IMG/VR virus record: IMGVR_UViG_3300032134_000004
Location: 1-49,451 of that record
DNA length: 49,451 nucleotides
Strand: one strand, 5' to 3'
Source of the DNA: a virus
Position numbers and translations under genes: made by a program. Numbering within the stretch: position 1 is the stretch's first letter; every line of letters begins with the position of its first letter. This document shows, one piece after another, positions 1 to 49,451 of this stretch. The notes below the pieces were generated by a model, which saw only the letters and a list, made by a program, of their open reading frames with translations, was not told where the DNA came from and did no database searches.

Positions 1-240
1 AGCAGCCCATCGGACCCCCTGCCTTGCTACCTAGAACGGCGTACGGCATGCTGGTCGTGCATCGATGCCGCATCGTACGGGGCTGTGGCTGCGTCTGGCC
101 CTGTGGCTGTACACATCAGGAGGCACGTGGCTGCAAGATAGATGGAACGCGCGCCTCGCCCCTGACCGGGGGGTGCCCTATACATCAAGTCCTGCCAGCC
201 GCGAATTTCTAGATTTTTCTGGTACACTGTGACGAGTAAT
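1..240. repeat. Left copy of 240-bp direct terminal repeat
   Basis: Positions 1-240 match 49212-49451 base for base except at 128-129 (TG here, CT at 49339-49340). A repeat of this size fits the direct terminal repeats of short-tailed phages that cut concatemers at a fixed site; it would also arise from an overlapping assembly of a circular map. The repeat carries no convincing gene. It contains a 13-bp palindrome (CGATGC-c-GCATCG, 63-75) and ends just upstream of the first late gene, so it may also hold the late promoter. Confidence 0.9.
206..228 (+). promoter_or_regulatory. Possible extended -10 promoter for the rightward late operon
   Basis: TGgTACACT at 220-228 matches an extended -10 element (TGnTATAAT) with four of six -10 bases, and is preceded by an AT-rich run (204-219). 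No -35 box is seen at 16-18 bp. It lies 34 bp before the first rightward start codon, where a head-operon promoter is expected. The assignment rests on position and one partial box, so it is weak. Confidence 0.25.
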
Positions 241-261
241 CCTAGAACGGAGGTATACAAC

Positions 262-630
262 TTGACAATGACACAGCCAACCGCATGGCCTATTGGGAAC
301 CACTTCCTCGTTGTGCCCGACAAATCGGACGAGGAGACGGATTCGGGGATCATCTTGACGGTAACGCAGCCCAAGTTCACGGGCACGGTCGCAAAGTTGC
401 CATACGGCGTACAGGGCTTTGACACTTCGGCGGGCGATCCAATTCACGACGGCGACATAGACGCTTACGGCGAGGGTGCTGTAATCCGCGAGGGTTCCCG
501 CATTCAGTGGTCGAGTCAAACGTGTTTCGCAGTACCTGTATCTATTGAAGTAAAGGACGAAGGCGAAGTTGATTTCTTGCTATTCACAGTAAGGGATGTA
601 GACTTAGTATTGCCAGATGGCGAAGTCTGA
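262..630 (+). CDS. GroES-like co-chaperonin
   Basis: Small beta-rich protein with the layout of Cpn10/GroES. The N-terminal strand WPIGNHFLVV corresponds to GroES RPLHDRVIV. It is followed by an acidic stretch and a SGIIL segment matching the mobile-loop IVL that docks on GroEL. The end, FLLFTVRDVDLVLP, corresponds to the last strands of GroES (VLIMSESDILAIV). An extra ~20 residues (DTSAGDPIHDGDIDAYGEGA) sit in the middle. Phage Cpn10 proteins (T4 gp31 is the known case) help the host chaperonin fold the capsid protein, which fits its place first in the head operon. Start: the SD GGAGGT (249-254) is 7 nt from TTG 262 and 13 nt from ATG 268; a longer GTG start at 229 has no SD and lies in the terminal repeat. 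Family call fairly sure, start uncertain. Confidence 0.72.
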   Translation: MTMTQPTAWPIGNHFLVVPDKSDEETDSGIILTVTQPKFTGTVAKLPYGVQGFDTSAGDPIHDGDIDAYGEGAVIREGSRIQWSSQTCFAVPVSIEVKDEGEVDFLLFTVRDVDLVLPDGEV

Positions 631-2866
631 TAAAGGAACAATGGCGACTAGTGAGAAGGAAGCCGCGAAGCACGGCATGACGCTGCCGTACATCCCGAAT
701 TCAGACAAGCCAAGTTGGGGAGACCGCAGGGAGAAGGTTTGGCTAGACGACGAGAAGAGCAAGATCAATCCTGCTTACTTGATTGAGGAGCGGGACAGGA
801 TCATTGATTTTTCTGATCAGCACTTCAACTACTACGGTTTCCGTTGGCCGATGGAGGCTGACATGTTGAAGGGCATTGTCGAGCAGGCCAAGCATTTCGG
901 CATTGATCTCGCGTCGTATGCTCCTGAGACGTTAAGCCTCAAGGACATCAAGGACTTCGATCAGTTGATGGAAGCCAGTCAGGAGACTCTTGAGGTTCTG
1001 ATCAAACGAATCAACGACGGTCACGAGCGTGCGATCCGCATGCTTGACGAGGCAAAAAAAAAGCGTTGGGTCGATACATTAAAAAGGATTCTGGAGATAA
1101 GAAGCCTGTGTCGAGAAAAGGATCATCCAAGTCTCGACCCAAAAAGCCCCGAGGGTGAGGCATGGCGTTACATTCACACATTGCGTTTCGCTATGTATGT
1201 GGGTCGCAGCGACATCACGGGCAAGTTTGACTTCATTCTATTGCCGAATCACCTGATCTTGGCCGACTTGGTCAAGGAGATCGCCTTTGAGTACAAGGAG
1301 GAGGCGGGGATTCAGGGTGTGATGATTGTCATTCCGCCGCGCCACGGCAAGTCATGGTTCATGATCTTCGACGAAATCCTATCGATCTGCTGCGAACCTG
1401 ACGAAAATGGTGCGATCGTGCACAACTCTGAGGACATGGCGGCCAGTCGTTTGAAGGTGATCAAGGAGCACTTCAATGACCAGATGCCCCAAGGGCGGCG
1501 GCGTCGCGCGTTGTTCCCCGAGGTCGAGATGGACTGGTCGGTCAACAACAGCCAGACGATGATCCTAAAGAACCGCCGGGTCATGTCGATGGAAGGCAAC
1601 TGCAACTCATACGGTTTGCACGGCAAGAGGCTGGGAGTCACGATTCACAGGTTGCGTGGGGACGACATCATTGACCAGAAGGAGTGCCGCGAGGCGACTA
1701 CTCGCCAGCGCACGAACGAGACATTCACCAAGGTGTGGATGTCACGGCTTACGTCCAAGCGCGCCTTCTTCTTCATCATCGGCACTCGCTGGCATGACGA
1801 CGACATCTTGGGCAAGATGGTCCGGATGTTGCGCGCGGGGCAGACGAACTTCGCGTACCTCTCGATTCCCGCTGGAGGACCCGACGAGGACTTTGCTCCA
1901 ATCTGGCCCGAGGCTGGATACGACGCAAAGTTCTTGCAGAGGTGGTACCACTCGCTGGGCCCACAGGATTACGCCTGCATATTCCAGAACGACCCAGACA
2001 CCAAGGTATCTCGCAAGATTTCCAAGTTGTGGTTCTATGACCGGCAGTGGTGGGAAGATGTTAAGAATGCCCCGGAAAACGTAAAGAACTTCCTCGCCCG
2101 TGGTACGTATTGCCTATCGGTAGATCCAGCAGGAACAGAGGCGAGGAGATCTAACAAGGCTGGCATGACGTACTGCGTACATGGTCCCATGGAAACCCTT
2201 CTCCCGTCGGGACTTCTTATTGAGCAGTACACCCTGTGGTTCCTGAAGAACTGGGACATCAGTGCCAGCCAATACACGATGGTGGAACTCATCTCTGATT
2301 TCTACAACGCCAGACACCGACCTGACGGCAGGCATGAGGTAGATCGCATCGTTGTTGAGACAACGGGCGGTTTCCATGCCACAACCGAGATGTTGGTCAA
2401 CACCAAAGGCATTCCGGACGAAGTTGTATACAAGCGTGCTCCGGGCCGAGGCAACAAGATCGACAGGTTCCTCCAGTATTCAGCCCTGATTGAGGGCGGA
2501 AGAGTAATGTTCCCCGGCATTTACAGCAGGAGTCTCTCAGAGGGCTCGGACCTTGAGTTAGCCATGGACCCCGATTGGTCTGAGGCAGCCAACCAGATGC
2601 TCCGGGCCGGGACGGTCACAGATCTGAACCTGTTAGACTGCATTTCGCAGCAAATGGCAGAGGTGGCGCACCTCTTCATGGACGATATCATCCATGAGCA
2701 CCCAGAACTTCTCGCTAGGAGGCGTGCGTCTGATGAAAGAATGCGGAAGGACAAGGTGGAGAGGTACAAGAAGAAACTCAATCAAGGCGATGAGCAGGAG
2801 TGGAAGAGAAGAAGAGGCTCTACGGTAGGTTTTCTAAGGCATTCAAACTCAAGAAACATGGGATGA
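617..2866 (+). CDS. terL: Terminase large subunit (TerL)
   Basis: DNA-packaging motor with N-terminal ATPase and C-terminal RNase H-like nuclease. Visible motifs are a Walker A-type PPRHGKS (about 240-246), an acidic Walker B pair in RLRGDDIID (D349, D350), a coupling segment FFIIGTRWHDDD (about 385-396), nuclease acid I in LSVDPAG (D503), acid II in RIVVETTG (E581) and acid III in LNLLDC (D674). At 749 aa it is longer than most TerL proteins because of about 200 N-terminal residues before the ATPase. No small terminase is recognisable next to it. Start choice: ATG 617 overlaps the previous gene by 14 bp without an SD; ATG 641 is preceded by AAGGA at short spacing and is a good alternative. 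Confidence 0.95.
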   Translation: MAKSDKGTMATSEKEAAKHGMTLPYIPNSDKPSWGDRREKVWLDDEKSKINPAYLIEERDRIIDFSDQHFNYYGFRWPMEADMLKGIVEQAKHFGIDLASYAPETLSLKDIKDFDQLMEASQETLEVLIKRINDGHERAIRMLDEAKKKRWVDTLKRILEIRSLCREKDHPSLDPKSPEGEAWRYIHTLRFAMYVGRSDITGKFDFILLPNHLILADLVKEIAFEYKEEAGIQGVMIVIPPRHGKSWFMIFDEILSICCEPDENGAIVHNSEDMAASRLKVIKEHFNDQMPQGRRRRALFPEVEMDWSVNNSQTMILKNRRVMSMEGNCNSYGLHGKRLGVTIHRLRGDDIIDQKECREATTRQRTNETFTKVWMSRLTSKRAFFFIIGTRWHDDDILGKMVRMLRAGQTNFAYLSIPAGGPDEDFAPIWPEAGYDAKFLQRWYHSLGPQDYACIFQNDPDTKVSRKISKLWFYDRQWWEDVKNAPENVKNFLARGTYCLSVDPAGTEARRSNKAGMTYCVHGPMETLLPSGLLIEQYTLWFLKNWDISASQYTMVELISDFYNARHRPDGRHEVDRIVVETTGGFHATTEMLVNTKGIPDEVVYKRAPGRGNKIDRFLQYSALIEGGRVMFPGIYSRSLSEGSDLELAMDPDWSEAANQMLRAGTVTDLNLLDCISQQMAEVAHLFMDDIIHEHPELLARRRASDERMRKDKVERYKKKLNQGDEQEWKRRRGSTVGFLRHSNSRNMG

Positions 2867-2872
2867 AATAAC

Positions 2873-3238
2873 ATGGAACCATTTACCTCTGTTCTTCTAG
2901 TTTCAGTTCTATTTATATCGTTCATTGGCTTATACTTGCAGTGGCGAGTCACTACCCGGATGGAAGAGCGAATGATTTCTGTTGTAATGGAGGTTCATGA
3001 TGAGAGCCGTTTCTATCACAACGCTGGCAGGTCAAGTGCCCAGCATCAGTTAGATGTTGAAAGGCTGAATATCGAGAGAATTCAAGCCGAGGCGGATAAG
3101 GCCAAAGCAGAAACCAGTAAGATGGAAGAAGAGAGGATGCACCGACGAGAAACTCACGGTGTTGCGGAGGAGCCAAAGTATGGTAATAGGGGACATCGAA
3201 GAACTGTAATAACACCGGTTGGTGGCCCTAATGGCTAA
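2873..3238 (+). CDS. Small membrane-anchored coiled-coil protein, function unknown
   Basis: 121 aa. Residues about 5-24 (FTSVLLVSVLFISFIGLYLQ) form one hydrophobic helix, followed by a long charged region rich in E, K, R and A (about 28-110, with ERLNIERIQAEADKAKAE) that should form a coiled coil. This is the architecture of a bitopic inner-membrane protein. It lies between terminase and portal and overlaps the portal start by 8 bp, so it is translated with the head genes. I do not recognise the family; a packaging accessory or a lysis-related membrane protein are both possible. Confidence 0.75.
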   Translation: MEPFTSVLLVSVLFISFIGLYLQWRVTTRMEERMISVVMEVHDESRFYHNAGRSSAQHQLDVERLNIERIQAEADKAKAETSKMEEERMHRRETHGVAEEPKYGNRGHRRTVITPVGGPNG

Positions 3239-5360
3239 GTATAAAAATCCTCAAGAACTACTCGACAAGATCCACGAACTAAGAGAGGCACACCGGTTGA
3301 TCCGGTCTGATCTTGCGGTCTATGCCGCCCTTGGCGTTGCATACGCTCATGGACGCCACTGGAAAGGCATGACGACCACCAATATGGGCGAACTTGTCGT
3401 TGATGAGTGGGATGAGAACTACGATCTTCAAACAAGAGAACTCAGGGTGGTCGATAACAAGATTGGCCCCCTTCTCCGTCGTTTACAGGCTGACCTGAAC
3501 CCTACACGTGTAGAGGCAAAGGTCGAAACACCCCGCCACTTATGGGGGTCTGAGGCAAATCAACTTGCAAACACTTGCGAGAGGTTGTTGCTTGGGATTG
3601 AGGAAGACGCAGGCTTTACACAGGCAGCGTCACACGCAAGTTTCATGAGGTGCATCGAGGGAAGTTACCTCTTGGGGCTAGAACTCTCCCAGAAAAAGCA
3701 AACACTTAAGGATGGCGTCATTAAATCCCCCGGCGGGGAGCCTATTGAGGTGAACGACCGATGGTTGCGGTGGACAACGTGGCCGTTATCAGATCTTGTG
3801 TGGGACCCCTCGAACACACACAGCGATCTCAGCGAACACAATGTACTGATGCTCGATCAGGTGAAAACGGTGGAGAGGTTCGAGGAGATGTTCGGTCCAG
3901 TGGAAAACTACGGTTTCACAAAAGACGAACTTCCGACCGTAGAGGATTTGGTACCATACTATGCCCGCGCCTCGGAGTTGACAGGAACGTCTCTGCACCT
4001 GTCTTACTCTTCTTATCGGAAATCAAAGGCTGTTCGCCTGACAACTTTCTTGGAACGGGACCCGCGTGACCCCACGAATTGGCCCACGTGCTACTTTGTG
4101 GTTGATGTCTCCAGTGCACAGGTCAAGGGACGTGGCACGGTCCTCAATTTCGATAACCCAGAGAACCCATACGGCCACAACGGTCGAAGTATATTTAAGA
4201 TGGACTGTTTCCCCCGCGCCGATTCAGTTTCTGGCGCAGGTGCCCCGCATGTCATGATGACGACTCAGGATCTCATCAACATGCTCCGGTCTATTCAGTT
4301 CCAAGCGATCTCCGCACAGGTTCACGGGCAGTGGCTCATCGACAAACAGACAGTTGACCCCGACGAGTTCATGAATAAGTTGAATTCGGGCGTTGGATCT
4401 GTACTTCAATGGGATAGTCGCGGGCCCGAGAACCGTAAACCTCCGCAGATGGTCTCGATGGGGCAGGTTGACAACAATCTCCTACTCATCGGCAGCGACT
4501 TGGCCAACGGAATGCAGCAGCAGATCCACCTGTCCGGTGCAAATCTCGGAATCGGCAAGACACACATGCCCCAGCAGTACGCACTTCGACTGCTTGAGGA
4601 GGCGGGTTCCGTAAAAGATGCGATAATTCAGAAGGATTCCAAGGTGTACTCGGAACTCCTGAAGGTTACACTTGGAACAGTCCGGTCGATCATGGATACC
4701 CCCAACCGGATGCTCAGGCGTCTTATTGATAAACATGGGTTCTCCCCAGCGGACATCAAAACCTTCTATGAACTCGATCCAAAGTTAATCCGATTCAATG
4801 TTGCCGCTCGTGAAAAATCAATCACAACTCGCAGCCTGCAAGAGCGGGAACAACAACTCAATTTGGCACTTCAGTCGCAAACCATCTCCCCTCAAGAGTA
4901 TTGGATTGGCATGGCCACTGAAATCAAGCAGCCTATCTTGGATGTTCATGATGATACTATCGCTTGGTGTGATCGGGTTGTTGAACAGGTCGTTAATGGG
5001 GTTGAGTGGCAGGGTGTTAGCGCCATTGACCCCACTGTTTTCAAATATTGCGTGAATAAGGCGGTACTTGGTCTTGATTACACGGATGATGCAGATAAGC
5101 AAATCATTGAGAGACTTAATCGTGCCGTTATTGTTCAGTTTGGCGTTTCTGCCGAAACACAGCGAGCCGAACAGGCCGCAATGCAGCCACCGCAACCGCC
5201 TCCGCAGCAGGGCATGGCGGGACAGCAGGGCCCCCCGCCTCTCTCGGCAGGCCCTTCCCCGATTCCGGCTGGCGCGCCGCCGCAAGGGGCTCCAGAATCA
5301 ATAAATCCGCTAACTAATCCAGTAGGTGCAGCCGGAGGTTTACCTTTAGGGCTTTCATAA
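3231..5360 (+). CDS. Portal protein
   Basis: Large (709 aa) head-tail portal that would form the dodecameric packaging channel at one capsid vertex. Support comes from position (terminase - portal - scaffold - capsid) and size, close to the ~700-aa portals of P22-like podoviruses. The protein is mixed alpha/beta, with a long helical stretch around the centre and a Pro/Gln/Gly-rich tail (PPQPPPQQGMAGQQGPPPLS) that probably is disordered. The start is taken at ATG 3231, which overlaps the preceding stop by 8 bp; a GTG 12 nt upstream (3219) is possible. I rely on gene order more than on a specific motif. Confidence 0.85.
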   Translation: MAKYKNPQELLDKIHELREAHRLIRSDLAVYAALGVAYAHGRHWKGMTTTNMGELVVDEWDENYDLQTRELRVVDNKIGPLLRRLQADLNPTRVEAKVETPRHLWGSEANQLANTCERLLLGIEEDAGFTQAASHASFMRCIEGSYLLGLELSQKKQTLKDGVIKSPGGEPIEVNDRWLRWTTWPLSDLVWDPSNTHSDLSEHNVLMLDQVKTVERFEEMFGPVENYGFTKDELPTVEDLVPYYARASELTGTSLHLSYSSYRKSKAVRLTTFLERDPRDPTNWPTCYFVVDVSSAQVKGRGTVLNFDNPENPYGHNGRSIFKMDCFPRADSVSGAGAPHVMMTTQDLINMLRSIQFQAISAQVHGQWLIDKQTVDPDEFMNKLNSGVGSVLQWDSRGPENRKPPQMVSMGQVDNNLLLIGSDLANGMQQQIHLSGANLGIGKTHMPQQYALRLLEEAGSVKDAIIQKDSKVYSELLKVTLGTVRSIMDTPNRMLRRLIDKHGFSPADIKTFYELDPKLIRFNVAAREKSITTRSLQEREQQLNLALQSQTISPQEYWIGMATEIKQPILDVHDDTIAWCDRVVEQVVNGVEWQGVSAIDPTVFKYCVNKAVLGLDYTDDADKQIIERLNRAVIVQFGVSAETQRAEQAAMQPPQPPPQQGMAGQQGPPPLSAGPSPIPAGAPPQGAPESINPLTNPVGAAGGLPLGLS

Positions 5361-5378
5361 CTTGAAAGGGTTGTTATT

Positions 5379-6305
5379 ATGAATCACATGTTTGGTACAA
5401 GGTACTTGTCTATGGATGCCCCCGAAGGCTCCGCAGCCCCGGCTTCAACTCCGGCACCTGCGCAGTCTGAGGCTGCTCCTGTCACACAATCTGCTCCGGC
5501 TCCGCCCCCAGCAGACGTAGTCCCGCGTTCTGAATACTCCAGTCTCGAACAACAACTTGGTCGGGCCGAAGGTCGGGCCAAGCAGTCGCAGAGACTAACA
5601 TCCGTCGCTGAGCAATACGGCTACAAGAACCTAGACGATCTGGCCGACGCATTGCAGACCAACTGGTCACAGCAGAGCCAGCCGCAGTCTACTGATTCTT
5701 ATTATCAGCAGCAGCCTGCTCAGCGCGAAACGCATCGTTCTGATTTTCTCACCTCTGATATGATCGACGATCGCATTAGTCGCCAAATTGGCATCAATGA
5801 ATCGATTTCTTCCCACAATGTGGGTAGAGAGTCCGAGAATAGCATGATTACCCAAATGCTTGCATCCCCAGAGTTCTCTTCGATTTTCGAGGGGATTGAT
5901 CAGGGTGAGTATGGGAGCGTGTTTGACGCGGCGTATTCAGGTGCCGGTTCGGCGGCAGCAGAGGTTGTTGCATCTGCTATCGATAACGCCATTTATGGCG
6001 CTACTACTCGATATGGAGATGACGCTCCGAATAATCTTCAAGGCAAATCAATGCCACTGAAGGACTCGGCGGCCTTTGAACAAGTCCAAGGTAGGGTTCT
6101 TGAAGGGCTTAGAGAACTGGCAGCGATGAATGTATTCGCTGCAACTAAACAAGGCATGGCGGATTTTGTCCCCACTGGTCGTGACGCTGAGGGAGAGGAA
6201 ATCTCCCTTTCCGATGAAAAGGAAAAGCGTGCACAAGATATCAGTGACTGGGCGCAGCAGCAATTTGAAGATTCTTCTGCTCCGGGTACACCCGCTTCTA
6301 ACTAA
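5379..6305 (+). CDS. Capsid scaffolding protein
   Basis: 308 aa. The N-terminal ~50 residues are low-complexity Ala/Pro/Ser, the centre is Gln-rich and helical (EQQLGRAEGRAKQSQRL), and the C-terminus is charged and helical (DEKEKRAQDISDWAQQQFED). This composition and the place between portal and major capsid gene are typical of phage scaffolds that drive procapsid assembly and then leave. No protease signature is visible. A GAAAGGG SD precedes ATG 5379, and the gap to the portal is 18 bp. Confidence 0.8.
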   Translation: MNHMFGTRYLSMDAPEGSAAPASTPAPAQSEAAPVTQSAPAPPPADVVPRSEYSSLEQQLGRAEGRAKQSQRLTSVAEQYGYKNLDDLADALQTNWSQQSQPQSTDSYYQQQPAQRETHRSDFLTSDMIDDRISRQIGINESISSHNVGRESENSMITQMLASPEFSSIFEGIDQGEYGSVFDAAYSGAGSAAAEVVASAIDNAIYGATTRYGDDAPNNLQGKSMPLKDSAAFEQVQGRVLEGLRELAAMNVFAATKQGMADFVPTGRDAEGEEISLSDEKEKRAQDISDWAQQQFEDSSAPGTPASN

Positions 6306-6324
6306 AAAAGAAAGGTAATATAAC

Positions 6325-7827
6325 ATGGCCAATGTATCTGCCAATGTTATTGCATACCTTACAACTTGGTCTTCTGCATTTGAGCAGTTCTATCGTCCGG
6401 GCGTCGCTGATTATTTGAAGCGATTCGGCAAGACTACTCGCGCAATCCAGAAGAACCCTAAACGTAAGGTTCTTGGTTCCTCCATGGAGGTAACAGTCAA
6501 GAACCGTAAGAATCGCTCCTCGCGTCTCTCTACGGACCTCATGGCTCCTCCGCCCGATCCCAACCCCGGTCGTTACACCACATACAGTGTGCGCTTTGAC
6601 CATGTCACTGCGGCAAGTAATGACTTCTCGGCTCTTTCGATCGGCTTTAATACCAGTTGGTATGACATTAAGAAGAAGGCTGACTCCAACTTCAAAGATA
6701 ATATGGGCGACTTCATCCGTCAGGATATTGAAGATGGCCTAGAAGATGTCGCTGAAGAGTTTGCCTCGTCATTCCATCGCAACAGTACCGGTCTTCTTGG
6801 CACAATTACTTCTGTCAAAAAGAACGACAGCGACTTGTATGACAGTGCATCTGCCGCAGTTGTGACTCAACCCACCATTCTTGCTAAGGTTTCTCCGACC
6901 GCAATCGCACACCTCATGGATGGTGACATTGTTGATCTTTGGGACGTTACTGCTGGTGCATATGAGATGTATAACGTGCTTATTGTAAATGTCAATCCCG
7001 TTGACTACACGATTGTTCTTGGTCTTAGTGATAAGCCGAACACAACCGTTGCTGACGGCTCTACTGATGCAACCAACTTCGATCTCATTAGGACTTTGGT
7101 TCTTTCTGAAGGAACCACGTGTGCCATCTACCTCAGTGGTAGTAAGGGAGTTACCTGTAAAGGTACCCTTAACAACTTCTTCGACATTACGCAGGATTAT
7201 TTCAGCATTACCGCTGCAAATCGTCTGCTTAATGATTTTCGTCCTCTGAACCCTCTCCGTATCGATGCTGCGGCAGGCGGTAGTGATGTTCAGTTGACAG
7301 AAGACCATTTCCGTCAGGCTGGCGAAGCAGTCGGATGGGCCAACGGTTCCTATCTCGATGCTGATAAGCGAATGATCGTGATGAATCGTGACCAGTACCG
7401 TGCAGTCAATCTCCTTCAGAAGGACTCGGGCATGACCATGCTTCCTGCTCTTCAGTCGGATATTGGTAACAAGATGAACAAGGCTTTCGGATTCGATGGT
7501 TGGACTCTTCATGATCCAACCCTTGGCTCCGTCGCGCTCACGGTTGACGATCTCGCCGCTTACGGTGTGATTGACTTCCTTGACATGAACACTTGGGAAA
7601 TGGTCGAACCATTCCCGGGTGGAGCCTCGTTCGACTTCCTGCCCGGATCTATGGCCGGTATTTGGAATCGCAAGAATTACAATGCTACTGCGATTACAGA
7701 CTACGGTGCCATTAACAACGGTCGTCCCTCGAAGGAATTCGAGGCACAGGGCGAGCAGTTGTATGCTTGGATCAATGTAGGTGCTAAACGCAATGTTCGT
7801 ATTCAGGGTCTCGATTCGACTCTGTAA
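6325..7827 (+). CDS. Major capsid protein
   Basis: 500 aa, directly after the scaffold, with a strong leader (AAAGGTAATATAAC then ATG). The sequence is soluble, mixed alpha/beta and without low complexity, as expected for an HK97-fold shell protein. The segment LSIGFNTSWYDIKKKADSNFKDNMGDFIRQD could be the long spine helix. An inserted region (about 165-280, with YDSASAAVVTQPTILAKVSPTAI and ITSVKK) may be an extra surface domain, since 500 aa is long for a bare HK97 fold. It is followed at once by a very stable hairpin (7854-7882). The call rests on order, size and expression signals. Confidence 0.88.
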   Translation: MANVSANVIAYLTTWSSAFEQFYRPGVADYLKRFGKTTRAIQKNPKRKVLGSSMEVTVKNRKNRSSRLSTDLMAPPPDPNPGRYTTYSVRFDHVTAASNDFSALSIGFNTSWYDIKKKADSNFKDNMGDFIRQDIEDGLEDVAEEFASSFHRNSTGLLGTITSVKKNDSDLYDSASAAVVTQPTILAKVSPTAIAHLMDGDIVDLWDVTAGAYEMYNVLIVNVNPVDYTIVLGLSDKPNTTVADGSTDATNFDLIRTLVLSEGTTCAIYLSGSKGVTCKGTLNNFFDITQDYFSITAANRLLNDFRPLNPLRIDAAAGGSDVQLTEDHFRQAGEAVGWANGSYLDADKRMIVMNRDQYRAVNLLQKDSGMTMLPALQSDIGNKMNKAFGFDGWTLHDPTLGSVALTVDDLAAYGVIDFLDMNTWEMVEPFPGGASFDFLPGSMAGIWNRKNYNATAITDYGAINNGRPSKEFEAQGEQLYAWINVGAKRNVRIQGLDSTL

Positions 7828-7853
7828 ATGATTCATATGCTCCTTGTGGTTAA

Positions 7854-7882
7854 GGGGGGCGGCTCCTTGTGGGTCGCCCCCC
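7854..7882 (+). terminator. Strong hairpin just after the capsid gene
   Basis: Arms GGGGGGCG (7854-7861) and CGCCCCCC (7875-7882) pair perfectly and extend by four more pairs (two G-U) to a 5-nt loop. It starts 27 nt after the MCP stop and has no U-tract, so it is more likely a partial attenuator or an mRNA 3'-end stabiliser than a full intrinsic terminator. It would raise MCP output relative to downstream genes. Confidence 0.6.
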
Positions 7883-7897
7883 GCCCCGGGGGTGGGA

Positions 7898-8065
7898 ATG
7901 AACCCTGAAGAACAAGAAGAAACCCGACAAGACCTAATCGCAAAAGCGAAGTCGTTCGGTATACCAGAGGCCCTTCTGGAAAAACTCAACATCACCAGCC
8001 TGCGCAAGATTGTTGAGTACGAAGAGCAGGCAGGGGGGATCCCAAGTGCCGCTAAGGAAGTATAG
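7898..8065 (+). CDS. Small protein with a helical SAP/HeH-like C-terminal half
   Basis: 55 aa from ATG 7898, the start of MNPEEQEETRQDLIAKAKSF. The body AKSFGIPEALLEKLNITSLRKIVEYEEQ resembles the short helix-extended-helix motif (Rho-N/HeH/SAP type) often found as small capsid-adjacent proteins in phages. That resemblance is by eye only. It lies between the capsid gene and a gene of connector size and overlaps the latter by 20 bp. An upstream in-frame ATG (7844) would run through the hairpin and lacks an SD, so it is not used. Confidence 0.55.
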   Translation: MNPEEQEETRQDLIAKAKSFGIPEALLEKLNITSLRKIVEYEEQAGGIPSAAKEV

Positions 8066-8522
8066 GCAACTAGAGCCAGATCTCTCCCTTGCACCAGATG
8101 GGGGTGGCGTTGGAGCGCAGTGGCTAAGCGACGAATTGGAAGAGAGATGTGGAGCCAAACTTGCTTGGAACAAGACCCGCCGATGCTTCATGGTATACAT
8201 CGAAAGGGGTAGGCAGTTGAAGACCTACATGGACCTGTTGCCACACAAGCACTTTCCACTATCGTCATCTCTACTGCCATTTATTGTAAGTACAATCAGG
8301 GCGGCAAACGCATATCGGAGTGAAGACCCCGGTAAGGCAATTTTAGATTATATGAGTAGGCAAGAGACCCTGAAGAAGAACGGGATCAAGAAGTTTGTAG
8401 ATGACCGATTCCCTGACTTCAGGTCATATGCGGAATGGTCTTGGAAAAAGTTGAATGATAGGCACGCTCGATCTGTTACCATGCCAGACATGGCCAAGGC
8501 CTATAAAATGTCCTCCCCCTAA
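8046..8522 (+). CDS. Hypothetical head-tail connector-region protein
   Basis: 158 aa from GTG 8046, which has a strong purine SD (CAGGGGGGATC) 8 nt upstream. The sequence is basic and aromatic in its C-terminal half (RSYAEWSWKKLNDRHARS). No recognised domain is visible. Its position after capsid is where phages encode head completion proteins, which is the only functional hint. It overlaps the previous gene by 20 bp, and its stop is followed within 5 nt by a hairpin. A longer in-frame start at 8010 would overlap more and has no SD. Confidence 0.6.
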   Translation: MPLRKYRQLEPDLSLAPDGGGVGAQWLSDELEERCGAKLAWNKTRRCFMVYIERGRQLKTYMDLLPHKHFPLSSSLLPFIVSTIRAANAYRSEDPGKAILDYMSRQETLKKNGIKKFVDDRFPDFRSYAEWSWKKLNDRHARSVTMPDMAKAYKMSSP

Positions 8523-8526
8523 CTTT

Positions 8527-8596
8527 GTCAGCCGAGGTACCCGGCTGGCAGAGTCTAAATATCAATCGGGGCAACAGCCCCGGCGAAAGCCGATTG
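8527..8596 (+). promoter_or_regulatory. Structured intergenic RNA with alternative folds
   Basis: First hairpin: 8527-8534 pairs with 8542-8549 (CAGCCG/CGGCTG core, 7-nt loop). Next, CGGGGC (8567-8572) pairs with GCCCCG (8577-8582) around AACA, and CGGC-GAAA-GCCG spans 8581-8592. A competing long-range stem CAATCGG (8563-8569) with CCGATTG (8590-8596) would break both. The element ends 13 nt before the ATG of the next gene, over its SD region (GAAAGGAAAG), so it could tune translation. Confidence 0.5.
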
Positions 8597-8609
8597 AAAG
8601 GAAAGATCA

Positions 8610-9122
8610 ATGGCACGAAGAAATACAACATCACGAAACTCACCGTATGCTCTCAATGCAACTGCCTATGTATCTACCACAGATGCAGTTAGCGCTACCA
8701 CGGGCCAAGGCGGTAGTCCACGAAACAACACAAGCATCTGGGAAAAACTAAACTCCATGTGCTTTGATGTTGAGTGGACAATCGGAACAGAATCAGGAGA
8801 TGCTATCAATGTCACTGCCCAACTCCTTGACCTTAAAGCCCGTAATCTTGGTCGGCCTGCTATGGTTGATTGGAGCCTCCGAGCATCAGATGTGGCTGGC
8901 GCATCTTGGGGGGCGATTGATACCGCATCTGACGGTTTAGCCATTGTCACAGGTACAGTTATCAATGAATGGAATGCGGACGCTTGGGCGCAAATGCAAA
9001 CAGATAATGACGGGAAACTTACTGTTACTGTCGGAGACTCAACTGGTGCTGACTATTACAAAGTTCAAATCGTAGTAGGCGACCGCGTCTTCCTGAGCCC
9101 ACTCATTACGTTCGCAGCCTAA
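8610..9122 (+). CDS. Small virion-type protein, function unknown
   Basis: 170 aa, Thr/Ser/Asn-rich N-terminus followed by a beta-rich body (SGDAINVTAQLLDLKARNL, GKLTVTVGDST, YKVQIVVGDRVFLSPLITF). This looks like a compact beta-sandwich, the usual build of capsid decoration or tail-collar proteins. SD GAAAGGAAAG lies before ATG 8610, downstream of a folded leader (8527-8596). It sits between connector-region genes and the repeat protein. I do not recognise a family; decoration or fibre-attachment protein is an inference from fold type and place. Confidence 0.6.
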   Translation: MARRNTTSRNSPYALNATAYVSTTDAVSATTGQGGSPRNNTSIWEKLNSMCFDVEWTIGTESGDAINVTAQLLDLKARNLGRPAMVDWSLRASDVAGASWGAIDTASDGLAIVTGTVINEWNADAWAQMQTDNDGKLTVTVGDSTGADYYKVQIVVGDRVFLSPLITFAA

Positions 9123-9145
9123 TCTAGGCAGTTAGGAGATAGCAC

Positions 9146-11248
9146 ATGGCTATTCACACTGCCTTTACCTCTGGCTCCGGTGCCATCCCCGTCTTCTCGG
9201 TCAAGAAGGATACGGACGTTTGGATCCCTATTCTCCTCGTCGATAAGACGGATGGCATTACCGGAGAAACTGGCATCGCCTATGGCAGCGTAGACGCTGA
9301 CTACGGGCTGGCCTCTGCAACCTCGCTCACTTCCTACTCCGTCGTAACGGCGGACTGGAAGGAGATGGGCGAGGGCATGTATTCCATGCGCATTGGTGCG
9401 GCTGAGTTCACGTCAACAGGCCGATACTTTATCCGTGTTGGGGACACAGCCCCCAACGCGGGTAAATACTTGGTGGCTGTTGAAGTCACCGAGAACGACG
9501 TTGATGATCTTGCTGATGACCTTCTAAGCATCAGTAGCATCCCCGTGTTCACAGCCAAAGAGGACGTGGATACTTGGATTCCCGTGTACCTGACAGATAA
9601 GTCTGACGGGTCCACGGCAATCACTGGACTCGCCTACGGCAACGTTGACGTTGACTTCGGCTTGGCCTCCGCCACATCACTCACCGCCTACTCCCTCGCC
9701 TCGGCGGATTGGAAGGAGATGGGTGAAGGCATGTATGCTCTTCGCATTGGCGCGTCAGAGTTCACTGCCGTCGGCAGGTACTTCGTCCGCGTGACCGGGA
9801 CAGGCACCAACTCTGGCAAGTACATGTTTGCCGTGGAGACGAACACGGCCTCGATTGATGACATTGCCTCGGCAAGCATCAATGAGATCCCCGTGTTCGT
9901 GGGCAAGAAGGATGCGGATACTTGGATTCCGGTTCTGCTTGTCGATAAAACAGATGGCATCACCGGCATAACCGGGGTTGCTTATGGTTCTGTTGATGTC
10001 GATTATGGGCAGACTGGAACAACCGCTTTTCGGTCGTACGGAGCGGGTACCGACGACTGGAAGGAGATGGGAGAGGGTATGTACTCCCTTCGCATTGGAG
10101 CCAGCGAATTTGCTGCGGTGGGCAGATATTTCGTCCGAGTGGTCGATACAACTCCCAACGCATCCAAGTACCTATTCGCTGTCGAGGTCAATGCATCGAT
10201 TCTCGATGACGTTGCAAGCATGAATCCCAACAACATCCCGGTATTCAATGCTAAGATATCAACCGATACTTGGGTTCCTGTCAGGTTTACCAGCGCCGCA
10301 GATGGAGCATCTGCGATTGCTAGTATCGCCTACGGAAGCGTTGATGTGGATTACGCCTTAGCGTCAGCCACATCTTTCACCAGTTATTCGGTGGCCTCCG
10401 CCGACTGGAAAGAGGTGGCGGAGGGCATGTATGCACTCAGGATCGGCTCAGCAGAGTTTGGTTCGGCAGGCAGGTACATGATTCGAGTGGTTGATACCGG
10501 GGCTACAGCCCTCAAGTATTTTGCTGCGGTTGAAACAACAGCAGTTACTGTCGATGATTTGACCCGATCTACTACTCCGGCCAACACTCTGGACATCGAT
10601 TCAGATGGCTTGGTAGATGTGTCCAAGTTCAATGGGACCGCTGCCGTAGTTGAGAACAGTCTGCTCAGCGTCAACATTGCCTCCATCAGTGAGGACAATG
10701 CAGCCGCTGATACCCTTGAATTGATCATTGAAGACACTACAAAACTCAACGTAAATGTTGAGCAGGTCAGTGGCGATGCTACTGCTGCCGATAACCTTGA
10801 ACTATTCACCGAGCAGTTGTCTAGCGGCAAGATTCAGGCTTCTACGTTTGCCAACAACGCGATTACAGCAAGCGTTCTGTCGGCGGATTGCATTGGCAGC
10901 AGCGAACTGTCATCCACTGCGATTGCCGAGATTGCAGACTCCGTCTGGGATGAGGCCACATCTGGTCACGTAACCGGCGGGACGTTTGGTGAGCAGTTGA
11001 AGACTGACGTGGATGCGATCCTTGCTGACACGGGCACTGATGGGGTCAAGATAGATCTTGCCCAGTCCATGTCGGCAGAGAACTTTGCGGCGTTGACAAC
11101 CGGACGTGCGTTGTACTTGATGTTGGCCCACTTCGGCCACAAGTGGACGACTTCCGGAGGCAACAGCAAGGTTTACAAGGCAGACAATGCGACTGTATTC
11201 CAGACGAGAGTTATTGCCAGTTCTACTGAGATTGCGAAGGGGTCCTAA
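9146..11248 (+). CDS. Repeat-containing tail fibre or capsid surface protein
   Basis: 700 aa. Four tandem repeats begin at IPVF motifs (residues 14, 132, 248, 364), with period 118 then 116 aa. Each has the order IPVF..K.D.DTWIP, AYGSVDVDYG, ADWKEMGEGMYSLRIGA and GRYFVRVVDT, predicted as beta-sandwich domains. After about residue 480 comes a different region, DNAAADTLEL-type short repeats, then IADSVWDEATSGHVTGGTFG, a segment type common in phage fibre-like virion proteins, and a short C-terminal domain. It is the last gene of the rightward operon; its stop overlaps the convergent gene by 4 bp. A virion surface role (fibre or decoration) is inferred; the partner is unknown. Confidence 0.7.
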   Translation: MAIHTAFTSGSGAIPVFSVKKDTDVWIPILLVDKTDGITGETGIAYGSVDADYGLASATSLTSYSVVTADWKEMGEGMYSMRIGAAEFTSTGRYFIRVGDTAPNAGKYLVAVEVTENDVDDLADDLLSISSIPVFTAKEDVDTWIPVYLTDKSDGSTAITGLAYGNVDVDFGLASATSLTAYSLASADWKEMGEGMYALRIGASEFTAVGRYFVRVTGTGTNSGKYMFAVETNTASIDDIASASINEIPVFVGKKDADTWIPVLLVDKTDGITGITGVAYGSVDVDYGQTGTTAFRSYGAGTDDWKEMGEGMYSLRIGASEFAAVGRYFVRVVDTTPNASKYLFAVEVNASILDDVASMNPNNIPVFNAKISTDTWVPVRFTSAADGASAIASIAYGSVDVDYALASATSFTSYSVASADWKEVAEGMYALRIGSAEFGSAGRYMIRVVDTGATALKYFAAVETTAVTVDDLTRSTTPANTLDIDSDGLVDVSKFNGTAAVVENSLLSVNIASISEDNAAADTLELIIEDTTKLNVNVEQVSGDATAADNLELFTEQLSSGKIQASTFANNAITASVLSADCIGSSELSSTAIAEIADSVWDEATSGHVTGGTFGEQLKTDVDAILADTGTDGVKIDLAQSMSAENFAALTTGRALYLMLAHFGHKWTTSGGNSKVYKADNATVFQTRVIASSTEIAKGS
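9185..10582 (+). repeat. Four in-gene tandem repeats of about 350 bp
   Basis: Repeat units start near 9185, 9539, 9887 and 10235, each encoding 116-118 residues. Units 1-3 keep the core ADWKEMGEGMY or DDWKEMGEGMY; unit 4 has drifted (ADWKEVAEGMY). Such arrays can gain or lose units by recombination, changing the length of the surface protein. Confidence 0.85.
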
Positions 11249-11511
11249 ATCTTAAGTTTCCTAAGATTCAAGATAGCACTCTTGGGAATCGTGATCACGT
11301 AATCATAGGTCCCCAACTCCGGCTTAAAACAACCAGCGATGCTGATAGCGTCGCTGGTTGTTTTTACCAGATGCCCGACTTGGAGCATTCTCTGGGGGGT
11401 GGGTATCTCGTACTCCTCGACTTCTGCATTGTCTCGGGGCTCACACGAATCTATCCACTCAACCCAAACAAGCGGGTAGGGGGTCTTGAATGGCTTGCGC
11501 CGCTTGGCCAT
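11245..11511 (-). CDS. Conserved phage hypothetical protein containing an embedded terminator
   Basis: 88 aa, MAKRRKPFKTPYPLVWVEWIDSC at the N-terminus, then LQVGHLVKTTSDAISIAGC and a final VITIPKSAILNLRKL. The pattern W.DS, then VG.L...D.I.IA and IPK.AI..L.. is one I associate with a small phage protein widespread in aquatic phages; its function is unknown. It ends 4 bp inside the convergent structural operon. The codons for KTTSDAISIAGCFK form a near-perfect palindrome (11326-11364) that must also act as a terminator. ATG 11511 overlaps the previous stop by one base (TAATG). Confidence 0.75.
   Translation of the reverse strand: MAKRRKPFKTPYPLVWVEWIDSCEPRDNAEVEEYEIPTPQRMLQVGHLVKTTSDAISIAGCFKPELGTYDYVITIPKSAILNLRKLKI
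11326..11364. terminator. Bidirectional intrinsic terminator between convergent operons
   Basis: Arms AAAACAACCAGCGA (11326-11339) and TCGCTGGTTGTTTT (11351-11364) are exact complements; adding a T-G pair and GCT/AGC in the loop gives 18 pairs around a 3-nt loop. Rightward RNA ends in UUGUUUUU and leftward RNA in UUGUUUU. It closes the head operon 78 nt after its last stop and sits inside the last leftward gene. Confidence 0.85.
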
Positions 11512-11681
11512 TAGTACCCTCGACGAGGTCTCTTGCTGGGGCCGGGGTTGCCCTCCTCAGCATACATGGCTTCAACTTGCCCCTTGCACTCGTCTTCTGT
11601 CTCATGAGTGCCGACAGTTTCACCGTCTTCCTTTGTAACAGTGTGCCACTTACCTTCTTTTTCAACACATTCCCAAGGCAT
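11511..11681 (-). CDS. Tiny conserved phage protein, Trp/acidic, function unknown
   Basis: 56 aa, beginning MPWECVEKEGKWHTVTKEDG and continuing ETVGTHETEDECKGQVEAMY, ending in a Pro/Arg tail. The W.V...DG..VGTH.TE.E...Q..AMYA pattern is a short two-strand-plus-helix unit that recurs as a stand-alone protein in many phages, with no known function. Start ATG 11681 overlaps the phosphoesterase stop (TGATG) and its own TAA overlaps the next ATG, so the three genes are translationally coupled. Other reading frames here are basic and Cys-poor shadows. Confidence 0.7.
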   Translation of the reverse strand: MPWECVEKEGKWHTVTKEDGETVGTHETEDECKGQVEAMYAEEGNPGPSKRPRRGY

Positions 11682-12460
11682 CAGTCTTTGTCCTTAATCA
11701 AGAGTTCTGCATCCCACTCACGCGAGCGGAACCTGCAATTCTTGCCTATCTTACATTCTCCCATCAGTATCCCAGCCCCCCATTGGGTGACATCTTTGCG
11801 TTTCATGTAATCGGGTTGCTTGTGGCCCAGACCTATGCTCCCCACATTGGCATAAAAGTGGGGTAGGAGAACTTTGCCTGATCTCTTTGCCTGAGTGATC
11901 GGCACTGGCCTATGGGTATGACCCCTCACAGACAGGGTCCAAGATTGCCCCCCTGCCATGTAGTTCATCTGTAGGCCCTCCAGTTCGTCCGAGTTCTGGG
12001 CGCAGTCAAACCCATGGTAGAACAGGACTTGGCCCAACTTATAGCACCCAGCCTTGCTCTTTATGTAGGGGACCTGCTTCCACCTCTTGAACTCCCCGCC
12101 GTACTCGGGGTGTCGGTTCCAATGAACAAGAGAGCGCAGATTTCTTGGAATCCTGCGCGAGTCATTGGTAAGTATGTTGTCGTCGTGGTTCCCAAGCACC
12201 CATATGAGTTGGGACTTCTTCGGTAGAACTGATCTTATGTCTTTCAGGTATCCAGAGGCTCGGTGGTACTCGTCTTCGAGTACGTGCAGGACTTCATCTG
12301 GGTGCACTGAAGCGGCAGCAGCATCAAAAAGATCACCGAGGAGAAGAAAATGCGTGATGCCGTGACCCTCGATTTGGGACAGCAGCCATTCCTTCGCTGA
12401 TTCATCCGCGTGTGGGACATGTACACAACTTATCGCTGCGAACTTCGCTTTATTGACCAT
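11681..12460 (-). CDS. Calcineurin-like metallophosphoesterase
   Basis: 259 aa. Motifs of the binuclear metallophosphoesterase fold appear in order: FAAISCVHVP (first metal motif, normally DxH), LLLGDLFD (GDxxD), WVLGNHDDN (GNHD/E, about residue 93), YHGFD and VRGHTHRP (GHxH, near residue 181). The first aspartate is replaced by Cys in SCVH. All other ligands are present, so activity is likely, probably on a phosphodiester or nucleotide substrate. It follows the giant virion protein by 6 bp and precedes two tiny genes with one-base overlaps. Its role in infection is unknown; DNA or nucleotide processing is a guess. Confidence 0.85.
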   Translation of the reverse strand: MVNKAKFAAISCVHVPHADESAKEWLLSQIEGHGITHFLLLGDLFDAAAASVHPDEVLHVLEDEYHRASGYLKDIRSVLPKKSQLIWVLGNHDDNILTNDSRRIPRNLRSLVHWNRHPEYGGEFKRWKQVPYIKSKAGCYKLGQVLFYHGFDCAQNSDELEGLQMNYMAGGQSWTLSVRGHTHRPVPITQAKRSGKVLLPHFYANVGSIGLGHKQPDYMKRKDVTQWGAGILMGECKIGKNCRFRSREWDAELLIKDKD

Positions 12461-12466
12461 CTGTTT

Positions 12467-15400
12467 CTACTGAGTTTTAGGCTGGATAGGTAAATTGCTG
12501 CCCGGGACAGGTCGCCCCTCGCGCCGCAACATTCCTCCCTCCCGATTAAACTCAGGCCACAGTTCCTTTGGAACTCTATGCCGGATTCCTGCAAGCCACA
12601 TCTTTCGATATTCATTGATTATACGAAGTCCAATGGTTTCAGCCCGTTCCTCATCTCCTTCTTGCATTGCGCGATTGACTTGTCTCCGAAGAAGTTTAAT
12701 GTCCTCGGATGTGTCAATGCTGATTTGAGCCTGCAATCTATCGATATCAAGCGGTTGCCATCGTCCCCTAACCGCAAGACGCCATAGTAACCCTTCAAGC
12801 CCATCTCTAGTTACGGCCCGTTCAAGGCCCTTGTACGAGTTATAGTAACCGACTTGGTCCAACATGTATTCCGATATCGTCAATTCACCTAGTTCGGGAT
12901 CTCCGATTTTCCTGCTGTCAAACACCCGCTGACCAGTTCCCATTTCAAAGAGCGACTTAAGGATTGGGGACGAAGACCCGAGCATGTATTTACTCATGTC
13001 TTTGAACCCCTCCACCCCAAAGGCTGCTTGAGCAGTTTGGAGTAATTCCTGTATTGGGGTAAGGCTGCTCAGAACCAAACCCTTCGCCTCACCGCCCTCT
13101 CCGCTCATCTGGATCATCAACTGGTTTCTGATCCACCTTGGCAACATGAACAGTGGGACTCGATCCTCTTCATCCAGACCCTCAACCTCCATGGCGTGCC
13201 TGATCTTCTGCCAAACATTGACATATCCCGGGCGGTCAAACAGGAGTTTGTATTGAAGGGCAATGTTGTTTCTCTGCCACGCATAGAAGGGAATAACCCT
13301 ACGGCCAACCTTCTCCTCCAACTTGGTGAAGTCTCCATAATCGAAGTGCGCCTTCTTCATCATCAATACGGCATTGTCTACGGTGTCTCCCTTTGCACGC
13401 CTTGAGAGATATACCGCTGTCCTGAACGTGTCGTCGATTGAAGCGTTCAACCTGAACCACCACCCACCAAGGGGTCCGAACGTCGCTATGTACCTAACTT
13501 GATCCAAGATAGTCTTCTTGGCGTAGGCATCGGGGTTTCCGAACGCGGTACGGTGGAGGTTGATTACCTCTCGCGCGGTTTGGCTGCCATCAACAGCATT
13601 GATCTTGACCAAGTGCTCGACCATCTCTGTTTCCGTGAGAGTCTCGCCGCCAAGTGTGTATGTTTTTGCGTCGTCGAAGATCATTCCCGGGCCGGTGGGT
13701 ATGATCTTCCCCTTTCGGTTTCCGAAATGGAACTGATGCGAAAGTCTTTTAGCGGTCATGAAGTGTTCGGTAAAGTCTCCGAGAGACATCCCACCCACAA
13801 TCATGGAGTGGATGACGCCGCCGAGGACATTGACCGTTGTCCAAGCAGGGTTCATCAATACCGAGCCCTTCCAAATCGACTGGACATAATCAAAGGCATT
13901 TCCGATTGCAGTAATGTTTTGGTCGTCTGATATCCTCCTGATGTAGTCATCCAGAGCCGCAGCAACATCTTCCGGGTAATAGTACGACTTGGCCCCTCCA
14001 CCAAGAAGTGCCTCTGTCATCTTGTTTGTTCTTACTTCTTCGCTCAACCTCCGATACGCGACATTGTTGATGATGATATCTCTACCACCCTGATTAACAA
14101 TGTTGCCCTGCCTTGGATTGATGACGGCATCTTTTACTTCATCCAGAGTGAGGGCTTTCATTTCTGGGGCAATACTCTTCAGGAAGTCGCTGACGGCGGC
14201 AGATCTCCAGTGCTCGCGTACCCTCTTGCCTAAGATTAGCCCAAGGTCGGTCTCCCAGATTTGTCCCTTGTACTCGCTGCCCAGCATGTCGGAGAATCTG
14301 TGTGAGGTGGACGGGCGATTTAGTTCAGTTGGGCTTGTCGCATATACTTGAGGCAACCACCTCTCCCCGTTCGGATTTCCTATGGGATTGCCCCTCCATC
14401 CCGGTGTTGGCAGGTACTGTCCCGGATTTCCTCCTGCCTGTTGGATCGCAAGGTTGTAATCGTATATGTCGCCCGGGAGCATTTTGTCTGGGTTTTCCCT
14501 AACAAATGCCTTTCGATATGCTATGAAATCAGCGGGAAGGTTCCTTCCATCAGACACCTCTCCGGCCCATACGTAGTTCCATCCATCTCCGCTTTCGTCA
14601 ACCCAGTATGGATTCGCCTCGTCTGTTCTATAGAAGTATCTATTAGTGGCCCTGTGGAGATGAGCCTGCTCTTGTCCCGTAACCCTTGCGCCACTTGATG
14701 CTCGATCCCTTACAGCGCGCGTGTCTGCCGCCCTTGCCCACGCCGCACGTTGTGCGTGGTCTGTAAGCCGGAGCGGCACATACGCAAACCCCGGATTAGG
14801 TATGGCCATCGCGCCACTAGCGGCTTCTTTAATAGCCATATCCGCGTGCATCTTCTGAACCTTCTCGGCAAGCCTTTCAATTTGGGGGTCGTTCCAAATC
14901 TTCTCCCTGCCCCCATACTTATTCATAATGTTGTCTATATTTCCCTCGAACGCCGAGTTCACGTGTCCATCGCTTGGGTGGATACCGTTGACATTTCTCG
15001 CCCTTGCATCTGCCTCCATAAACTTTGCGTACAATATCGCATGGGCATCTCCTGTCGTCATATCAAACCGGCTTTTTATTGTGGCGAGATTCTTATCGAA
15101 GGCGTCAATAACCAACCGCCTCTGGAACTCGGGTGTATTTTCATGCGCATGTCTGAATACGGACACGGCCTGACCGGAGAACTTTCCCCTTCTGCCTGCT
15201 CCCGTTAGATCCCTGAACCTTCTCTCGAATTTCTCAGCCACCTCTGAAGCCTTGTGAACCATTGTCCCCCTTGCTGCATCTAATTCCTCTTGAAGCGGTG
15301 CCATTGCTTCCCGTCTGGCAGCAAGGGCCATCTCCATCTTTTCTTCTGTTTCTTCGATTCGCCTTGAGTTTTCAGTTACCCGTGCACTCGCTGCGTTAAG

Positions 15401-18400
15401 CCTATTTTGCGACCTGTTTTCATCGGCTTGTAGGGTTCGGTACCGCTTTGCCCTAGCCCTGCTTTCCGTAGTTGCGCCGAATGCATTTTCAAAGGCGTTT
15501 CTAAGAGATCCGTTTATGGGTTCATCGTATGCGTTTTCGTAAATTCGCCTCATAGACGTTTTGATTGCGTCAAACGCCCCTTGCAATTCAGGTCGAGGGG
15601 GTACGCCATTCATCACGAATTGCATGAATGCTTGGGCAAATTCCTCTTCGTGGGCTACAGACCAGTAGCCGTCTTCGATCCCAAAACGTTTTTCGAGCGC
15701 CGTGATATCCTCTTGGCTAAGATTCCGCCGAATGATGTGACCGATTTCATGGATAAACGAACCAATGTCGGGCTTATCCAGTGCGCGAATGAGCGCACCC
15801 CCCTGCTCCGTGAACTCAACAGAAGCACGAGCAACGTCACCATCCCCCATCTGGTAGAGTTGTCGGGCACCGGTGCGATCATACCTTCTTACGAGGGCTG
15901 ATCTCAGTTTTGGATCTGGGGTGAACTCCGCTAGTCTCTTAGTTTCAATCATCCCACTCTTTCTAGCAGCCTCCTTGACCCCGGGCTGCGAGTGGATGAA
16001 ATTAAATACTTCATCTATTATGAGTTTTTCATATGCACGTGCAGCAGATTGCCCGCTGCTATCCCGCCTGCCTGACAACCTGTTCAGTTCATCACCGTAA
16101 ATCATATCCGCCTGTTGGTGCCACTGGTGGTCGATGCCCCCCTCCACGCCCACTCCAAATCGGCTGCCCTCTGCCCTTCCCATAACCAACGCTCTGGTTT
16201 GGTGGTAGCCTTGATCCCATTCATCCGCCGCTGCTGTCCCGCCTGCCCTGTAATTCAGAAGGCTACCCGAGTCTTCTTCGTATTTTCTAATGAACTCTTC
16301 GACAACCTGCCAGTATTCCATTGTTTGGGTCGGAACGAGTTCGTCGTCCTGTGGCATAAATTTGGGAAGGGCATCCTCTCCGTATCGGGATATGAATGCG
16401 TCTTCGGCCTTCTCCAATCGCTCCATCATGGCCTCGAAATTACGCATCACCCGGGGGTCAATCGCCAAATCAAGTCGATCTGCCCGGCTCGCCATAAGCA
16501 TGCTTTGGAATGTCTCCCTTAGGGCCTCAACTTCTTTATTAACGGCTGTTAATTCGTTTGTATTATCTTTAAGTTGTCTGTTTAGTTCTTCCCACCGACG
16601 AGAACCGAGGGGGAAATCTCCCCCCTCTGCTCTTTGCGCCATATGTCGGAGTTCTTCTTTAATCGTCATTTCATTGGCTCTCAATAATCCAGTGTGTGAG
16701 AACTTTGCCCTAATTTCGTCCCGAGCCGCAGCAATTTCTTGCTGGGTATACTTTGCGATCTCGTGGCCCCTTCTGTAGCCGACGGCCGCCCTGACTTGGT
16801 CTAGGCTCACATTCCCCAAATCCATTTGTAGTAAAAAATCCATCTCCGACCCGTTGATTATTCGTCGATTTACGAGTTCCTCTTGCTTTAATATCTCTCC
16901 CCATCTTGACCAACTTTCTTCATCGACCATTTTAAAGAGCGTAAGGCCTCTCTCCCGGCCCACCGATTCAAGCAAGATGTCTTCTATAGCCTCTTCCATT
17001 TTTAGGATGTGGTCACCTATGCCCACGTTGTCGGTATTACCTATGCTTACGAGCATGTCCTCACTCAGCCCACTTATGTTTTCGATTACCTCGTCTTTAC
17101 TGGTAATTTTTATGTCTCCAGAAGACTCAAACCCCGTGCCCATCTTAGCCCATCTGTGTAACTTGCCCCGACCACTACCGTATTCTTCGGTGTCCGAAAT
17201 CAATACCTTATATCTATTACCTTGCTTGTCTATGATGGGAAACTCATCCATAGTTTTAGTGTCGCTTGGATCCCATCCGGGGTGCAGCCTTCGCAATATA
17301 GTGGCCGAGGATTGATCTCCTTCCGTCCCCTGTCCCCACCTCAGAAGAAAGAAGACATCCTCTTGACCGAGATATTTTGATGCTTCCGTCGTTGGGCTGC
17401 CACCCGTCAATTTATCGGCAGACCTCATGGAGGAAACGGATACGCCGTCATAGTTCTGTTTAATAGCATGATCAATTATTCTCCTAAGTCCCAACTTCTC
17501 CCACACAGTGGTATGTTTCCCGGATGGCAGTGGAATGGCGCTACGATCTAGGAAGGGGAGGGGGCCACTCTTAAACTCACGAAGAGCATCATCTATATTT
17601 TTCAGAGAACCCGGCATGAGTACCGAATACCGCGAGAAGTTTTCGTGCCCCACGGTCGCCGTGCGTATTACATATCCTGACTTCTTCGCTTTCGACACTT
17701 GCTCTTTAATCAGTTTTTCTAGCCTCTCAATTCTTCTTTCCAGTACGCGATACTTGGTCCCGGGATAATCGATCTTTCCTTTCAATGTATCTAATTCACG
17801 TTTGCCAGAAAAAAGACTGTCGGTCAGCCTTTTTATCCTTTTTTCAAACTTATCAACAACGTCCTCAAACGAGCGTTTCCACTTGTAGTAGTTAATTAAA
17901 TCTTCCCGGAACCCCTCGCCTGCGACCCCCTTATGCCCCAAGAGTTTCTTTAACTCGACAGGAACCGAGCCAGATTTGTCCGCTAATATAGTTGCGAGGA
18001 GTGTTGATCTGGGGTTGGTCCATTTAATTTCCCTCCCGGCCCGCCACTTTTCATCTATCCGCGAAGTAAAACCTTGGATAGCATCAGCCAATTTTGATTG
18101 TGTTCTTTGACCCGCTTGTAAAGTATCGCTTTGCAATTCTTCAATTTGAAGTATGCGCCTCCCGTTCTCCATTCGATCGGAAACCCTGATGTGAGCAATG
18201 TATCCCAACGCCCCCGGGAAATGGCCGTCTCCTACGAAAAGTTCTGGGTACTTCGATGCAAGTTGAAGGGGGGCTCTCAAGAAGAAAGTCCTAGTATTCA
18301 TTCCCCCTATTTCATGATATTCGGAATAACCTGTGCCATGCACTTTTCCTATTTCAACAACACCGGTGCCCTGTTGAATTCTCAGGCTTTCTTCGAGAGG

Positions 18401-21400
18401 GTATGCCCTGTTGTTAAATAACATCTGGTCGGCTAAAAACTCTGGCGACCTTCCATGCTTTGTTGACCCAATCAGGTCACGTAGGTAAACTGTTGCATCG
18501 TCCCCGCCGTGCTCTGGACCAATGAGTTTTTTCCCGACGGTTGTTTTTATGCTGCCGTCATGATGCATAATGGCGTCATGTAGCAGTTTTCTTCTCACAC
18601 TCATACTTCGTTCTCGGTTCCCTCGCACTAATCCTCTACTATCGTAGCCTTCTCCAATCGAACTCCACTCAAGCCGGTTCATGGTTCTGCCACCGATCCC
18701 CTCGGGGCCGGTAACTGTTTCGGGGAGCCCCCTTGTCCAAAGGTTTATCTTGCGTAAAGCAATAACGTCATCTTTAGTGTATTGGTATGGAACTTCCCAA
18801 AGTCTGCTAGTTTCCAACGCAGTTGTGCCACGACTATAATCCCCGGGACTTAACGAATGCAATCCTATCGTAGTGTTCTCCGTTGGGTCGCCCCCAACTC
18901 GAATCCTAGTTGTTCTGTTCGCCCCTAATCTCTGGGAGAATAAACCTTCAATAGCAAGGTTTAGAGTAGGGCGTTCGTTACGTGTAGTCCCTACTCCCCC
19001 CGTTTTAAAGGAGTGAATAGGTAGATCAGGCAACTCTCTCAACTCACTTGTGAGGGGGTCAACTTCATGGGTCTTGTACCTGTTGAAATAGGCCAGTATC
19101 CCGGGGTGCTCCTCGAAAATATCGTCAAGCGTAAATAGGTCTGCGTAACGATCTTGGTCTCCGTCCGCCCATTTGGGAGCCATGAAGATATTCTCACCGT
19201 CGTCCGCTCTAAACAGGTGCCGAGAATTAAATACGCTGTCTCCAGCACGTTCGTGCAAAAGACGTTGAACTTTTCTTATTGATCTAACACTTTCTTGACG
19301 ACCTCTTCTCCATACATTTGCGTCGGTTTCCGGTATTTTCTGCAATAATTCAAGATCCATTTGCTGGGAAAGAAGGAAATTTTCTATGTCCTCAGCCTTC
19401 ACAGCCTCACCCCTTCTCATACGCAAGTAATCAAGTAGGCCGGAGTGGATGAGTTCTTCCTCGGGGACTGCAAATATATCGCCCTTTGTATGTGTTGGCT
19501 TTTTGGCCCCCTTCTGGAACATGGTCCGGATGTGCTTGTATGGCCAACCGTACTTTCCAAACCCAGCCTTTTGTTCTTTATCTACACCTTTAAGCCTGAG
19601 CATGTCGAGCCATTTTTCTCCGGTTAGCGGTTCTGTCACCTCCAAGGTGCGAAGAATTCGGACAGCGTTAAGTGAGCCATATTCTGTGATTGCGGTTGGG
19701 GGCAGTCCACCTATTTCCTTGAACCTTCGTGCTTGCTCCGATCTTAGTTTCGACGCTTGCTCCCCAATAGGATCAGCCCCGTTAGACCGGAAAGGCTTGA
19801 ACCCGCTCCAATCTCTTGGGTTGTCGTGGATTCTTTCGATACTGGCGAGGAGACTTTCTTTTGCAAGGAACCCCGCCTCTTCTTTGCTGACCCCCGCTTG
19901 CGCTTTCGGCCCGAATGTTTTGATTGTCCCTGTTTTTTCTTGGACATTTTCGAGTTTCCTTATTGCTTTCATTGCTCTTCTGTCAGTGACCAGAAGAAGC
20001 AATGAATCATCAAGTTCTGTTACGTCGTCTATATTCAGTTCCCAAAGGGGATTTGGACGATTAGGCCACAGTTCCTTTGGGACTTCATATAGTCTGGCAG
20101 GCCCCCCCTTGCTCGGCAAGAACAATTTTACCTCATTGTGATTTCCAAGGAACGCGTTGACGAGGGCGGCATATGTCAGGGTTTCTTCGTCGGCTGCCTC
20201 TTTGATAAAGACCGCATTAGATGCAACCCTTTCCCCAGTAGCGTTCGTCGTGAAGCCCGTCCTAAGCACCGCTCCATCGGCTAATCCAGTGTGGCGGAGA
20301 ACATCTGTAGCGGAGTTCGACCAGTTGGGATCGATTCCGGAATCGTTCAGTTTGTGGACTATGTATGCGTCGTTGATTTCTTTGGGGATGGGTCCGCCTT
20401 GGAACAAGACCTCTCTCCCCTGCGGGGTCTCCCCCCCTTTGTTTATTTCGATCCAGTCATTGAGCCAATCCTCTTTAGTTCCAAATCTCCCGCCTTGCCT
20501 TGCAACTGCTTGATCTGCCATGGCATCCAGCATTCTCGCCAGAAACTCTTCCTCACCTTCCTTTGCGAAACCCGCCTCGCGTGCTCTGTTTGCAGTGGCC
20601 AAGGACGCAGCGGAGGGAGGAGGCAAATCTCCCAGCAGTTCACTTTTTTCTGCGTTGATGTCGTCAAGTTTTACTCTGAGTTCCCTGACCCTGACGGTGT
20701 CTTCCGCCGTAGAATTGGCTAGATTCTTTTGCAGACTCCCTAGTTCACGATTCACCAGTCTTTCTTCGTGCCTGAGAATACTGATCTTGTTCCCCAGATC
20801 ATGCATTTTCACGTTGTGATTATTGAAGAGGCGGGACAAGAAACTCGGCCCTTCAAAGATGCCGATGCCCTGCCCGGGGAACTCTCCCCTGACGCCATTA
20901 ATAGCATCAAGGAGTATGTTAGTTCTCGGATTAAGGATGTCCCCAACTTGGTGTGCCGATAGGTTTTTCAGAGCAAGGGCAGCCTTCAGGTCAGCCGTGG
21001 CATCCGTTACCCTAGACGCAAGTTTCGCAAGTTTCTCTGTTTGCTCAAGCGTAACTGGCGGGGCTCCTTCCCCTAAATCAAGGGCCCCCCTTTCTGCTTT
21101 CTCTGCCTGTACCCAAGCCTCCTCGCTCTGCGCATAGGCTTGGTGCATCCTTGCGTAGTGGGCTTCTTCATCCAAAAGCCTAACCCCGTCTTCGACAACG
21201 TCTACTTCCTTGAGCCTCTGCTTTATCTTAAGCGCTCGGCCAAGGCGTTCCGTGTCAAACACGAACTCCGCATCGGCAGTGGGAGCATCCCATTTCCACC
21301 CGACTGTGTCTTCAACATACCTCCATTCGGAGTGATCGAGTTCTGCGGCATTGACCGATACGGTTTTCCTGTATCCGTTTGCGGACTCGGTGACAGTTAC

Positions 21401-23086
21401 CTTTTCTCTCAGTGCCTTTGGCAATGAACTAATAAACTCGTTCACGGCTCCGGTGGCTTTCTCAGCAGTTCCAGCAGCAATAGAGAACTTTGAGGCGGTA
21501 CTTTCAAACCTTCCCAATTCGAGGAGATTCTCGGCTGCTATTGCGGCCCTCGCCGTGGCGTCTCCTGCTCGCATCATGGAATCAGCGCCCTTGAGATTCC
21601 TAATCGCCTTGTACTGTCGAGCGCGCTGTCCTATCCGAAGAAGCGGCATGTTGGTGCCAAGGTTTCTGTAGCCGGTTCGCTTCCAAAGCAGTGGCATGAC
21701 CCAGTCCATGAACGGGACGTGGGTCTGGTAGTCTGCCTTAGCCATAAACCTACCGAAAAACTCCGCTGACAATTCCATGCCAGCAATAATGTCGTCGTTC
21801 TTGTTAGCGACAGTGCCGAGCCTGTTGTACTTAAGAAGCCGCTCCCTAGTTTGGTCAAAGATTTTTCCTAACGCAGCCTTCTTTTCCTTGCGGGTCATGT
21901 TCGCTGCCTTGCCAACCATTTTAAACGCTTTGTTAAGGCGTTCAATATGGTTAAGGCCAACACCGATATCTTGCAGGGTAGAGCCAGTAAGTCCGTTATC
22001 GACAATCAGGGTCTTGTTGAGGAAGTCTTCCAGAGTTTTGTATTTGGAATTATCCGGCAAGATTATCTTGGTGATATTGCCAGCGTCGTCTGTAATCGTC
22101 CGACCCTTTGCAAGCATCTCCTTTGCGGCATCTTTCACGTATCGAATGCCACGGCTTTCGATCGCTATAGTTCCAGATCTCCTTGCTAGTTGTTGTGCTC
22201 CCCTAGTACCGGCCACCTGCCACGCTCTTACGGTGCCACCGCCAGTGGCGTAGGAAAGTGGGTCAAGCAAGATATCACCTGCGATACCCAGAATGGCTTG
22301 CGCTGTTCTGTTTTCAACCCCGAACCTCTTGAGAACTTCGGAGAAGTAAACCCTTCGCATACCAAGGGAAGCACGCTCTTGCTCCTCGCTGGAAATTCGT
22401 ATCTGCTTCCTGTCCTCTTGGCTCAGGGTTGCATGGCCTATGATGGACGATGCTCCCAACCCGGCTGCGTATAGCGCAGCGCCATGAAGTGCACCATACG
22501 CCGCACCCCCCACGGTTCCTACCGCTGTCCCTAGACCGGGGAAAGTGAGTGAACCCCCCATTGCCCCATACCCTGCTCCAATAGCAGCACCGCCTGCCAT
22601 CATCGTGCCGAGTCCAGCCGCCGCACCCTCCCAGTCCGGTTTGTCGGTGAACGCTACGTTGAAGATGGAGTTTCTAGGAAGGTCGATGAAGTCAAGGAAC
22701 TTCCATACGGCGGACCTTTCTTCTCCCAAGATATTGCCACCGGACTGCTTGATCCTCTCACGCATCTCATCCCGAGTCATCGCATTGATTTGCGCGATGG
22801 TCATACGAGGCACAGTCCTCTGGTTGAGGACGGACTGCTGAACGGGGTTTTCTTCTGTGTTCTTGAGGATGCCCCGATCTATGAGATCTTGGCGGGCCTT
22901 GCGTTGTTGTTCTTCAACGGACTGCTTTATCAGCACCGACCGCATGGCCATGGCTTCATTTTGCTTCCTGCGTTCCTCGTCGTCAGGAAGTTTGGGAACC
23001 GTTCTGGCAAGATTGTGGCCGCCCTGCGTCATGTTACGCAGGAACTGTTGGTTAGTCAGTTGAACTGGACCGGAGAACTGGGTCAA
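12467..23086 (-). CDS. Giant polyvalent virion protein with zincin-type metalloprotease motif
   Basis: 3539 aa, one fifth of the genome. Landmarks: a Gly/Ala-rich, membrane-compatible stretch (153-217, AAAGLGTMMAGGAAIGAGYG...), as in ejected proteins that form a channel; IAHIRVSDR followed by IEELQSD (about 1648-1654) and LGLRRIIDHAIKQNYDGVSV (about 1840-1860), hallmarks I know from phage polyvalent proteins; a zinc-protease helix FIHEIGHII (HEIGH 2446-2450) with a candidate third ligand in HEEEFAQAF (about 2477-2485); and a C-terminal unit with DDTFRTAVYLSRR and FDYGDFTKLEEK...IPFYAWQRNNIALQ (about 3215-3275), resembling LPD38-type domains. Long coiled coils connect them. Such proteins are packaged and injected with DNA. 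No T7/N4 RNA polymerase motif was found. Start is TTG overlapping the previous stop (TTGA); ATG 23032 is an alternative. Confidence 0.85.
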   Translation of the reverse strand: MTQFSGPVQLTNQQFLRNMTQGGHNLARTVPKLPDDEERRKQNEAMAMRSVLIKQSVEEQQRKARQDLIDRGILKNTEENPVQQSVLNQRTVPRMTIAQINAMTRDEMRERIKQSGGNILGEERSAVWKFLDFIDLPRNSIFNVAFTDKPDWEGAAAGLGTMMAGGAAIGAGYGAMGGSLTFPGLGTAVGTVGGAAYGALHGAALYAAGLGASSIIGHATLSQEDRKQIRISSEEQERASLGMRRVYFSEVLKRFGVENRTAQAILGIAGDILLDPLSYATGGGTVRAWQVAGTRGAQQLARRSGTIAIESRGIRYVKDAAKEMLAKGRTITDDAGNITKIILPDNSKYKTLEDFLNKTLIVDNGLTGSTLQDIGVGLNHIERLNKAFKMVGKAANMTRKEKKAALGKIFDQTRERLLKYNRLGTVANKNDDIIAGMELSAEFFGRFMAKADYQTHVPFMDWVMPLLWKRTGYRNLGTNMPLLRIGQRARQYKAIRNLKGADSMMRAGDATARAAIAAENLLELGRFESTASKFSIAAGTAEKATGAVNEFISSLPKALREKVTVTESANGYRKTVSVNAAELDHSEWRYVEDTVGWKWDAPTADAEFVFDTERLGRALKIKQRLKEVDVVEDGVRLLDEEAHYARMHQAYAQSEEAWVQAEKAERGALDLGEGAPPVTLEQTEKLAKLASRVTDATADLKAALALKNLSAHQVGDILNPRTNILLDAINGVRGEFPGQGIGIFEGPSFLSRLFNNHNVKMHDLGNKISILRHEERLVNRELGSLQKNLANSTAEDTVRVRELRVKLDDINAEKSELLGDLPPPSAASLATANRAREAGFAKEGEEEFLARMLDAMADQAVARQGGRFGTKEDWLNDWIEINKGGETPQGREVLFQGGPIPKEINDAYIVHKLNDSGIDPNWSNSATDVLRHTGLADGAVLRTGFTTNATGERVASNAVFIKEAADEETLTYAALVNAFLGNHNEVKLFLPSKGGPARLYEVPKELWPNRPNPLWELNIDDVTELDDSLLLLVTDRRAMKAIRKLENVQEKTGTIKTFGPKAQAGVSKEEAGFLAKESLLASIERIHDNPRDWSGFKPFRSNGADPIGEQASKLRSEQARRFKEIGGLPPTAITEYGSLNAVRILRTLEVTEPLTGEKWLDMLRLKGVDKEQKAGFGKYGWPYKHIRTMFQKGAKKPTHTKGDIFAVPEEELIHSGLLDYLRMRRGEAVKAEDIENFLLSQQMDLELLQKIPETDANVWRRGRQESVRSIRKVQRLLHERAGDSVFNSRHLFRADDGENIFMAPKWADGDQDRYADLFTLDDIFEEHPGILAYFNRYKTHEVDPLTSELRELPDLPIHSFKTGGVGTTRNERPTLNLAIEGLFSQRLGANRTTRIRVGGDPTENTTIGLHSLSPGDYSRGTTALETSRLWEVPYQYTKDDVIALRKINLWTRGLPETVTGPEGIGGRTMNRLEWSSIGEGYDSRGLVRGNRERSMSVRRKLLHDAIMHHDGSIKTTVGKKLIGPEHGGDDATVYLRDLIGSTKHGRSPEFLADQMLFNNRAYPLEESLRIQQGTGVVEIGKVHGTGYSEYHEIGGMNTRTFFLRAPLQLASKYPELFVGDGHFPGALGYIAHIRVSDRMENGRRILQIEELQSDTLQAGQRTQSKLADAIQGFTSRIDEKWRAGREIKWTNPRSTLLATILADKSGSVPVELKKLLGHKGVAGEGFREDLINYYKWKRSFEDVVDKFEKRIKRLTDSLFSGKRELDTLKGKIDYPGTKYRVLERRIERLEKLIKEQVSKAKKSGYVIRTATVGHENFSRYSVLMPGSLKNIDDALREFKSGPLPFLDRSAIPLPSGKHTTVWEKLGLRRIIDHAIKQNYDGVSVSSMRSADKLTGGSPTTEASKYLGQEDVFFLLRWGQGTEGDQSSATILRRLHPGWDPSDTKTMDEFPIIDKQGNRYKVLISDTEEYGSGRGKLHRWAKMGTGFESSGDIKITSKDEVIENISGLSEDMLVSIGNTDNVGIGDHILKMEEAIEDILLESVGRERGLTLFKMVDEESWSRWGEILKQEELVNRRIINGSEMDFLLQMDLGNVSLDQVRAAVGYRRGHEIAKYTQQEIAAARDEIRAKFSHTGLLRANEMTIKEELRHMAQRAEGGDFPLGSRRWEELNRQLKDNTNELTAVNKEVEALRETFQSMLMASRADRLDLAIDPRVMRNFEAMMERLEKAEDAFISRYGEDALPKFMPQDDELVPTQTMEYWQVVEEFIRKYEEDSGSLLNYRAGGTAAADEWDQGYHQTRALVMGRAEGSRFGVGVEGGIDHQWHQQADMIYGDELNRLSGRRDSSGQSAARAYEKLIIDEVFNFIHSQPGVKEAARKSGMIETKRLAEFTPDPKLRSALVRRYDRTGARQLYQMGDGDVARASVEFTEQGGALIRALDKPDIGSFIHEIGHIIRRNLSQEDITALEKRFGIEDGYWSVAHEEEFAQAFMQFVMNGVPPRPELQGAFDAIKTSMRRIYENAYDEPINGSLRNAFENAFGATTESRARAKRYRTLQADENRSQNRLNAASARVTENSRRIEETEEKMEMALAARREAMAPLQEELDAARGTMVHKASEVAEKFERRFRDLTGAGRRGKFSGQAVSVFRHAHENTPEFQRRLVIDAFDKNLATIKSRFDMTTGDAHAILYAKFMEADARARNVNGIHPSDGHVNSAFEGNIDNIMNKYGGREKIWNDPQIERLAEKVQKMHADMAIKEAASGAMAIPNPGFAYVPLRLTDHAQRAAWARAADTRAVRDRASSGARVTGQEQAHLHRATNRYFYRTDEANPYWVDESGDGWNYVWAGEVSDGRNLPADFIAYRKAFVRENPDKMLPGDIYDYNLAIQQAGGNPGQYLPTPGWRGNPIGNPNGERWLPQVYATSPTELNRPSTSHRFSDMLGSEYKGQIWETDLGLILGKRVREHWRSAAVSDFLKSIAPEMKALTLDEVKDAVINPRQGNIVNQGGRDIIINNVAYRRLSEEVRTNKMTEALLGGGAKSYYYPEDVAAALDDYIRRISDDQNITAIGNAFDYVQSIWKGSVLMNPAWTTVNVLGGVIHSMIVGGMSLGDFTEHFMTAKRLSHQFHFGNRKGKIIPTGPGMIFDDAKTYTLGGETLTETEMVEHLVKINAVDGSQTAREVINLHRTAFGNPDAYAKKTILDQVRYIATFGPLGGWWFRLNASIDDTFRTAVYLSRRAKGDTVDNAVLMMKKAHFDYGDFTKLEEKVGRRVIPFYAWQRNNIALQYKLLFDRPGYVNVWQKIRHAMEVEGLDEEDRVPLFMLPRWIRNQLMIQMSGEGGEAKGLVLSSLTPIQELLQTAQAAFGVEGFKDMSKYMLGSSSPILKSLFEMGTGQRVFDSRKIGDPELGELTISEYMLDQVGYYNSYKGLERAVTRDGLEGLLWRLAVRGRWQPLDIDRLQAQISIDTSEDIKLLRRQVNRAMQEGDEERAETIGLRIINEYRKMWLAGIRHRVPKELWPEFNREGGMLRREGRPVPGSNLPIQPKTQ

Positions 23087-25737
23087 GGCCTTTGGGTCCT
23101 ACGCTTCCTTGGAGCACCTAATGGTGGGTTGTTCATTCCGACTTCCTTGTATTGCGCCTGATAATTTGCAAGTTCACTATGGAAATCTGAACCCATGGAC
23201 ATTTTGGCAATCGTAAAGTAATACTGCTCCCTTGCATCTTGCATTTGATCTGCAAGATCTGCTCCGCCAACGATTCCCCGAGCCATAGAACCAATCCACA
23301 GGAATGGTCCACCGGCTGCATCAAAGTCCTCATAGCCGCTGTTATGCATGAGCATCTGCATACTTCGAGCAATGGCCTGAGCCTCGTCCGGGTCTCTTTG
23401 GTGTATCTCCACAAGTTCAGCAAGACTTGCATCCATGTTCTTTACATAGCCACGTTGCCTAGCCTCATCACCTGAACCCATGCCCCACCATCCCGCTTCA
23501 ATATCTCCAAAGGGTCTGATGAAGGACAGGTCAACGTTAGGCATGGCCTTCTTGGCGTAGTCGCCAAGATTGCCTCCCTCCTCGGATTCCGTGGCTGCTT
23601 CATCAACGGGCTTTACAAAGACTCCGCTGACTGGGTCTACTCCCATGCCCAAGGCTCCGGGCTTTATGCCCATCTGTCTCGCTATTTCGGCAACAGAAGG
23701 TACGGACATCGCCATCTCGGCTATTGCTTGACCAAACGTGGTCATGCCCTGACTCGCTCCAGCGTATTCCATAGCCATGGTCATTATGTCTGACTTAGAG
23801 AGTTCCTTACCATCCTCGTACATCTTCGTCTGCAAGTCCGCTGCCGCTTGGGCAATAGTCAACTTACCTTGTTCGATTCCGAGCAAAGACGCTTGATGTG
23901 CGGAGTTTGCTTTCATTTCCGTTTCGGATAATTCAAGTTGTCCTTCGCCGAGTTGAAGAGTATTCGCGGCTTTCTGATATTCCAATTCACGATCTAGGCC
24001 AGCCTGAGTTGTGGCGGCTGTCAGTTGATCTTCTCGGGATCTTTCTTCCCCAAGCCTTGCCGCTGTTGTTTCTACTAATTGGTCTCTATCAAGAGCCAGT
24101 TGTCCTTGAGCGGTCGAGGTTTGCTGTTCAATAAGACCTGTCTCTGCCCTCATCCTTAGTAAATCGGGTACAGACATGTTAGCGCGTTTAGCGTCTTTTA
24201 TCAGTTGATCTCTTTCACGACGTTCTTTGTGCCTTGCATCACGCGCTTCTCTCTCAGTCCTTCCCGCTTCTTTCGCTTCTTCAAACCTTTCTTGCTTCAA
24301 CCCCGCAATCCTTTTCCTTTTATCGGTTGGTCCTTCTTCTCCTCGGGATGTTGCGATAGCATCCCTGTTGGCCATGGCCCATTCCTGATTAACAATCCTG
24401 ACTGCATTTCGATCGGTGATCATAGGATTGTCCTTCATCTTCTTCTCAACAGCATCAGAGAACCCCGGCCCCCACCTTCTGACCGCTAACTCCTTTTTGT
24501 ATTCATCGCTAGTCGGAAGGTGCTGCATCCTTGGATCATCAAGAGTGCCAGCACCAGCACTGCGAGCAACAGATTGTGACCTGTTCCATTCCGGGTCTCG
24601 GCGTATAGCCCGTGCTTCGTCGGACTGGGCTCCATGAATCCTGACAGTCTCGTCGTAGTCTGGGCCCATGTAACCACCAGCCATTGGCCGACCAGTCGAT
24701 GTACGGGGAACATCAGTGTCCGTGGTGGGGCCCATGTATGGAGGCGTGGGCGGTGGTGGTGGTGAGGGCGGACCCACGAACCCACCAGCAGCGGGCGGAC
24801 CAGCAGCGGGCGGTGGCGGTGCACCGGCGGGTGAACCCATGAACCCACCAGCAGCAGGCGGTGCAGCAGCGGGCGGCGCAGGTGGACCCATGAACCCACC
24901 AGCAGCGGGTGGTGGCGGTGCAGCAGCGGGTGGTGTAGGCGCGATCTGGCCCGGGATAGGCAGGTTGATCATGCCGGGAGTTGTGGGGAATGGTTGTGCA
25001 GGCGGGGCTTCTTCAGGTCCCTGCTGGCCTGCTATGGGGATGGGGATGTTAGGACCCGCCCCTCCTTGTGAAGGGATTGGCAGCCCGTGGAAGGGATGTA
25101 TGCCCGGTCCGGTATATCCCTGCTCTGGCTGAGGGCCGGGGGCTTGCCATGGAGCCTGCGTAGTCGTAAATGGTTTGGGAGATGTGGGAAGAGGAGCAAT
25201 GCCTTCAACAGCCCGTGAAAGCGGGTTTTGCATATCCTCTATGGAGGGGGTGCCTCTTCCTGTGATGTCCCTTTCCATTGCCGACTCCGCACCGCTTTGG
25301 GGTCCGAAGTCTCCCGAGAGCATGCGTTCTTGTGTGGCGGTTGGAGGATACGGTGCTTGCGTATCTTGGAATGGCTGAGGTGAAGTTCCTCGGGCTTGCA
25401 TTGAGATATCTTCAGCCGCCCGTGAAAGCGGGTTTTGCATATCTTGCATGGAGGGCGTGCCCAAGCGAAGACGCGCTTCGCGGCGTGGCTGATCCGGTGC
25501 GGGTTCGTCTAGTGGATTCGTCGCTTGCGCCTGTCCAGCACTAGCAGCCATGTGGGGTTGGGGGATCGGTGGGTCGTATTTGACTGGGCCTGCCGTGGGG
25601 GCCTGTCTCGAAGAGACAGGTCCGAACGCGGGTTCTTGCACGTCCTCTGGAGCAACGTTCGGTGGTGCACCCGGGGCGGTAGCCCCAGATTTATTCAGTC
25701 TCTTCTTTTCGTCTTTACGGGGTCGTCGTAGTGCCAT
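23083..25737 (-). CDS. Pro-rich, coiled-coil internal virion protein
   Basis: 884 aa from ATG 25737. The N-terminal 90 residues are basic and Pro/Ala-rich. A ~40-aa unit occurs twice (93-132 and 162-200, both with GTPSxxDMQNPLSRAxExI then TQAP). A Pro/Gly tract with four PPAAGGFMGxP-like repeats follows (about 240-340). The second half is charged and helical (KDAKRANMSVPDLLRMRAET, QLALDRDQLVETTAARL) and ends globular. It precedes the giant protein with a 4-bp overlap, the position of internal core proteins in short-tailed phages. Function as an ejected or core protein is inferred from place and composition. Confidence 0.7.
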   Translation of the reverse strand: MALRRPRKDEKKRLNKSGATAPGAPPNVAPEDVQEPAFGPVSSRQAPTAGPVKYDPPIPQPHMAASAGQAQATNPLDEPAPDQPRREARLRLGTPSMQDMQNPLSRAAEDISMQARGTSPQPFQDTQAPYPPTATQERMLSGDFGPQSGAESAMERDITGRGTPSIEDMQNPLSRAVEGIAPLPTSPKPFTTTQAPWQAPGPQPEQGYTGPGIHPFHGLPIPSQGGAGPNIPIPIAGQQGPEEAPPAQPFPTTPGMINLPIPGQIAPTPPAAAPPPPAAGGFMGPPAPPAAAPPAAGGFMGSPAGAPPPPAAGPPAAGGFVGPPSPPPPPTPPYMGPTTDTDVPRTSTGRPMAGGYMGPDYDETVRIHGAQSDEARAIRRDPEWNRSQSVARSAGAGTLDDPRMQHLPTSDEYKKELAVRRWGPGFSDAVEKKMKDNPMITDRNAVRIVNQEWAMANRDAIATSRGEEGPTDKRKRIAGLKQERFEEAKEAGRTEREARDARHKERRERDQLIKDAKRANMSVPDLLRMRAETGLIEQQTSTAQGQLALDRDQLVETTAARLGEERSREDQLTAATTQAGLDRELEYQKAANTLQLGEGQLELSETEMKANSAHQASLLGIEQGKLTIAQAAADLQTKMYEDGKELSKSDIMTMAMEYAGASQGMTTFGQAIAEMAMSVPSVAEIARQMGIKPGALGMGVDPVSGVFVKPVDEAATESEEGGNLGDYAKKAMPNVDLSFIRPFGDIEAGWWGMGSGDEARQRGYVKNMDASLAELVEIHQRDPDEAQAIARSMQMLMHNSGYEDFDAAGGPFLWIGSMARGIVGGADLADQMQDAREQYYFTIAKMSMGSDFHSELANYQAQYKEVGMNNPPLGAPRKRRTQRP

Positions 25738-25738
25738 T

Positions 25739-26161
25739 TTAATACTCACCAATCGTGTTTCTTTGGCGACCGATGTCGTCGGTTCGTCGAGTTCGAGGAT
25801 CTGGTATTGGGTTATTCGACCTTTGTGCTGTCGCTTGATTTACCTGTGGCCCCACGCCTTGCCCTTGCCTCGCCACTATATCAGGTGGTGGTAGGGGTTG
25901 GGCTGTGTTTCCTGTAACTGATGCACCCGAAACAGACGCGGGGGCACCGGATACAGGCGAGCCATCTTCTCCCATTGTAAAGTCCGACATGCCCGGTGTC
26001 ATGTACTGCCGGGGCGGGGGGATGGGGGGCTGGCTCTGGACTTGAGCCAACGCTTGATCAAAGATGTTCATTGGGGTGAAGGCTGACATCGCTATTCCTG
26101 CCTTAGTGAGTATATCAGGTGCATCTATTTCTTCCCTTTTCTCTTGTGGAATGGGACCCAT
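25739..26161 (-). CDS. Small Pro/Gln-rich virion-region protein
   Basis: 140 aa from ATG 26161 (MGPIPQEKREEIDAPDILTK). The first ~50 residues can form a helix with a hydrophobic patch (ILTKAGIAMSAFTPMNIFDQAL); the rest is Pro, Gln, Ser and Gly-rich and probably unfolded. The start overlaps the previous gene by 37 bp, and the TAA is one base from the ATG of the 884-aa protein. No family is recognised. Its linkage to internal virion genes suggests a minor virion component. Confidence 0.55.
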   Translation of the reverse strand: MGPIPQEKREEIDAPDILTKAGIAMSAFTPMNIFDQALAQVQSQPPIPPPRQYMTPGMSDFTMGEDGSPVSGAPASVSGASVTGNTAQPLPPPDIVARQGQGVGPQVNQATAQRSNNPIPDPRTRRTDDIGRQRNTIGEY

Positions 26162-26493
26162 TTGTTCAGTGCGGCCTGCCGCTTCTTGCAACCTCCACAA
26201 CCCTCTATTCCAGTAGTCGCCTTGATGGTCTTAGCCACCAGATCCCCGAGACCACTCATTCCTTTTTCCTCGGGTTTCTCCTCGGGCTCCTCGTCATGGA
26301 ACTCAGCAAGTCTGCTTTCTGACATTACTCCTGACGCCCTCTTCATAATCTCCCCTCTCTTTTTCATCTGTTCCTGCGTGAGGGGATTTTTGGGATTTGT
26401 TGTTTCCACTTGGCGACTACGTAAATAGTCCTTATGCGCAGATCTTGCTTCTGCGTATTTAATTAAGACATCCATCGCTTCATTATTAGCCAA
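26125..26493 (-). CDS. Small conserved protein with CxxC motif
   Basis: 122 aa. The N-terminal two thirds are charged and helical; the C-terminus reads TGIEGCGGCKKRQAALNKWVPF, a pattern (GxxGCxxCxxRxxxLNxxxPF) I have seen at the end of many small phage proteins, where the CxxC may bind a metal. Its function is unknown. It lies between the Cys-rich tail proteins and the internal virion genes and overlaps the next gene by 37 bp, implying coupled translation. Confidence 0.7.
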   Translation of the reverse strand: MANNEAMDVLIKYAEARSAHKDYLRSRQVETTNPKNPLTQEQMKKRGEIMKRASGVMSESRLAEFHDEEPEEKPEEKGMSGLGDLVAKTIKATTGIEGCGGCKKRQAALNKWVPFHKRKGKK

Positions 26494-26503
26494 TTAAAAA
26501 CTC

Positions 26504-27826
26504 CTAAATAACAGAGAGTTTGTAACTAAGGGATCTGTTGGCGGGATACATCCACAGTTCCGCATGCATCTCTTTATACGCTCCTCCCGAGCAATATCCT
26601 ACGATGACATGGTATGCTGTTGTGAAAATCGTTAAAACAACTGCCCTGTTTCGGTATTCGGATATATCAATTATCGCGGGACCGGGGAAGCCAATCGAAT
26701 CATTTACCCCCGTAGACTCGATAATGCCCTGCCACCCCTCTCCCATTGGAGGGTCTTCGCAAGTCCACTGGCCCGGTCCATTGCAACAGGCGTCGTGGTT
26801 GCAGCCGCCTTCGCAATACTCGCACGCACAATGACCAAAACTCGGCGCACAAGGGCAAGTGGGGTTCACGCACCGTTTGATGTATTGGGGTTGTCTATCA
26901 CATTCCGGAAATTGAACAGCGTTGACAGCGGGTAATATTGTCGCCCTGTAGCCATTTGGAGCGATGGCTTCAATACCGCACGGACCCGGGGCATCTGGGC
27001 AATCGGGATGAAAGGGAGGAGAGCCGCAGCCAACGGTAGAACCACTTTCCCAGCCCTCATAAGCCGTTGGAATAACTGTACCATCCGGGAGGGTAATTGT
27101 GCATTCGCAAGCCGACCCGGTCCCGGGAAATGGGCCCACCGGGTCGTGCGCTTTAAGGTCAACAAGAGTACCAATGCCTGAAGTTATCTTCAAAGTTCCT
27201 GCCCCTCCCGGAACCGATCCCTGCCCCCCACCACTCGGGCTAGTAAAAGGGTGTGCACTATAGAACCCCACTTCGTTCGGGTTGTAGCCCGGGATATTCC
27301 ATTGCTCGGGCACGTCGTTCAAAAAACAAGGATGTGTATTATCACATTCACCTTGGCCCAGTGTTCCAGAGACAACCAAGTAAGAAGCATCACAAGTAAA
27401 TGTAAAGATGTATGAGGCTACTACATCCCCGCCGCCCGTGGAGCATCTGGGGCATGGGCTATGTGAATCACTACAACACCACCAAGGTGTTTGATCGTTC
27501 CCCCACGGGATGTCGGTCTCGTAGATGCAATCTCCGGGGTCATCGCTACACCCACAAATTCCGATATGACCTTGGCACTTACACTGATCAAGTAGATCTG
27601 GATTCATTCCGACGGCGCAACAAGGATAGTCGCTGCTTCCGACGCAATCGCCGCCGCCGAGTTCAGTATAAAACGGTCCCTTTATACACACTAAAGGGTT
27701 GTCATCACAGCACGGGTTGTGTCCATATCCTGATATGCCATAGGATTCTAGGGAAAGACGTTTATCGCCCTCCCCTGTATTGAGGTTGTACCCCTTCATG
27801 CAGTAGTAGTTATCGTCGTGTGGCAT
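26504..27826 (-). CDS. Extremely Cys-rich secreted-type tail protein (possible adhesin)
   Basis: 440 aa with 36 cysteines (about 8%), in clusters such as NPCCDDNPLVC, CKCQGHIGICGC, WWCCSDSHSPCPRC and CACEYCEGGCNHDACC, alternating with Gly/Pro/Asp-rich loops. The C-terminal ~80 residues lack clusters and look like a beta domain. The spacing does not fit a zinc-finger array and resembles disulfide-knotted extracellular domains. Start ATG 27826 overlaps the previous stop (TAATG). It is the third of three adjacent tail genes with rising Cys content. A distal tail or receptor-binding role is inferred; no family recognised. Confidence 0.65.
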   Translation of the reverse strand: MPHDDNYYCMKGYNLNTGEGDKRLSLESYGISGYGHNPCCDDNPLVCIKGPFYTELGGGDCVGSSDYPCCAVGMNPDLLDQCKCQGHIGICGCSDDPGDCIYETDIPWGNDQTPWWCCSDSHSPCPRCSTGGGDVVASYIFTFTCDASYLVVSGTLGQGECDNTHPCFLNDVPEQWNIPGYNPNEVGFYSAHPFTSPSGGGQGSVPGGAGTLKITSGIGTLVDLKAHDPVGPFPGTGSACECTITLPDGTVIPTAYEGWESGSTVGCGSPPFHPDCPDAPGPCGIEAIAPNGYRATILPAVNAVQFPECDRQPQYIKRCVNPTCPCAPSFGHCACEYCEGGCNHDACCNGPGQWTCEDPPMGEGWQGIIESTGVNDSIGFPGPAIIDISEYRNRAVVLTIFTTAYHVIVGYCSGGAYKEMHAELWMYPANRSLSYKLSVI

Positions 27827-28527
27827 TAGTTGGGTGTGCACTGATGATCCGTGTCTGGTGGTATTGGTGTCCTTATGCAGCAGTCTTGCGTTGCTATATG
27901 ATGTAGCAATGCATCCCTGTACTCTCCGGCTACATTCACTACATGGTGAATCCTCATCGCGTCCAGCACGTGAATTTCTTCGTCATTACCTTCGTGGTCA
28001 CAGACCAAGAAAGTTGTTACCCCAATCCACACCGAGAAATCTCTATCAGGGTCCTGCCCACCGTGGGAGGTATGCGGGTCGGCCATCGGGCTTGTGATTG
28101 AAGTAAAGCAATCTTCGAAGAACTCCATCTTCGATAATTGAAGTTTTATATACCTCCCCGAAGGTATTCCTGTGTCGAAAGGCGTTTGATAATCAAAAAT
28201 GTTATGAACAAAGGACAGCCCGTAGGTGGTTGCGCAATGATTCCCACCATCGATTGTTCCGCATGCTCCCTCTCCATCGCTCGGTGAGCCACCACCATTA
28301 TTCCCACCGGCGGCTGCAAGCAGTTGGTTCAGGGTCATTTCATATGTATCAACAGGAGTGACATGGCGCACCTCACCCTCCTGTACGTACATTTTCATTT
28401 GTTCAACGCCATTATTCTGGTCGTTGTTCGTGTACAGAGAACTATTGCGACGGTGGTCGGGAGTGTCTCTGATCTCATCAGAGTACACGCTTTGGATCGA
28501 GTCGAACGCTTGGTTAATGGTAGACAT
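27826..28527 (-). CDS. Tail-associated protein with Cys-containing C-terminal part
   Basis: 233 aa from ATG 28527, which overlaps the nozzle stop (TAATG). The N-terminal 80 residues are soluble and mixed; then a Gly/Asn linker (GGNNGGGSPSDGEG), and a domain with FEDCFTSITSP, FSVWIGVTTFLVC and DAMRIHHVVNVAGEYRDALLHH. Eight or so Cys residues occur, all after residue 85, including a CC pair near the end. Located between nozzle and the Cys-rich protein, with one-base overlaps on both sides, it is probably a tail tip or fibre-anchor subunit. Family not recognised. Confidence 0.6.
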   Translation of the reverse strand: MSTINQAFDSIQSVYSDEIRDTPDHRRNSSLYTNNDQNNGVEQMKMYVQEGEVRHVTPVDTYEMTLNQLLAAAGGNNGGGSPSDGEGACGTIDGGNHCATTYGLSFVHNIFDYQTPFDTGIPSGRYIKLQLSKMEFFEDCFTSITSPMADPHTSHGGQDPDRDFSVWIGVTTFLVCDHEGNDEEIHVLDAMRIHHVVNVAGEYRDALLHHIATQDCCIRTPIPPDTDHQCTPN

Positions 28528-30971
28528 TACGGCCAATCCTGCCCGGGCTCATCGCCCACTGTCTTCGGGTCATCGTCGTAGGCTAAGTCAATAGTAACCC
28601 TGTTTAAGGAGATCTCTTGTCCGGAAGCCTCGATCCTGATACGGAAATATCGACCCCTCATCCCCATGAATTTTGAAACTGAAACCCTCTGGCCATCGCT
28701 AGTTTCGACAATAGCGGTTCTTTCGTCAAGAGTCTTGTAAGAGACGCCAACTATGTCGTTCGGGTTATCGAAGGTGGAAACCCTGACAGTGAAGTCACCA
28801 GATCTGTAGCCCAGATCAAGTTGCACGTTGCCAATGACCTTGTCCAAGTGTGCGTTCTCATTCACCCACATCTCAACTAAGGATGTGGTGTCGCCACTTT
28901 CATCACTGTTGTTATACGACGATATTCTTGGATCGTATTCCATACACGTGTTGTCAAGCCACATGTAAAAGGCGTACCCTCCGTCAGCACGGTGAGAGAT
29001 CATGTAGTTACTCTGTTGGGAACTCCCCGGGTTGGTTAGTTGATCGTCAGGAGAAGTCTGTTGGCCTGATCCTATCCACCACTCGGAGGTGAAGTCGTCT
29101 CCAATGTCGTGCATCAATACGCGGTATCGGTCTGTTTCCCCGGGTATGGGGAAGGTCATCAAGAGTTTCTTTGAATCTTCAATCAGTCCAATCCTTACAT
29201 CCTTCTTTTGCGACTTTGTGAGTTCATCCATCCAACCGTCAAACCTCAACTCACGCAAGATTTCCACAGCCTTGCCACCCTTGAGCCACACGGGTCCCTC
29301 GTCCGCTACCCACAGCACGCCGTTGGAAGTGGGGTGCACCGATTGGTGTGTGAGGACACCCGGGCCCCCCAATTCCTGTACCTGCGGGGCTCCGCTGAAT
29401 CCGAGTTGGTAGATAGTCTGCCTTGTCAGAAGGATCGTCGAGCCAGAATCGTTGAATGTATGCATGGGCTTGCCGCGCATGGAGGGCAGCGGGCTGAACG
29501 TGTCTTTCTGGTTATGTGTAGATCTGCCAATCTGTTCCGGATGTCCCACGCTGTACTCAACCCCGGGCCTGACGCCAGCGGGGGAGAACGAATAAGGGTT
29601 GTCACCAAAGGCTTGATATGACGAATCGTTTGCGCCTGACACGTGTCTCGGGAAGAAGTAGAGGGCCGTGCCCCCGGGAAGTATTGCCATGGTTTCCGAG
29701 GGGACAGGCCTATCGTACTGCTCTGAGTATTGCCCAGAATCCGCCAACGAAGATTGATCTTTGTACAGGCATATTTTCCCGCTGGGGCAACTCATCCCCA
29801 CCTGCCCCGTGGCACCTTCCAGAACAATATCTTCCAAGAACATCATATCTGACAGGTGGTCGGACATTGCATGAACTTCGTCATACAACATCTGCGTCCC
29901 AAAGTTTGCGCTCGGAGTCTGCATGGTCAGGACTTCGGTCGGAGGCGAGCACCATATGGCTAGACCCAAGTCCCCTGCGCCAGTCATGCCGGGAGGAGCA
30001 ATCTCAACCATGTACTGATAGAGAGCGTAACTGCTCCTGTTTGGTCCGAATCTAATGATCGACTTGGGACTACAGGCTTTCCCAAATATCCCCCTCTTCG
30101 CATCGTAATACCCAACCTTGAAAGAGAAGTTCAAAATCTTCTCGCCTCGACTGTTGTGTGTACTGGACGAGGGCACATGCCAACAGAAAATCCCCCCTAG
30201 CGACCCTTCTTGGGGCAGACATTGGTACTGGTTGAAGAGTCCCGTGTCGGGGCCTGATTCGCAATGTGCTGCGCACGGGTTTGGGAGGTCGCAATATGGA
30301 GCCCCCTCTATGCAAGAGGTGTCAGTTTCCCCCCACCCACAGTTACCATCCCAGTCCCCCTCAGCCCCCGACTCCCCGCAGCAAAACTTATCCAACCCAC
30401 CGGGGAGACGATAATCGATCTCAAGAGTTTCAGTCAGGCACTGGCAGAAATACCCGCAGTAATTGTCAATCGAAAAATCTTGGGCGGCCTTTACGTGTGG
30501 ATTGACCCCGAAATACTTACCGCCCATGCCGGGGACGCCGACGTTTCTGACGTTGACTCCGTCATACGAAAACATCGCTCCGCCACCCACGGAGTTTTGG
30601 CAAAAGTACACCTCGCCGCCGTAAACCGAAAACGAGCCGGGTTCCCCTTTATCTATTGACTTATAGTGGAGCCCGGACAAACCAACTGAACTGAAAGTAT
30701 TTCCAGAGAGCCTGTATATCGCCTTGTTGGAATTCACCACTAGGCTGGAGCCGGACTTGATCCCCACAAGATTGGAAGTGATGTGAGAATCCGGGGTGAC
30801 AGTAATCCCAGTCGGCCCTGTCTTGAATCCACGACGGGTCCGGATGGTTTTCTCTGGGGTCAACTCCATGTTGACTACGCGGGTTACGGGGTTCTCCCCC
30901 AACTCGGGCTTCGCGGGTGTTTGACTGAAGGCGTCCCACACATGAGTCTTGTACTGCTTGCTGCCAGCCAT
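28527..30971 (-). CDS. Tail nozzle-like protein (tail tubular protein B type) with Cys-rich insert
   Basis: 814 aa. The N-terminal part (VVNMELTPEKTIRTRRGFKTG, then beta-strand repeats GIKSGSSLVVNSNKAIYRLSG, VGLSGLHYKS, FSVYGGEVYFCQ) matches the opening of podovirus nozzle proteins, which start by declaring parameters and build a beta-propeller. Mid-protein LLTRQTIYQLGF and VLWVADEGPVWLKGG continue that propeller. Between about 160 and 275 sits an insert with over ten Cys (CGYFCQCL, CCGESG, CIEGAPYCDLPNPCAAHC). It lies 3 bp after the adaptor gene, as expected. The function is supported by order and size; the insert is unusual. Confidence 0.72.
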   Translation of the reverse strand: MAGSKQYKTHVWDAFSQTPAKPELGENPVTRVVNMELTPEKTIRTRRGFKTGPTGITVTPDSHITSNLVGIKSGSSLVVNSNKAIYRLSGNTFSSVGLSGLHYKSIDKGEPGSFSVYGGEVYFCQNSVGGGAMFSYDGVNVRNVGVPGMGGKYFGVNPHVKAAQDFSIDNYCGYFCQCLTETLEIDYRLPGGLDKFCCGESGAEGDWDGNCGWGETDTSCIEGAPYCDLPNPCAAHCESGPDTGLFNQYQCLPQEGSLGGIFCWHVPSSSTHNSRGEKILNFSFKVGYYDAKRGIFGKACSPKSIIRFGPNRSSYALYQYMVEIAPPGMTGAGDLGLAIWCSPPTEVLTMQTPSANFGTQMLYDEVHAMSDHLSDMMFLEDIVLEGATGQVGMSCPSGKICLYKDQSSLADSGQYSEQYDRPVPSETMAILPGGTALYFFPRHVSGANDSSYQAFGDNPYSFSPAGVRPGVEYSVGHPEQIGRSTHNQKDTFSPLPSMRGKPMHTFNDSGSTILLTRQTIYQLGFSGAPQVQELGGPGVLTHQSVHPTSNGVLWVADEGPVWLKGGKAVEILRELRFDGWMDELTKSQKKDVRIGLIEDSKKLLMTFPIPGETDRYRVLMHDIGDDFTSEWWIGSGQQTSPDDQLTNPGSSQQSNYMISHRADGGYAFYMWLDNTCMEYDPRISSYNNSDESGDTTSLVEMWVNENAHLDKVIGNVQLDLGYRSGDFTVRVSTFDNPNDIVGVSYKTLDERTAIVETSDGQRVSVSKFMGMRGRYFRIRIEASGQEISLNRVTIDLAYDDDPKTVGDEPGQDWP

Positions 30972-30974
30972 GGC

Positions 30975-32078
30975 TTACCCCATACCGCCCATGAAGCGAC
31001 CGTTGAAAGACCGGAACTCCTGTTGGAATCTTGCGGGCTTGAAGTACGAGGCATTCCATTCGTTTGACCCCGAGTCATCGAACTCCGCCAACAGACTTCG
31101 GTAGTCCTTCTCCACTTTCTCTGACCACCTCTTGGCATCCAAGTCATTGGACCCGAAGAGCATCAACATGCGGGCCACAATCCTGTCACGGAGATGCATC
31201 CGGAAAGACGGCGGCCACTTTTCGAGACCCGGCCAAGCATTATCAACCTTGTCGATATCAGGGACCCCTGTGTAGATGACACAGAACGCCTGATACGTCG
31301 TGTCTGGTTCAGGCAGCCACTGGATCGAGGTGGTGCTTCCTTCAGGTATCAAGTAGAAATACTTGGGTCTGCCTGTCGTGGTCTCGTTGGCATAGGATGC
31401 CATCAAGTGTGCCCATCTCGTGGAGTCCTGCCATTGGCACTCGGTTACCACGTTATTGGTGCCCTTGATGTAGATAATCTTGCTGGCAATGCCGTCGAAT
31501 GAATCGGTGGTATCTGCGATTGTCACAGCACCATCGGTAGCAATCTCCATCCACACTGGAGATCGCCTGAACCGCCAATGCCGTGAGTCCCACAGCATGG
31601 CGTGCTCTTCATAGATAGCCCTGTCAAGTACATCAATGGACGGGAAGACTGGGGCTTCCTGACGAAGGAGTATTGCAATGACAGATGACCTCATGCCATC
31701 CGGGGTAGTTGTTGAATCAGAATCCCCGAACGAATCTCCCCATGAAGTTGCGTATGTGCTTGTGATTTGCCCAAGCAGGGAAGCGATGGCCGTCTGCCGG
31801 AAGTTGGCAGCATCTTGAACAGACCGGAACTGGCGAAGCAAACGCTCAATGACCTCAAGTTCCACCAGTTCGGACCACACTGAATCACTTGATGATTCAC
31901 CGGCGACAACAGCCTCATTGGCAGACTTGGCGTACCACTTGCGGATCTCATCTACCCGGCTCTCGGCGTGGGTAATGTACCCGACCCAAGGTTCTTCCCC
32001 AAGAGTTACCGGAACATTGGTCGTTCGTCCGAAGACCTCGTACAGAACCCTGTTTGTGGCGTCTGATGAAAGTGCCAT
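30975..32078 (-). CDS. Head-tail adaptor / tail tubular protein A-like
   Basis: 367 aa. Helical N-terminus (VLYEVFGRTTNVPV...GYITHAESRVDEIRKWYAKSAN), a central beta region (AVTIADTTDSFDGIASKIIYIKG, YFYLIPEGSTTSIQWLPEPDTTYQAFCVIYTG) and a helical end (FRMHLRDRIVARMLMLFGSNDLDAKRWSEKVEKDYRSLL). This arrangement, including a late segment listing residues that scan like MxLxxxDxxxAxxWxxxxxxxxxxL, is typical of T7 gp11/P22 gp4-like adaptors. It is followed by the nozzle gene after 3 bp and preceded by the next gene with no gap. Confidence comes from paired order and pattern. Confidence 0.75.
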   Translation of the reverse strand: MALSSDATNRVLYEVFGRTTNVPVTLGEEPWVGYITHAESRVDEIRKWYAKSANEAVVAGESSSDSVWSELVELEVIERLLRQFRSVQDAANFRQTAIASLLGQITSTYATSWGDSFGDSDSTTTPDGMRSSVIAILLRQEAPVFPSIDVLDRAIYEEHAMLWDSRHWRFRRSPVWMEIATDGAVTIADTTDSFDGIASKIIYIKGTNNVVTECQWQDSTRWAHLMASYANETTTGRPKYFYLIPEGSTTSIQWLPEPDTTYQAFCVIYTGVPDIDKVDNAWPGLEKWPPSFRMHLRDRIVARMLMLFGSNDLDAKRWSEKVEKDYRSLLAEFDDSGSNEWNASYFKPARFQQEFRSFNGRFMGGMG

Positions 32079-32714
32079 TTAGAGGACCCCGAACAAGACG
32101 TTCCCTGATACTGCTGCCGTTCCAGCGCCCGAGTCGATTGAAATGTAGAACTTCACGTACCTTGCGCCGAAGGTCTCCAACACACCATAGGTGGTTTCTT
32201 TAGTCTCTTGATATGACCCAACACTATGACCGATGTCATCGAGTTCAAGGGCGGCAGTAATCGAAGCCAACGACTGGAACGCTGTTCCACTTGGAACGAT
32301 CATGCTGTAACCCATCATATCAGTAGTGGCGAGGGGGCCTGCTGCTGCTGCTGGCACGGCTGCGCTTGCAATTTTACAGTCAACAATCAGTGCTGTAGTT
32401 GGTACCCATACAACGTCCTCGCTCTCCCTGATAGATTCAAGGCGGTCGTACATGGGGTGCCAGTATTCCACAACAAGGCGGAACTCATCACCATTGGTGT
32501 CAGTTCCATAGGGCTTGATATAAAGCGCACGACCGGGTTCCAGTTCGTGGATACCCGACGTAGCCGAGGGGGCTGGTGGCGTGGTGGTAGGAACACCAAG
32601 GACGATTGCCCCGGTAGTTGTCTGGTTCGCCTTGAATGCCCTGCGAAGTACGGTGTAGGGGTGCTGGGTTGATCGACCAGCGGGTGTAGCCCTATTTCTT
32701 GGAAATGAAACCAT
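32079..32714 (-). CDS. Small structural protein, beta-rich, function unknown
   Basis: 211 aa, Thr/Ala/Gly-rich N-terminus (RNRATPAGRSTQHPYTVLRRAFKANQTTTG), then a beta-rich body (RALYIKPYGTDTNGDEFRLVVEYWHPM, YSMIVPSGTAFQSLASI, GARYVKFYISIDSG). It looks like a compact beta-sandwich virion protein. It abuts the adaptor gene without a gap. I do not recognise the family; head decoration or a head-tail joining role would fit the location. Confidence 0.6.
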   Translation of the reverse strand: MVSFPRNRATPAGRSTQHPYTVLRRAFKANQTTTGAIVLGVPTTTPPAPSATSGIHELEPGRALYIKPYGTDTNGDEFRLVVEYWHPMYDRLESIRESEDVVWVPTTALIVDCKIASAAVPAAAAGPLATTDMMGYSMIVPSGTAFQSLASITAALELDDIGHSVGSYQETKETTYGVLETFGARYVKFYISIDSGAGTAAVSGNVLFGVL

Positions 32715-32725
32715 TGTATTTATTC

Positions 32726-32935
32726 CTATTCGGGCTTAGTTAAAACCTTGCCTGACAATAAAGTGTTAGCCAACAGGCCCTCCGTTGGGACGACCCCACC
32801 ACCCAAAACCGTTGCATTATACAGGCCAAGGGTGATGTAATAATCCCCGCCAAAACCCAAGATACCCATATTGGGTGGTGTGTGGGTTGAGGATTTAGTA
32901 AGAGTCTTGCCTGTTAAAATTGTAGTTGTTGCCAT
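32726..32935 (-). CDS. Very small Gly/Thr-rich protein with similar ends
   Basis: 69 aa. The two ends resemble each other: ILTGKTLTKSS near residue 6 and LLSGKVLTKPE at the C-terminus, with a Gly-rich centre (GILGFGGDYYITLGLYNATVLGGG). This may be an ancient duplication or a beta-strand pair that meets in an oligomer. It lies between membrane-protein genes and structural genes. No family or function is recognised. Confidence 0.5.
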   Translation of the reverse strand: MATTTILTGKTLTKSSTHTPPNMGILGFGGDYYITLGLYNATVLGGGVVPTEGLLANTLLSGKVLTKPE

Positions 32936-33088
32936 TTACTTCTTCTTCTTACAGGTTGACGAGCACGCCATCCCCATCATCTTGCGTACCTTGGGGCACA
33001 GGGTTACGCCTGCGGCAAAACAAACGACACCTACGAGGATGACAAACCACATTGTACTGGTAAACTCGGACATATCTGCGAGTATCAT
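32936..33088 (-). CDS. Small single-span membrane protein
   Basis: 50 aa from ATG 33088, which overlaps the previous stop (ATGA). Residues about 13-31 (MWFVILVGVVCFAAGVTLC) form one membrane helix; the C-terminus is basic with repeated Cys and Lys (MACSSTCKKKK). Size and topology fit a holin, antiholin or small lysis regulator, but there is no diagnostic motif. A longer reading frame upstream (to 33475) overlaps the next gene fully and is rejected. Confidence 0.55.
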   Translation of the reverse strand: MILADMSEFTSTMWFVILVGVVCFAAGVTLCPKVRKMMGMACSSTCKKKK

Positions 33089-33468
33089 TTCTTGTTTCCT
33101 TTTTCTTGGAAGATTTGCTTGGCAATCTTGTAGGTCCAAGCGAGGGTAAGGACACCTGTCGCAATTAGGACAGGGATGAAGAGAGCGTGGGCGTAAGTCA
33201 TTACGGCCCAGTTCAATAAGCAAAGAATAACGCCACCCACAGCAGGATACCAGCCGCGCCGTCCACTTGTCATAGTAAGTAAGACTATGCCAGCGGCGGT
33301 GCTCAACGCCCCGACCATGGACAGTACGGATAGGCTGCTGGTTGCATCCCCTACTCCAGTAACGTCGGCAATGCGCCCGCCTATGCTGGAGAGGTTGCTC
33401 TTGCTGGACGAAAAGCATCCAGCGGCGAACAAGGGGAGGGTTAGAAGGGGGAAGAGTTTCATGTCCAT
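33085..33468 (-). CDS. Candidate phage lipoprotein with membrane spans (lysis region)
   Basis: 127 aa. The N-terminus MDMKLFPLLTLPLFAAGCF carries a lipobox (FAAGC, Cys at about residue 18) that would be lipidated and cut by signal peptidase II. Two further hydrophobic stretches follow (VGALSTAAGIVLLTM and YPAVGGVILCLLNWAVMTYAHALFIPVLIATGVLTLAW), then a short basic tail (EKGNKK). A lipoprotein with multiple helices next to two other small membrane proteins suggests a lysis or superinfection role such as holin or spanin-like, but none is proven. Confidence 0.55.
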   Translation of the reverse strand: MDMKLFPLLTLPLFAAGCFSSSKSNLSSIGGRIADVTGVGDATSSLSVLSMVGALSTAAGIVLLTMTSGRRGWYPAVGGVILCLLNWAVMTYAHALFIPVLIATGVLTLAWTYKIAKQIFQEKGNKK

Positions 33469-33671
33469 ATCTCAACGGCGATTGTGCTGATGGATGTGAA
33501 GACGAGAGCCGCTATGGCTGCGGCTGCATACATCTTTGTCTTGAGTACGGCGATCTCTCGCTCAACCTCTCGAAGCGTAGTGTCAATATTGTCCAGTCGG
33601 GTGTTGACTGTCTCAAGAGACTTGACTACGTATTTTCGGTACTCGTTCCAGCCATCATCGTTTGGAGCCAT
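33459..33671 (-). CDS. XhlA/holin-accessory-like tail-anchored protein
   Basis: 70 aa. A soluble helical coiled coil (residues about 8-46, YRKYVVKSLETVNTRLDNIDTTLREVEREIAVLKTKM) is followed by one C-terminal membrane helix (AAAAIAALVFTSISTIAVEI). This is the architecture of hemolysin XhlA-type lysis accessory proteins common in phages. It overlaps the nuclease gene by 46 bp and the lipoprotein gene by 10 bp. Function inferred from architecture. Confidence 0.55.
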   Translation of the reverse strand: MAPNDDGWNEYRKYVVKSLETVNTRLDNIDTTLREVEREIAVLKTKMYAAAAIAALVFTSISTIAVEIWT

Positions 33672-34114
33672 TGTGGGTTGGGGTCCTGCTTTGGTGACAC
33701 ATATACAGTTTCCTCTTCCCTCAAGTAGCCCCTAGCATACATGAAATCTTCAAAATCCATAGTAACTGGTACCTCAGAAGGAGGTAAGTTTCTTGGATAA
33801 ACCGTAAACAGGAACGTGGCCTGCCACCTGCCCCTGCTGTTACGCCACGCAACGCATGGCATGTCGGTTGCGGGGCAATCCCCGATCGCCTGCTCAAGTG
33901 CGTTCTCCAATAACTTGGAACCCACCGCCATCTTCTCGTTGAACTTGACCTCGAACCAGACGTTGGGCAGGTTGTGAACAACGTCGGGTGTGACTGCTGA
34001 TCCATACCGCTGCTGGCCCCTGATGGCGTTGATGCCGTAGTACCCAAGTTCCTTGGCAAAACCTACTTCGCCACGACAGCCCTTCGCTCTTGAGTTTTTA
34101 CGCATGATCGTCAC
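33626..34114 (-). CDS. PDDEXK / Holliday-junction resolvase-like nuclease
   Basis: 162 aa. Catalytic signature of the PDDEXK superfamily: KGCRGEVGFAKEL (E16), AVTPDVVHNLP (D44) and NVWFEVKFNEK (E55-x-K57). The early glutamate in a basic helix with a distal D...ExK is typical of Hjc/RecU-like resolvases and related phage endonucleases. It would trim branched DNA before packaging or aid recombination. It overlaps the preceding gene by 17 bp. ATG 34105 is an alternative start. Fold call firm; resolvase activity inferred. Confidence 0.75.
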   Translation of the reverse strand: MTIMRKNSRAKGCRGEVGFAKELGYYGINAIRGQQRYGSAVTPDVVHNLPNVWFEVKFNEKMAVGSKLLENALEQAIGDCPATDMPCVAWRNSRGRWQATFLFTVYPRNLPPSEVPVTMDFEDFMYARGYLREEETVYVSPKQDPNPQWLQTMMAGTSTENT

Positions 34115-34382
34115 GTCTCATCCTCGGGAATATGAATGCGGGGGTGCTGTCCCCTAGCCATGTTGCAACAACCCCAGACTCCATGAAACTAACTGCCCTT
34201 TTCCTGTCCCAATCTTCCGACTCCATCAAGATTTCGACGCACTTCTCATAGTCATAAAGGGCAAAGGACGGCTTGTCAGATCTCCTAGCGTAGCCAAGAT
34301 AGGCTTCCTCGAAGCCCTCGGCTATGACAGCGTCCTTGTTTATTTCCTCAAGTCTCCGGTACACCTTCTTCCGATCCGACAT
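34098..34382 (-). CDS. Conserved phage hypothetical protein
   Basis: 94 aa. The pattern INKDAVIAEGFEEAYLGYARRS, LYDYEKCVEILMESEDWDRKRAVSFMESGVVATWLGDSTPAFIF follows a small protein found across many phage genomes next to replication or nuclease genes. Its function is not known. It overlaps both neighbours (17 and 35 bp). A role in nucleic-acid metabolism is only suggested by company. Confidence 0.75.
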   Translation of the reverse strand: MSDRKKVYRRLEEINKDAVIAEGFEEAYLGYARRSDKPSFALYDYEKCVEILMESEDWDRKRAVSFMESGVVATWLGDSTPAFIFPRMRRDDHA

Positions 34383-34608
34383 GGCAGGGGTAGCCCATAC
34401 TCAACGCTACCGTCATACGTTCTACGGTAGACACTCGACAGTCAAGTGTCCCCTGTAGATAGCCGTAGACGGTGGGGGAATCAAGGCTTGTCTCCTTCAT
34501 CAGCCAATATCTGGTCCTCCCCTGTCGGTCTAGTTCTTCGAGGATGGCCCGGGCCGTAGTCCCAAGCACCTTCTTCTTGATGCGATCGTTTGTGTATTGA
34601 TTATCCAT
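34348..34608 (-). CDS. Cro/CI-type helix-turn-helix regulator
   Basis: 86 aa from ATG 34608. The helix-turn-helix reads RAILEELDRQGRTRYWLMKETSLDSPTVYGYLQG, matching HTH_3/Cro-CI proteins (helix 2 TRYWLMKET, recognition helix DSPTVYGYLQG). It is too small for a dimerising repressor of lambda type and looks like a Cro-like or XRE regulator. It is the first gene after the putative origin and lies beside it, so it could govern the transition from early to late leftward transcription. Upstream in-frame ATG codons at 34644 and 34626 lack an SD; a CAAGAT immediately precedes the chosen start. Confidence 0.7.
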   Translation of the reverse strand: MDNQYTNDRIKKKVLGTTARAILEELDRQGRTRYWLMKETSLDSPTVYGYLQGTLDCRVSTVERMTVALSMGYPCHVGSEEGVPET

Positions 34609-34666
34609 ATCTTGAGTATACCCCATATCTTGTGATCCTTCCACCTAAACTCTCCCCATACATTTT

Positions 34667-34887
34667 GGGACACATGGGACACATGGGACACATTTCCCAA
34701 AACTCCTAACCTATCTACCCCACCCCCCTCTTTGGTTATGTATTTGTTTTTACTGTCCCAAGTGTCCCAAGTGTCCCAAGAAGAAGGCCCCGAAGGGGTA
34801 ACTTCTTTCGGGGCAAGGGGTTGTGACTTGGCCCACCGAGCGGTGTTGATGCTTGTAATGTGTCCCAACATGTGTCCCATGTGTCCC
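34667..34887. other. Putative replication origin with GGGACA iterons
   Basis: Three clusters of 9-bp repeats: GGGACACAT x3 (34667-34693), TGTCCCAAG x3 (34754-34780), and TGTCCCAAC, TGTCCCATG and TGTCCCTAA (34861-34890). Clusters 2 and 3 point one way and cluster 1 the other, all with the core GGGACA. Between clusters 1 and 2 are a G/C-skewed tract (34714-34730) and an AT-rich stretch (34736-34753), like a melting region. The segment is non-coding and lies directly after the primase-helicase gene. Structure is seen; origin function is inferred. Confidence 0.55.
34781..34814 (-). terminator. Hairpin with two exclusive folds between iteron clusters
   Basis: GCCCCGAA (34787-34794) pairs with TTCGGGGC (34807-34814), and leftward RNA then runs into UUCUUCUU. 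Alternatively AAGAAG (34781-34786) pairs with CTTCTT (802-807 of this kilobase) around CCCC-gaa-GGGG. The two structures exclude each other, as in an attenuator. It is placed to end leftward transcription from the primase gene. Confidence 0.5.
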
Positions 34888-37298
34888 TAAATCGGCAGTC
34901 CTGAGTCAAAATCCTGTAGGGGAAGGTCAGTATGTTTGGACTTCCCATCATGTTCCTCCCCTACCCATAGCCAACTGCGTCCTGTGCCGGTATGCTTTGA
35001 GTCGCACATGGCCTTCATAGGTTCTAGTGTCATCATGTTCTTGATCCAAGTAGTGCACCCCTTGGGTGACATGGTGCCGTCGATCACGTCCTGCATTTGC
35101 AGTTCCTTGTACAGGGTACGCCTCTGGATACGCACGGCATCCTTGGTTGGATCGCACCCACGTCGGTCCAAGAGTTTCATGATACAACTGGCGACCTCCT
35201 CTGCTTCCTCAAGATCTGAGTCCACCTCTGGCCTCTTCGATTGGTAGTGAAGGGCGATCTCATCAGCGTTATCAAACCTCTCAAGCAGGGCACGCTGCCA
35301 AGGGGCCCACCTGTCAAGCCGGTCTGGCGACAGGCTGGATCGCTTCTCTCCGCTGAGCCAGTGGATGATGTCCGATATGAGTTGCGCTCGGTTCTCCTCC
35401 ATGAACCTCTCCTTCCACTCGGAGAAGTCTGTCTGGTGCTTGGCCGTGCCGATGTTGATGATGATTGACCGCTCTGCCAAGTCACGGCTGAGGGTGGGGG
35501 TGTTGGCTGTGATGAACCAAGTCAGAAGGTTAGGCCTGCTGAACTGCCCCTTGTACATCTTCTTGCCGTCAATGTACCGGGCAGTGATAGCCCCCTCCAG
35601 CCCACCCCTAGACAGGCGAGACTTGAGGTTGTCAATCAGAACACATCTCTGGGACAGTGACTCGTCAGACAGGAGCCTTGACCTAACGGCCTCCCAGTCC
35701 TCGCGCTCAGTGATGGAGGGTGCGCCCCCCCATACCTCACAGATGAGGGCTGCGGTTGTAGTCTTACCCACGCCACGTCCATGCTTGGATGTGAACACGA
35801 AGGCTGGGCGTGTACCCGGAGGGCCACCCCACCCGGGAGAGGCTAGGGCTGCAAGCATGAGTTGCCTGTCTATGTCGGTCTCTGGGTTGAGTCGGTTCAC
35901 CAGTTCTTCAAGCGCCTCGCCGGTTGGCTCCGGTAACTTGCACCCCATGTAGTACACGCCGGGAACTTCAGGCACGTGGGGCAAGAGTTCAACTGACTGG
36001 TAACTTGGCCTCGCCTCCGCCAGCATGAACTCGTATATCTCTTTCTTGGTACTGGGGTTCCGCTTCGCACTGGTACCCCTGTCCACGCACTCGCGCGAAG
36101 TCCACCGGATGTCGCAGTCCCTCATAAGATACGCGAACATGGCGGCTTCATTCGTGATGTACCTGAAGGAGTTGGACCCGGGGAGTTCGCCGTCGGGTGG
36201 CAAGTCTCCCGGCGCGAACAGCATTCCGTTCACGGTGCGGGGCCAACCGTCGTTTGATTCTTGGATCAGTTCGCATATCTTGGGGGCAGGCAGGTAGCAC
36301 CTTCGGGATTCATCACCCGTGCCTACGTCTGCGACGTTGGAAATCGTAGGCCGAAAGGTCTTGCCCAACAGGGCGGCCTTCTCTCTGGTCTCATCCGTCC
36401 CATGGATCATCCTCTGTATGCAGGTCTCGACGTTCTCCTCGTCCTCCACGCGCGGGCTGCGGGGCTTGGCGTAGGCTGACTTGATCGACTGCTCGATCTC
36501 CGTGGGGGTGAGGCCTGAGTTCATGGCCGGTCGGACCAGCATGGACATGGCCTCCTCCTCGCTGTACCCACGGCCCCCGAGGTCACAGGCACAGGAGAAC
36601 AGCCTGCTGTTACGCTCGCCTGCGGGTGCACCGCTACTCATGAAGTACAGCGTGGCCGGGTGCGGCTCGGACGTGCCGTCCTGTATCTCACTGGGGAGAG
36701 CACTGGCTGGTGGCACCACGGCTTCGAGTGGCTGGATCGGGAAGTCCTCAAGAGAGCACAAGTGTCCTTGTATCAGGTGAACCAACCTGCACTCTACGTG
36801 GGGTTCATACTTGACATTCAGGAACCCCGGTAGCCTCATGACTCTTGGTGCGTCCTTGATCTTGGGGTCGCTGCCACATGCTGCGATCATCCCCCGCTGG
36901 TATGAGGCCCAAGTTTCAGCATCCTCGATGGGGTCTTCCAGTCTCCAGTAGAAATGCACACCATGTCCACTAAAGATTTCAGCGGTGGGCACAGGCAGGG
37001 CCGCCTCAGATATGATCCTCCGGGCGTAGTCAAGTGACACGTTGTCGAAATCCACGAACAGGCTGTTGTATCTTGCGACATCTCGCGCGGAACTACCCTC
37101 GCGTACCCTCGGGTTCGCACCGAAGTAGATGTTCTGGCCATCCAAGTTGTGACTTGTCAACGCCTCAGTCAGGTCCGCAAGTTCACTCGCTTTCACCCAC
37201 TCTCGCTTACCCGAGGGTAGCATTCGTATCTCAATCAAGTCTTCAGGTTCAAAGATTACCGACGCGAAATCGACGGCGGGGTGGGTGACTGTTGGCAT
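34887..37298 (-). CDS. Primase-polymerase / SF3-type helicase fusion
   Basis: 803 aa. N-terminal archaeo-eukaryotic primase (AEP/RepB-like) motifs: SLFVDFDNV (D83, D85), SGHGVHFYW (110-118, H115) and RVMRLPGFLNVK (152-163). The C-terminal half is a P-loop ATPase: GRGVGKTT (about 506-513), CVLIDNL (about 552-558) and WFITANTPTLSRDLAERS (sensor/arginine region, about 592-609), as in D5/VirE-like helicases. This one protein would prime and unwind at the origin just beyond its 3' end. It ends within the third iteron cluster. No replicative DNA polymerase gene is present, so a host polymerase may extend, or the prim-pol itself may synthesise. Confidence 0.88.
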   Translation of the reverse strand: MPTVTHPAVDFASVIFEPEDLIEIRMLPSGKREWVKASELADLTEALTSHNLDGQNIYFGANPRVREGSSARDVARYNSLFVDFDNVSLDYARRIISEAALPVPTAEIFSGHGVHFYWRLEDPIEDAETWASYQRGMIAACGSDPKIKDAPRVMRLPGFLNVKYEPHVECRLVHLIQGHLCSLEDFPIQPLEAVVPPASALPSEIQDGTSEPHPATLYFMSSGAPAGERNSRLFSCACDLGGRGYSEEEAMSMLVRPAMNSGLTPTEIEQSIKSAYAKPRSPRVEDEENVETCIQRMIHGTDETREKAALLGKTFRPTISNVADVGTGDESRRCYLPAPKICELIQESNDGWPRTVNGMLFAPGDLPPDGELPGSNSFRYITNEAAMFAYLMRDCDIRWTSRECVDRGTSAKRNPSTKKEIYEFMLAEARPSYQSVELLPHVPEVPGVYYMGCKLPEPTGEALEELVNRLNPETDIDRQLMLAALASPGWGGPPGTRPAFVFTSKHGRGVGKTTTAALICEVWGGAPSITEREDWEAVRSRLLSDESLSQRCVLIDNLKSRLSRGGLEGAITARYIDGKKMYKGQFSRPNLLTWFITANTPTLSRDLAERSIIINIGTAKHQTDFSEWKERFMEENRAQLISDIIHWLSGEKRSSLSPDRLDRWAPWQRALLERFDNADEIALHYQSKRPEVDSDLEEAEEVASCIMKLLDRRGCDPTKDAVRIQRRTLYKELQMQDVIDGTMSPKGCTTWIKNMMTLEPMKAMCDSKHTGTGRSWLWVGEEHDGKSKHTDLPLQDFDSGLPI

Positions 37299-37321
37299 TT
37301 GGGGCTCCTTCGGAGTGGTCT

Positions 37322-37330
37322 ATTGTATCA
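37322..37330 (-). promoter_or_regulatory. Possible extended -10 promoter of the primase gene
   Basis: Leftward sequence TGATACAAT fits an extended -10 (TGnTATAAT), lying 24 bp before the primase ATG and overlapping the helicase stop. The -35 region is poor. A GAAGGAGCC SD follows. Weak evidence. Confidence 0.3.
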
Positions 37331-38671
37331 CCTGTCGCCGAGCATTCTCAGCACGGCATCTGACATCTTGGCTTTATTCCGCACCGCCCACAGGATTGAC
37401 TCGTCTGCTGTCCCGTCGGCGATGATGTGGTAGTACGTGCACGGTCGCGTCTGACCCATGCGGTGTATGCGATCCTTGGATTGTTGGTACCTCTCGTAAG
37501 AGAAGTCCATCGAGTAGTAGATTGCATAGGACGCAGCGGTAAGAGTGATGCCGTGACCTGCGGCAGCGGGGTGGCAGACCAGACAGTCCAAGTCTCCACC
37601 CTGAAATCTTTCGATCAACACACTGGCATCTTTGGTCCGGCCATCTATGACATCGTGGCTTCGCCCCACCTCCGCCACAAGTTTCGAGATCATGTCTATC
37701 TCAGCGGTGAAGTTGGCCCAGATAACAACGGGCTCGTTACCAAGTTCCTCAAGTATGGCACGGAGTTCCTTGATCTTCACTTGGTCAGACGACAGGATGG
37801 TATCTTGGCCACCTTGCTTGTAATAGAAACCACCAGTCAACTGCCGCAACTTCATCAACTTGGCTTGGCCTGCGGGGGTCAGGGCTTCACCCTCCATCTC
37901 TGATGCCAGCCCCGCATACACCATCTCGTAGGTCACCCGGTCATCCTTGCTCAGTTCCACAACCCTCATCACGTCCGTCTGCGACGGCAGGTCGATGGCC
38001 TCCTCCTTTGACAGGCTCCACGATACGCTCTTCAGGCGGTCGTTGAACTCGCCCATCTGGTTCTGCTTGGGGATGTACCCGGTGATGACATCCCTCCCAG
38101 AGATGGGCCTAGTCTGCGTGAAGAAGTACCTGTTGGTGAAGCCGTAGAAAGACAGCCCGAAGGTATCTCGGCTGATCGCCCTGATCTGCGTGAAGTATTC
38201 CGTGGGACAGTTGGGAGCAGGGGTACCCGATAGCAGGTACACGCTCTCCATCTTGTCAGCGAATGACAGGAGTGCCTTGGTGCGCTGGGCCTTGTGACTC
38301 TTGATCATGGATGACTCATCGAGGATGAGCCTCCGTATCCCAGCGTCCAAAAAATCTTGGGCATGATTCTTGAACAGGTCGATGTTGATGACGTAGATAT
38401 CTGCCTCGCTGTCCAAGATAATCTTGGATCTCTTTGCCTTGGTCTTGTCCCAGCAGCAGACGACCTCCAAGTTTGGGAAGAACTTCTCCGCGTCAGAAAC
38501 CCACGCGGCTTTCATCACAGACTTGGGGCACACGACCACAGTCTTGACCGGGTGATCTTGCACGATGGCGAGGCTGCCCACTGTCTTGCCCAGTCCCGGC
38601 TGCAACCAGAACCCGTAGCGTGGGTGAGACTTGGCGATCTCAACCATCTTCTCTTGGTGCTGCATCAGCAT
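37328..38671 (-). CDS. SNF2-family DNA helicase/translocase
   Basis: 447 aa, both RecA-like lobes present. Motif I QPGLGKT (24-30), motif Ia VVCPKSVM, motif II DESS (118-121, the SNF2/DEAx variant), motif III SGTPAPN (148-154), motif V HPAAAGHGITLTAA and motif VI QQSKDRIHRMGQTRP (about 394-408) are all visible. Phage SNF2 helicases of this compact size are common in replication modules and may move along dsDNA to clear proteins or support recombination. It overlaps the upstream gene by 32 bp. Confidence 0.9.
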   Translation of the reverse strand: MLMQHQEKMVEIAKSHPRYGFWLQPGLGKTVGSLAIVQDHPVKTVVVCPKSVMKAAWVSDAEKFFPNLEVVCCWDKTKAKRSKIILDSEADIYVINIDLFKNHAQDFLDAGIRRLILDESSMIKSHKAQRTKALLSFADKMESVYLLSGTPAPNCPTEYFTQIRAISRDTFGLSFYGFTNRYFFTQTRPISGRDVITGYIPKQNQMGEFNDRLKSVSWSLSKEEAIDLPSQTDVMRVVELSKDDRVTYEMVYAGLASEMEGEALTPAGQAKLMKLRQLTGGFYYKQGGQDTILSSDQVKIKELRAILEELGNEPVVIWANFTAEIDMISKLVAEVGRSHDVIDGRTKDASVLIERFQGGDLDCLVCHPAAAGHGITLTAASYAIYYSMDFSYERYQQSKDRIHRMGQTRPCTYYHIIADGTADESILWAVRNKAKMSDAVLRMLGDR

Positions 38672-39209
38672 GAGCCACCTCCGTGATTTCGATCACACCA
38701 TGCGCCGGATGATTGTGCCGCTCGACTCCATCCTCTCCTCGCTGCGATCCGTTGAGTAAAGCGGGCATCATGTCCACTTGCCTGCCATTGTTGAATCCAA
38801 ACGGCACCTGCCCCCCCTCCGGCAAAACCCAAAGGTGGTGTTGATTGGCTCCGTCAACGAGCCGAGACTCAGACGGGTATATCTCCACCGCCTCACGATC
38901 GGGTCCGCACAGTTGGTTCTTTATATCTTGGAACTCTCGCCAATCCGTCCCGCTTCGCCGGTCTAGTCTGCGAATGGATATGTGAGTGAGCCCGTCCTTT
39001 TCGGCTGGCGGCGTGACATGAACGATGTACTTGTCCGACTCGTAAACCTTCGCCCGTCGCATTGCGTCGTACTCACCCTTCGCTTCCTCTCTTGTCGCAC
39101 CAAGTTTCATTGCCCAAGCGATGAACTCCTTTGGCTTCTTCGGCACGCCGGGTGCTACTGCCGTAGCGGTAACATCGATAAACTTGCCTGCTGGATGATT
39201 GTTGCTCAT
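38640..39209 (-). CDS. DUF7694-like conserved phage protein
   Basis: 189 aa. The C-terminal half has DWREFQDIKNQLCGPDREAV, then EIYPSESRLVDGANQHHLWVL, and VPFGFNNGRQ: the pattern W..FQ.IKN.L.G....A.E.YP.ES.LVD.AN..HLWVL.. that I know as a small conserved phage domain (DUF7694). The N-terminal ~70 residues are unique and carry an acidic helix (GATREEAKGEYDAMRR). A strong GGAGGTGACGC SD precedes ATG 39209. Function unknown; it lies among replication genes. Confidence 0.75.
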   Translation of the reverse strand: MSNNHPAGKFIDVTATAVAPGVPKKPKEFIAWAMKLGATREEAKGEYDAMRRAKVYESDKYIVHVTPPAEKDGLTHISIRRLDRRSGTDWREFQDIKNQLCGPDREAVEIYPSESRLVDGANQHHLWVLPEGGQVPFGFNNGRQVDMMPALLNGSQRGEDGVERHNHPAHGVIEITEVAHADAAPREDG

Positions 39210-39219
39210 GCGTCACCTC

Positions 39220-39582
39220 CTACCAGAGCGTTTCTTGAACTTCGACTTGGGGTTCGGGCGGGACTTCGTCCTGTCCTTGGGTTTCTTGTTCATCAGGACC
39301 ATTCCTAAAGGATGTGCCTGTCTCGCTTTCTTTCCTTTGTCGTACTGTGGCATGGTCATCCTCCTTTAGGAATGGCTCGAACCCATGAAGAAAGGACACC
39401 GCCTCTTCCGTGGACGGTGCCCCTTCGTAGTAGTAAGCGCGCTGCTCGGGATCGAGTGTGTACCTCGCACCCTCCATGCAACTCTTCCGGCTGAACCAGA
39501 TGAGTGGCTTACCCTCACCCAACTCGGTGGTATCTCCGTGGAACGGACCGCCTACCAACTGAACTATCTTGCGGCTACACAT
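39220..39582 (-). CDS. Conserved phage hypothetical protein
   Basis: 120 aa. The first 65 residues, IVQLVGGPFHGDTTELGEGK...YTLDPEQRAYYYEGA, follow a small beta protein (GGPFHG...Y..........AYY) common in phages of unknown function. The rest is acidic, Gln/Glu/Pro-rich and probably disordered. A small hairpin (GGTGC-gacat-GCACC, 39583-39597) abuts the ATG. It precedes the DUF7694-like gene by 10 bp. Confidence 0.7.
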   Translation of the reverse strand: MCSRKIVQLVGGPFHGDTTELGEGKPLIWFSRKSCMEGARYTLDPEQRAYYYEGAPSTEEAVSFLHGFEPFLKEDDHATVRQRKESETGTSFRNGPDEQETQGQDEVPPEPQVEVQETLW

Positions 39583-39623
39583 GGTGCGACATGCACCGTG
39601 TGTATGAGTCGTGACCGCTCAAG

Positions 39624-40352
39624 TTAGATGGGCAGGTCATCGTCCGCATGAGACACCTCAGACTTGGCCGCCACATGTGTGGGATCACCGAGCCGACCGT
39701 ACCACGCGGCTGCGTTACGGATGTGTTCATCCGTTGCATCACCAGCAGGACGCGGGACAGGAATGAGGGCCGAACCCTCTGCAAACTTCTTGTCCCTTAT
39801 GTCCAGAAAGTACGAACCCGGTGTGGCTTCCTCACCCTTTGAGGCGGCCATCGCCTGACGTGAGGCTTCAAGCCTCATGATCGCTTGTCCAGACTTGAGG
39901 CTGGTCTTCTTGAACGACAGGATCACGGGGATCTGGTGCCCATCAAAGAGAACAACCCAGTTGATGTGCTTGACTGCGGCTGTGCCGACACCCTTGCGCC
40001 CGGTACCCCATACGAGATCCTCGGGTTTTACATCTTCCTTGTTCATGGTTCGGTATTCAATACCGGAACCAGCCCCGCCTTCGGCGTACTTGATCCACTC
40101 GTTGTACCCAAAGACAGGGACAAACTTGACTCCGTCAAGATCGAGTGCCTCGCCTGTGCTTGCGTAGACCCACGTGCCACGTTCGTGGTCTCCGTGCATC
40201 TCACGCTCCAACTGCGTACCCTGAATCAGGGACAGCCGGTCAAGCGAGAAGTCTTCTTGCTCCGCGTTCACCATCGTGCCGAAGCCCGAAGGCATTGCCG
40301 GTGCGAGGTTCCCGGGGGTCTCTTCTTTTTTTACGATGTTACCTTTGGCCAT
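39624..40352 (-). CDS. Single-stranded DNA-binding protein-like
   Basis: 242 aa. Basic/aromatic body with beta strands (RGTWVYASTGEALDLDGVKFVPVFGYNEWIKYA, INWVVLFDGHQIPVILSFKKTSLKSG) and an acidic C-terminus ending DDDLPI, the classic docking tail of SSB proteins. It lies directly upstream of nothing else but replication genes. It probably covers single-stranded DNA and recruits partners such as the primase-helicase. The tail is the strongest evidence; the fold is inferred. SD AAGGAGTACAACC before ATG 40352. Confidence 0.6.
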   Translation of the reverse strand: MAKGNIVKKEETPGNLAPAMPSGFGTMVNAEQEDFSLDRLSLIQGTQLEREMHGDHERGTWVYASTGEALDLDGVKFVPVFGYNEWIKYAEGGAGSGIEYRTMNKEDVKPEDLVWGTGRKGVGTAAVKHINWVVLFDGHQIPVILSFKKTSLKSGQAIMRLEASRQAMAASKGEEATPGSYFLDIRDKKFAEGSALIPVPRPAGDATDEHIRNAAAWYGRLGDPTHVAAKSEVSHADDDLPI

Positions 40353-40364
40353 TGGTTGTACTCC

Positions 40365-40766
40365 TTACGACCTACGAAATGAAACTTTGGTGATGGGGGT
40401 GAGTGTCAACCCAACGGGTAACTCACCGCCACTGTCTACGTACTCTCGTATCTTGGCACCCGACATCCTACGCTGGATGAAGTCGTGCCTTCCTGTGTTG
40501 GCGCACCACCGGAAGATCTCATCGAAATGTTCCGGGTCATACGACGGGACCATGTCATCCTTGATGGATAGCGTCAGTCGTGCGTCGTTGTTCTTGATGG
40601 TGTCCACGCCAGCGTTCTCCATCTGCGTCTGGATCTGGAAGGACAGATTGTTCCGTCTTTCTTTCAGGTCTTTCAGCGTGGCGTTGGCCTCGTCCATGTG
40701 ATCAAGTATCGACCGCATCTTCAGCGCGAGTGATCCAAGATCGAGGTCTTCCTGTGTTGTGCTCAT
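40365..40766 (-). CDS. Helical early protein, function unknown
   Basis: 133 aa from ATG 40766, which follows AAGGAGTACAACACA. Residues 1-60 form a coiled coil (MRSILDHMDEANATLKDLKERRNNLSFQIQTQME), then DMVPSYDPEHFDEIFRWCANTGRHDFIQRRMSGAKIREYVD. The general layout (helical pair plus a short alpha/beta end) recalls Gp157-like or related phage early proteins, without certainty. It lies just after a consensus promoter (40798-40825), so it heads the SSB-helicase-primase transcript. Confidence 0.65.
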   Translation of the reverse strand: MSTTQEDLDLGSLALKMRSILDHMDEANATLKDLKERRNNLSFQIQTQMENAGVDTIKNNDARLTLSIKDDMVPSYDPEHFDEIFRWCANTGRHDFIQRRMSGAKIREYVDSGGELPVGLTLTPITKVSFRRS

Positions 40767-40797
40767 TGTGTTGTACTCCTTGCGTTGTGTTCCCTTC

Positions 40798-40825
40798 ATT
40801 ATACATACTCTCGCTCTGATGTCAA
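40798..40825 (-). promoter_or_regulatory. Consensus sigma70 promoter (P1)
   Basis: Leftward TTGACA (40825-40820), 16-bp spacer, TATAAT (40803-40798), both boxes perfect. Start of RNA is expected near 40791, 25 nt before the ATG at 40766. The same spacer length and a similar flank (GAGTATGTATAATG) occur in the 44.9-kb promoter. Confidence 0.85.
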
Positions 40826-40865
40826 CCCCCATCATGGGTAAACTTTCAATAAAAATCAGAAAGTT

Positions 40866-40967
40866 TCACAAGTCTTCAACTTCACCTGTCAGATTGCGGC
40901 ATCGGTGTCCGTACATGGAGTGGTGGAGTTGTGCCGCGACGGACGCCGTATCTTGTGGGCTAAACAT
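40866..40967 (-). CDS. Possible 33-aa protein
   Basis: ATG 40967 overlaps the stop of the winged-helix gene (ATGTTTAG). It encodes MFSPQDTASVAAQLHHSMYG and ends HRCRNLTGEVEDL. No recognisable domain. It sits next to promoter P1 in the only gap there. The overlap supports translation, but size and lack of relatives make it doubtful. Confidence 0.3.
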   Translation of the reverse strand: MFSPQDTASVAAQLHHSMYGHRCRNLTGEVEDL

Positions 40968-41268
40968 TACAACCCCCTGCTCGCAGCATTTTCTTGGCTG
41001 TGCCTGTCAGCGATATCGTGCCGCTTCGGGTCCACGGTTCCCATCGAACAAGTCCAAGCCTTGCCATTAGTTTCATGGTTCGCCTGATACTCCGGTCGTC
41101 GTACATGATTTCACTTGCTACCCCAGACTTACTCACGTCACCCTGCACCACCAAGATACGCCTAAGTATTTCAATCCCAGTTGGCGTTGCGATGATACGA
41201 AATCGTTCTATCGCCAACGCGAAATCTTGGATCAGTTCAAAGTTCGGGGTCGGGTTCTCTTGTTCCAT
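40960..41268 (-). CDS. Winged-helix regulator-like protein
   Basis: 102 aa from ATG 41268. The sequence TPTGIEILRRILVVQGDVSKSGVASEIMYDDRSIRRTMKLMARLGLVRWEPWTRSG has the helix-helix-recognition helix-wing pattern of MarR/ArsR/DtxR-type winged helices (recognition helix SGVASEIMYDDRSIRRTMKLM, wing LVRWEPWTRSGTISL). It ends the upstream early cluster just before promoter P1, a good place for a regulator of the replication genes. A longer start (41331) has no SD. Confidence 0.6.
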   Translation of the reverse strand: MEQENPTPNFELIQDFALAIERFRIIATPTGIEILRRILVVQGDVSKSGVASEIMYDDRSIRRTMKLMARLGLVRWEPWTRSGTISLTGTAKKMLRAGGCNV

Positions 41269-41380
41269 ATCTTCCAAGGCTGAACAGTTCCAGTGCTGAG
41301 AGTTCATCGAATCTTGGGTCGGCTCCACCAAACTTGTACTCTAATCTTGGATCACCGGGATCATCCCCATTGTCATTCAC
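41237..41380 (-). CDS. Small acidic protein, function unknown
   Basis: 47 aa from GTG 41380 (first residues V/M-NDNGDDPGDPRLEYKFGG). The GTG lies across the stop of the 61-aa gene, without a good SD, and the 3' end overlaps the winged-helix start by 32 bp. It is acidic and aromatic-rich (ADPRFDELSALELFSLGRYG). It is in frame with a longer ORF (to 41695) whose upstream part looks like a basic shadow of the neighbouring gene, so only this part is kept. Low certainty. Confidence 0.4.
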   Translation of the reverse strand: MNDNGDDPGDPRLEYKFGGADPRFDELSALELFSLGRYGTREPDPEL

Positions 41381-41558
41381 CGGGTGAAGGGAAATGGGGT
41401 TCTCCTCCAGAATCTTCCTCGGTATCTTGCTGTTCGGGCTGAGCCGTATCGGCTTGACCTGTTCGGGCTTGACCCCGTATTCCTTCAGCCGCTCGGTCAA
41501 AGATTCGATTGATCTCTTCAAAGATCTCTCCAAAGTTCGTGGTGTTTGTACTCGCCAT
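41373..41558 (-). CDS. Small acidic protein, function unknown
   Basis: 61 aa with a perfect leader (GGAGGTGAACG then ATG 41558). Starts MASTNTTNFGEIFEEINRIF, then a Gln/Glu/Asp-rich, low-complexity tail. It is likely a real expressed gene because of the SD. No family is recognised; helical N-terminus with an unstructured tail suggests a small adaptor or inhibitor. Confidence 0.6.
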   Translation of the reverse strand: MASTNTTNFGEIFEEINRIFDRAAEGIRGQARTGQADTAQPEQQDTEEDSGGEPHFPSPGE

Positions 41559-41561
41559 CGT

Positions 41562-41706
41562 TCACCTCCACCTTTCTGTGGGCTTTCCAGCCAGAGGAGT
41601 GCCCACTCTAATGATTGCGCTTTCCAGAGGAGCCTGATCAGGTTCCGGCGAACCACCTTCAGGCTCCTCTTCCTGCCTCGCATGTGTTTCAGCATGGCTT
41701 ACTCAT
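41562..41706 (-). pseudogene. Frameshifted small gene (about 47 aa)
   Basis: ATG 41706 overlaps the previous stop (ATGA), but the frame closes after five codons (MSKPC). One base later (dropping C at 41697 or 41696) an open, acidic frame continues as HAETHARQEEEPEGGSPEPD and on to ...AGKPTERWR, ending at 41562 directly before the strong SD of the next gene. The 145-nt span is 48 codons plus one base. It may be a sequencing or assembly indel, a real loss, or a +1 programmed slip. Confidence 0.45.
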
Positions 41707-42107
41707 TCTTCAAGTGAATCCTTGATGTGCTTCAGGAAACCATACTCTATGTCGGGCTTCAAGTTCCCTGTTTCCTGCCCACTCTCATGACTCATCTCAT
41801 CTATGTTCAAGATAAAGGACTCATTGAGTGCCGCCTCGAACATCCGTTCGCCTTTCTCCTTGGAGTGGCCACTCATTTCCTTGCACATTTCAAACACCGA
41901 GCGAATCACGGCGGACACCAAGGCGGTGCCATCTGCTTTGTCAAGTTCCACAAGATTCCTCCCTCCGATTGCGCACGGGAAGTCGTACATGTCCCCCTCT
42001 ACCACGACAGATGCCGCTATGAACAGACACGGCTGGTCTGGTACTTCTTTTTCTGCGGCTGCAAGTGCAGCCATGAATGCTTTCTTTTGTGGGTGTTCGT
42101 TTGTCAT
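41703..42107 (-). CDS. Small early protein, function unknown
   Basis: 134 aa from ATG 42107 (AAGGAGTTTGCA leader). Starts MTNEHPQKKAFMAALAAAEK, then beta/alpha segments (CLFIAASVVVEGDMYDFPCAIGGRNLVEL) and an acidic end. A hairpin (42135-42156) lies in its 5' leader. No domain recognised. It ends in an ATGA overlap with the frameshifted gene. Confidence 0.6.
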   Translation of the reverse strand: MTNEHPQKKAFMAALAAAEKEVPDQPCLFIAASVVVEGDMYDFPCAIGGRNLVELDKADGTALVSAVIRSVFEMCKEMSGHSKEKGERMFEAALNESFILNIDEMSHESGQETGNLKPDIEYGFLKHIKDSLEE

Positions 42108-42134
42108 TGCAAACTCCTTGTGTTGTTGAAGACA

Positions 42135-42156
42135 CAGCCCCAGTGAACTGGGGCTG
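42135..42156 (-). promoter_or_regulatory. Leader hairpin
   Basis: CAGCCCCAG (42135-42143) pairs perfectly with CTGGGGCTG (42148-42156) around TGAA. It lies 28 nt upstream of ATG 42107 and 24 nt after the previous stop, without a U-tract. Likely a transcript stabiliser or processing site. Confidence 0.7.
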
Positions 42157-42180
42157 CATCGCGGAGGAGAGAAGAGATCA

Positions 42181-42564
42181 TTATGCAAGCCCCGACTCTT
42201 TCATTTCTTCAGCCGTGGCTATGACTGCGGACGGGTCGCCTGCCTTGATAACCCCAATGCTATTGCGCGACGTCCCCTTTAGCAACTCCTTCACGCTGTA
42301 AAGGCCAAGCCCTACATCTTCAGGGTCTACGGGCAGCCCTTCTATTCTCCCGATCATACCGAGCAGGGCCGATCGGTAAGCATTCCTCTCCATGATAATC
42401 CTCCCCAGCGGCTCACCTTCGTGGAACTCCTCGATGAGATCGTTATCGGTAGCCTCGTCATACCTGTCATCAGGTATGGCCACAAGTTGCGCGCCATTCA
42501 CCACACCCCACGATGGGCTGCCGTTCTCCGGGTCAAGCACCACGATAAGTGTGCTTCCATTCAT
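42181..42564 (-). CDS. Small early protein, function unknown
   Basis: 127 aa from ATG 42564 (SD AAGGAGG, 5 nt spacing; ATG 42567 is possible). Starts MNGSTLIVVLDPENGSPSWG, with a helical centre (NDLIEEFHEGEPLGRIIMERNAYRSALLGMIGRIEGL). Compact alpha/beta protein with no recognised family. Its ATG overlaps the stop of the next-upstream gene. Confidence 0.6.
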   Translation of the reverse strand: MNGSTLIVVLDPENGSPSWGVVNGAQLVAIPDDRYDEATDNDLIEEFHEGEPLGRIIMERNAYRSALLGMIGRIEGLPVDPEDVGLGLYSVKELLKGTSRNSIGVIKAGDPSAVIATAEEMKESGLA

Positions 42565-42764
42565 CATCGCCTCCTTATCTGCTCGGCTATCCAAGCGATG
42601 TTCCGTACCTCGTCCGAGTCTAGCGTCAAGGCAAAGGCTTCGGTCTTGTTACCTATCTTGAAACCTACGATGGTTTCAAGATAGTCTGCCATGTGTGGGA
42701 AATCTCCCACGTGTTTCTCTTTGTCAATCTTGGCTATCACCTTGCACCTCAAGTTTGACTTCAT
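42564..42764 (-). CDS. Small early protein, function unknown
   Basis: 66 aa: MKSNLRCKVIAKIDKEKHVG then DFPHMADYLETIVGFKIGNKTEAFALTLDSDEVRNIAWIAEQI. It overlaps the 148-aa gene by 41 bp; a later GTG at 42740 would reduce the overlap to 17 bp. Alpha/beta, with no family recognised. Confidence 0.5.
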   Translation of the reverse strand: MKSNLRCKVIAKIDKEKHVGDFPHMADYLETIVGFKIGNKTEAFALTLDSDEVRNIAWIAEQIRRR

Positions 42765-43170
42765 CGAGAGGGCGGCAGGCAGCGACAGAATCTACCTCCA
42801 CTAACTTGTACATGCTGTACAAGTTATCCCTAAGATATTCCATGTCCTTGATGTTGGACACTTCACGCAGAGCCTCGGGCTCCACCTGATTGAGTGCGTC
42901 GATCGCCAAGCACAGTGCTTGGCTGATGATGAACTGCCCCCGCAAACCTGTCGAGAACTGCACGACTTCTGCGTGTTGTTCCTGCGAAAGTTGTATGGCT
43001 GCAATCTTGGCCTCGTCAAGCATGGCATGGGTGCTGTGTGCCATCCCTGATCTTCTCGTACTGCCTTCCAAGATAACTACCCACTCATCCTTACTCTTGT
43101 CGATGCGGATGTCCGATCCGATCAACCTGTACCGTAACCCATCTTCTTCCTCGGTCCATTGTGCTTTCAT
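42724..43170 (-). CDS. Conserved early phage protein
   Basis: 148 aa. A segment RGQFIISQALCLAIDALNQVEPEALREVSNIKDMEYLRDNLYSMYKL recalls a small protein family of marine phages (RGQ.IISQAL..AI..L..VE.......SNI.DM.YL). Function unknown. Leader AAGGAGACACGAG before ATG 43170. The leader contains a GC-rich hairpin (43216-43238). Confidence 0.65.
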   Translation of the reverse strand: MKAQWTEEEDGLRYRLIGSDIRIDKSKDEWVVILEGSTRRSGMAHSTHAMLDEAKIAAIQLSQEQHAEVVQFSTGLRGQFIISQALCLAIDALNQVEPEALREVSNIKDMEYLRDNLYSMYKLVEVDSVAACRPLDEVKLEVQGDSQD

Positions 43171-43215
43171 CTCGTGTCTCCTTATGGCTGCGCCACAGCC
43201 GGGCTCCCACTGAGC

Positions 43216-43238
43216 ACCGGCTGCGGCTGCGAGCCGGT
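43216..43238 (-). promoter_or_regulatory. Leader hairpin
   Basis: ACCGGCT (43216-43222) pairs with AGCCGGT (43232-43238); more GGCT/AGCC elements around it allow alternative stems. It sits just after the stop of the previous gene (43242) and 46 nt before the next start. Confidence 0.55.
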
Positions 43239-43241
43239 TGT

Positions 43242-43553
43242 TTACTTACCCTTCTTCTTGCGGCCCTTCGACCGGACAACCTTGTCCGGGTTGTGGAAGA
43301 TAACCGCCTTCCCTTCCCCAACCTTGCGGAAGGAGAAAGTCTTGCCGTGCTTCTTGTTCACGAAAGATAGGCAAGTCCTGATGTAGGTGGATTCTTCCTC
43401 GTCGAAGGAAATCTCCACTGATCGGTCTGAGCCCAAGTCTTTGACTTGTTCCCAGATAATGTTTGCCATACCTCGTCCGACTCTGATCCCTTCTGGAATC
43501 GTCTTCAACTTGCGGAACGTAGGGGTTCCGCTGCCCTTCTTCTGTGTTGCCAT
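43242..43553 (-). CDS. Small basic early protein, function unknown
   Basis: 103 aa. Starts MATQKKGSGTPTFRKLKTIP, has a core GVGRGMANIIWEQ-like segment (VGRGMANIIWEQVKDLG) and ends in SKGRKKKGK. Both ends are strongly basic, so nucleic-acid binding is possible. AAGGAGGTTGCA leader before ATG 43553, with a long hairpin (43585-43619) upstream. No family recognised. Confidence 0.6.
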   Translation of the reverse strand: MATQKKGSGTPTFRKLKTIPEGIRVGRGMANIIWEQVKDLGSDRSVEISFDEEESTYIRTCLSFVNKKHGKTFSFRKVGEGKAVIFHNPDKVVRSKGRKKKGK

Positions 43554-43584
43554 TGCAACCTCCTTCGTTCCTCGCCCCTAGTCC

Positions 43585-43619
43585 GCACAGCACGCGGACA
43601 ACAGGCCCGTGTGCTGTGC
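43585..43619 (-). promoter_or_regulatory. Long leader hairpin
   Basis: GCACAGCACGCG (43585-43596) pairs with CGTGTGCTGTGC (43608-43619), 12 pairs with one G-T, loop 11 nt. It lies between two genes, 32 nt before ATG 43553, with no U-tract after it. Confidence 0.75.
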
Positions 43620-43641
43620 GGGGGGAGAAAGGAGCACGTTA

Positions 43642-44067
43642 TTATGCCTCTTCCGAGGCCAAGACTTCTTCGCAAGCGGTTCCCCAATCTTGATTGGTCA
43701 AGATTGAGTACGCGGTTACGTGTTCAATGAAACTCTTCGGGCCTTCGGGGTACTTATCTTTCCTGTCCCCGTCACCGTCTAATATGTGGGTGTGTACTCG
43801 GCCCATCCAAAGCATGACGCAGGCTGCAATATGCAAGCCTCGCACTGCCTCCTCACGATGGCGAGCATGTGAGAGGATGTAATCCTTGAAAGAATCAATC
43901 GCGTTTGTCCCGGATGACAGGGCCGCTGCCATATCTTCCGGTGACTTGAACTCCTCCTTGCCACCGTTGGCATACGTCCCCATCTGGAACGCAATACATA
44001 GTCCGCTGTTCTCGTATATCTCCAGTGCTTCGTCAACTGTCAGTGTTGTGATATCGCCTTGTTGCAT
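43642..44067 (-). CDS. Small early protein, function unknown
   Basis: 141 aa, MQQGDITTLTVDEALEIYEN then SGLCIAFQMGTYANGGKEEFKSPEDMAAALSSGTNAIDSF and a helical end. Alpha/beta, acidic. Standard AAGGAGTACACGAA leader before ATG 44067. No family recognised. Confidence 0.6.
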   Translation of the reverse strand: MQQGDITTLTVDEALEIYENSGLCIAFQMGTYANGGKEEFKSPEDMAAALSSGTNAIDSFKDYILSHARHREEAVRGLHIAACVMLWMGRVHTHILDGDGDRKDKYPEGPKSFIEHVTAYSILTNQDWGTACEEVLASEEA

Positions 44068-44100
44068 TTCGTGTACTCCTTGTGGTGTATCTTGTGCTTC

Positions 44101-44568
44101 TTATTCTACAACTGTGAATCCGAACGACGGTTCAACCCAGAAGTTTGGGATGGTATCTTGCACATCTTCGGGTACCGGGGTGGTCTCTCCGTCTTCCCCG
44201 GTAGGGCCGAGTACGAGGATGTCTCCGTGCAGGGGCTCGTCAAGTCCCGGCCACACGTCATGTCGGAGCAGCCACAGGCTGGCCGTCATGTTGATAGGCA
44301 CCTCGTGCACCCTGCCTTCCTCGTTGAGGTAGATGGAGAATCCGTGCTTGTCCTCGTCCATGGGGAGGGCTTGTATCAGCCCGCCTACCACGGCTTGCAT
44401 GTCTTCGAGGTTACGGATTTCCACCTTCTCTATCTTGCCGTTTGTACGGATTCGTAATCCGCTGACGGGTTCTCTTTCGTTTGACATATCTTGTACCCCT
44501 TTCAGGTGTTCCGATATTCTTTGCCCGCTGTCGGGCCCCAGCATAACTAGCGGCAGTTGATCAGTCAT
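44101..44568 (-). CDS. Small early protein, function unknown
   Basis: 155 aa from ATG 44568 (AGGATCGG leader), overlapping the previous gene by 8 bp; ATG 44487 after AAAGGGGTACAAGAT is an alternative that drops 27 residues. Core SGLRIRTNGKIEKVEIRNLEDMQAVVGGLIQALPMDEDKHGFSIYL, then a segment reading WLLRHDVWPGLDEPLHGDILVLGPTG, reminiscent of a short conserved phage motif in which a domain describes a beta hairpin. No firm family. Confidence 0.6.
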   Translation of the reverse strand: MTDQLPLVMLGPDSGQRISEHLKGVQDMSNEREPVSGLRIRTNGKIEKVEIRNLEDMQAVVGGLIQALPMDEDKHGFSIYLNEEGRVHEVPINMTASLWLLRHDVWPGLDEPLHGDILVLGPTGEDGETTPVPEDVQDTIPNFWVEPSFGFTVVE

Positions 44569-44836
44569 CCGATCCTACCTTGGATAAGGTACCGCGTACC
44601 AGTGGGCGTAACTGCTCTGCTAACTTGGCTGCGATTGCATTAGCGATCGCGTCTGCCATTCCTTTTGACTTGATAGAGAACGCTTCCCCTACCTCGGCTT
44701 GGATCAGTTCATCTACTTCGTCCGTTGTGATGAAGCCCTGATCGGTCGCGACTTCTTCCGCCGCCTGCCGGACATCGTCCTCGATTTCAGAGAAGATATC
44801 TTCGCCTTCGATTGTTGCTGTTACTTCGATGCTCAT
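44561..44836 (-). CDS. Small acidic helical early protein
   Basis: 91 aa, strongly acidic first half (MSIEVTATIEGEDIFSEIED, then VRQAAEEVATDQGFITTDEVDELIQAEV), then an Ala-rich helix (GMADAIANAIAAKLAEQLRPLV). It is the first gene after promoter P2, so likely early and abundant. Acidic, small and helical: a DNA mimic or inhibitor is possible but unsupported. Confidence 0.6.
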   Translation of the reverse strand: MSIEVTATIEGEDIFSEIEDDVRQAAEEVATDQGFITTDEVDELIQAEVGEAFSIKSKGMADAIANAIAAKLAEQLRPLVRGTLSKVGSDD

Positions 44837-45152
44837 TGCTATTCTCCTTGTGGGTTGTGGTTTCTTGTGTTGTTGCCTGTCATTATACCTACTCTATCCT
44901 CGTTGTCAACCCATCCACATGAGTAATCCATATTTTTATTCGGGCTCAGGGTGTGGGTCAACTTGTCCGGATATCTTGCGGGTGGGCAGGGTATGGCGGT
45001 GGTGCTCAACGGCTGCGGCTTGCAAGTGGGAGCCTTCGATTCCCCCTCAGGGGAATGGAACCTACCTCCCGCCACGCCTCCCACCCATGCACATACCTCT
45101 TCGGGTTCGGTTCATGACTCCTTACCCTATCCGCCACCCGCAAGATTTGTTT
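44837..45152. other. 316-bp intergenic region with promoter and hairpin
   Basis: It contains promoter P2 (44882-44909), a purine/pyrimidine-rich stretch, and a 7-bp hairpin ATTCCCC/GGGGAAT with CTCA loop (45039-45056) flanked by possible outer pairs. No ORF with a start and SD is seen on either strand. A tRNA-like reading near 45000-45090 was tested and failed (see rejected). Confidence 0.6.
44882..44909 (-). promoter_or_regulatory. Consensus sigma70 promoter (P2)
   Basis: Leftward TTGACA (44909-44904), 16-bp spacer, TATAAT (44887-44882). Predicted RNA start near 44875, about 40 nt before ATG 44836. Spacer and -10 flank share GAGTAxGTATAATGA with promoter P1. Confidence 0.85.
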
Positions 45153-45524
45153 TCATGCGAGAGCCTCCACGAGGGGGACCGGCATGTCGGGGTGCTCCCA
45201 ACCTTGCCAAGTCTCGACGCCGTCGTTGAACTCCCGGAACGTGATCAACTTCACAAATCCTTTTGTATCTTGCGTCGTGATGTATGACCCGGGCATGACT
45301 TGCCCTGTATCTTTCAGGAACCCCGACACCTTGTAGATGTGATGATGACCCCAGTTGGTTATCTCCAGCGTCTCGCCGTCCTCCCTGATCAGGGAGATAT
45401 CTTGGACAAGAGACGTCCAGCCTAGCCCGTCATCATCCGGGGTGCACAGCCTACCGACCGTGTCCTTGAAATCTTCCAGCCCTTGCCCGGGTTCGCTCTG
45501 ATGTTCGATGTATTCGTATGTCAT
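45153..45524 (-). CDS. Small early protein, function unknown
   Basis: 123 aa. MTYEYIEHQSEPGQGLEDFK then a beta-rich centre (GWTSLVQDISLIREDGETLEITNWGHHHIYKVSGF, MPGSYITTQDTKGFVKLITF). Leader AAGGAGACCAAGAT, shared with the next gene. It looks like an all-beta single domain. No family recognised. Confidence 0.6.
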   Translation of the reverse strand: MTYEYIEHQSEPGQGLEDFKDTVGRLCTPDDDGLGWTSLVQDISLIREDGETLEITNWGHHHIYKVSGFLKDTGQVMPGSYITTQDTKGFVKLITFREFNDGVETWQGWEHPDMPVPLVEALA

Positions 45525-45554
45525 ATCTTGGTCTCCTTGTTGGTTGGGGTTGGT

Positions 45555-45749
45555 TTAGACGATGGTGCTGTCGTATTGACGTACCCGGTAGCACATACCT
45601 TGCCATGATCGGTCATTCTCCGTGGCCTCGTCGCAGAACGTTTGCGCTGCGGCTTGGCTGGTAGAAGTGAGAGGTTCATCACGGTAGGTGCAGTACCACT
45701 GTTTGTAGGTATCGGACCAGATCCCGTATTTGTGGGTATCGTATGTCAT
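45555..45749 (-). CDS. Small early protein, function unknown
   Basis: 64 aa, MTYDTHKYGIWSDTYKQWYC then TYRDEPLTSTSQAAAQTFCDEATENDRSWQGMCYRVR. Trp/Tyr/Cys-rich, short. Its leader (AAGGAGACCAAGAT) is identical to the one before the 45524 gene, and its ATG overlaps the previous stop (ATGA). Upstream in-frame ATG at 45809 lacks an SD. Confidence 0.6.
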   Translation of the reverse strand: MTYDTHKYGIWSDTYKQWYCTYRDEPLTSTSQAAAQTFCDEATENDRSWQGMCYRVRQYDSTIV

Positions 45750-45940
45750 ATCTTGGTCTCCTTGTTGGTTGGGTCGTTGACTCCGCCGGGGTTGAATGAT
45801 TCGATCCATTCAACCAAGATATCTCCGGCTACTTTCTCGCTCATTCCGAAATGCCTTGCGAGGTACGGGGACGCTCCCCACATGTTTACCTTGCCGCTAT
45901 CTCTAAGGTCCTTCAGGTATTGGTTGTGCTTGTCATTCAT
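45746..45940 (-). CDS. Conserved small phage protein
   Basis: 64 aa. MNDKHNQYLKDLRDSGKVNM then WGASPYLARHFGMSEKVAGDILVEWIESF, a pattern (SG.VNMWGA.PYL...FG...K.A..IL..W..SF) I associate with a recurrent phage hypothetical that looks like a small helical DNA-binding domain. ATG 45940 follows AAGGATACCAAGAT. A hairpin (CAGGT-ttcgct-ACCTG, 45963-45978) lies in its upstream gap. Confidence 0.65.
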   Translation of the reverse strand: MNDKHNQYLKDLRDSGKVNMWGASPYLARHFGMSEKVAGDILVEWIESFNPGGVNDPTNKETKI

Positions 45941-46000
45941 ATCTTGGTATCCTTGTTGTTATCAGGTTTCGCTACCTGGATCTATGTACCTTGTATCTTA

Positions 46001-46177
46001 TCAGTCAAGCCTCAAGCCTTCCTTTGTGTACAGGTTTCTATTATTCATCAGGTCAGCAAGCCATTCATGTGACGATCCGCAATCCGCGCATCTTAGAACG
46101 AGGTTGTCGTCCGGGTAGCCGAGTTTCTGATCCCATGTGAACTCCGTATCTTGCTTGCATTGTGGGCAGTATGTCAT
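46001..46177 (-). CDS. Small zinc-ribbon protein
   Basis: 58 aa, MTYCPQCKQDTEFTWDQKLG, then CADCGSSHEWLADLMNNRNL. Two CxxC knuckles (CPQC and CADC, 23 residues apart) make a four-Cys zinc ribbon. Good SD (AAGGAGATAAGGCA) before ATG 46177. Such ribbons bind nucleic acid or protein in transcription and replication. It was missed by simple ORF filters because of its length. A double hairpin (46196-46255) lies upstream. Confidence 0.7.
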   Translation of the reverse strand: MTYCPQCKQDTEFTWDQKLGYPDDNLVLRCADCGSSHEWLADLMNNRNLYTKEGLRLD

Positions 46178-46195
46178 TGCCTTATCTCCTTGCTG

Positions 46196-46255
46196 CCCGG
46201 GGCACCATTGCCCCGGGGGGAAACCCCGACCCCGCCCTAAGGGCAGGGGCCGGGG
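46196..46255 (-). promoter_or_regulatory. Double GC-rich leader hairpin
   Basis: CCCGGGGC (46196-46203) pairs with GCCCCGGG (46210-46217). Then CCCCG-a-CCCCGCCC (46224-46237) pairs with GGGC-a-GGGG-c-CGGGG (46241-46255) with small bulges. It fills the gap between the vWA-like gene and the zinc-ribbon gene. Confidence 0.75.
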
Positions 46256-46267
46256 GAAACGCTACGC

Positions 46268-47275
46268 TCAATCTTGTCCCACGATCTGCTTGATCTTGCC
46301 CGCTACTCGCTCAGCCATCCCGGCTCCACCATCCCGGGACCATGACGTCTCGATCATGCAGTCAAGTTTCATTCCTTCCATGACAACCTCGTCCGGAACG
46401 CTGAGGCACTGGGTTGATCCGTAGTTGTGGCAACCATGCTGTACCCACATGGACCGGAATCCCAAGTCCCGGAACGTGCCGACTTGTCCAACACTCATGA
46501 CCCGCTCGACGTCGAGACGCTCGCTCGCTCGCTTGATCGGGAATGAGCAAGATATCCATCGACTGTCATACTTGAACGGGAGCACTTCGCCGTCCGGGGC
46601 AAGATCGGTCTTGCCTCGATAGCACGGGTCATACAGGGCGTAGCAGGCTACGATTTCGACGCCGTACCCCATGGCTTCAAGTTTCTCAGTCATGGACGCG
46701 ACCATGGCGGATACCCTGATGAAGTCCCGGCGATCGCACCCGCAAGATGCCATCGTGTTCAAGCCGAGCCTGATCACTGGTCGGCTTGCTCGCTTGCTCA
46801 GTTGCCGGAACACTGGAGCAGGCTTGCCGCTCATTCTTGACTCAAGATACCGGGGCACGTTTACGCTTCCGCCTGCCCACGCCTTGACCCGCTTGCGCTT
46901 ATTCGTCCGGCACCGGCTCAAGTCTGCTTGTATAAATCCCGCCTTGATCAAGTCCCGGGTTTCGTTGTACAAGTCGCGAGCCCATTCACCCGGGGCAATG
47001 CCACGGTCCCATTGGTCATTCGTATCTTCCTTCGACTGGTCGCCGTACGTCCAGTCTTGCTCCCGCCGGGTGTAGTCCGGGAACATGCTTGTAGTTATCT
47101 TGCGATATTCGGCGAAGTCCCGGAAGTCGGCATGAGAATGAATCAAGCCGTTCGATAGTTCCCTGATCGATGCGAACCTAGTCGGGCCATCGAATACTGG
47201 CATTTCTTGCGTACCTTGTTGCTGGTGCTTGCTCCACCATGGAGCCTTGCTTGGATCGTTGTACTTAGTCTTCAT
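46268..47275 (-). CDS. CobT/vWA-like partner of the AAA+ ATPase (DUF7192-like)
   Basis: 335 aa. The central part SRPVIRLGLNTMASCGCDRRDFIRVSAMVASMTEKLEAMGYGVEIVACYALYDP follows the first strand and helix of a von Willebrand A domain, with LNTMAS where a MIDAS DxSxS would lie, so metal binding is probably lost. I know this arrangement as a phage domain (DUF7192) paired with CobS-like AAA+ proteins. The C-terminus has several Cys and aromatic residues (SMWVQHGCHNYGSTQC). It is 81 bp after the ATPase gene. Role in remodelling a host or phage protein is inferred. Confidence 0.6.
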   Translation of the reverse strand: MKTKYNDPSKAPWWSKHQQQGTQEMPVFDGPTRFASIRELSNGLIHSHADFRDFAEYRKITTSMFPDYTRREQDWTYGDQSKEDTNDQWDRGIAPGEWARDLYNETRDLIKAGFIQADLSRCRTNKRKRVKAWAGGSVNVPRYLESRMSGKPAPVFRQLSKRASRPVIRLGLNTMASCGCDRRDFIRVSAMVASMTEKLEAMGYGVEIVACYALYDPCYRGKTDLAPDGEVLPFKYDSRWISCSFPIKRASERLDVERVMSVGQVGTFRDLGFRSMWVQHGCHNYGSTQCLSVPDEVVMEGMKLDCMIETSWSRDGGAGMAERVAGKIKQIVGQD

Positions 47276-47318
47276 TGTTCTATCCTTGTTGGTTGAAGTA
47301 GCGTTTCGTATCTTGAAT

Positions 47319-47350
47319 CCTCACCCGTCCGGTTTCCCGGCGCGGGGAGG
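47319..47350 (-). promoter_or_regulatory. Leader hairpin
   Basis: CCTC-a-CCCG (47319-47327) pairs with CGGG/GAGG (47343-47350), with an inner CCGG-tttc-CCGG (47329-47340). It occupies the gap before ATG 47275. Confidence 0.5.
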
Positions 47351-47356
47351 GTAGAC

Positions 47357-48859
47357 TTATCCTGCCAAGCATTCCTTGATGATTCCTTCAGGGTCAACCT
47401 TGGCGACTTCCGCGTCCTGCCAGTCAGCAGTCAGGCTTCGCAAGATATCGGCGTCATCCTTGGCCCCGGTACCCTCAGCCTTCCGGTACTCGACCTCAAG
47501 CCTTGCAGCATGGAAGTCCCGTGTTGTCATCGTCCGGGACTCATCCAAGTTGTACTCCCGGGCACGGTCTCGTAGGCTCCACAAGGATGCAGCCAGTCCC
47601 GGGGAGTCCGGGAGGATGGCCCCCTCGATCTTCCGTGAGTAGTCGATGAATAGACGGGTCAGGGAAGGGAACCGGGACATGGTGGCCCCGTCCTGCTTCT
47701 GACGTCCCGTGTACGTATCGTCGCTACCGCCTAGCGTGTTGACGGCCACCATGGGAATGAAGTCCACATGCTTGGTCGCCATGTTCGCCCCTGTACGCTG
47801 GGGCACTGGGGCCTCACTGCCGCCATCGAGGATCGCATTCAAGGCAACCCCAGTTGACGGGTCAAGGGCATCAAACTCATCAAGGAAGAGCACCATGCCC
47901 TGCTCGTAGGCTTCCAGAACCGGACCCGGGTGGAACGTGCCTTCCGCGTCCCGTGCCCCCAGTAGGTCGTAGATGCTGGTTTCAGCAGTGCAAGATACGA
48001 TCCTGTACCGATCCTCGTAACCCATGGCCCGGGCAACATGCTTGACGATGGTAGACTTGCCGGAGCCCTTGGGCCCATGCATCAGGACTCGACGATGGAC
48101 GCCGGTTATACGCAAGGCTTCCGGGAATGCCTCATGAACGCCGTCTATCTTGATTGCTTCCTTCTGGCCCGGAATCGTTACCTCGATGGTTGGCATAGCC
48201 ACCCTTCGTGCCTCTTCCCGGGCAGCGTTCATCAGGCTAGGAATGGCCGTGTCCATGACGTCCTGAGCGGCAAGCGTTCCGGCATTCTTGCCGGTCGTGC
48301 CGATCCTATCCCATGATTCGTCGGTGTCCGGGATGTACTCGCCGTCCTGCTGCTGCTGGCCGTCGCCTCCCTGTTCACCGTCGCCGTCGCCGTCCTGCTC
48401 ACTGTCGCCTTCCTGCTGGCCCTGCTGGTCTCCCTGCTGGCCTTGCTGGCCTTGCTGGTCTCCCTGCTGCTGGCCGTCACCGTCGCCCTTCTGGTCTCCC
48501 TGCTGGCCCTCCTGCTGGTCGCCCTGCTGGTCGCCCTGCTGGTCGCCTTGGCCCTTGCCGTTGACCCTGTACTCTAGACTTGGATCAAGGCCCTTCGCCT
48601 TGCATGCTTTCTCAAATCCGCCCCATCCTGATCGGCGGGAATCGTTCGGGTCTGCTTCCTTGAGACGGGCCCCGTACATGACTTCCGCGATGGGTTTCCC
48701 GGTCAATGCTGCCTGATCGGTTTCGTCCCGTCTGGCATGGTTCAAGCAGTCCGATTCGGATTGCCTCTCACGGCGAAGTACCTTCGCGCATTCGTTGCTG
48801 TTGAGTCCCGCCGTCATGGTTGCCCATTCAGTTGCGGGGATTGGATCGTAGCGTTTCAT
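47357..48859 (-). CDS. MoxR/CobS-like AAA+ ATPase with Q-G-D linker
   Basis: 500 aa. Residues about 102-175 are almost only Q, G, D and E (repeats of QGDQ, QQGQQ), an extreme disordered linker. The AAA+ core follows: EITVPTIEVTIPGQKE-type entry, LMHGPKGSGKST (Walker A, about 258-269), MVLFLDEFDAL (Walker B, about 321-331), VAVNTLGG (sensor 1) and an arginine region. MoxR/CobS ATPases act as chaperones with a vWA partner, here the next gene. ATG 48859 overlaps the previous stop (ATGA) with AAGGA upstream. Function of the pair in phages is unknown. Confidence 0.8.
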   Translation of the reverse strand: MKRYDPIPATEWATMTAGLNSNECAKVLRRERQSESDCLNHARRDETDQAALTGKPIAEVMYGARLKEADPNDSRRSGWGGFEKACKAKGLDPSLEYRVNGKGQGDQQGDQQGDQQEGQQGDQKGDGDGQQQGDQQGQQGQQGDQQGQQEGDSEQDGDGDGEQGGDGQQQQDGEYIPDTDESWDRIGTTGKNAGTLAAQDVMDTAIPSLMNAAREEARRVAMPTIEVTIPGQKEAIKIDGVHEAFPEALRITGVHRRVLMHGPKGSGKSTIVKHVARAMGYEDRYRIVSCTAETSIYDLLGARDAEGTFHPGPVLEAYEQGMVLFLDEFDALDPSTGVALNAILDGGSEAPVPQRTGANMATKHVDFIPMVAVNTLGGSDDTYTGRQKQDGATMSRFPSLTRLFIDYSRKIEGAILPDSPGLAASLWSLRDRAREYNLDESRTMTTRDFHAARLEVEYRKAEGTGAKDDADILRSLTADWQDAEVAKVDPEGIIKECLAG

Positions 48860-49041
48860 GCTTGTTTCCTTGTGGTTTGAAGCCCGGCGTAGTCCGGACT
48901 TGGTTTCCTTGTGAAGCGTTTCATCGGCTTCATGTAGGTAGTCACATTAGTCCGATCAGCATCATAGTCAAGAACAATATGAGAAAGATATGCACGGTCC
49001 ATGTCGGACGGGGTCAAGGCAGGACTTGGATAGCCGGACAT
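48856..49041 (-). CDS. Small possible first leftward gene
   Basis: 61 aa. MSGYPSPALTPSDMDRAYLS then HIVLDYDADRTNVTTYMKPM. Its TGA overlaps the ATPase ATG (ATGA), a pattern used throughout this phage, which supports it. The start has no SD. A TTGACT-16 bp-TAATGT promoter-like pair (48950s) lies inside it. Family unknown. Confidence 0.4.
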   Translation of the reverse strand: MSGYPSPALTPSDMDRAYLSHIVLDYDADRTNVTTYMKPMKRFTRKPSPDYAGLQTTRKQA

Positions 49042-49211
49042 TCATGATGCACGCCGTGCTCTGATCGGTCCGGGATTCCCGGGGCACGCCGTCAGCAGTC
49101 CCGTATCTTGATCAGTAGCCCCACGGCGACGTGGTCAGCATGCCGTTCGATGGCCCCATGACAGCGGGACGCCGTACCGTCAGCCCCATAGGGGCTGCCC
49201 TGTCTATCTTG
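49042..49211. other. Non-coding right-end region with two hairpins
   Basis: It holds CCACG-gcga-CGTGG (49121-49134, GNRA loop) and CAGCCCC-ata-GGGGCTG (49181-49197), the latter 14 bp before the right terminal repeat. Two CAAGAT heptamers are included. No convincing ORF. Position and symmetry suggest a packaging, termination or origin element. Confidence 0.5.
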
Positions 49212-49451
49212 AGCAGCCCATCGGACCCCCTGCCTTGCTACCTAGAACGGCGTACGGCATGCTGGTCGTGCATCGATGCCGCATCGTACGGGGCTGTGGC
49301 TGCGTCTGGCCCTGTGGCTGTACACATCAGGAGGCACGCTGCTGCAAGATAGATGGAACGCGCGCCTCGCCCCTGACCGGGGGGTGCCCTATACATCAAG
49401 TCCTGCCAGCCGCGAATTTCTAGATTTTTCTGGTACACTGTGACGAGTAAT
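49212..49451. repeat. Right copy of 240-bp direct terminal repeat
   Basis: Copies 1-240 with two adjacent substitutions (49339-49340). Joining it to position 1 places the right-end non-coding region directly before the GroES-like gene, so the repeat is the junction of the leftward and rightward units, which diverge from it. Confidence 0.9.

Follow-up and report, generated by a model that had tools for sequence, protein, structure and literature searches.

The question raised by this locus is what a protein of extreme Cys content does beside the presumed tail genes of a phage. The window, by which we mean the whole stretch of DNA analysed, is the full 49,451 bp of IMG/VR virus record IMGVR_UViG_3300032134_000004. 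Its terminase was assigned by a match to the PHROG 38 profile and its portal is of the P22 type (Pfam PF16510, P22_portal, E = 3.3e-11). Together these genes give solid ground for reading the genome as that of a tailed phage whose portal is of podovirus type, and the portal type indicates a short-tailed phage. A host search with terminase and portal against bacterial genomes returned a sole match, to a Candidatus Kapaibacterium genome; at 37% identity across 52 residues it does not allow a host to be assigned.

Two relatives were recovered by searches of viral contigs, IMGVR_UViG_3300021197_001498 (G001) and IMGVR_UViG_3300009604_000003 (G002), and both are colinear with the window. When the portal was used as a query against twelve records, only these two matched. 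Identity to the window in G001 and G002 respectively is 85% and 76% for the terminase over its length, 85% and 70% for the portal and 56% and 43% for the nozzle-like protein, with about 70% for the capsid protein candidate. All three genomes have head and packaging genes on the plus strand (617-11248 in the window) and tail, presumed ejection and replication genes on the minus strand (11681-48859).

A unit of three genes, coding for a nozzle-like, a middle and a Cys-rich protein, is found in identical order in the window and both relatives (n = 3 genomes; window coordinates in Table 1). The small protein of the CGCKKRQAALNKWVPF type forms the 3′ border of this cassette in 3/3 genomes. On the other flank the candidate adaptor retains 63-65% identity in G001 and 48-49% in G002; it gave no family match, with phrog_1559 (function unknown) at E = 0.009. 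An earlier note on this DNA, made from its letters, had described the three genes as translationally coupled. The DNA makes this plausible, as stop and start share a base at both junctions (TAATG): the ATG of the middle gene at 28527 overlaps the nozzle-like stop, and the ATG of the Cys-rich gene at 27826 overlaps the stop of the middle gene.

Table 1. Features of the window discussed in the text, with coordinates, strand and Cys content where given.
Feature	Coordinates	Strand	Remarks
700-aa protein	9146-11248	+	located after capsid gene
3539-aa protein	12467-23086	-	0 Cys; presumed ejected
889-aa protein	23083-25752	-	0 Cys; presumed ejected
Small downstream protein, conserved C-terminus of CGCKKRQAALNKWVPF type	26125..26493	-	phrog_32048, E = 1.7e-9
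Cys-rich protein, 440 aa	26504..27826	-	36 Cys; net charge roughly -32; counterparts by position in both relatives
Middle protein, 233 aa	27826..28527	-	7 Cys; ATG 28527; candidate anchor or adaptor
Nozzle-like protein, 814 aa	28527..30971	-	18 Cys, 12 invariant across three genomes
Cys-rich insert, nozzle-like residues 160-268	30168..30494	-	12 Cys, 8 invariant
Connector-like protein, 367 aa, candidate head-tail adaptor	30975..32078	-	2 Cys; upstream of nozzle-like gene

Read from the ATG at 27826, the Cys-rich protein has exactly the 36 Cys in 440 residues counted in the note (8.1%); read from a GTG at 27841 it has 36 in 445. The binomial chance of 36 Cys in 445 residues is 1e-20 at the window-wide Cys rate of 1.05%, and 4e-10 at 2.4%, the rate reported for structural proteins of Agrobacterium phage Milano. 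A comparison set of 151 ORFs of 250 aa or longer, taken from other phage loci, has a median Cys content of 0.63% and a maximum of 4.8%, the latter in a virion-associated protein of Milano. The Cys-rich protein far exceeds all 151, and the view that phage tails rarely carry so many Cys holds within this set. The note had proposed CC/CxC clusters as something to search for; when sequences of equal composition were shuffled, however, CC, CxC and CxxC spacings occurred as often as in the real proteins (CxxC pairs number 2 in the window protein, where 2.8 are expected, and 3 in that of G001, where 2.3 are expected). Cys content, not a cluster motif, is therefore the remarkable feature. With net charges of -23 to -40 the Cys-rich proteins are acidic, and they contain no internal repeats exceeding those of shuffles.

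A spurious ORF is ruled out by the slot and composition shared among three genomes. Codon bias is uninformative on this point, for in the Cys-rich and middle genes the choice among synonymous codons hardly departs from chance (z about 1.2 and 1.4). A secreted or membrane protein was likewise rejected, as hydropathy revealed neither an N-terminal hydrophobic stretch nor a membrane helix. None of the three genes of the cassette has a family match in Pfam, PHROGs or NCBIfam. Searches for a fibre, spike or glycan-binding domain gave no match in these databases and no significant match among PDB sequences, which weighs little because many receptor-binding proteins have no such match. Moreover, tblastn of the Cys-rich and nozzle-like proteins produced zero matches in 50,697 phage records, and no relatives were found with the Cys-rich proteins themselves as queries. 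The AlphaFold model of the Cys-rich protein (pLDDT 34) was too poor for use.

In both relatives the slot after the nozzle-like gene is again occupied by a Cys-rich protein, with 33 Cys in 458 residues (7.2%) in G001 and 24 in 305 (7.9%) in G002. With an odd number of Cys, the G001 protein must have one or more thiols that are left unpaired or bonded to another molecule. Pairwise comparison of the three proteins gave Smith-Waterman z values of 0.6, 1.0 and 2.1, none clearly above shuffle, and their Cys cannot be aligned. When the virion region of the window (617-32714) was compared with G001 by tblastn, only the Cys-rich and middle genes were without a match; against G002 the 889-aa gene and a 153-aa gene were also without one. 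Homology is thus undetectable in the Cys-rich slot, whereas most neighbouring virion genes are 43-85% identical. As judged from these sequences the slot turns over much faster than its virion neighbours, as receptor-binding genes are expected to do; such genes typically lose similarity while the nozzle next to them is conserved. Two more distant records (G003 and G008, terminase fragment identity about 28% and 26%) carry no comparable Cys-rich gene, and their sole ORF of at least 200 aa with more than 5% Cys resembles a non-coding frame.

Such turnover could also arise if unrelated receptor-binding proteins were swapped among phages of one environment or host type, the high Cys content then being a signature of habitat or host and not a device for variability. 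We consider this possible though unlikely. It would fit three proteins that cannot be aligned and range from 305 to 458 aa, the weak codon-usage signal is compatible with recent acquisition, and the authors of the Milano work propose adaptation to the host environment (PMC10491603). However, each replacement would have to be independently Cys-rich, and the virion as a whole is not enriched, Cys being ordinary or low in the capsid protein candidate, the portal and the 700-aa protein. With three genomes, exchange of unrelated adhesins and rapid divergence cannot be separated. A separate observation concerns the 700-aa protein, three parts of which align to one stretch of a shorter homologue in G002; it thus has apparent internal repeats of about 120 aa, with a copy number varying between relatives.

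In contrast to the Cys-rich proteins, the nozzle-like protein keeps its Cys in place, 12 of the 18 being invariant. The Cys-rich insert of about 110 aa seen earlier is borne out, with 12 of the 18 Cys falling within residues 160-268. Within it, 8 of the 12 Cys are invariant compared with 13% of the non-Cys positions (Fisher p = 1.6e-4, three genomes), and the inserts of the three genomes are clearly similar to one another (Smith-Waterman z 7 to 25). Fixed Cys with variable loops, as these alignments suggest, are what small domains scaffolded by disulfides or metal usually show. The note had further suggested that the insert may have moved between these genes. All comparisons between insert and Cys-rich protein gave z values between -0.7 and 1.3, so that an insert common to both is not supported and there is no evidence that either originated from the other.

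That the 814-aa protein is the tail nozzle can be proposed with moderate confidence. The portal is of podovirus type, the gene adjoins the candidate adaptor and this gene order is kept in three genomes. In addition, the homologue from G002 alone gave a weak match (E = 0.033) to phrog_8040, head closure Hc3, within the N-terminal part of that family, Hc3 being the annotation carried by P22 gp10. Direct hhalign comparison of the nozzle-like protein with T7 gp12 and P22 gp10 gave no match, and an AlphaFold model built from two sequences was unusable (pLDDT 31). We infer the label 'tail' for the cassette from gene order and this one weak profile match, not from the sequence of the Cys-rich gene.

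The middle protein has 7 Cys, the 'several' of the note, in 233 aa if read from the ATG or 236 aa if read from a TTG. Its N-terminal 70-80 aa or so are homologous to the counterpart in G001 and its C-terminal part is variable; direct pairwise comparison gave a Smith-Waterman z of 21 with G001 and did not find similarity with G002. A scan of viral contigs for the anchor motif returned G001 as the only related record, and two further matches had the short N-terminal motif alone, followed by different proteins. The idea that all three genes have the same odd composition stands in part: the unit is kept in three genomes, but the middle protein is much poorer in Cys in the relatives (4/167 and 2/187), so that the enrichment is robust in only two of the three genes.

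The two presumed ejected proteins show the opposite composition. The 3539-aa and 889-aa proteins are free of Cys, as are their counterparts in G001 and G002, and neither matched a polymerase or lysozyme family, with no RNA polymerase match in Pfam or PHROGs. In N4-type phages the absence of Cys from the giant polymerase that is injected has been connected with its passage through the tail or the oxidising periplasm (PMC3715699, PMC2784036, PMC3915230). By analogy with N4, Cys may be kept from parts that are possibly injected and concentrated in parts that stay outside.

Taking this evidence as a whole, the reading we prefer, at a little short of even chances, is that of a variable podovirus tail-tip cassette comprising a nozzle with a Cys-scaffolded insert, an anchor and a Cys-rich adhesin stabilised by disulfides after lysis. 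The three genes would then code for the distal end of the tail of a podovirus. The 814-aa nozzle would bear a small disulfide-type domain (residues 160-268) in which the Cys are conserved and the loops free to vary, and the middle protein would dock onto the nozzle via its N-terminus. The Cys-rich protein would be an exposed protein of host recognition or adhesion, made without a signal sequence and assembled as free thiols in the reducing cytoplasm. The lack of a hydrophobic N-terminus or membrane segment points to synthesis and assembly in the cytoplasm, with oxidation possible only after lysis; at that point the protein would be oxidised to a disulfide-scaffolded, rather than metal-bound, structure, and both it and the nozzle insert would form disulfides after release. 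If disulfides replace a conserved hydrophobic core as the scaffold, the sequence may change or be replaced fast while Cys stays at 7-8%. The disulfide- or metal-stabilised tail tip suggested in the note is retained here in part. The insert Cys kept while the rest varies is a Cys-scaffolded pattern and Milano offers a precedent for disulfide locking, whereas CxxC pairs show no excess over shuffles.

The Cys-rich and middle proteins may instead be host-takeover, exclusion or other accessory proteins encoded within a tail operon, with the Cys serving another purpose, which we think rather unlikely. No tail domain was recognised in them, fast turnover is also seen in accessory genes, and fast-evolving genes without matches are common in phages. 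Such proteins would not, however, readily account for the stop-start overlap with the nozzle gene, for a slot that is shared by three genomes or for a Cys enrichment that is partly common to the nozzle insert; moreover, there is no signal peptide or membrane segment, and 7-8% Cys is unusual in a cytosolic protein. More doubtful still is a hypervariable, disulfide-scaffolded receptor-binding slot in which selection acts on Cys content alone and the sequence between the Cys diverges past recognition, as might be likened to disulfide-rich toxins or knottins, perhaps with thiol-disulfide exchange that links it covalently to the host surface or to the nozzle insert. Least probable is a tail tip stabilised by zinc or iron-sulfur metal bound to the Cys, as in lambda gpL-type tips or iron-bearing spikes, for although the Cys are many and metal is documented at the tips of other phages (the central spike of Milano likely holds a histidine-coordinated Fe ion; PMC10811340), CxxC pairs do not exceed shuffles, no zinc-finger or ferredoxin family was matched and the Cys positions vary between relatives, unlike usual metal sites.

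If the cassette is as we prefer to read it, Cys content and not a conserved fold would hold the host-recognition part together, while the proteins that the particle presumably ejects lack Cys altogether. The time and place of disulfide formation in phages could then be tested simply, and very high Cys after a nozzle gene could serve as a signature by which to find host-recognition genes of uncultured phages when homology gives no lead.

Several known systems resemble parts of this locus. Metal-bearing tips (the lambda gpL-type iron-sulfur tip and iron-bearing central spikes) also place Cys or His at the distal tail. Such tips use few ligands at conserved positions, whereas the proteins here have 24-36 Cys without positional conservation. 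The Cys-free 3539-aa protein of the three genomes recalls the giant ejected proteins of N4-type phages (Schitoviridae), but has no RNA polymerase family match. The tails of the podoviruses P22 and T7 are similar in arrangement, given the P22-type portal, the candidate adaptor beside a long nozzle-like gene and the weak Hc3 match; however, there was no significant hhalign match to gp10 or gp12, and in the annotated P22 and T7 regions the nozzle gene is not followed by a Cys-rich one.

In composition the locus resembles Milano (also 7-7-1 and OLIVR4), whose virion proteins are Cys-enriched. Its neck, capsid, sheath, baseplate and receptor-binding proteins are joined by an extensive disulfide network and its stability is DTT-sensitive (PMC10811340, PMC10491603). 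Milano's particle is thus disulfide-locked, while virion membership is here proposed from genes. We do not claim membership of the Milano group for this phage; no sequence similarity to it was found, tblastn of the nozzle-like and Cys-rich proteins against Milano giving no match. Milano is a myophage with Cys spread across the virion at about 2.1-2.4% (top protein of at least 250 aa 4.8%, in the 50 kb examined), and its Cys are conserved across relatives, whereas here 7-8% Cys is found in one slot whose sequence is not conserved. Disulfide-locked phage tails are therefore already known from Milano, and the cassette, if correctly read, would extend them from Milano and its relatives to short-tailed phages. 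What is new, in a genome of podovirus type, is that extreme Cys content is kept in one slot while the sequence turns over.
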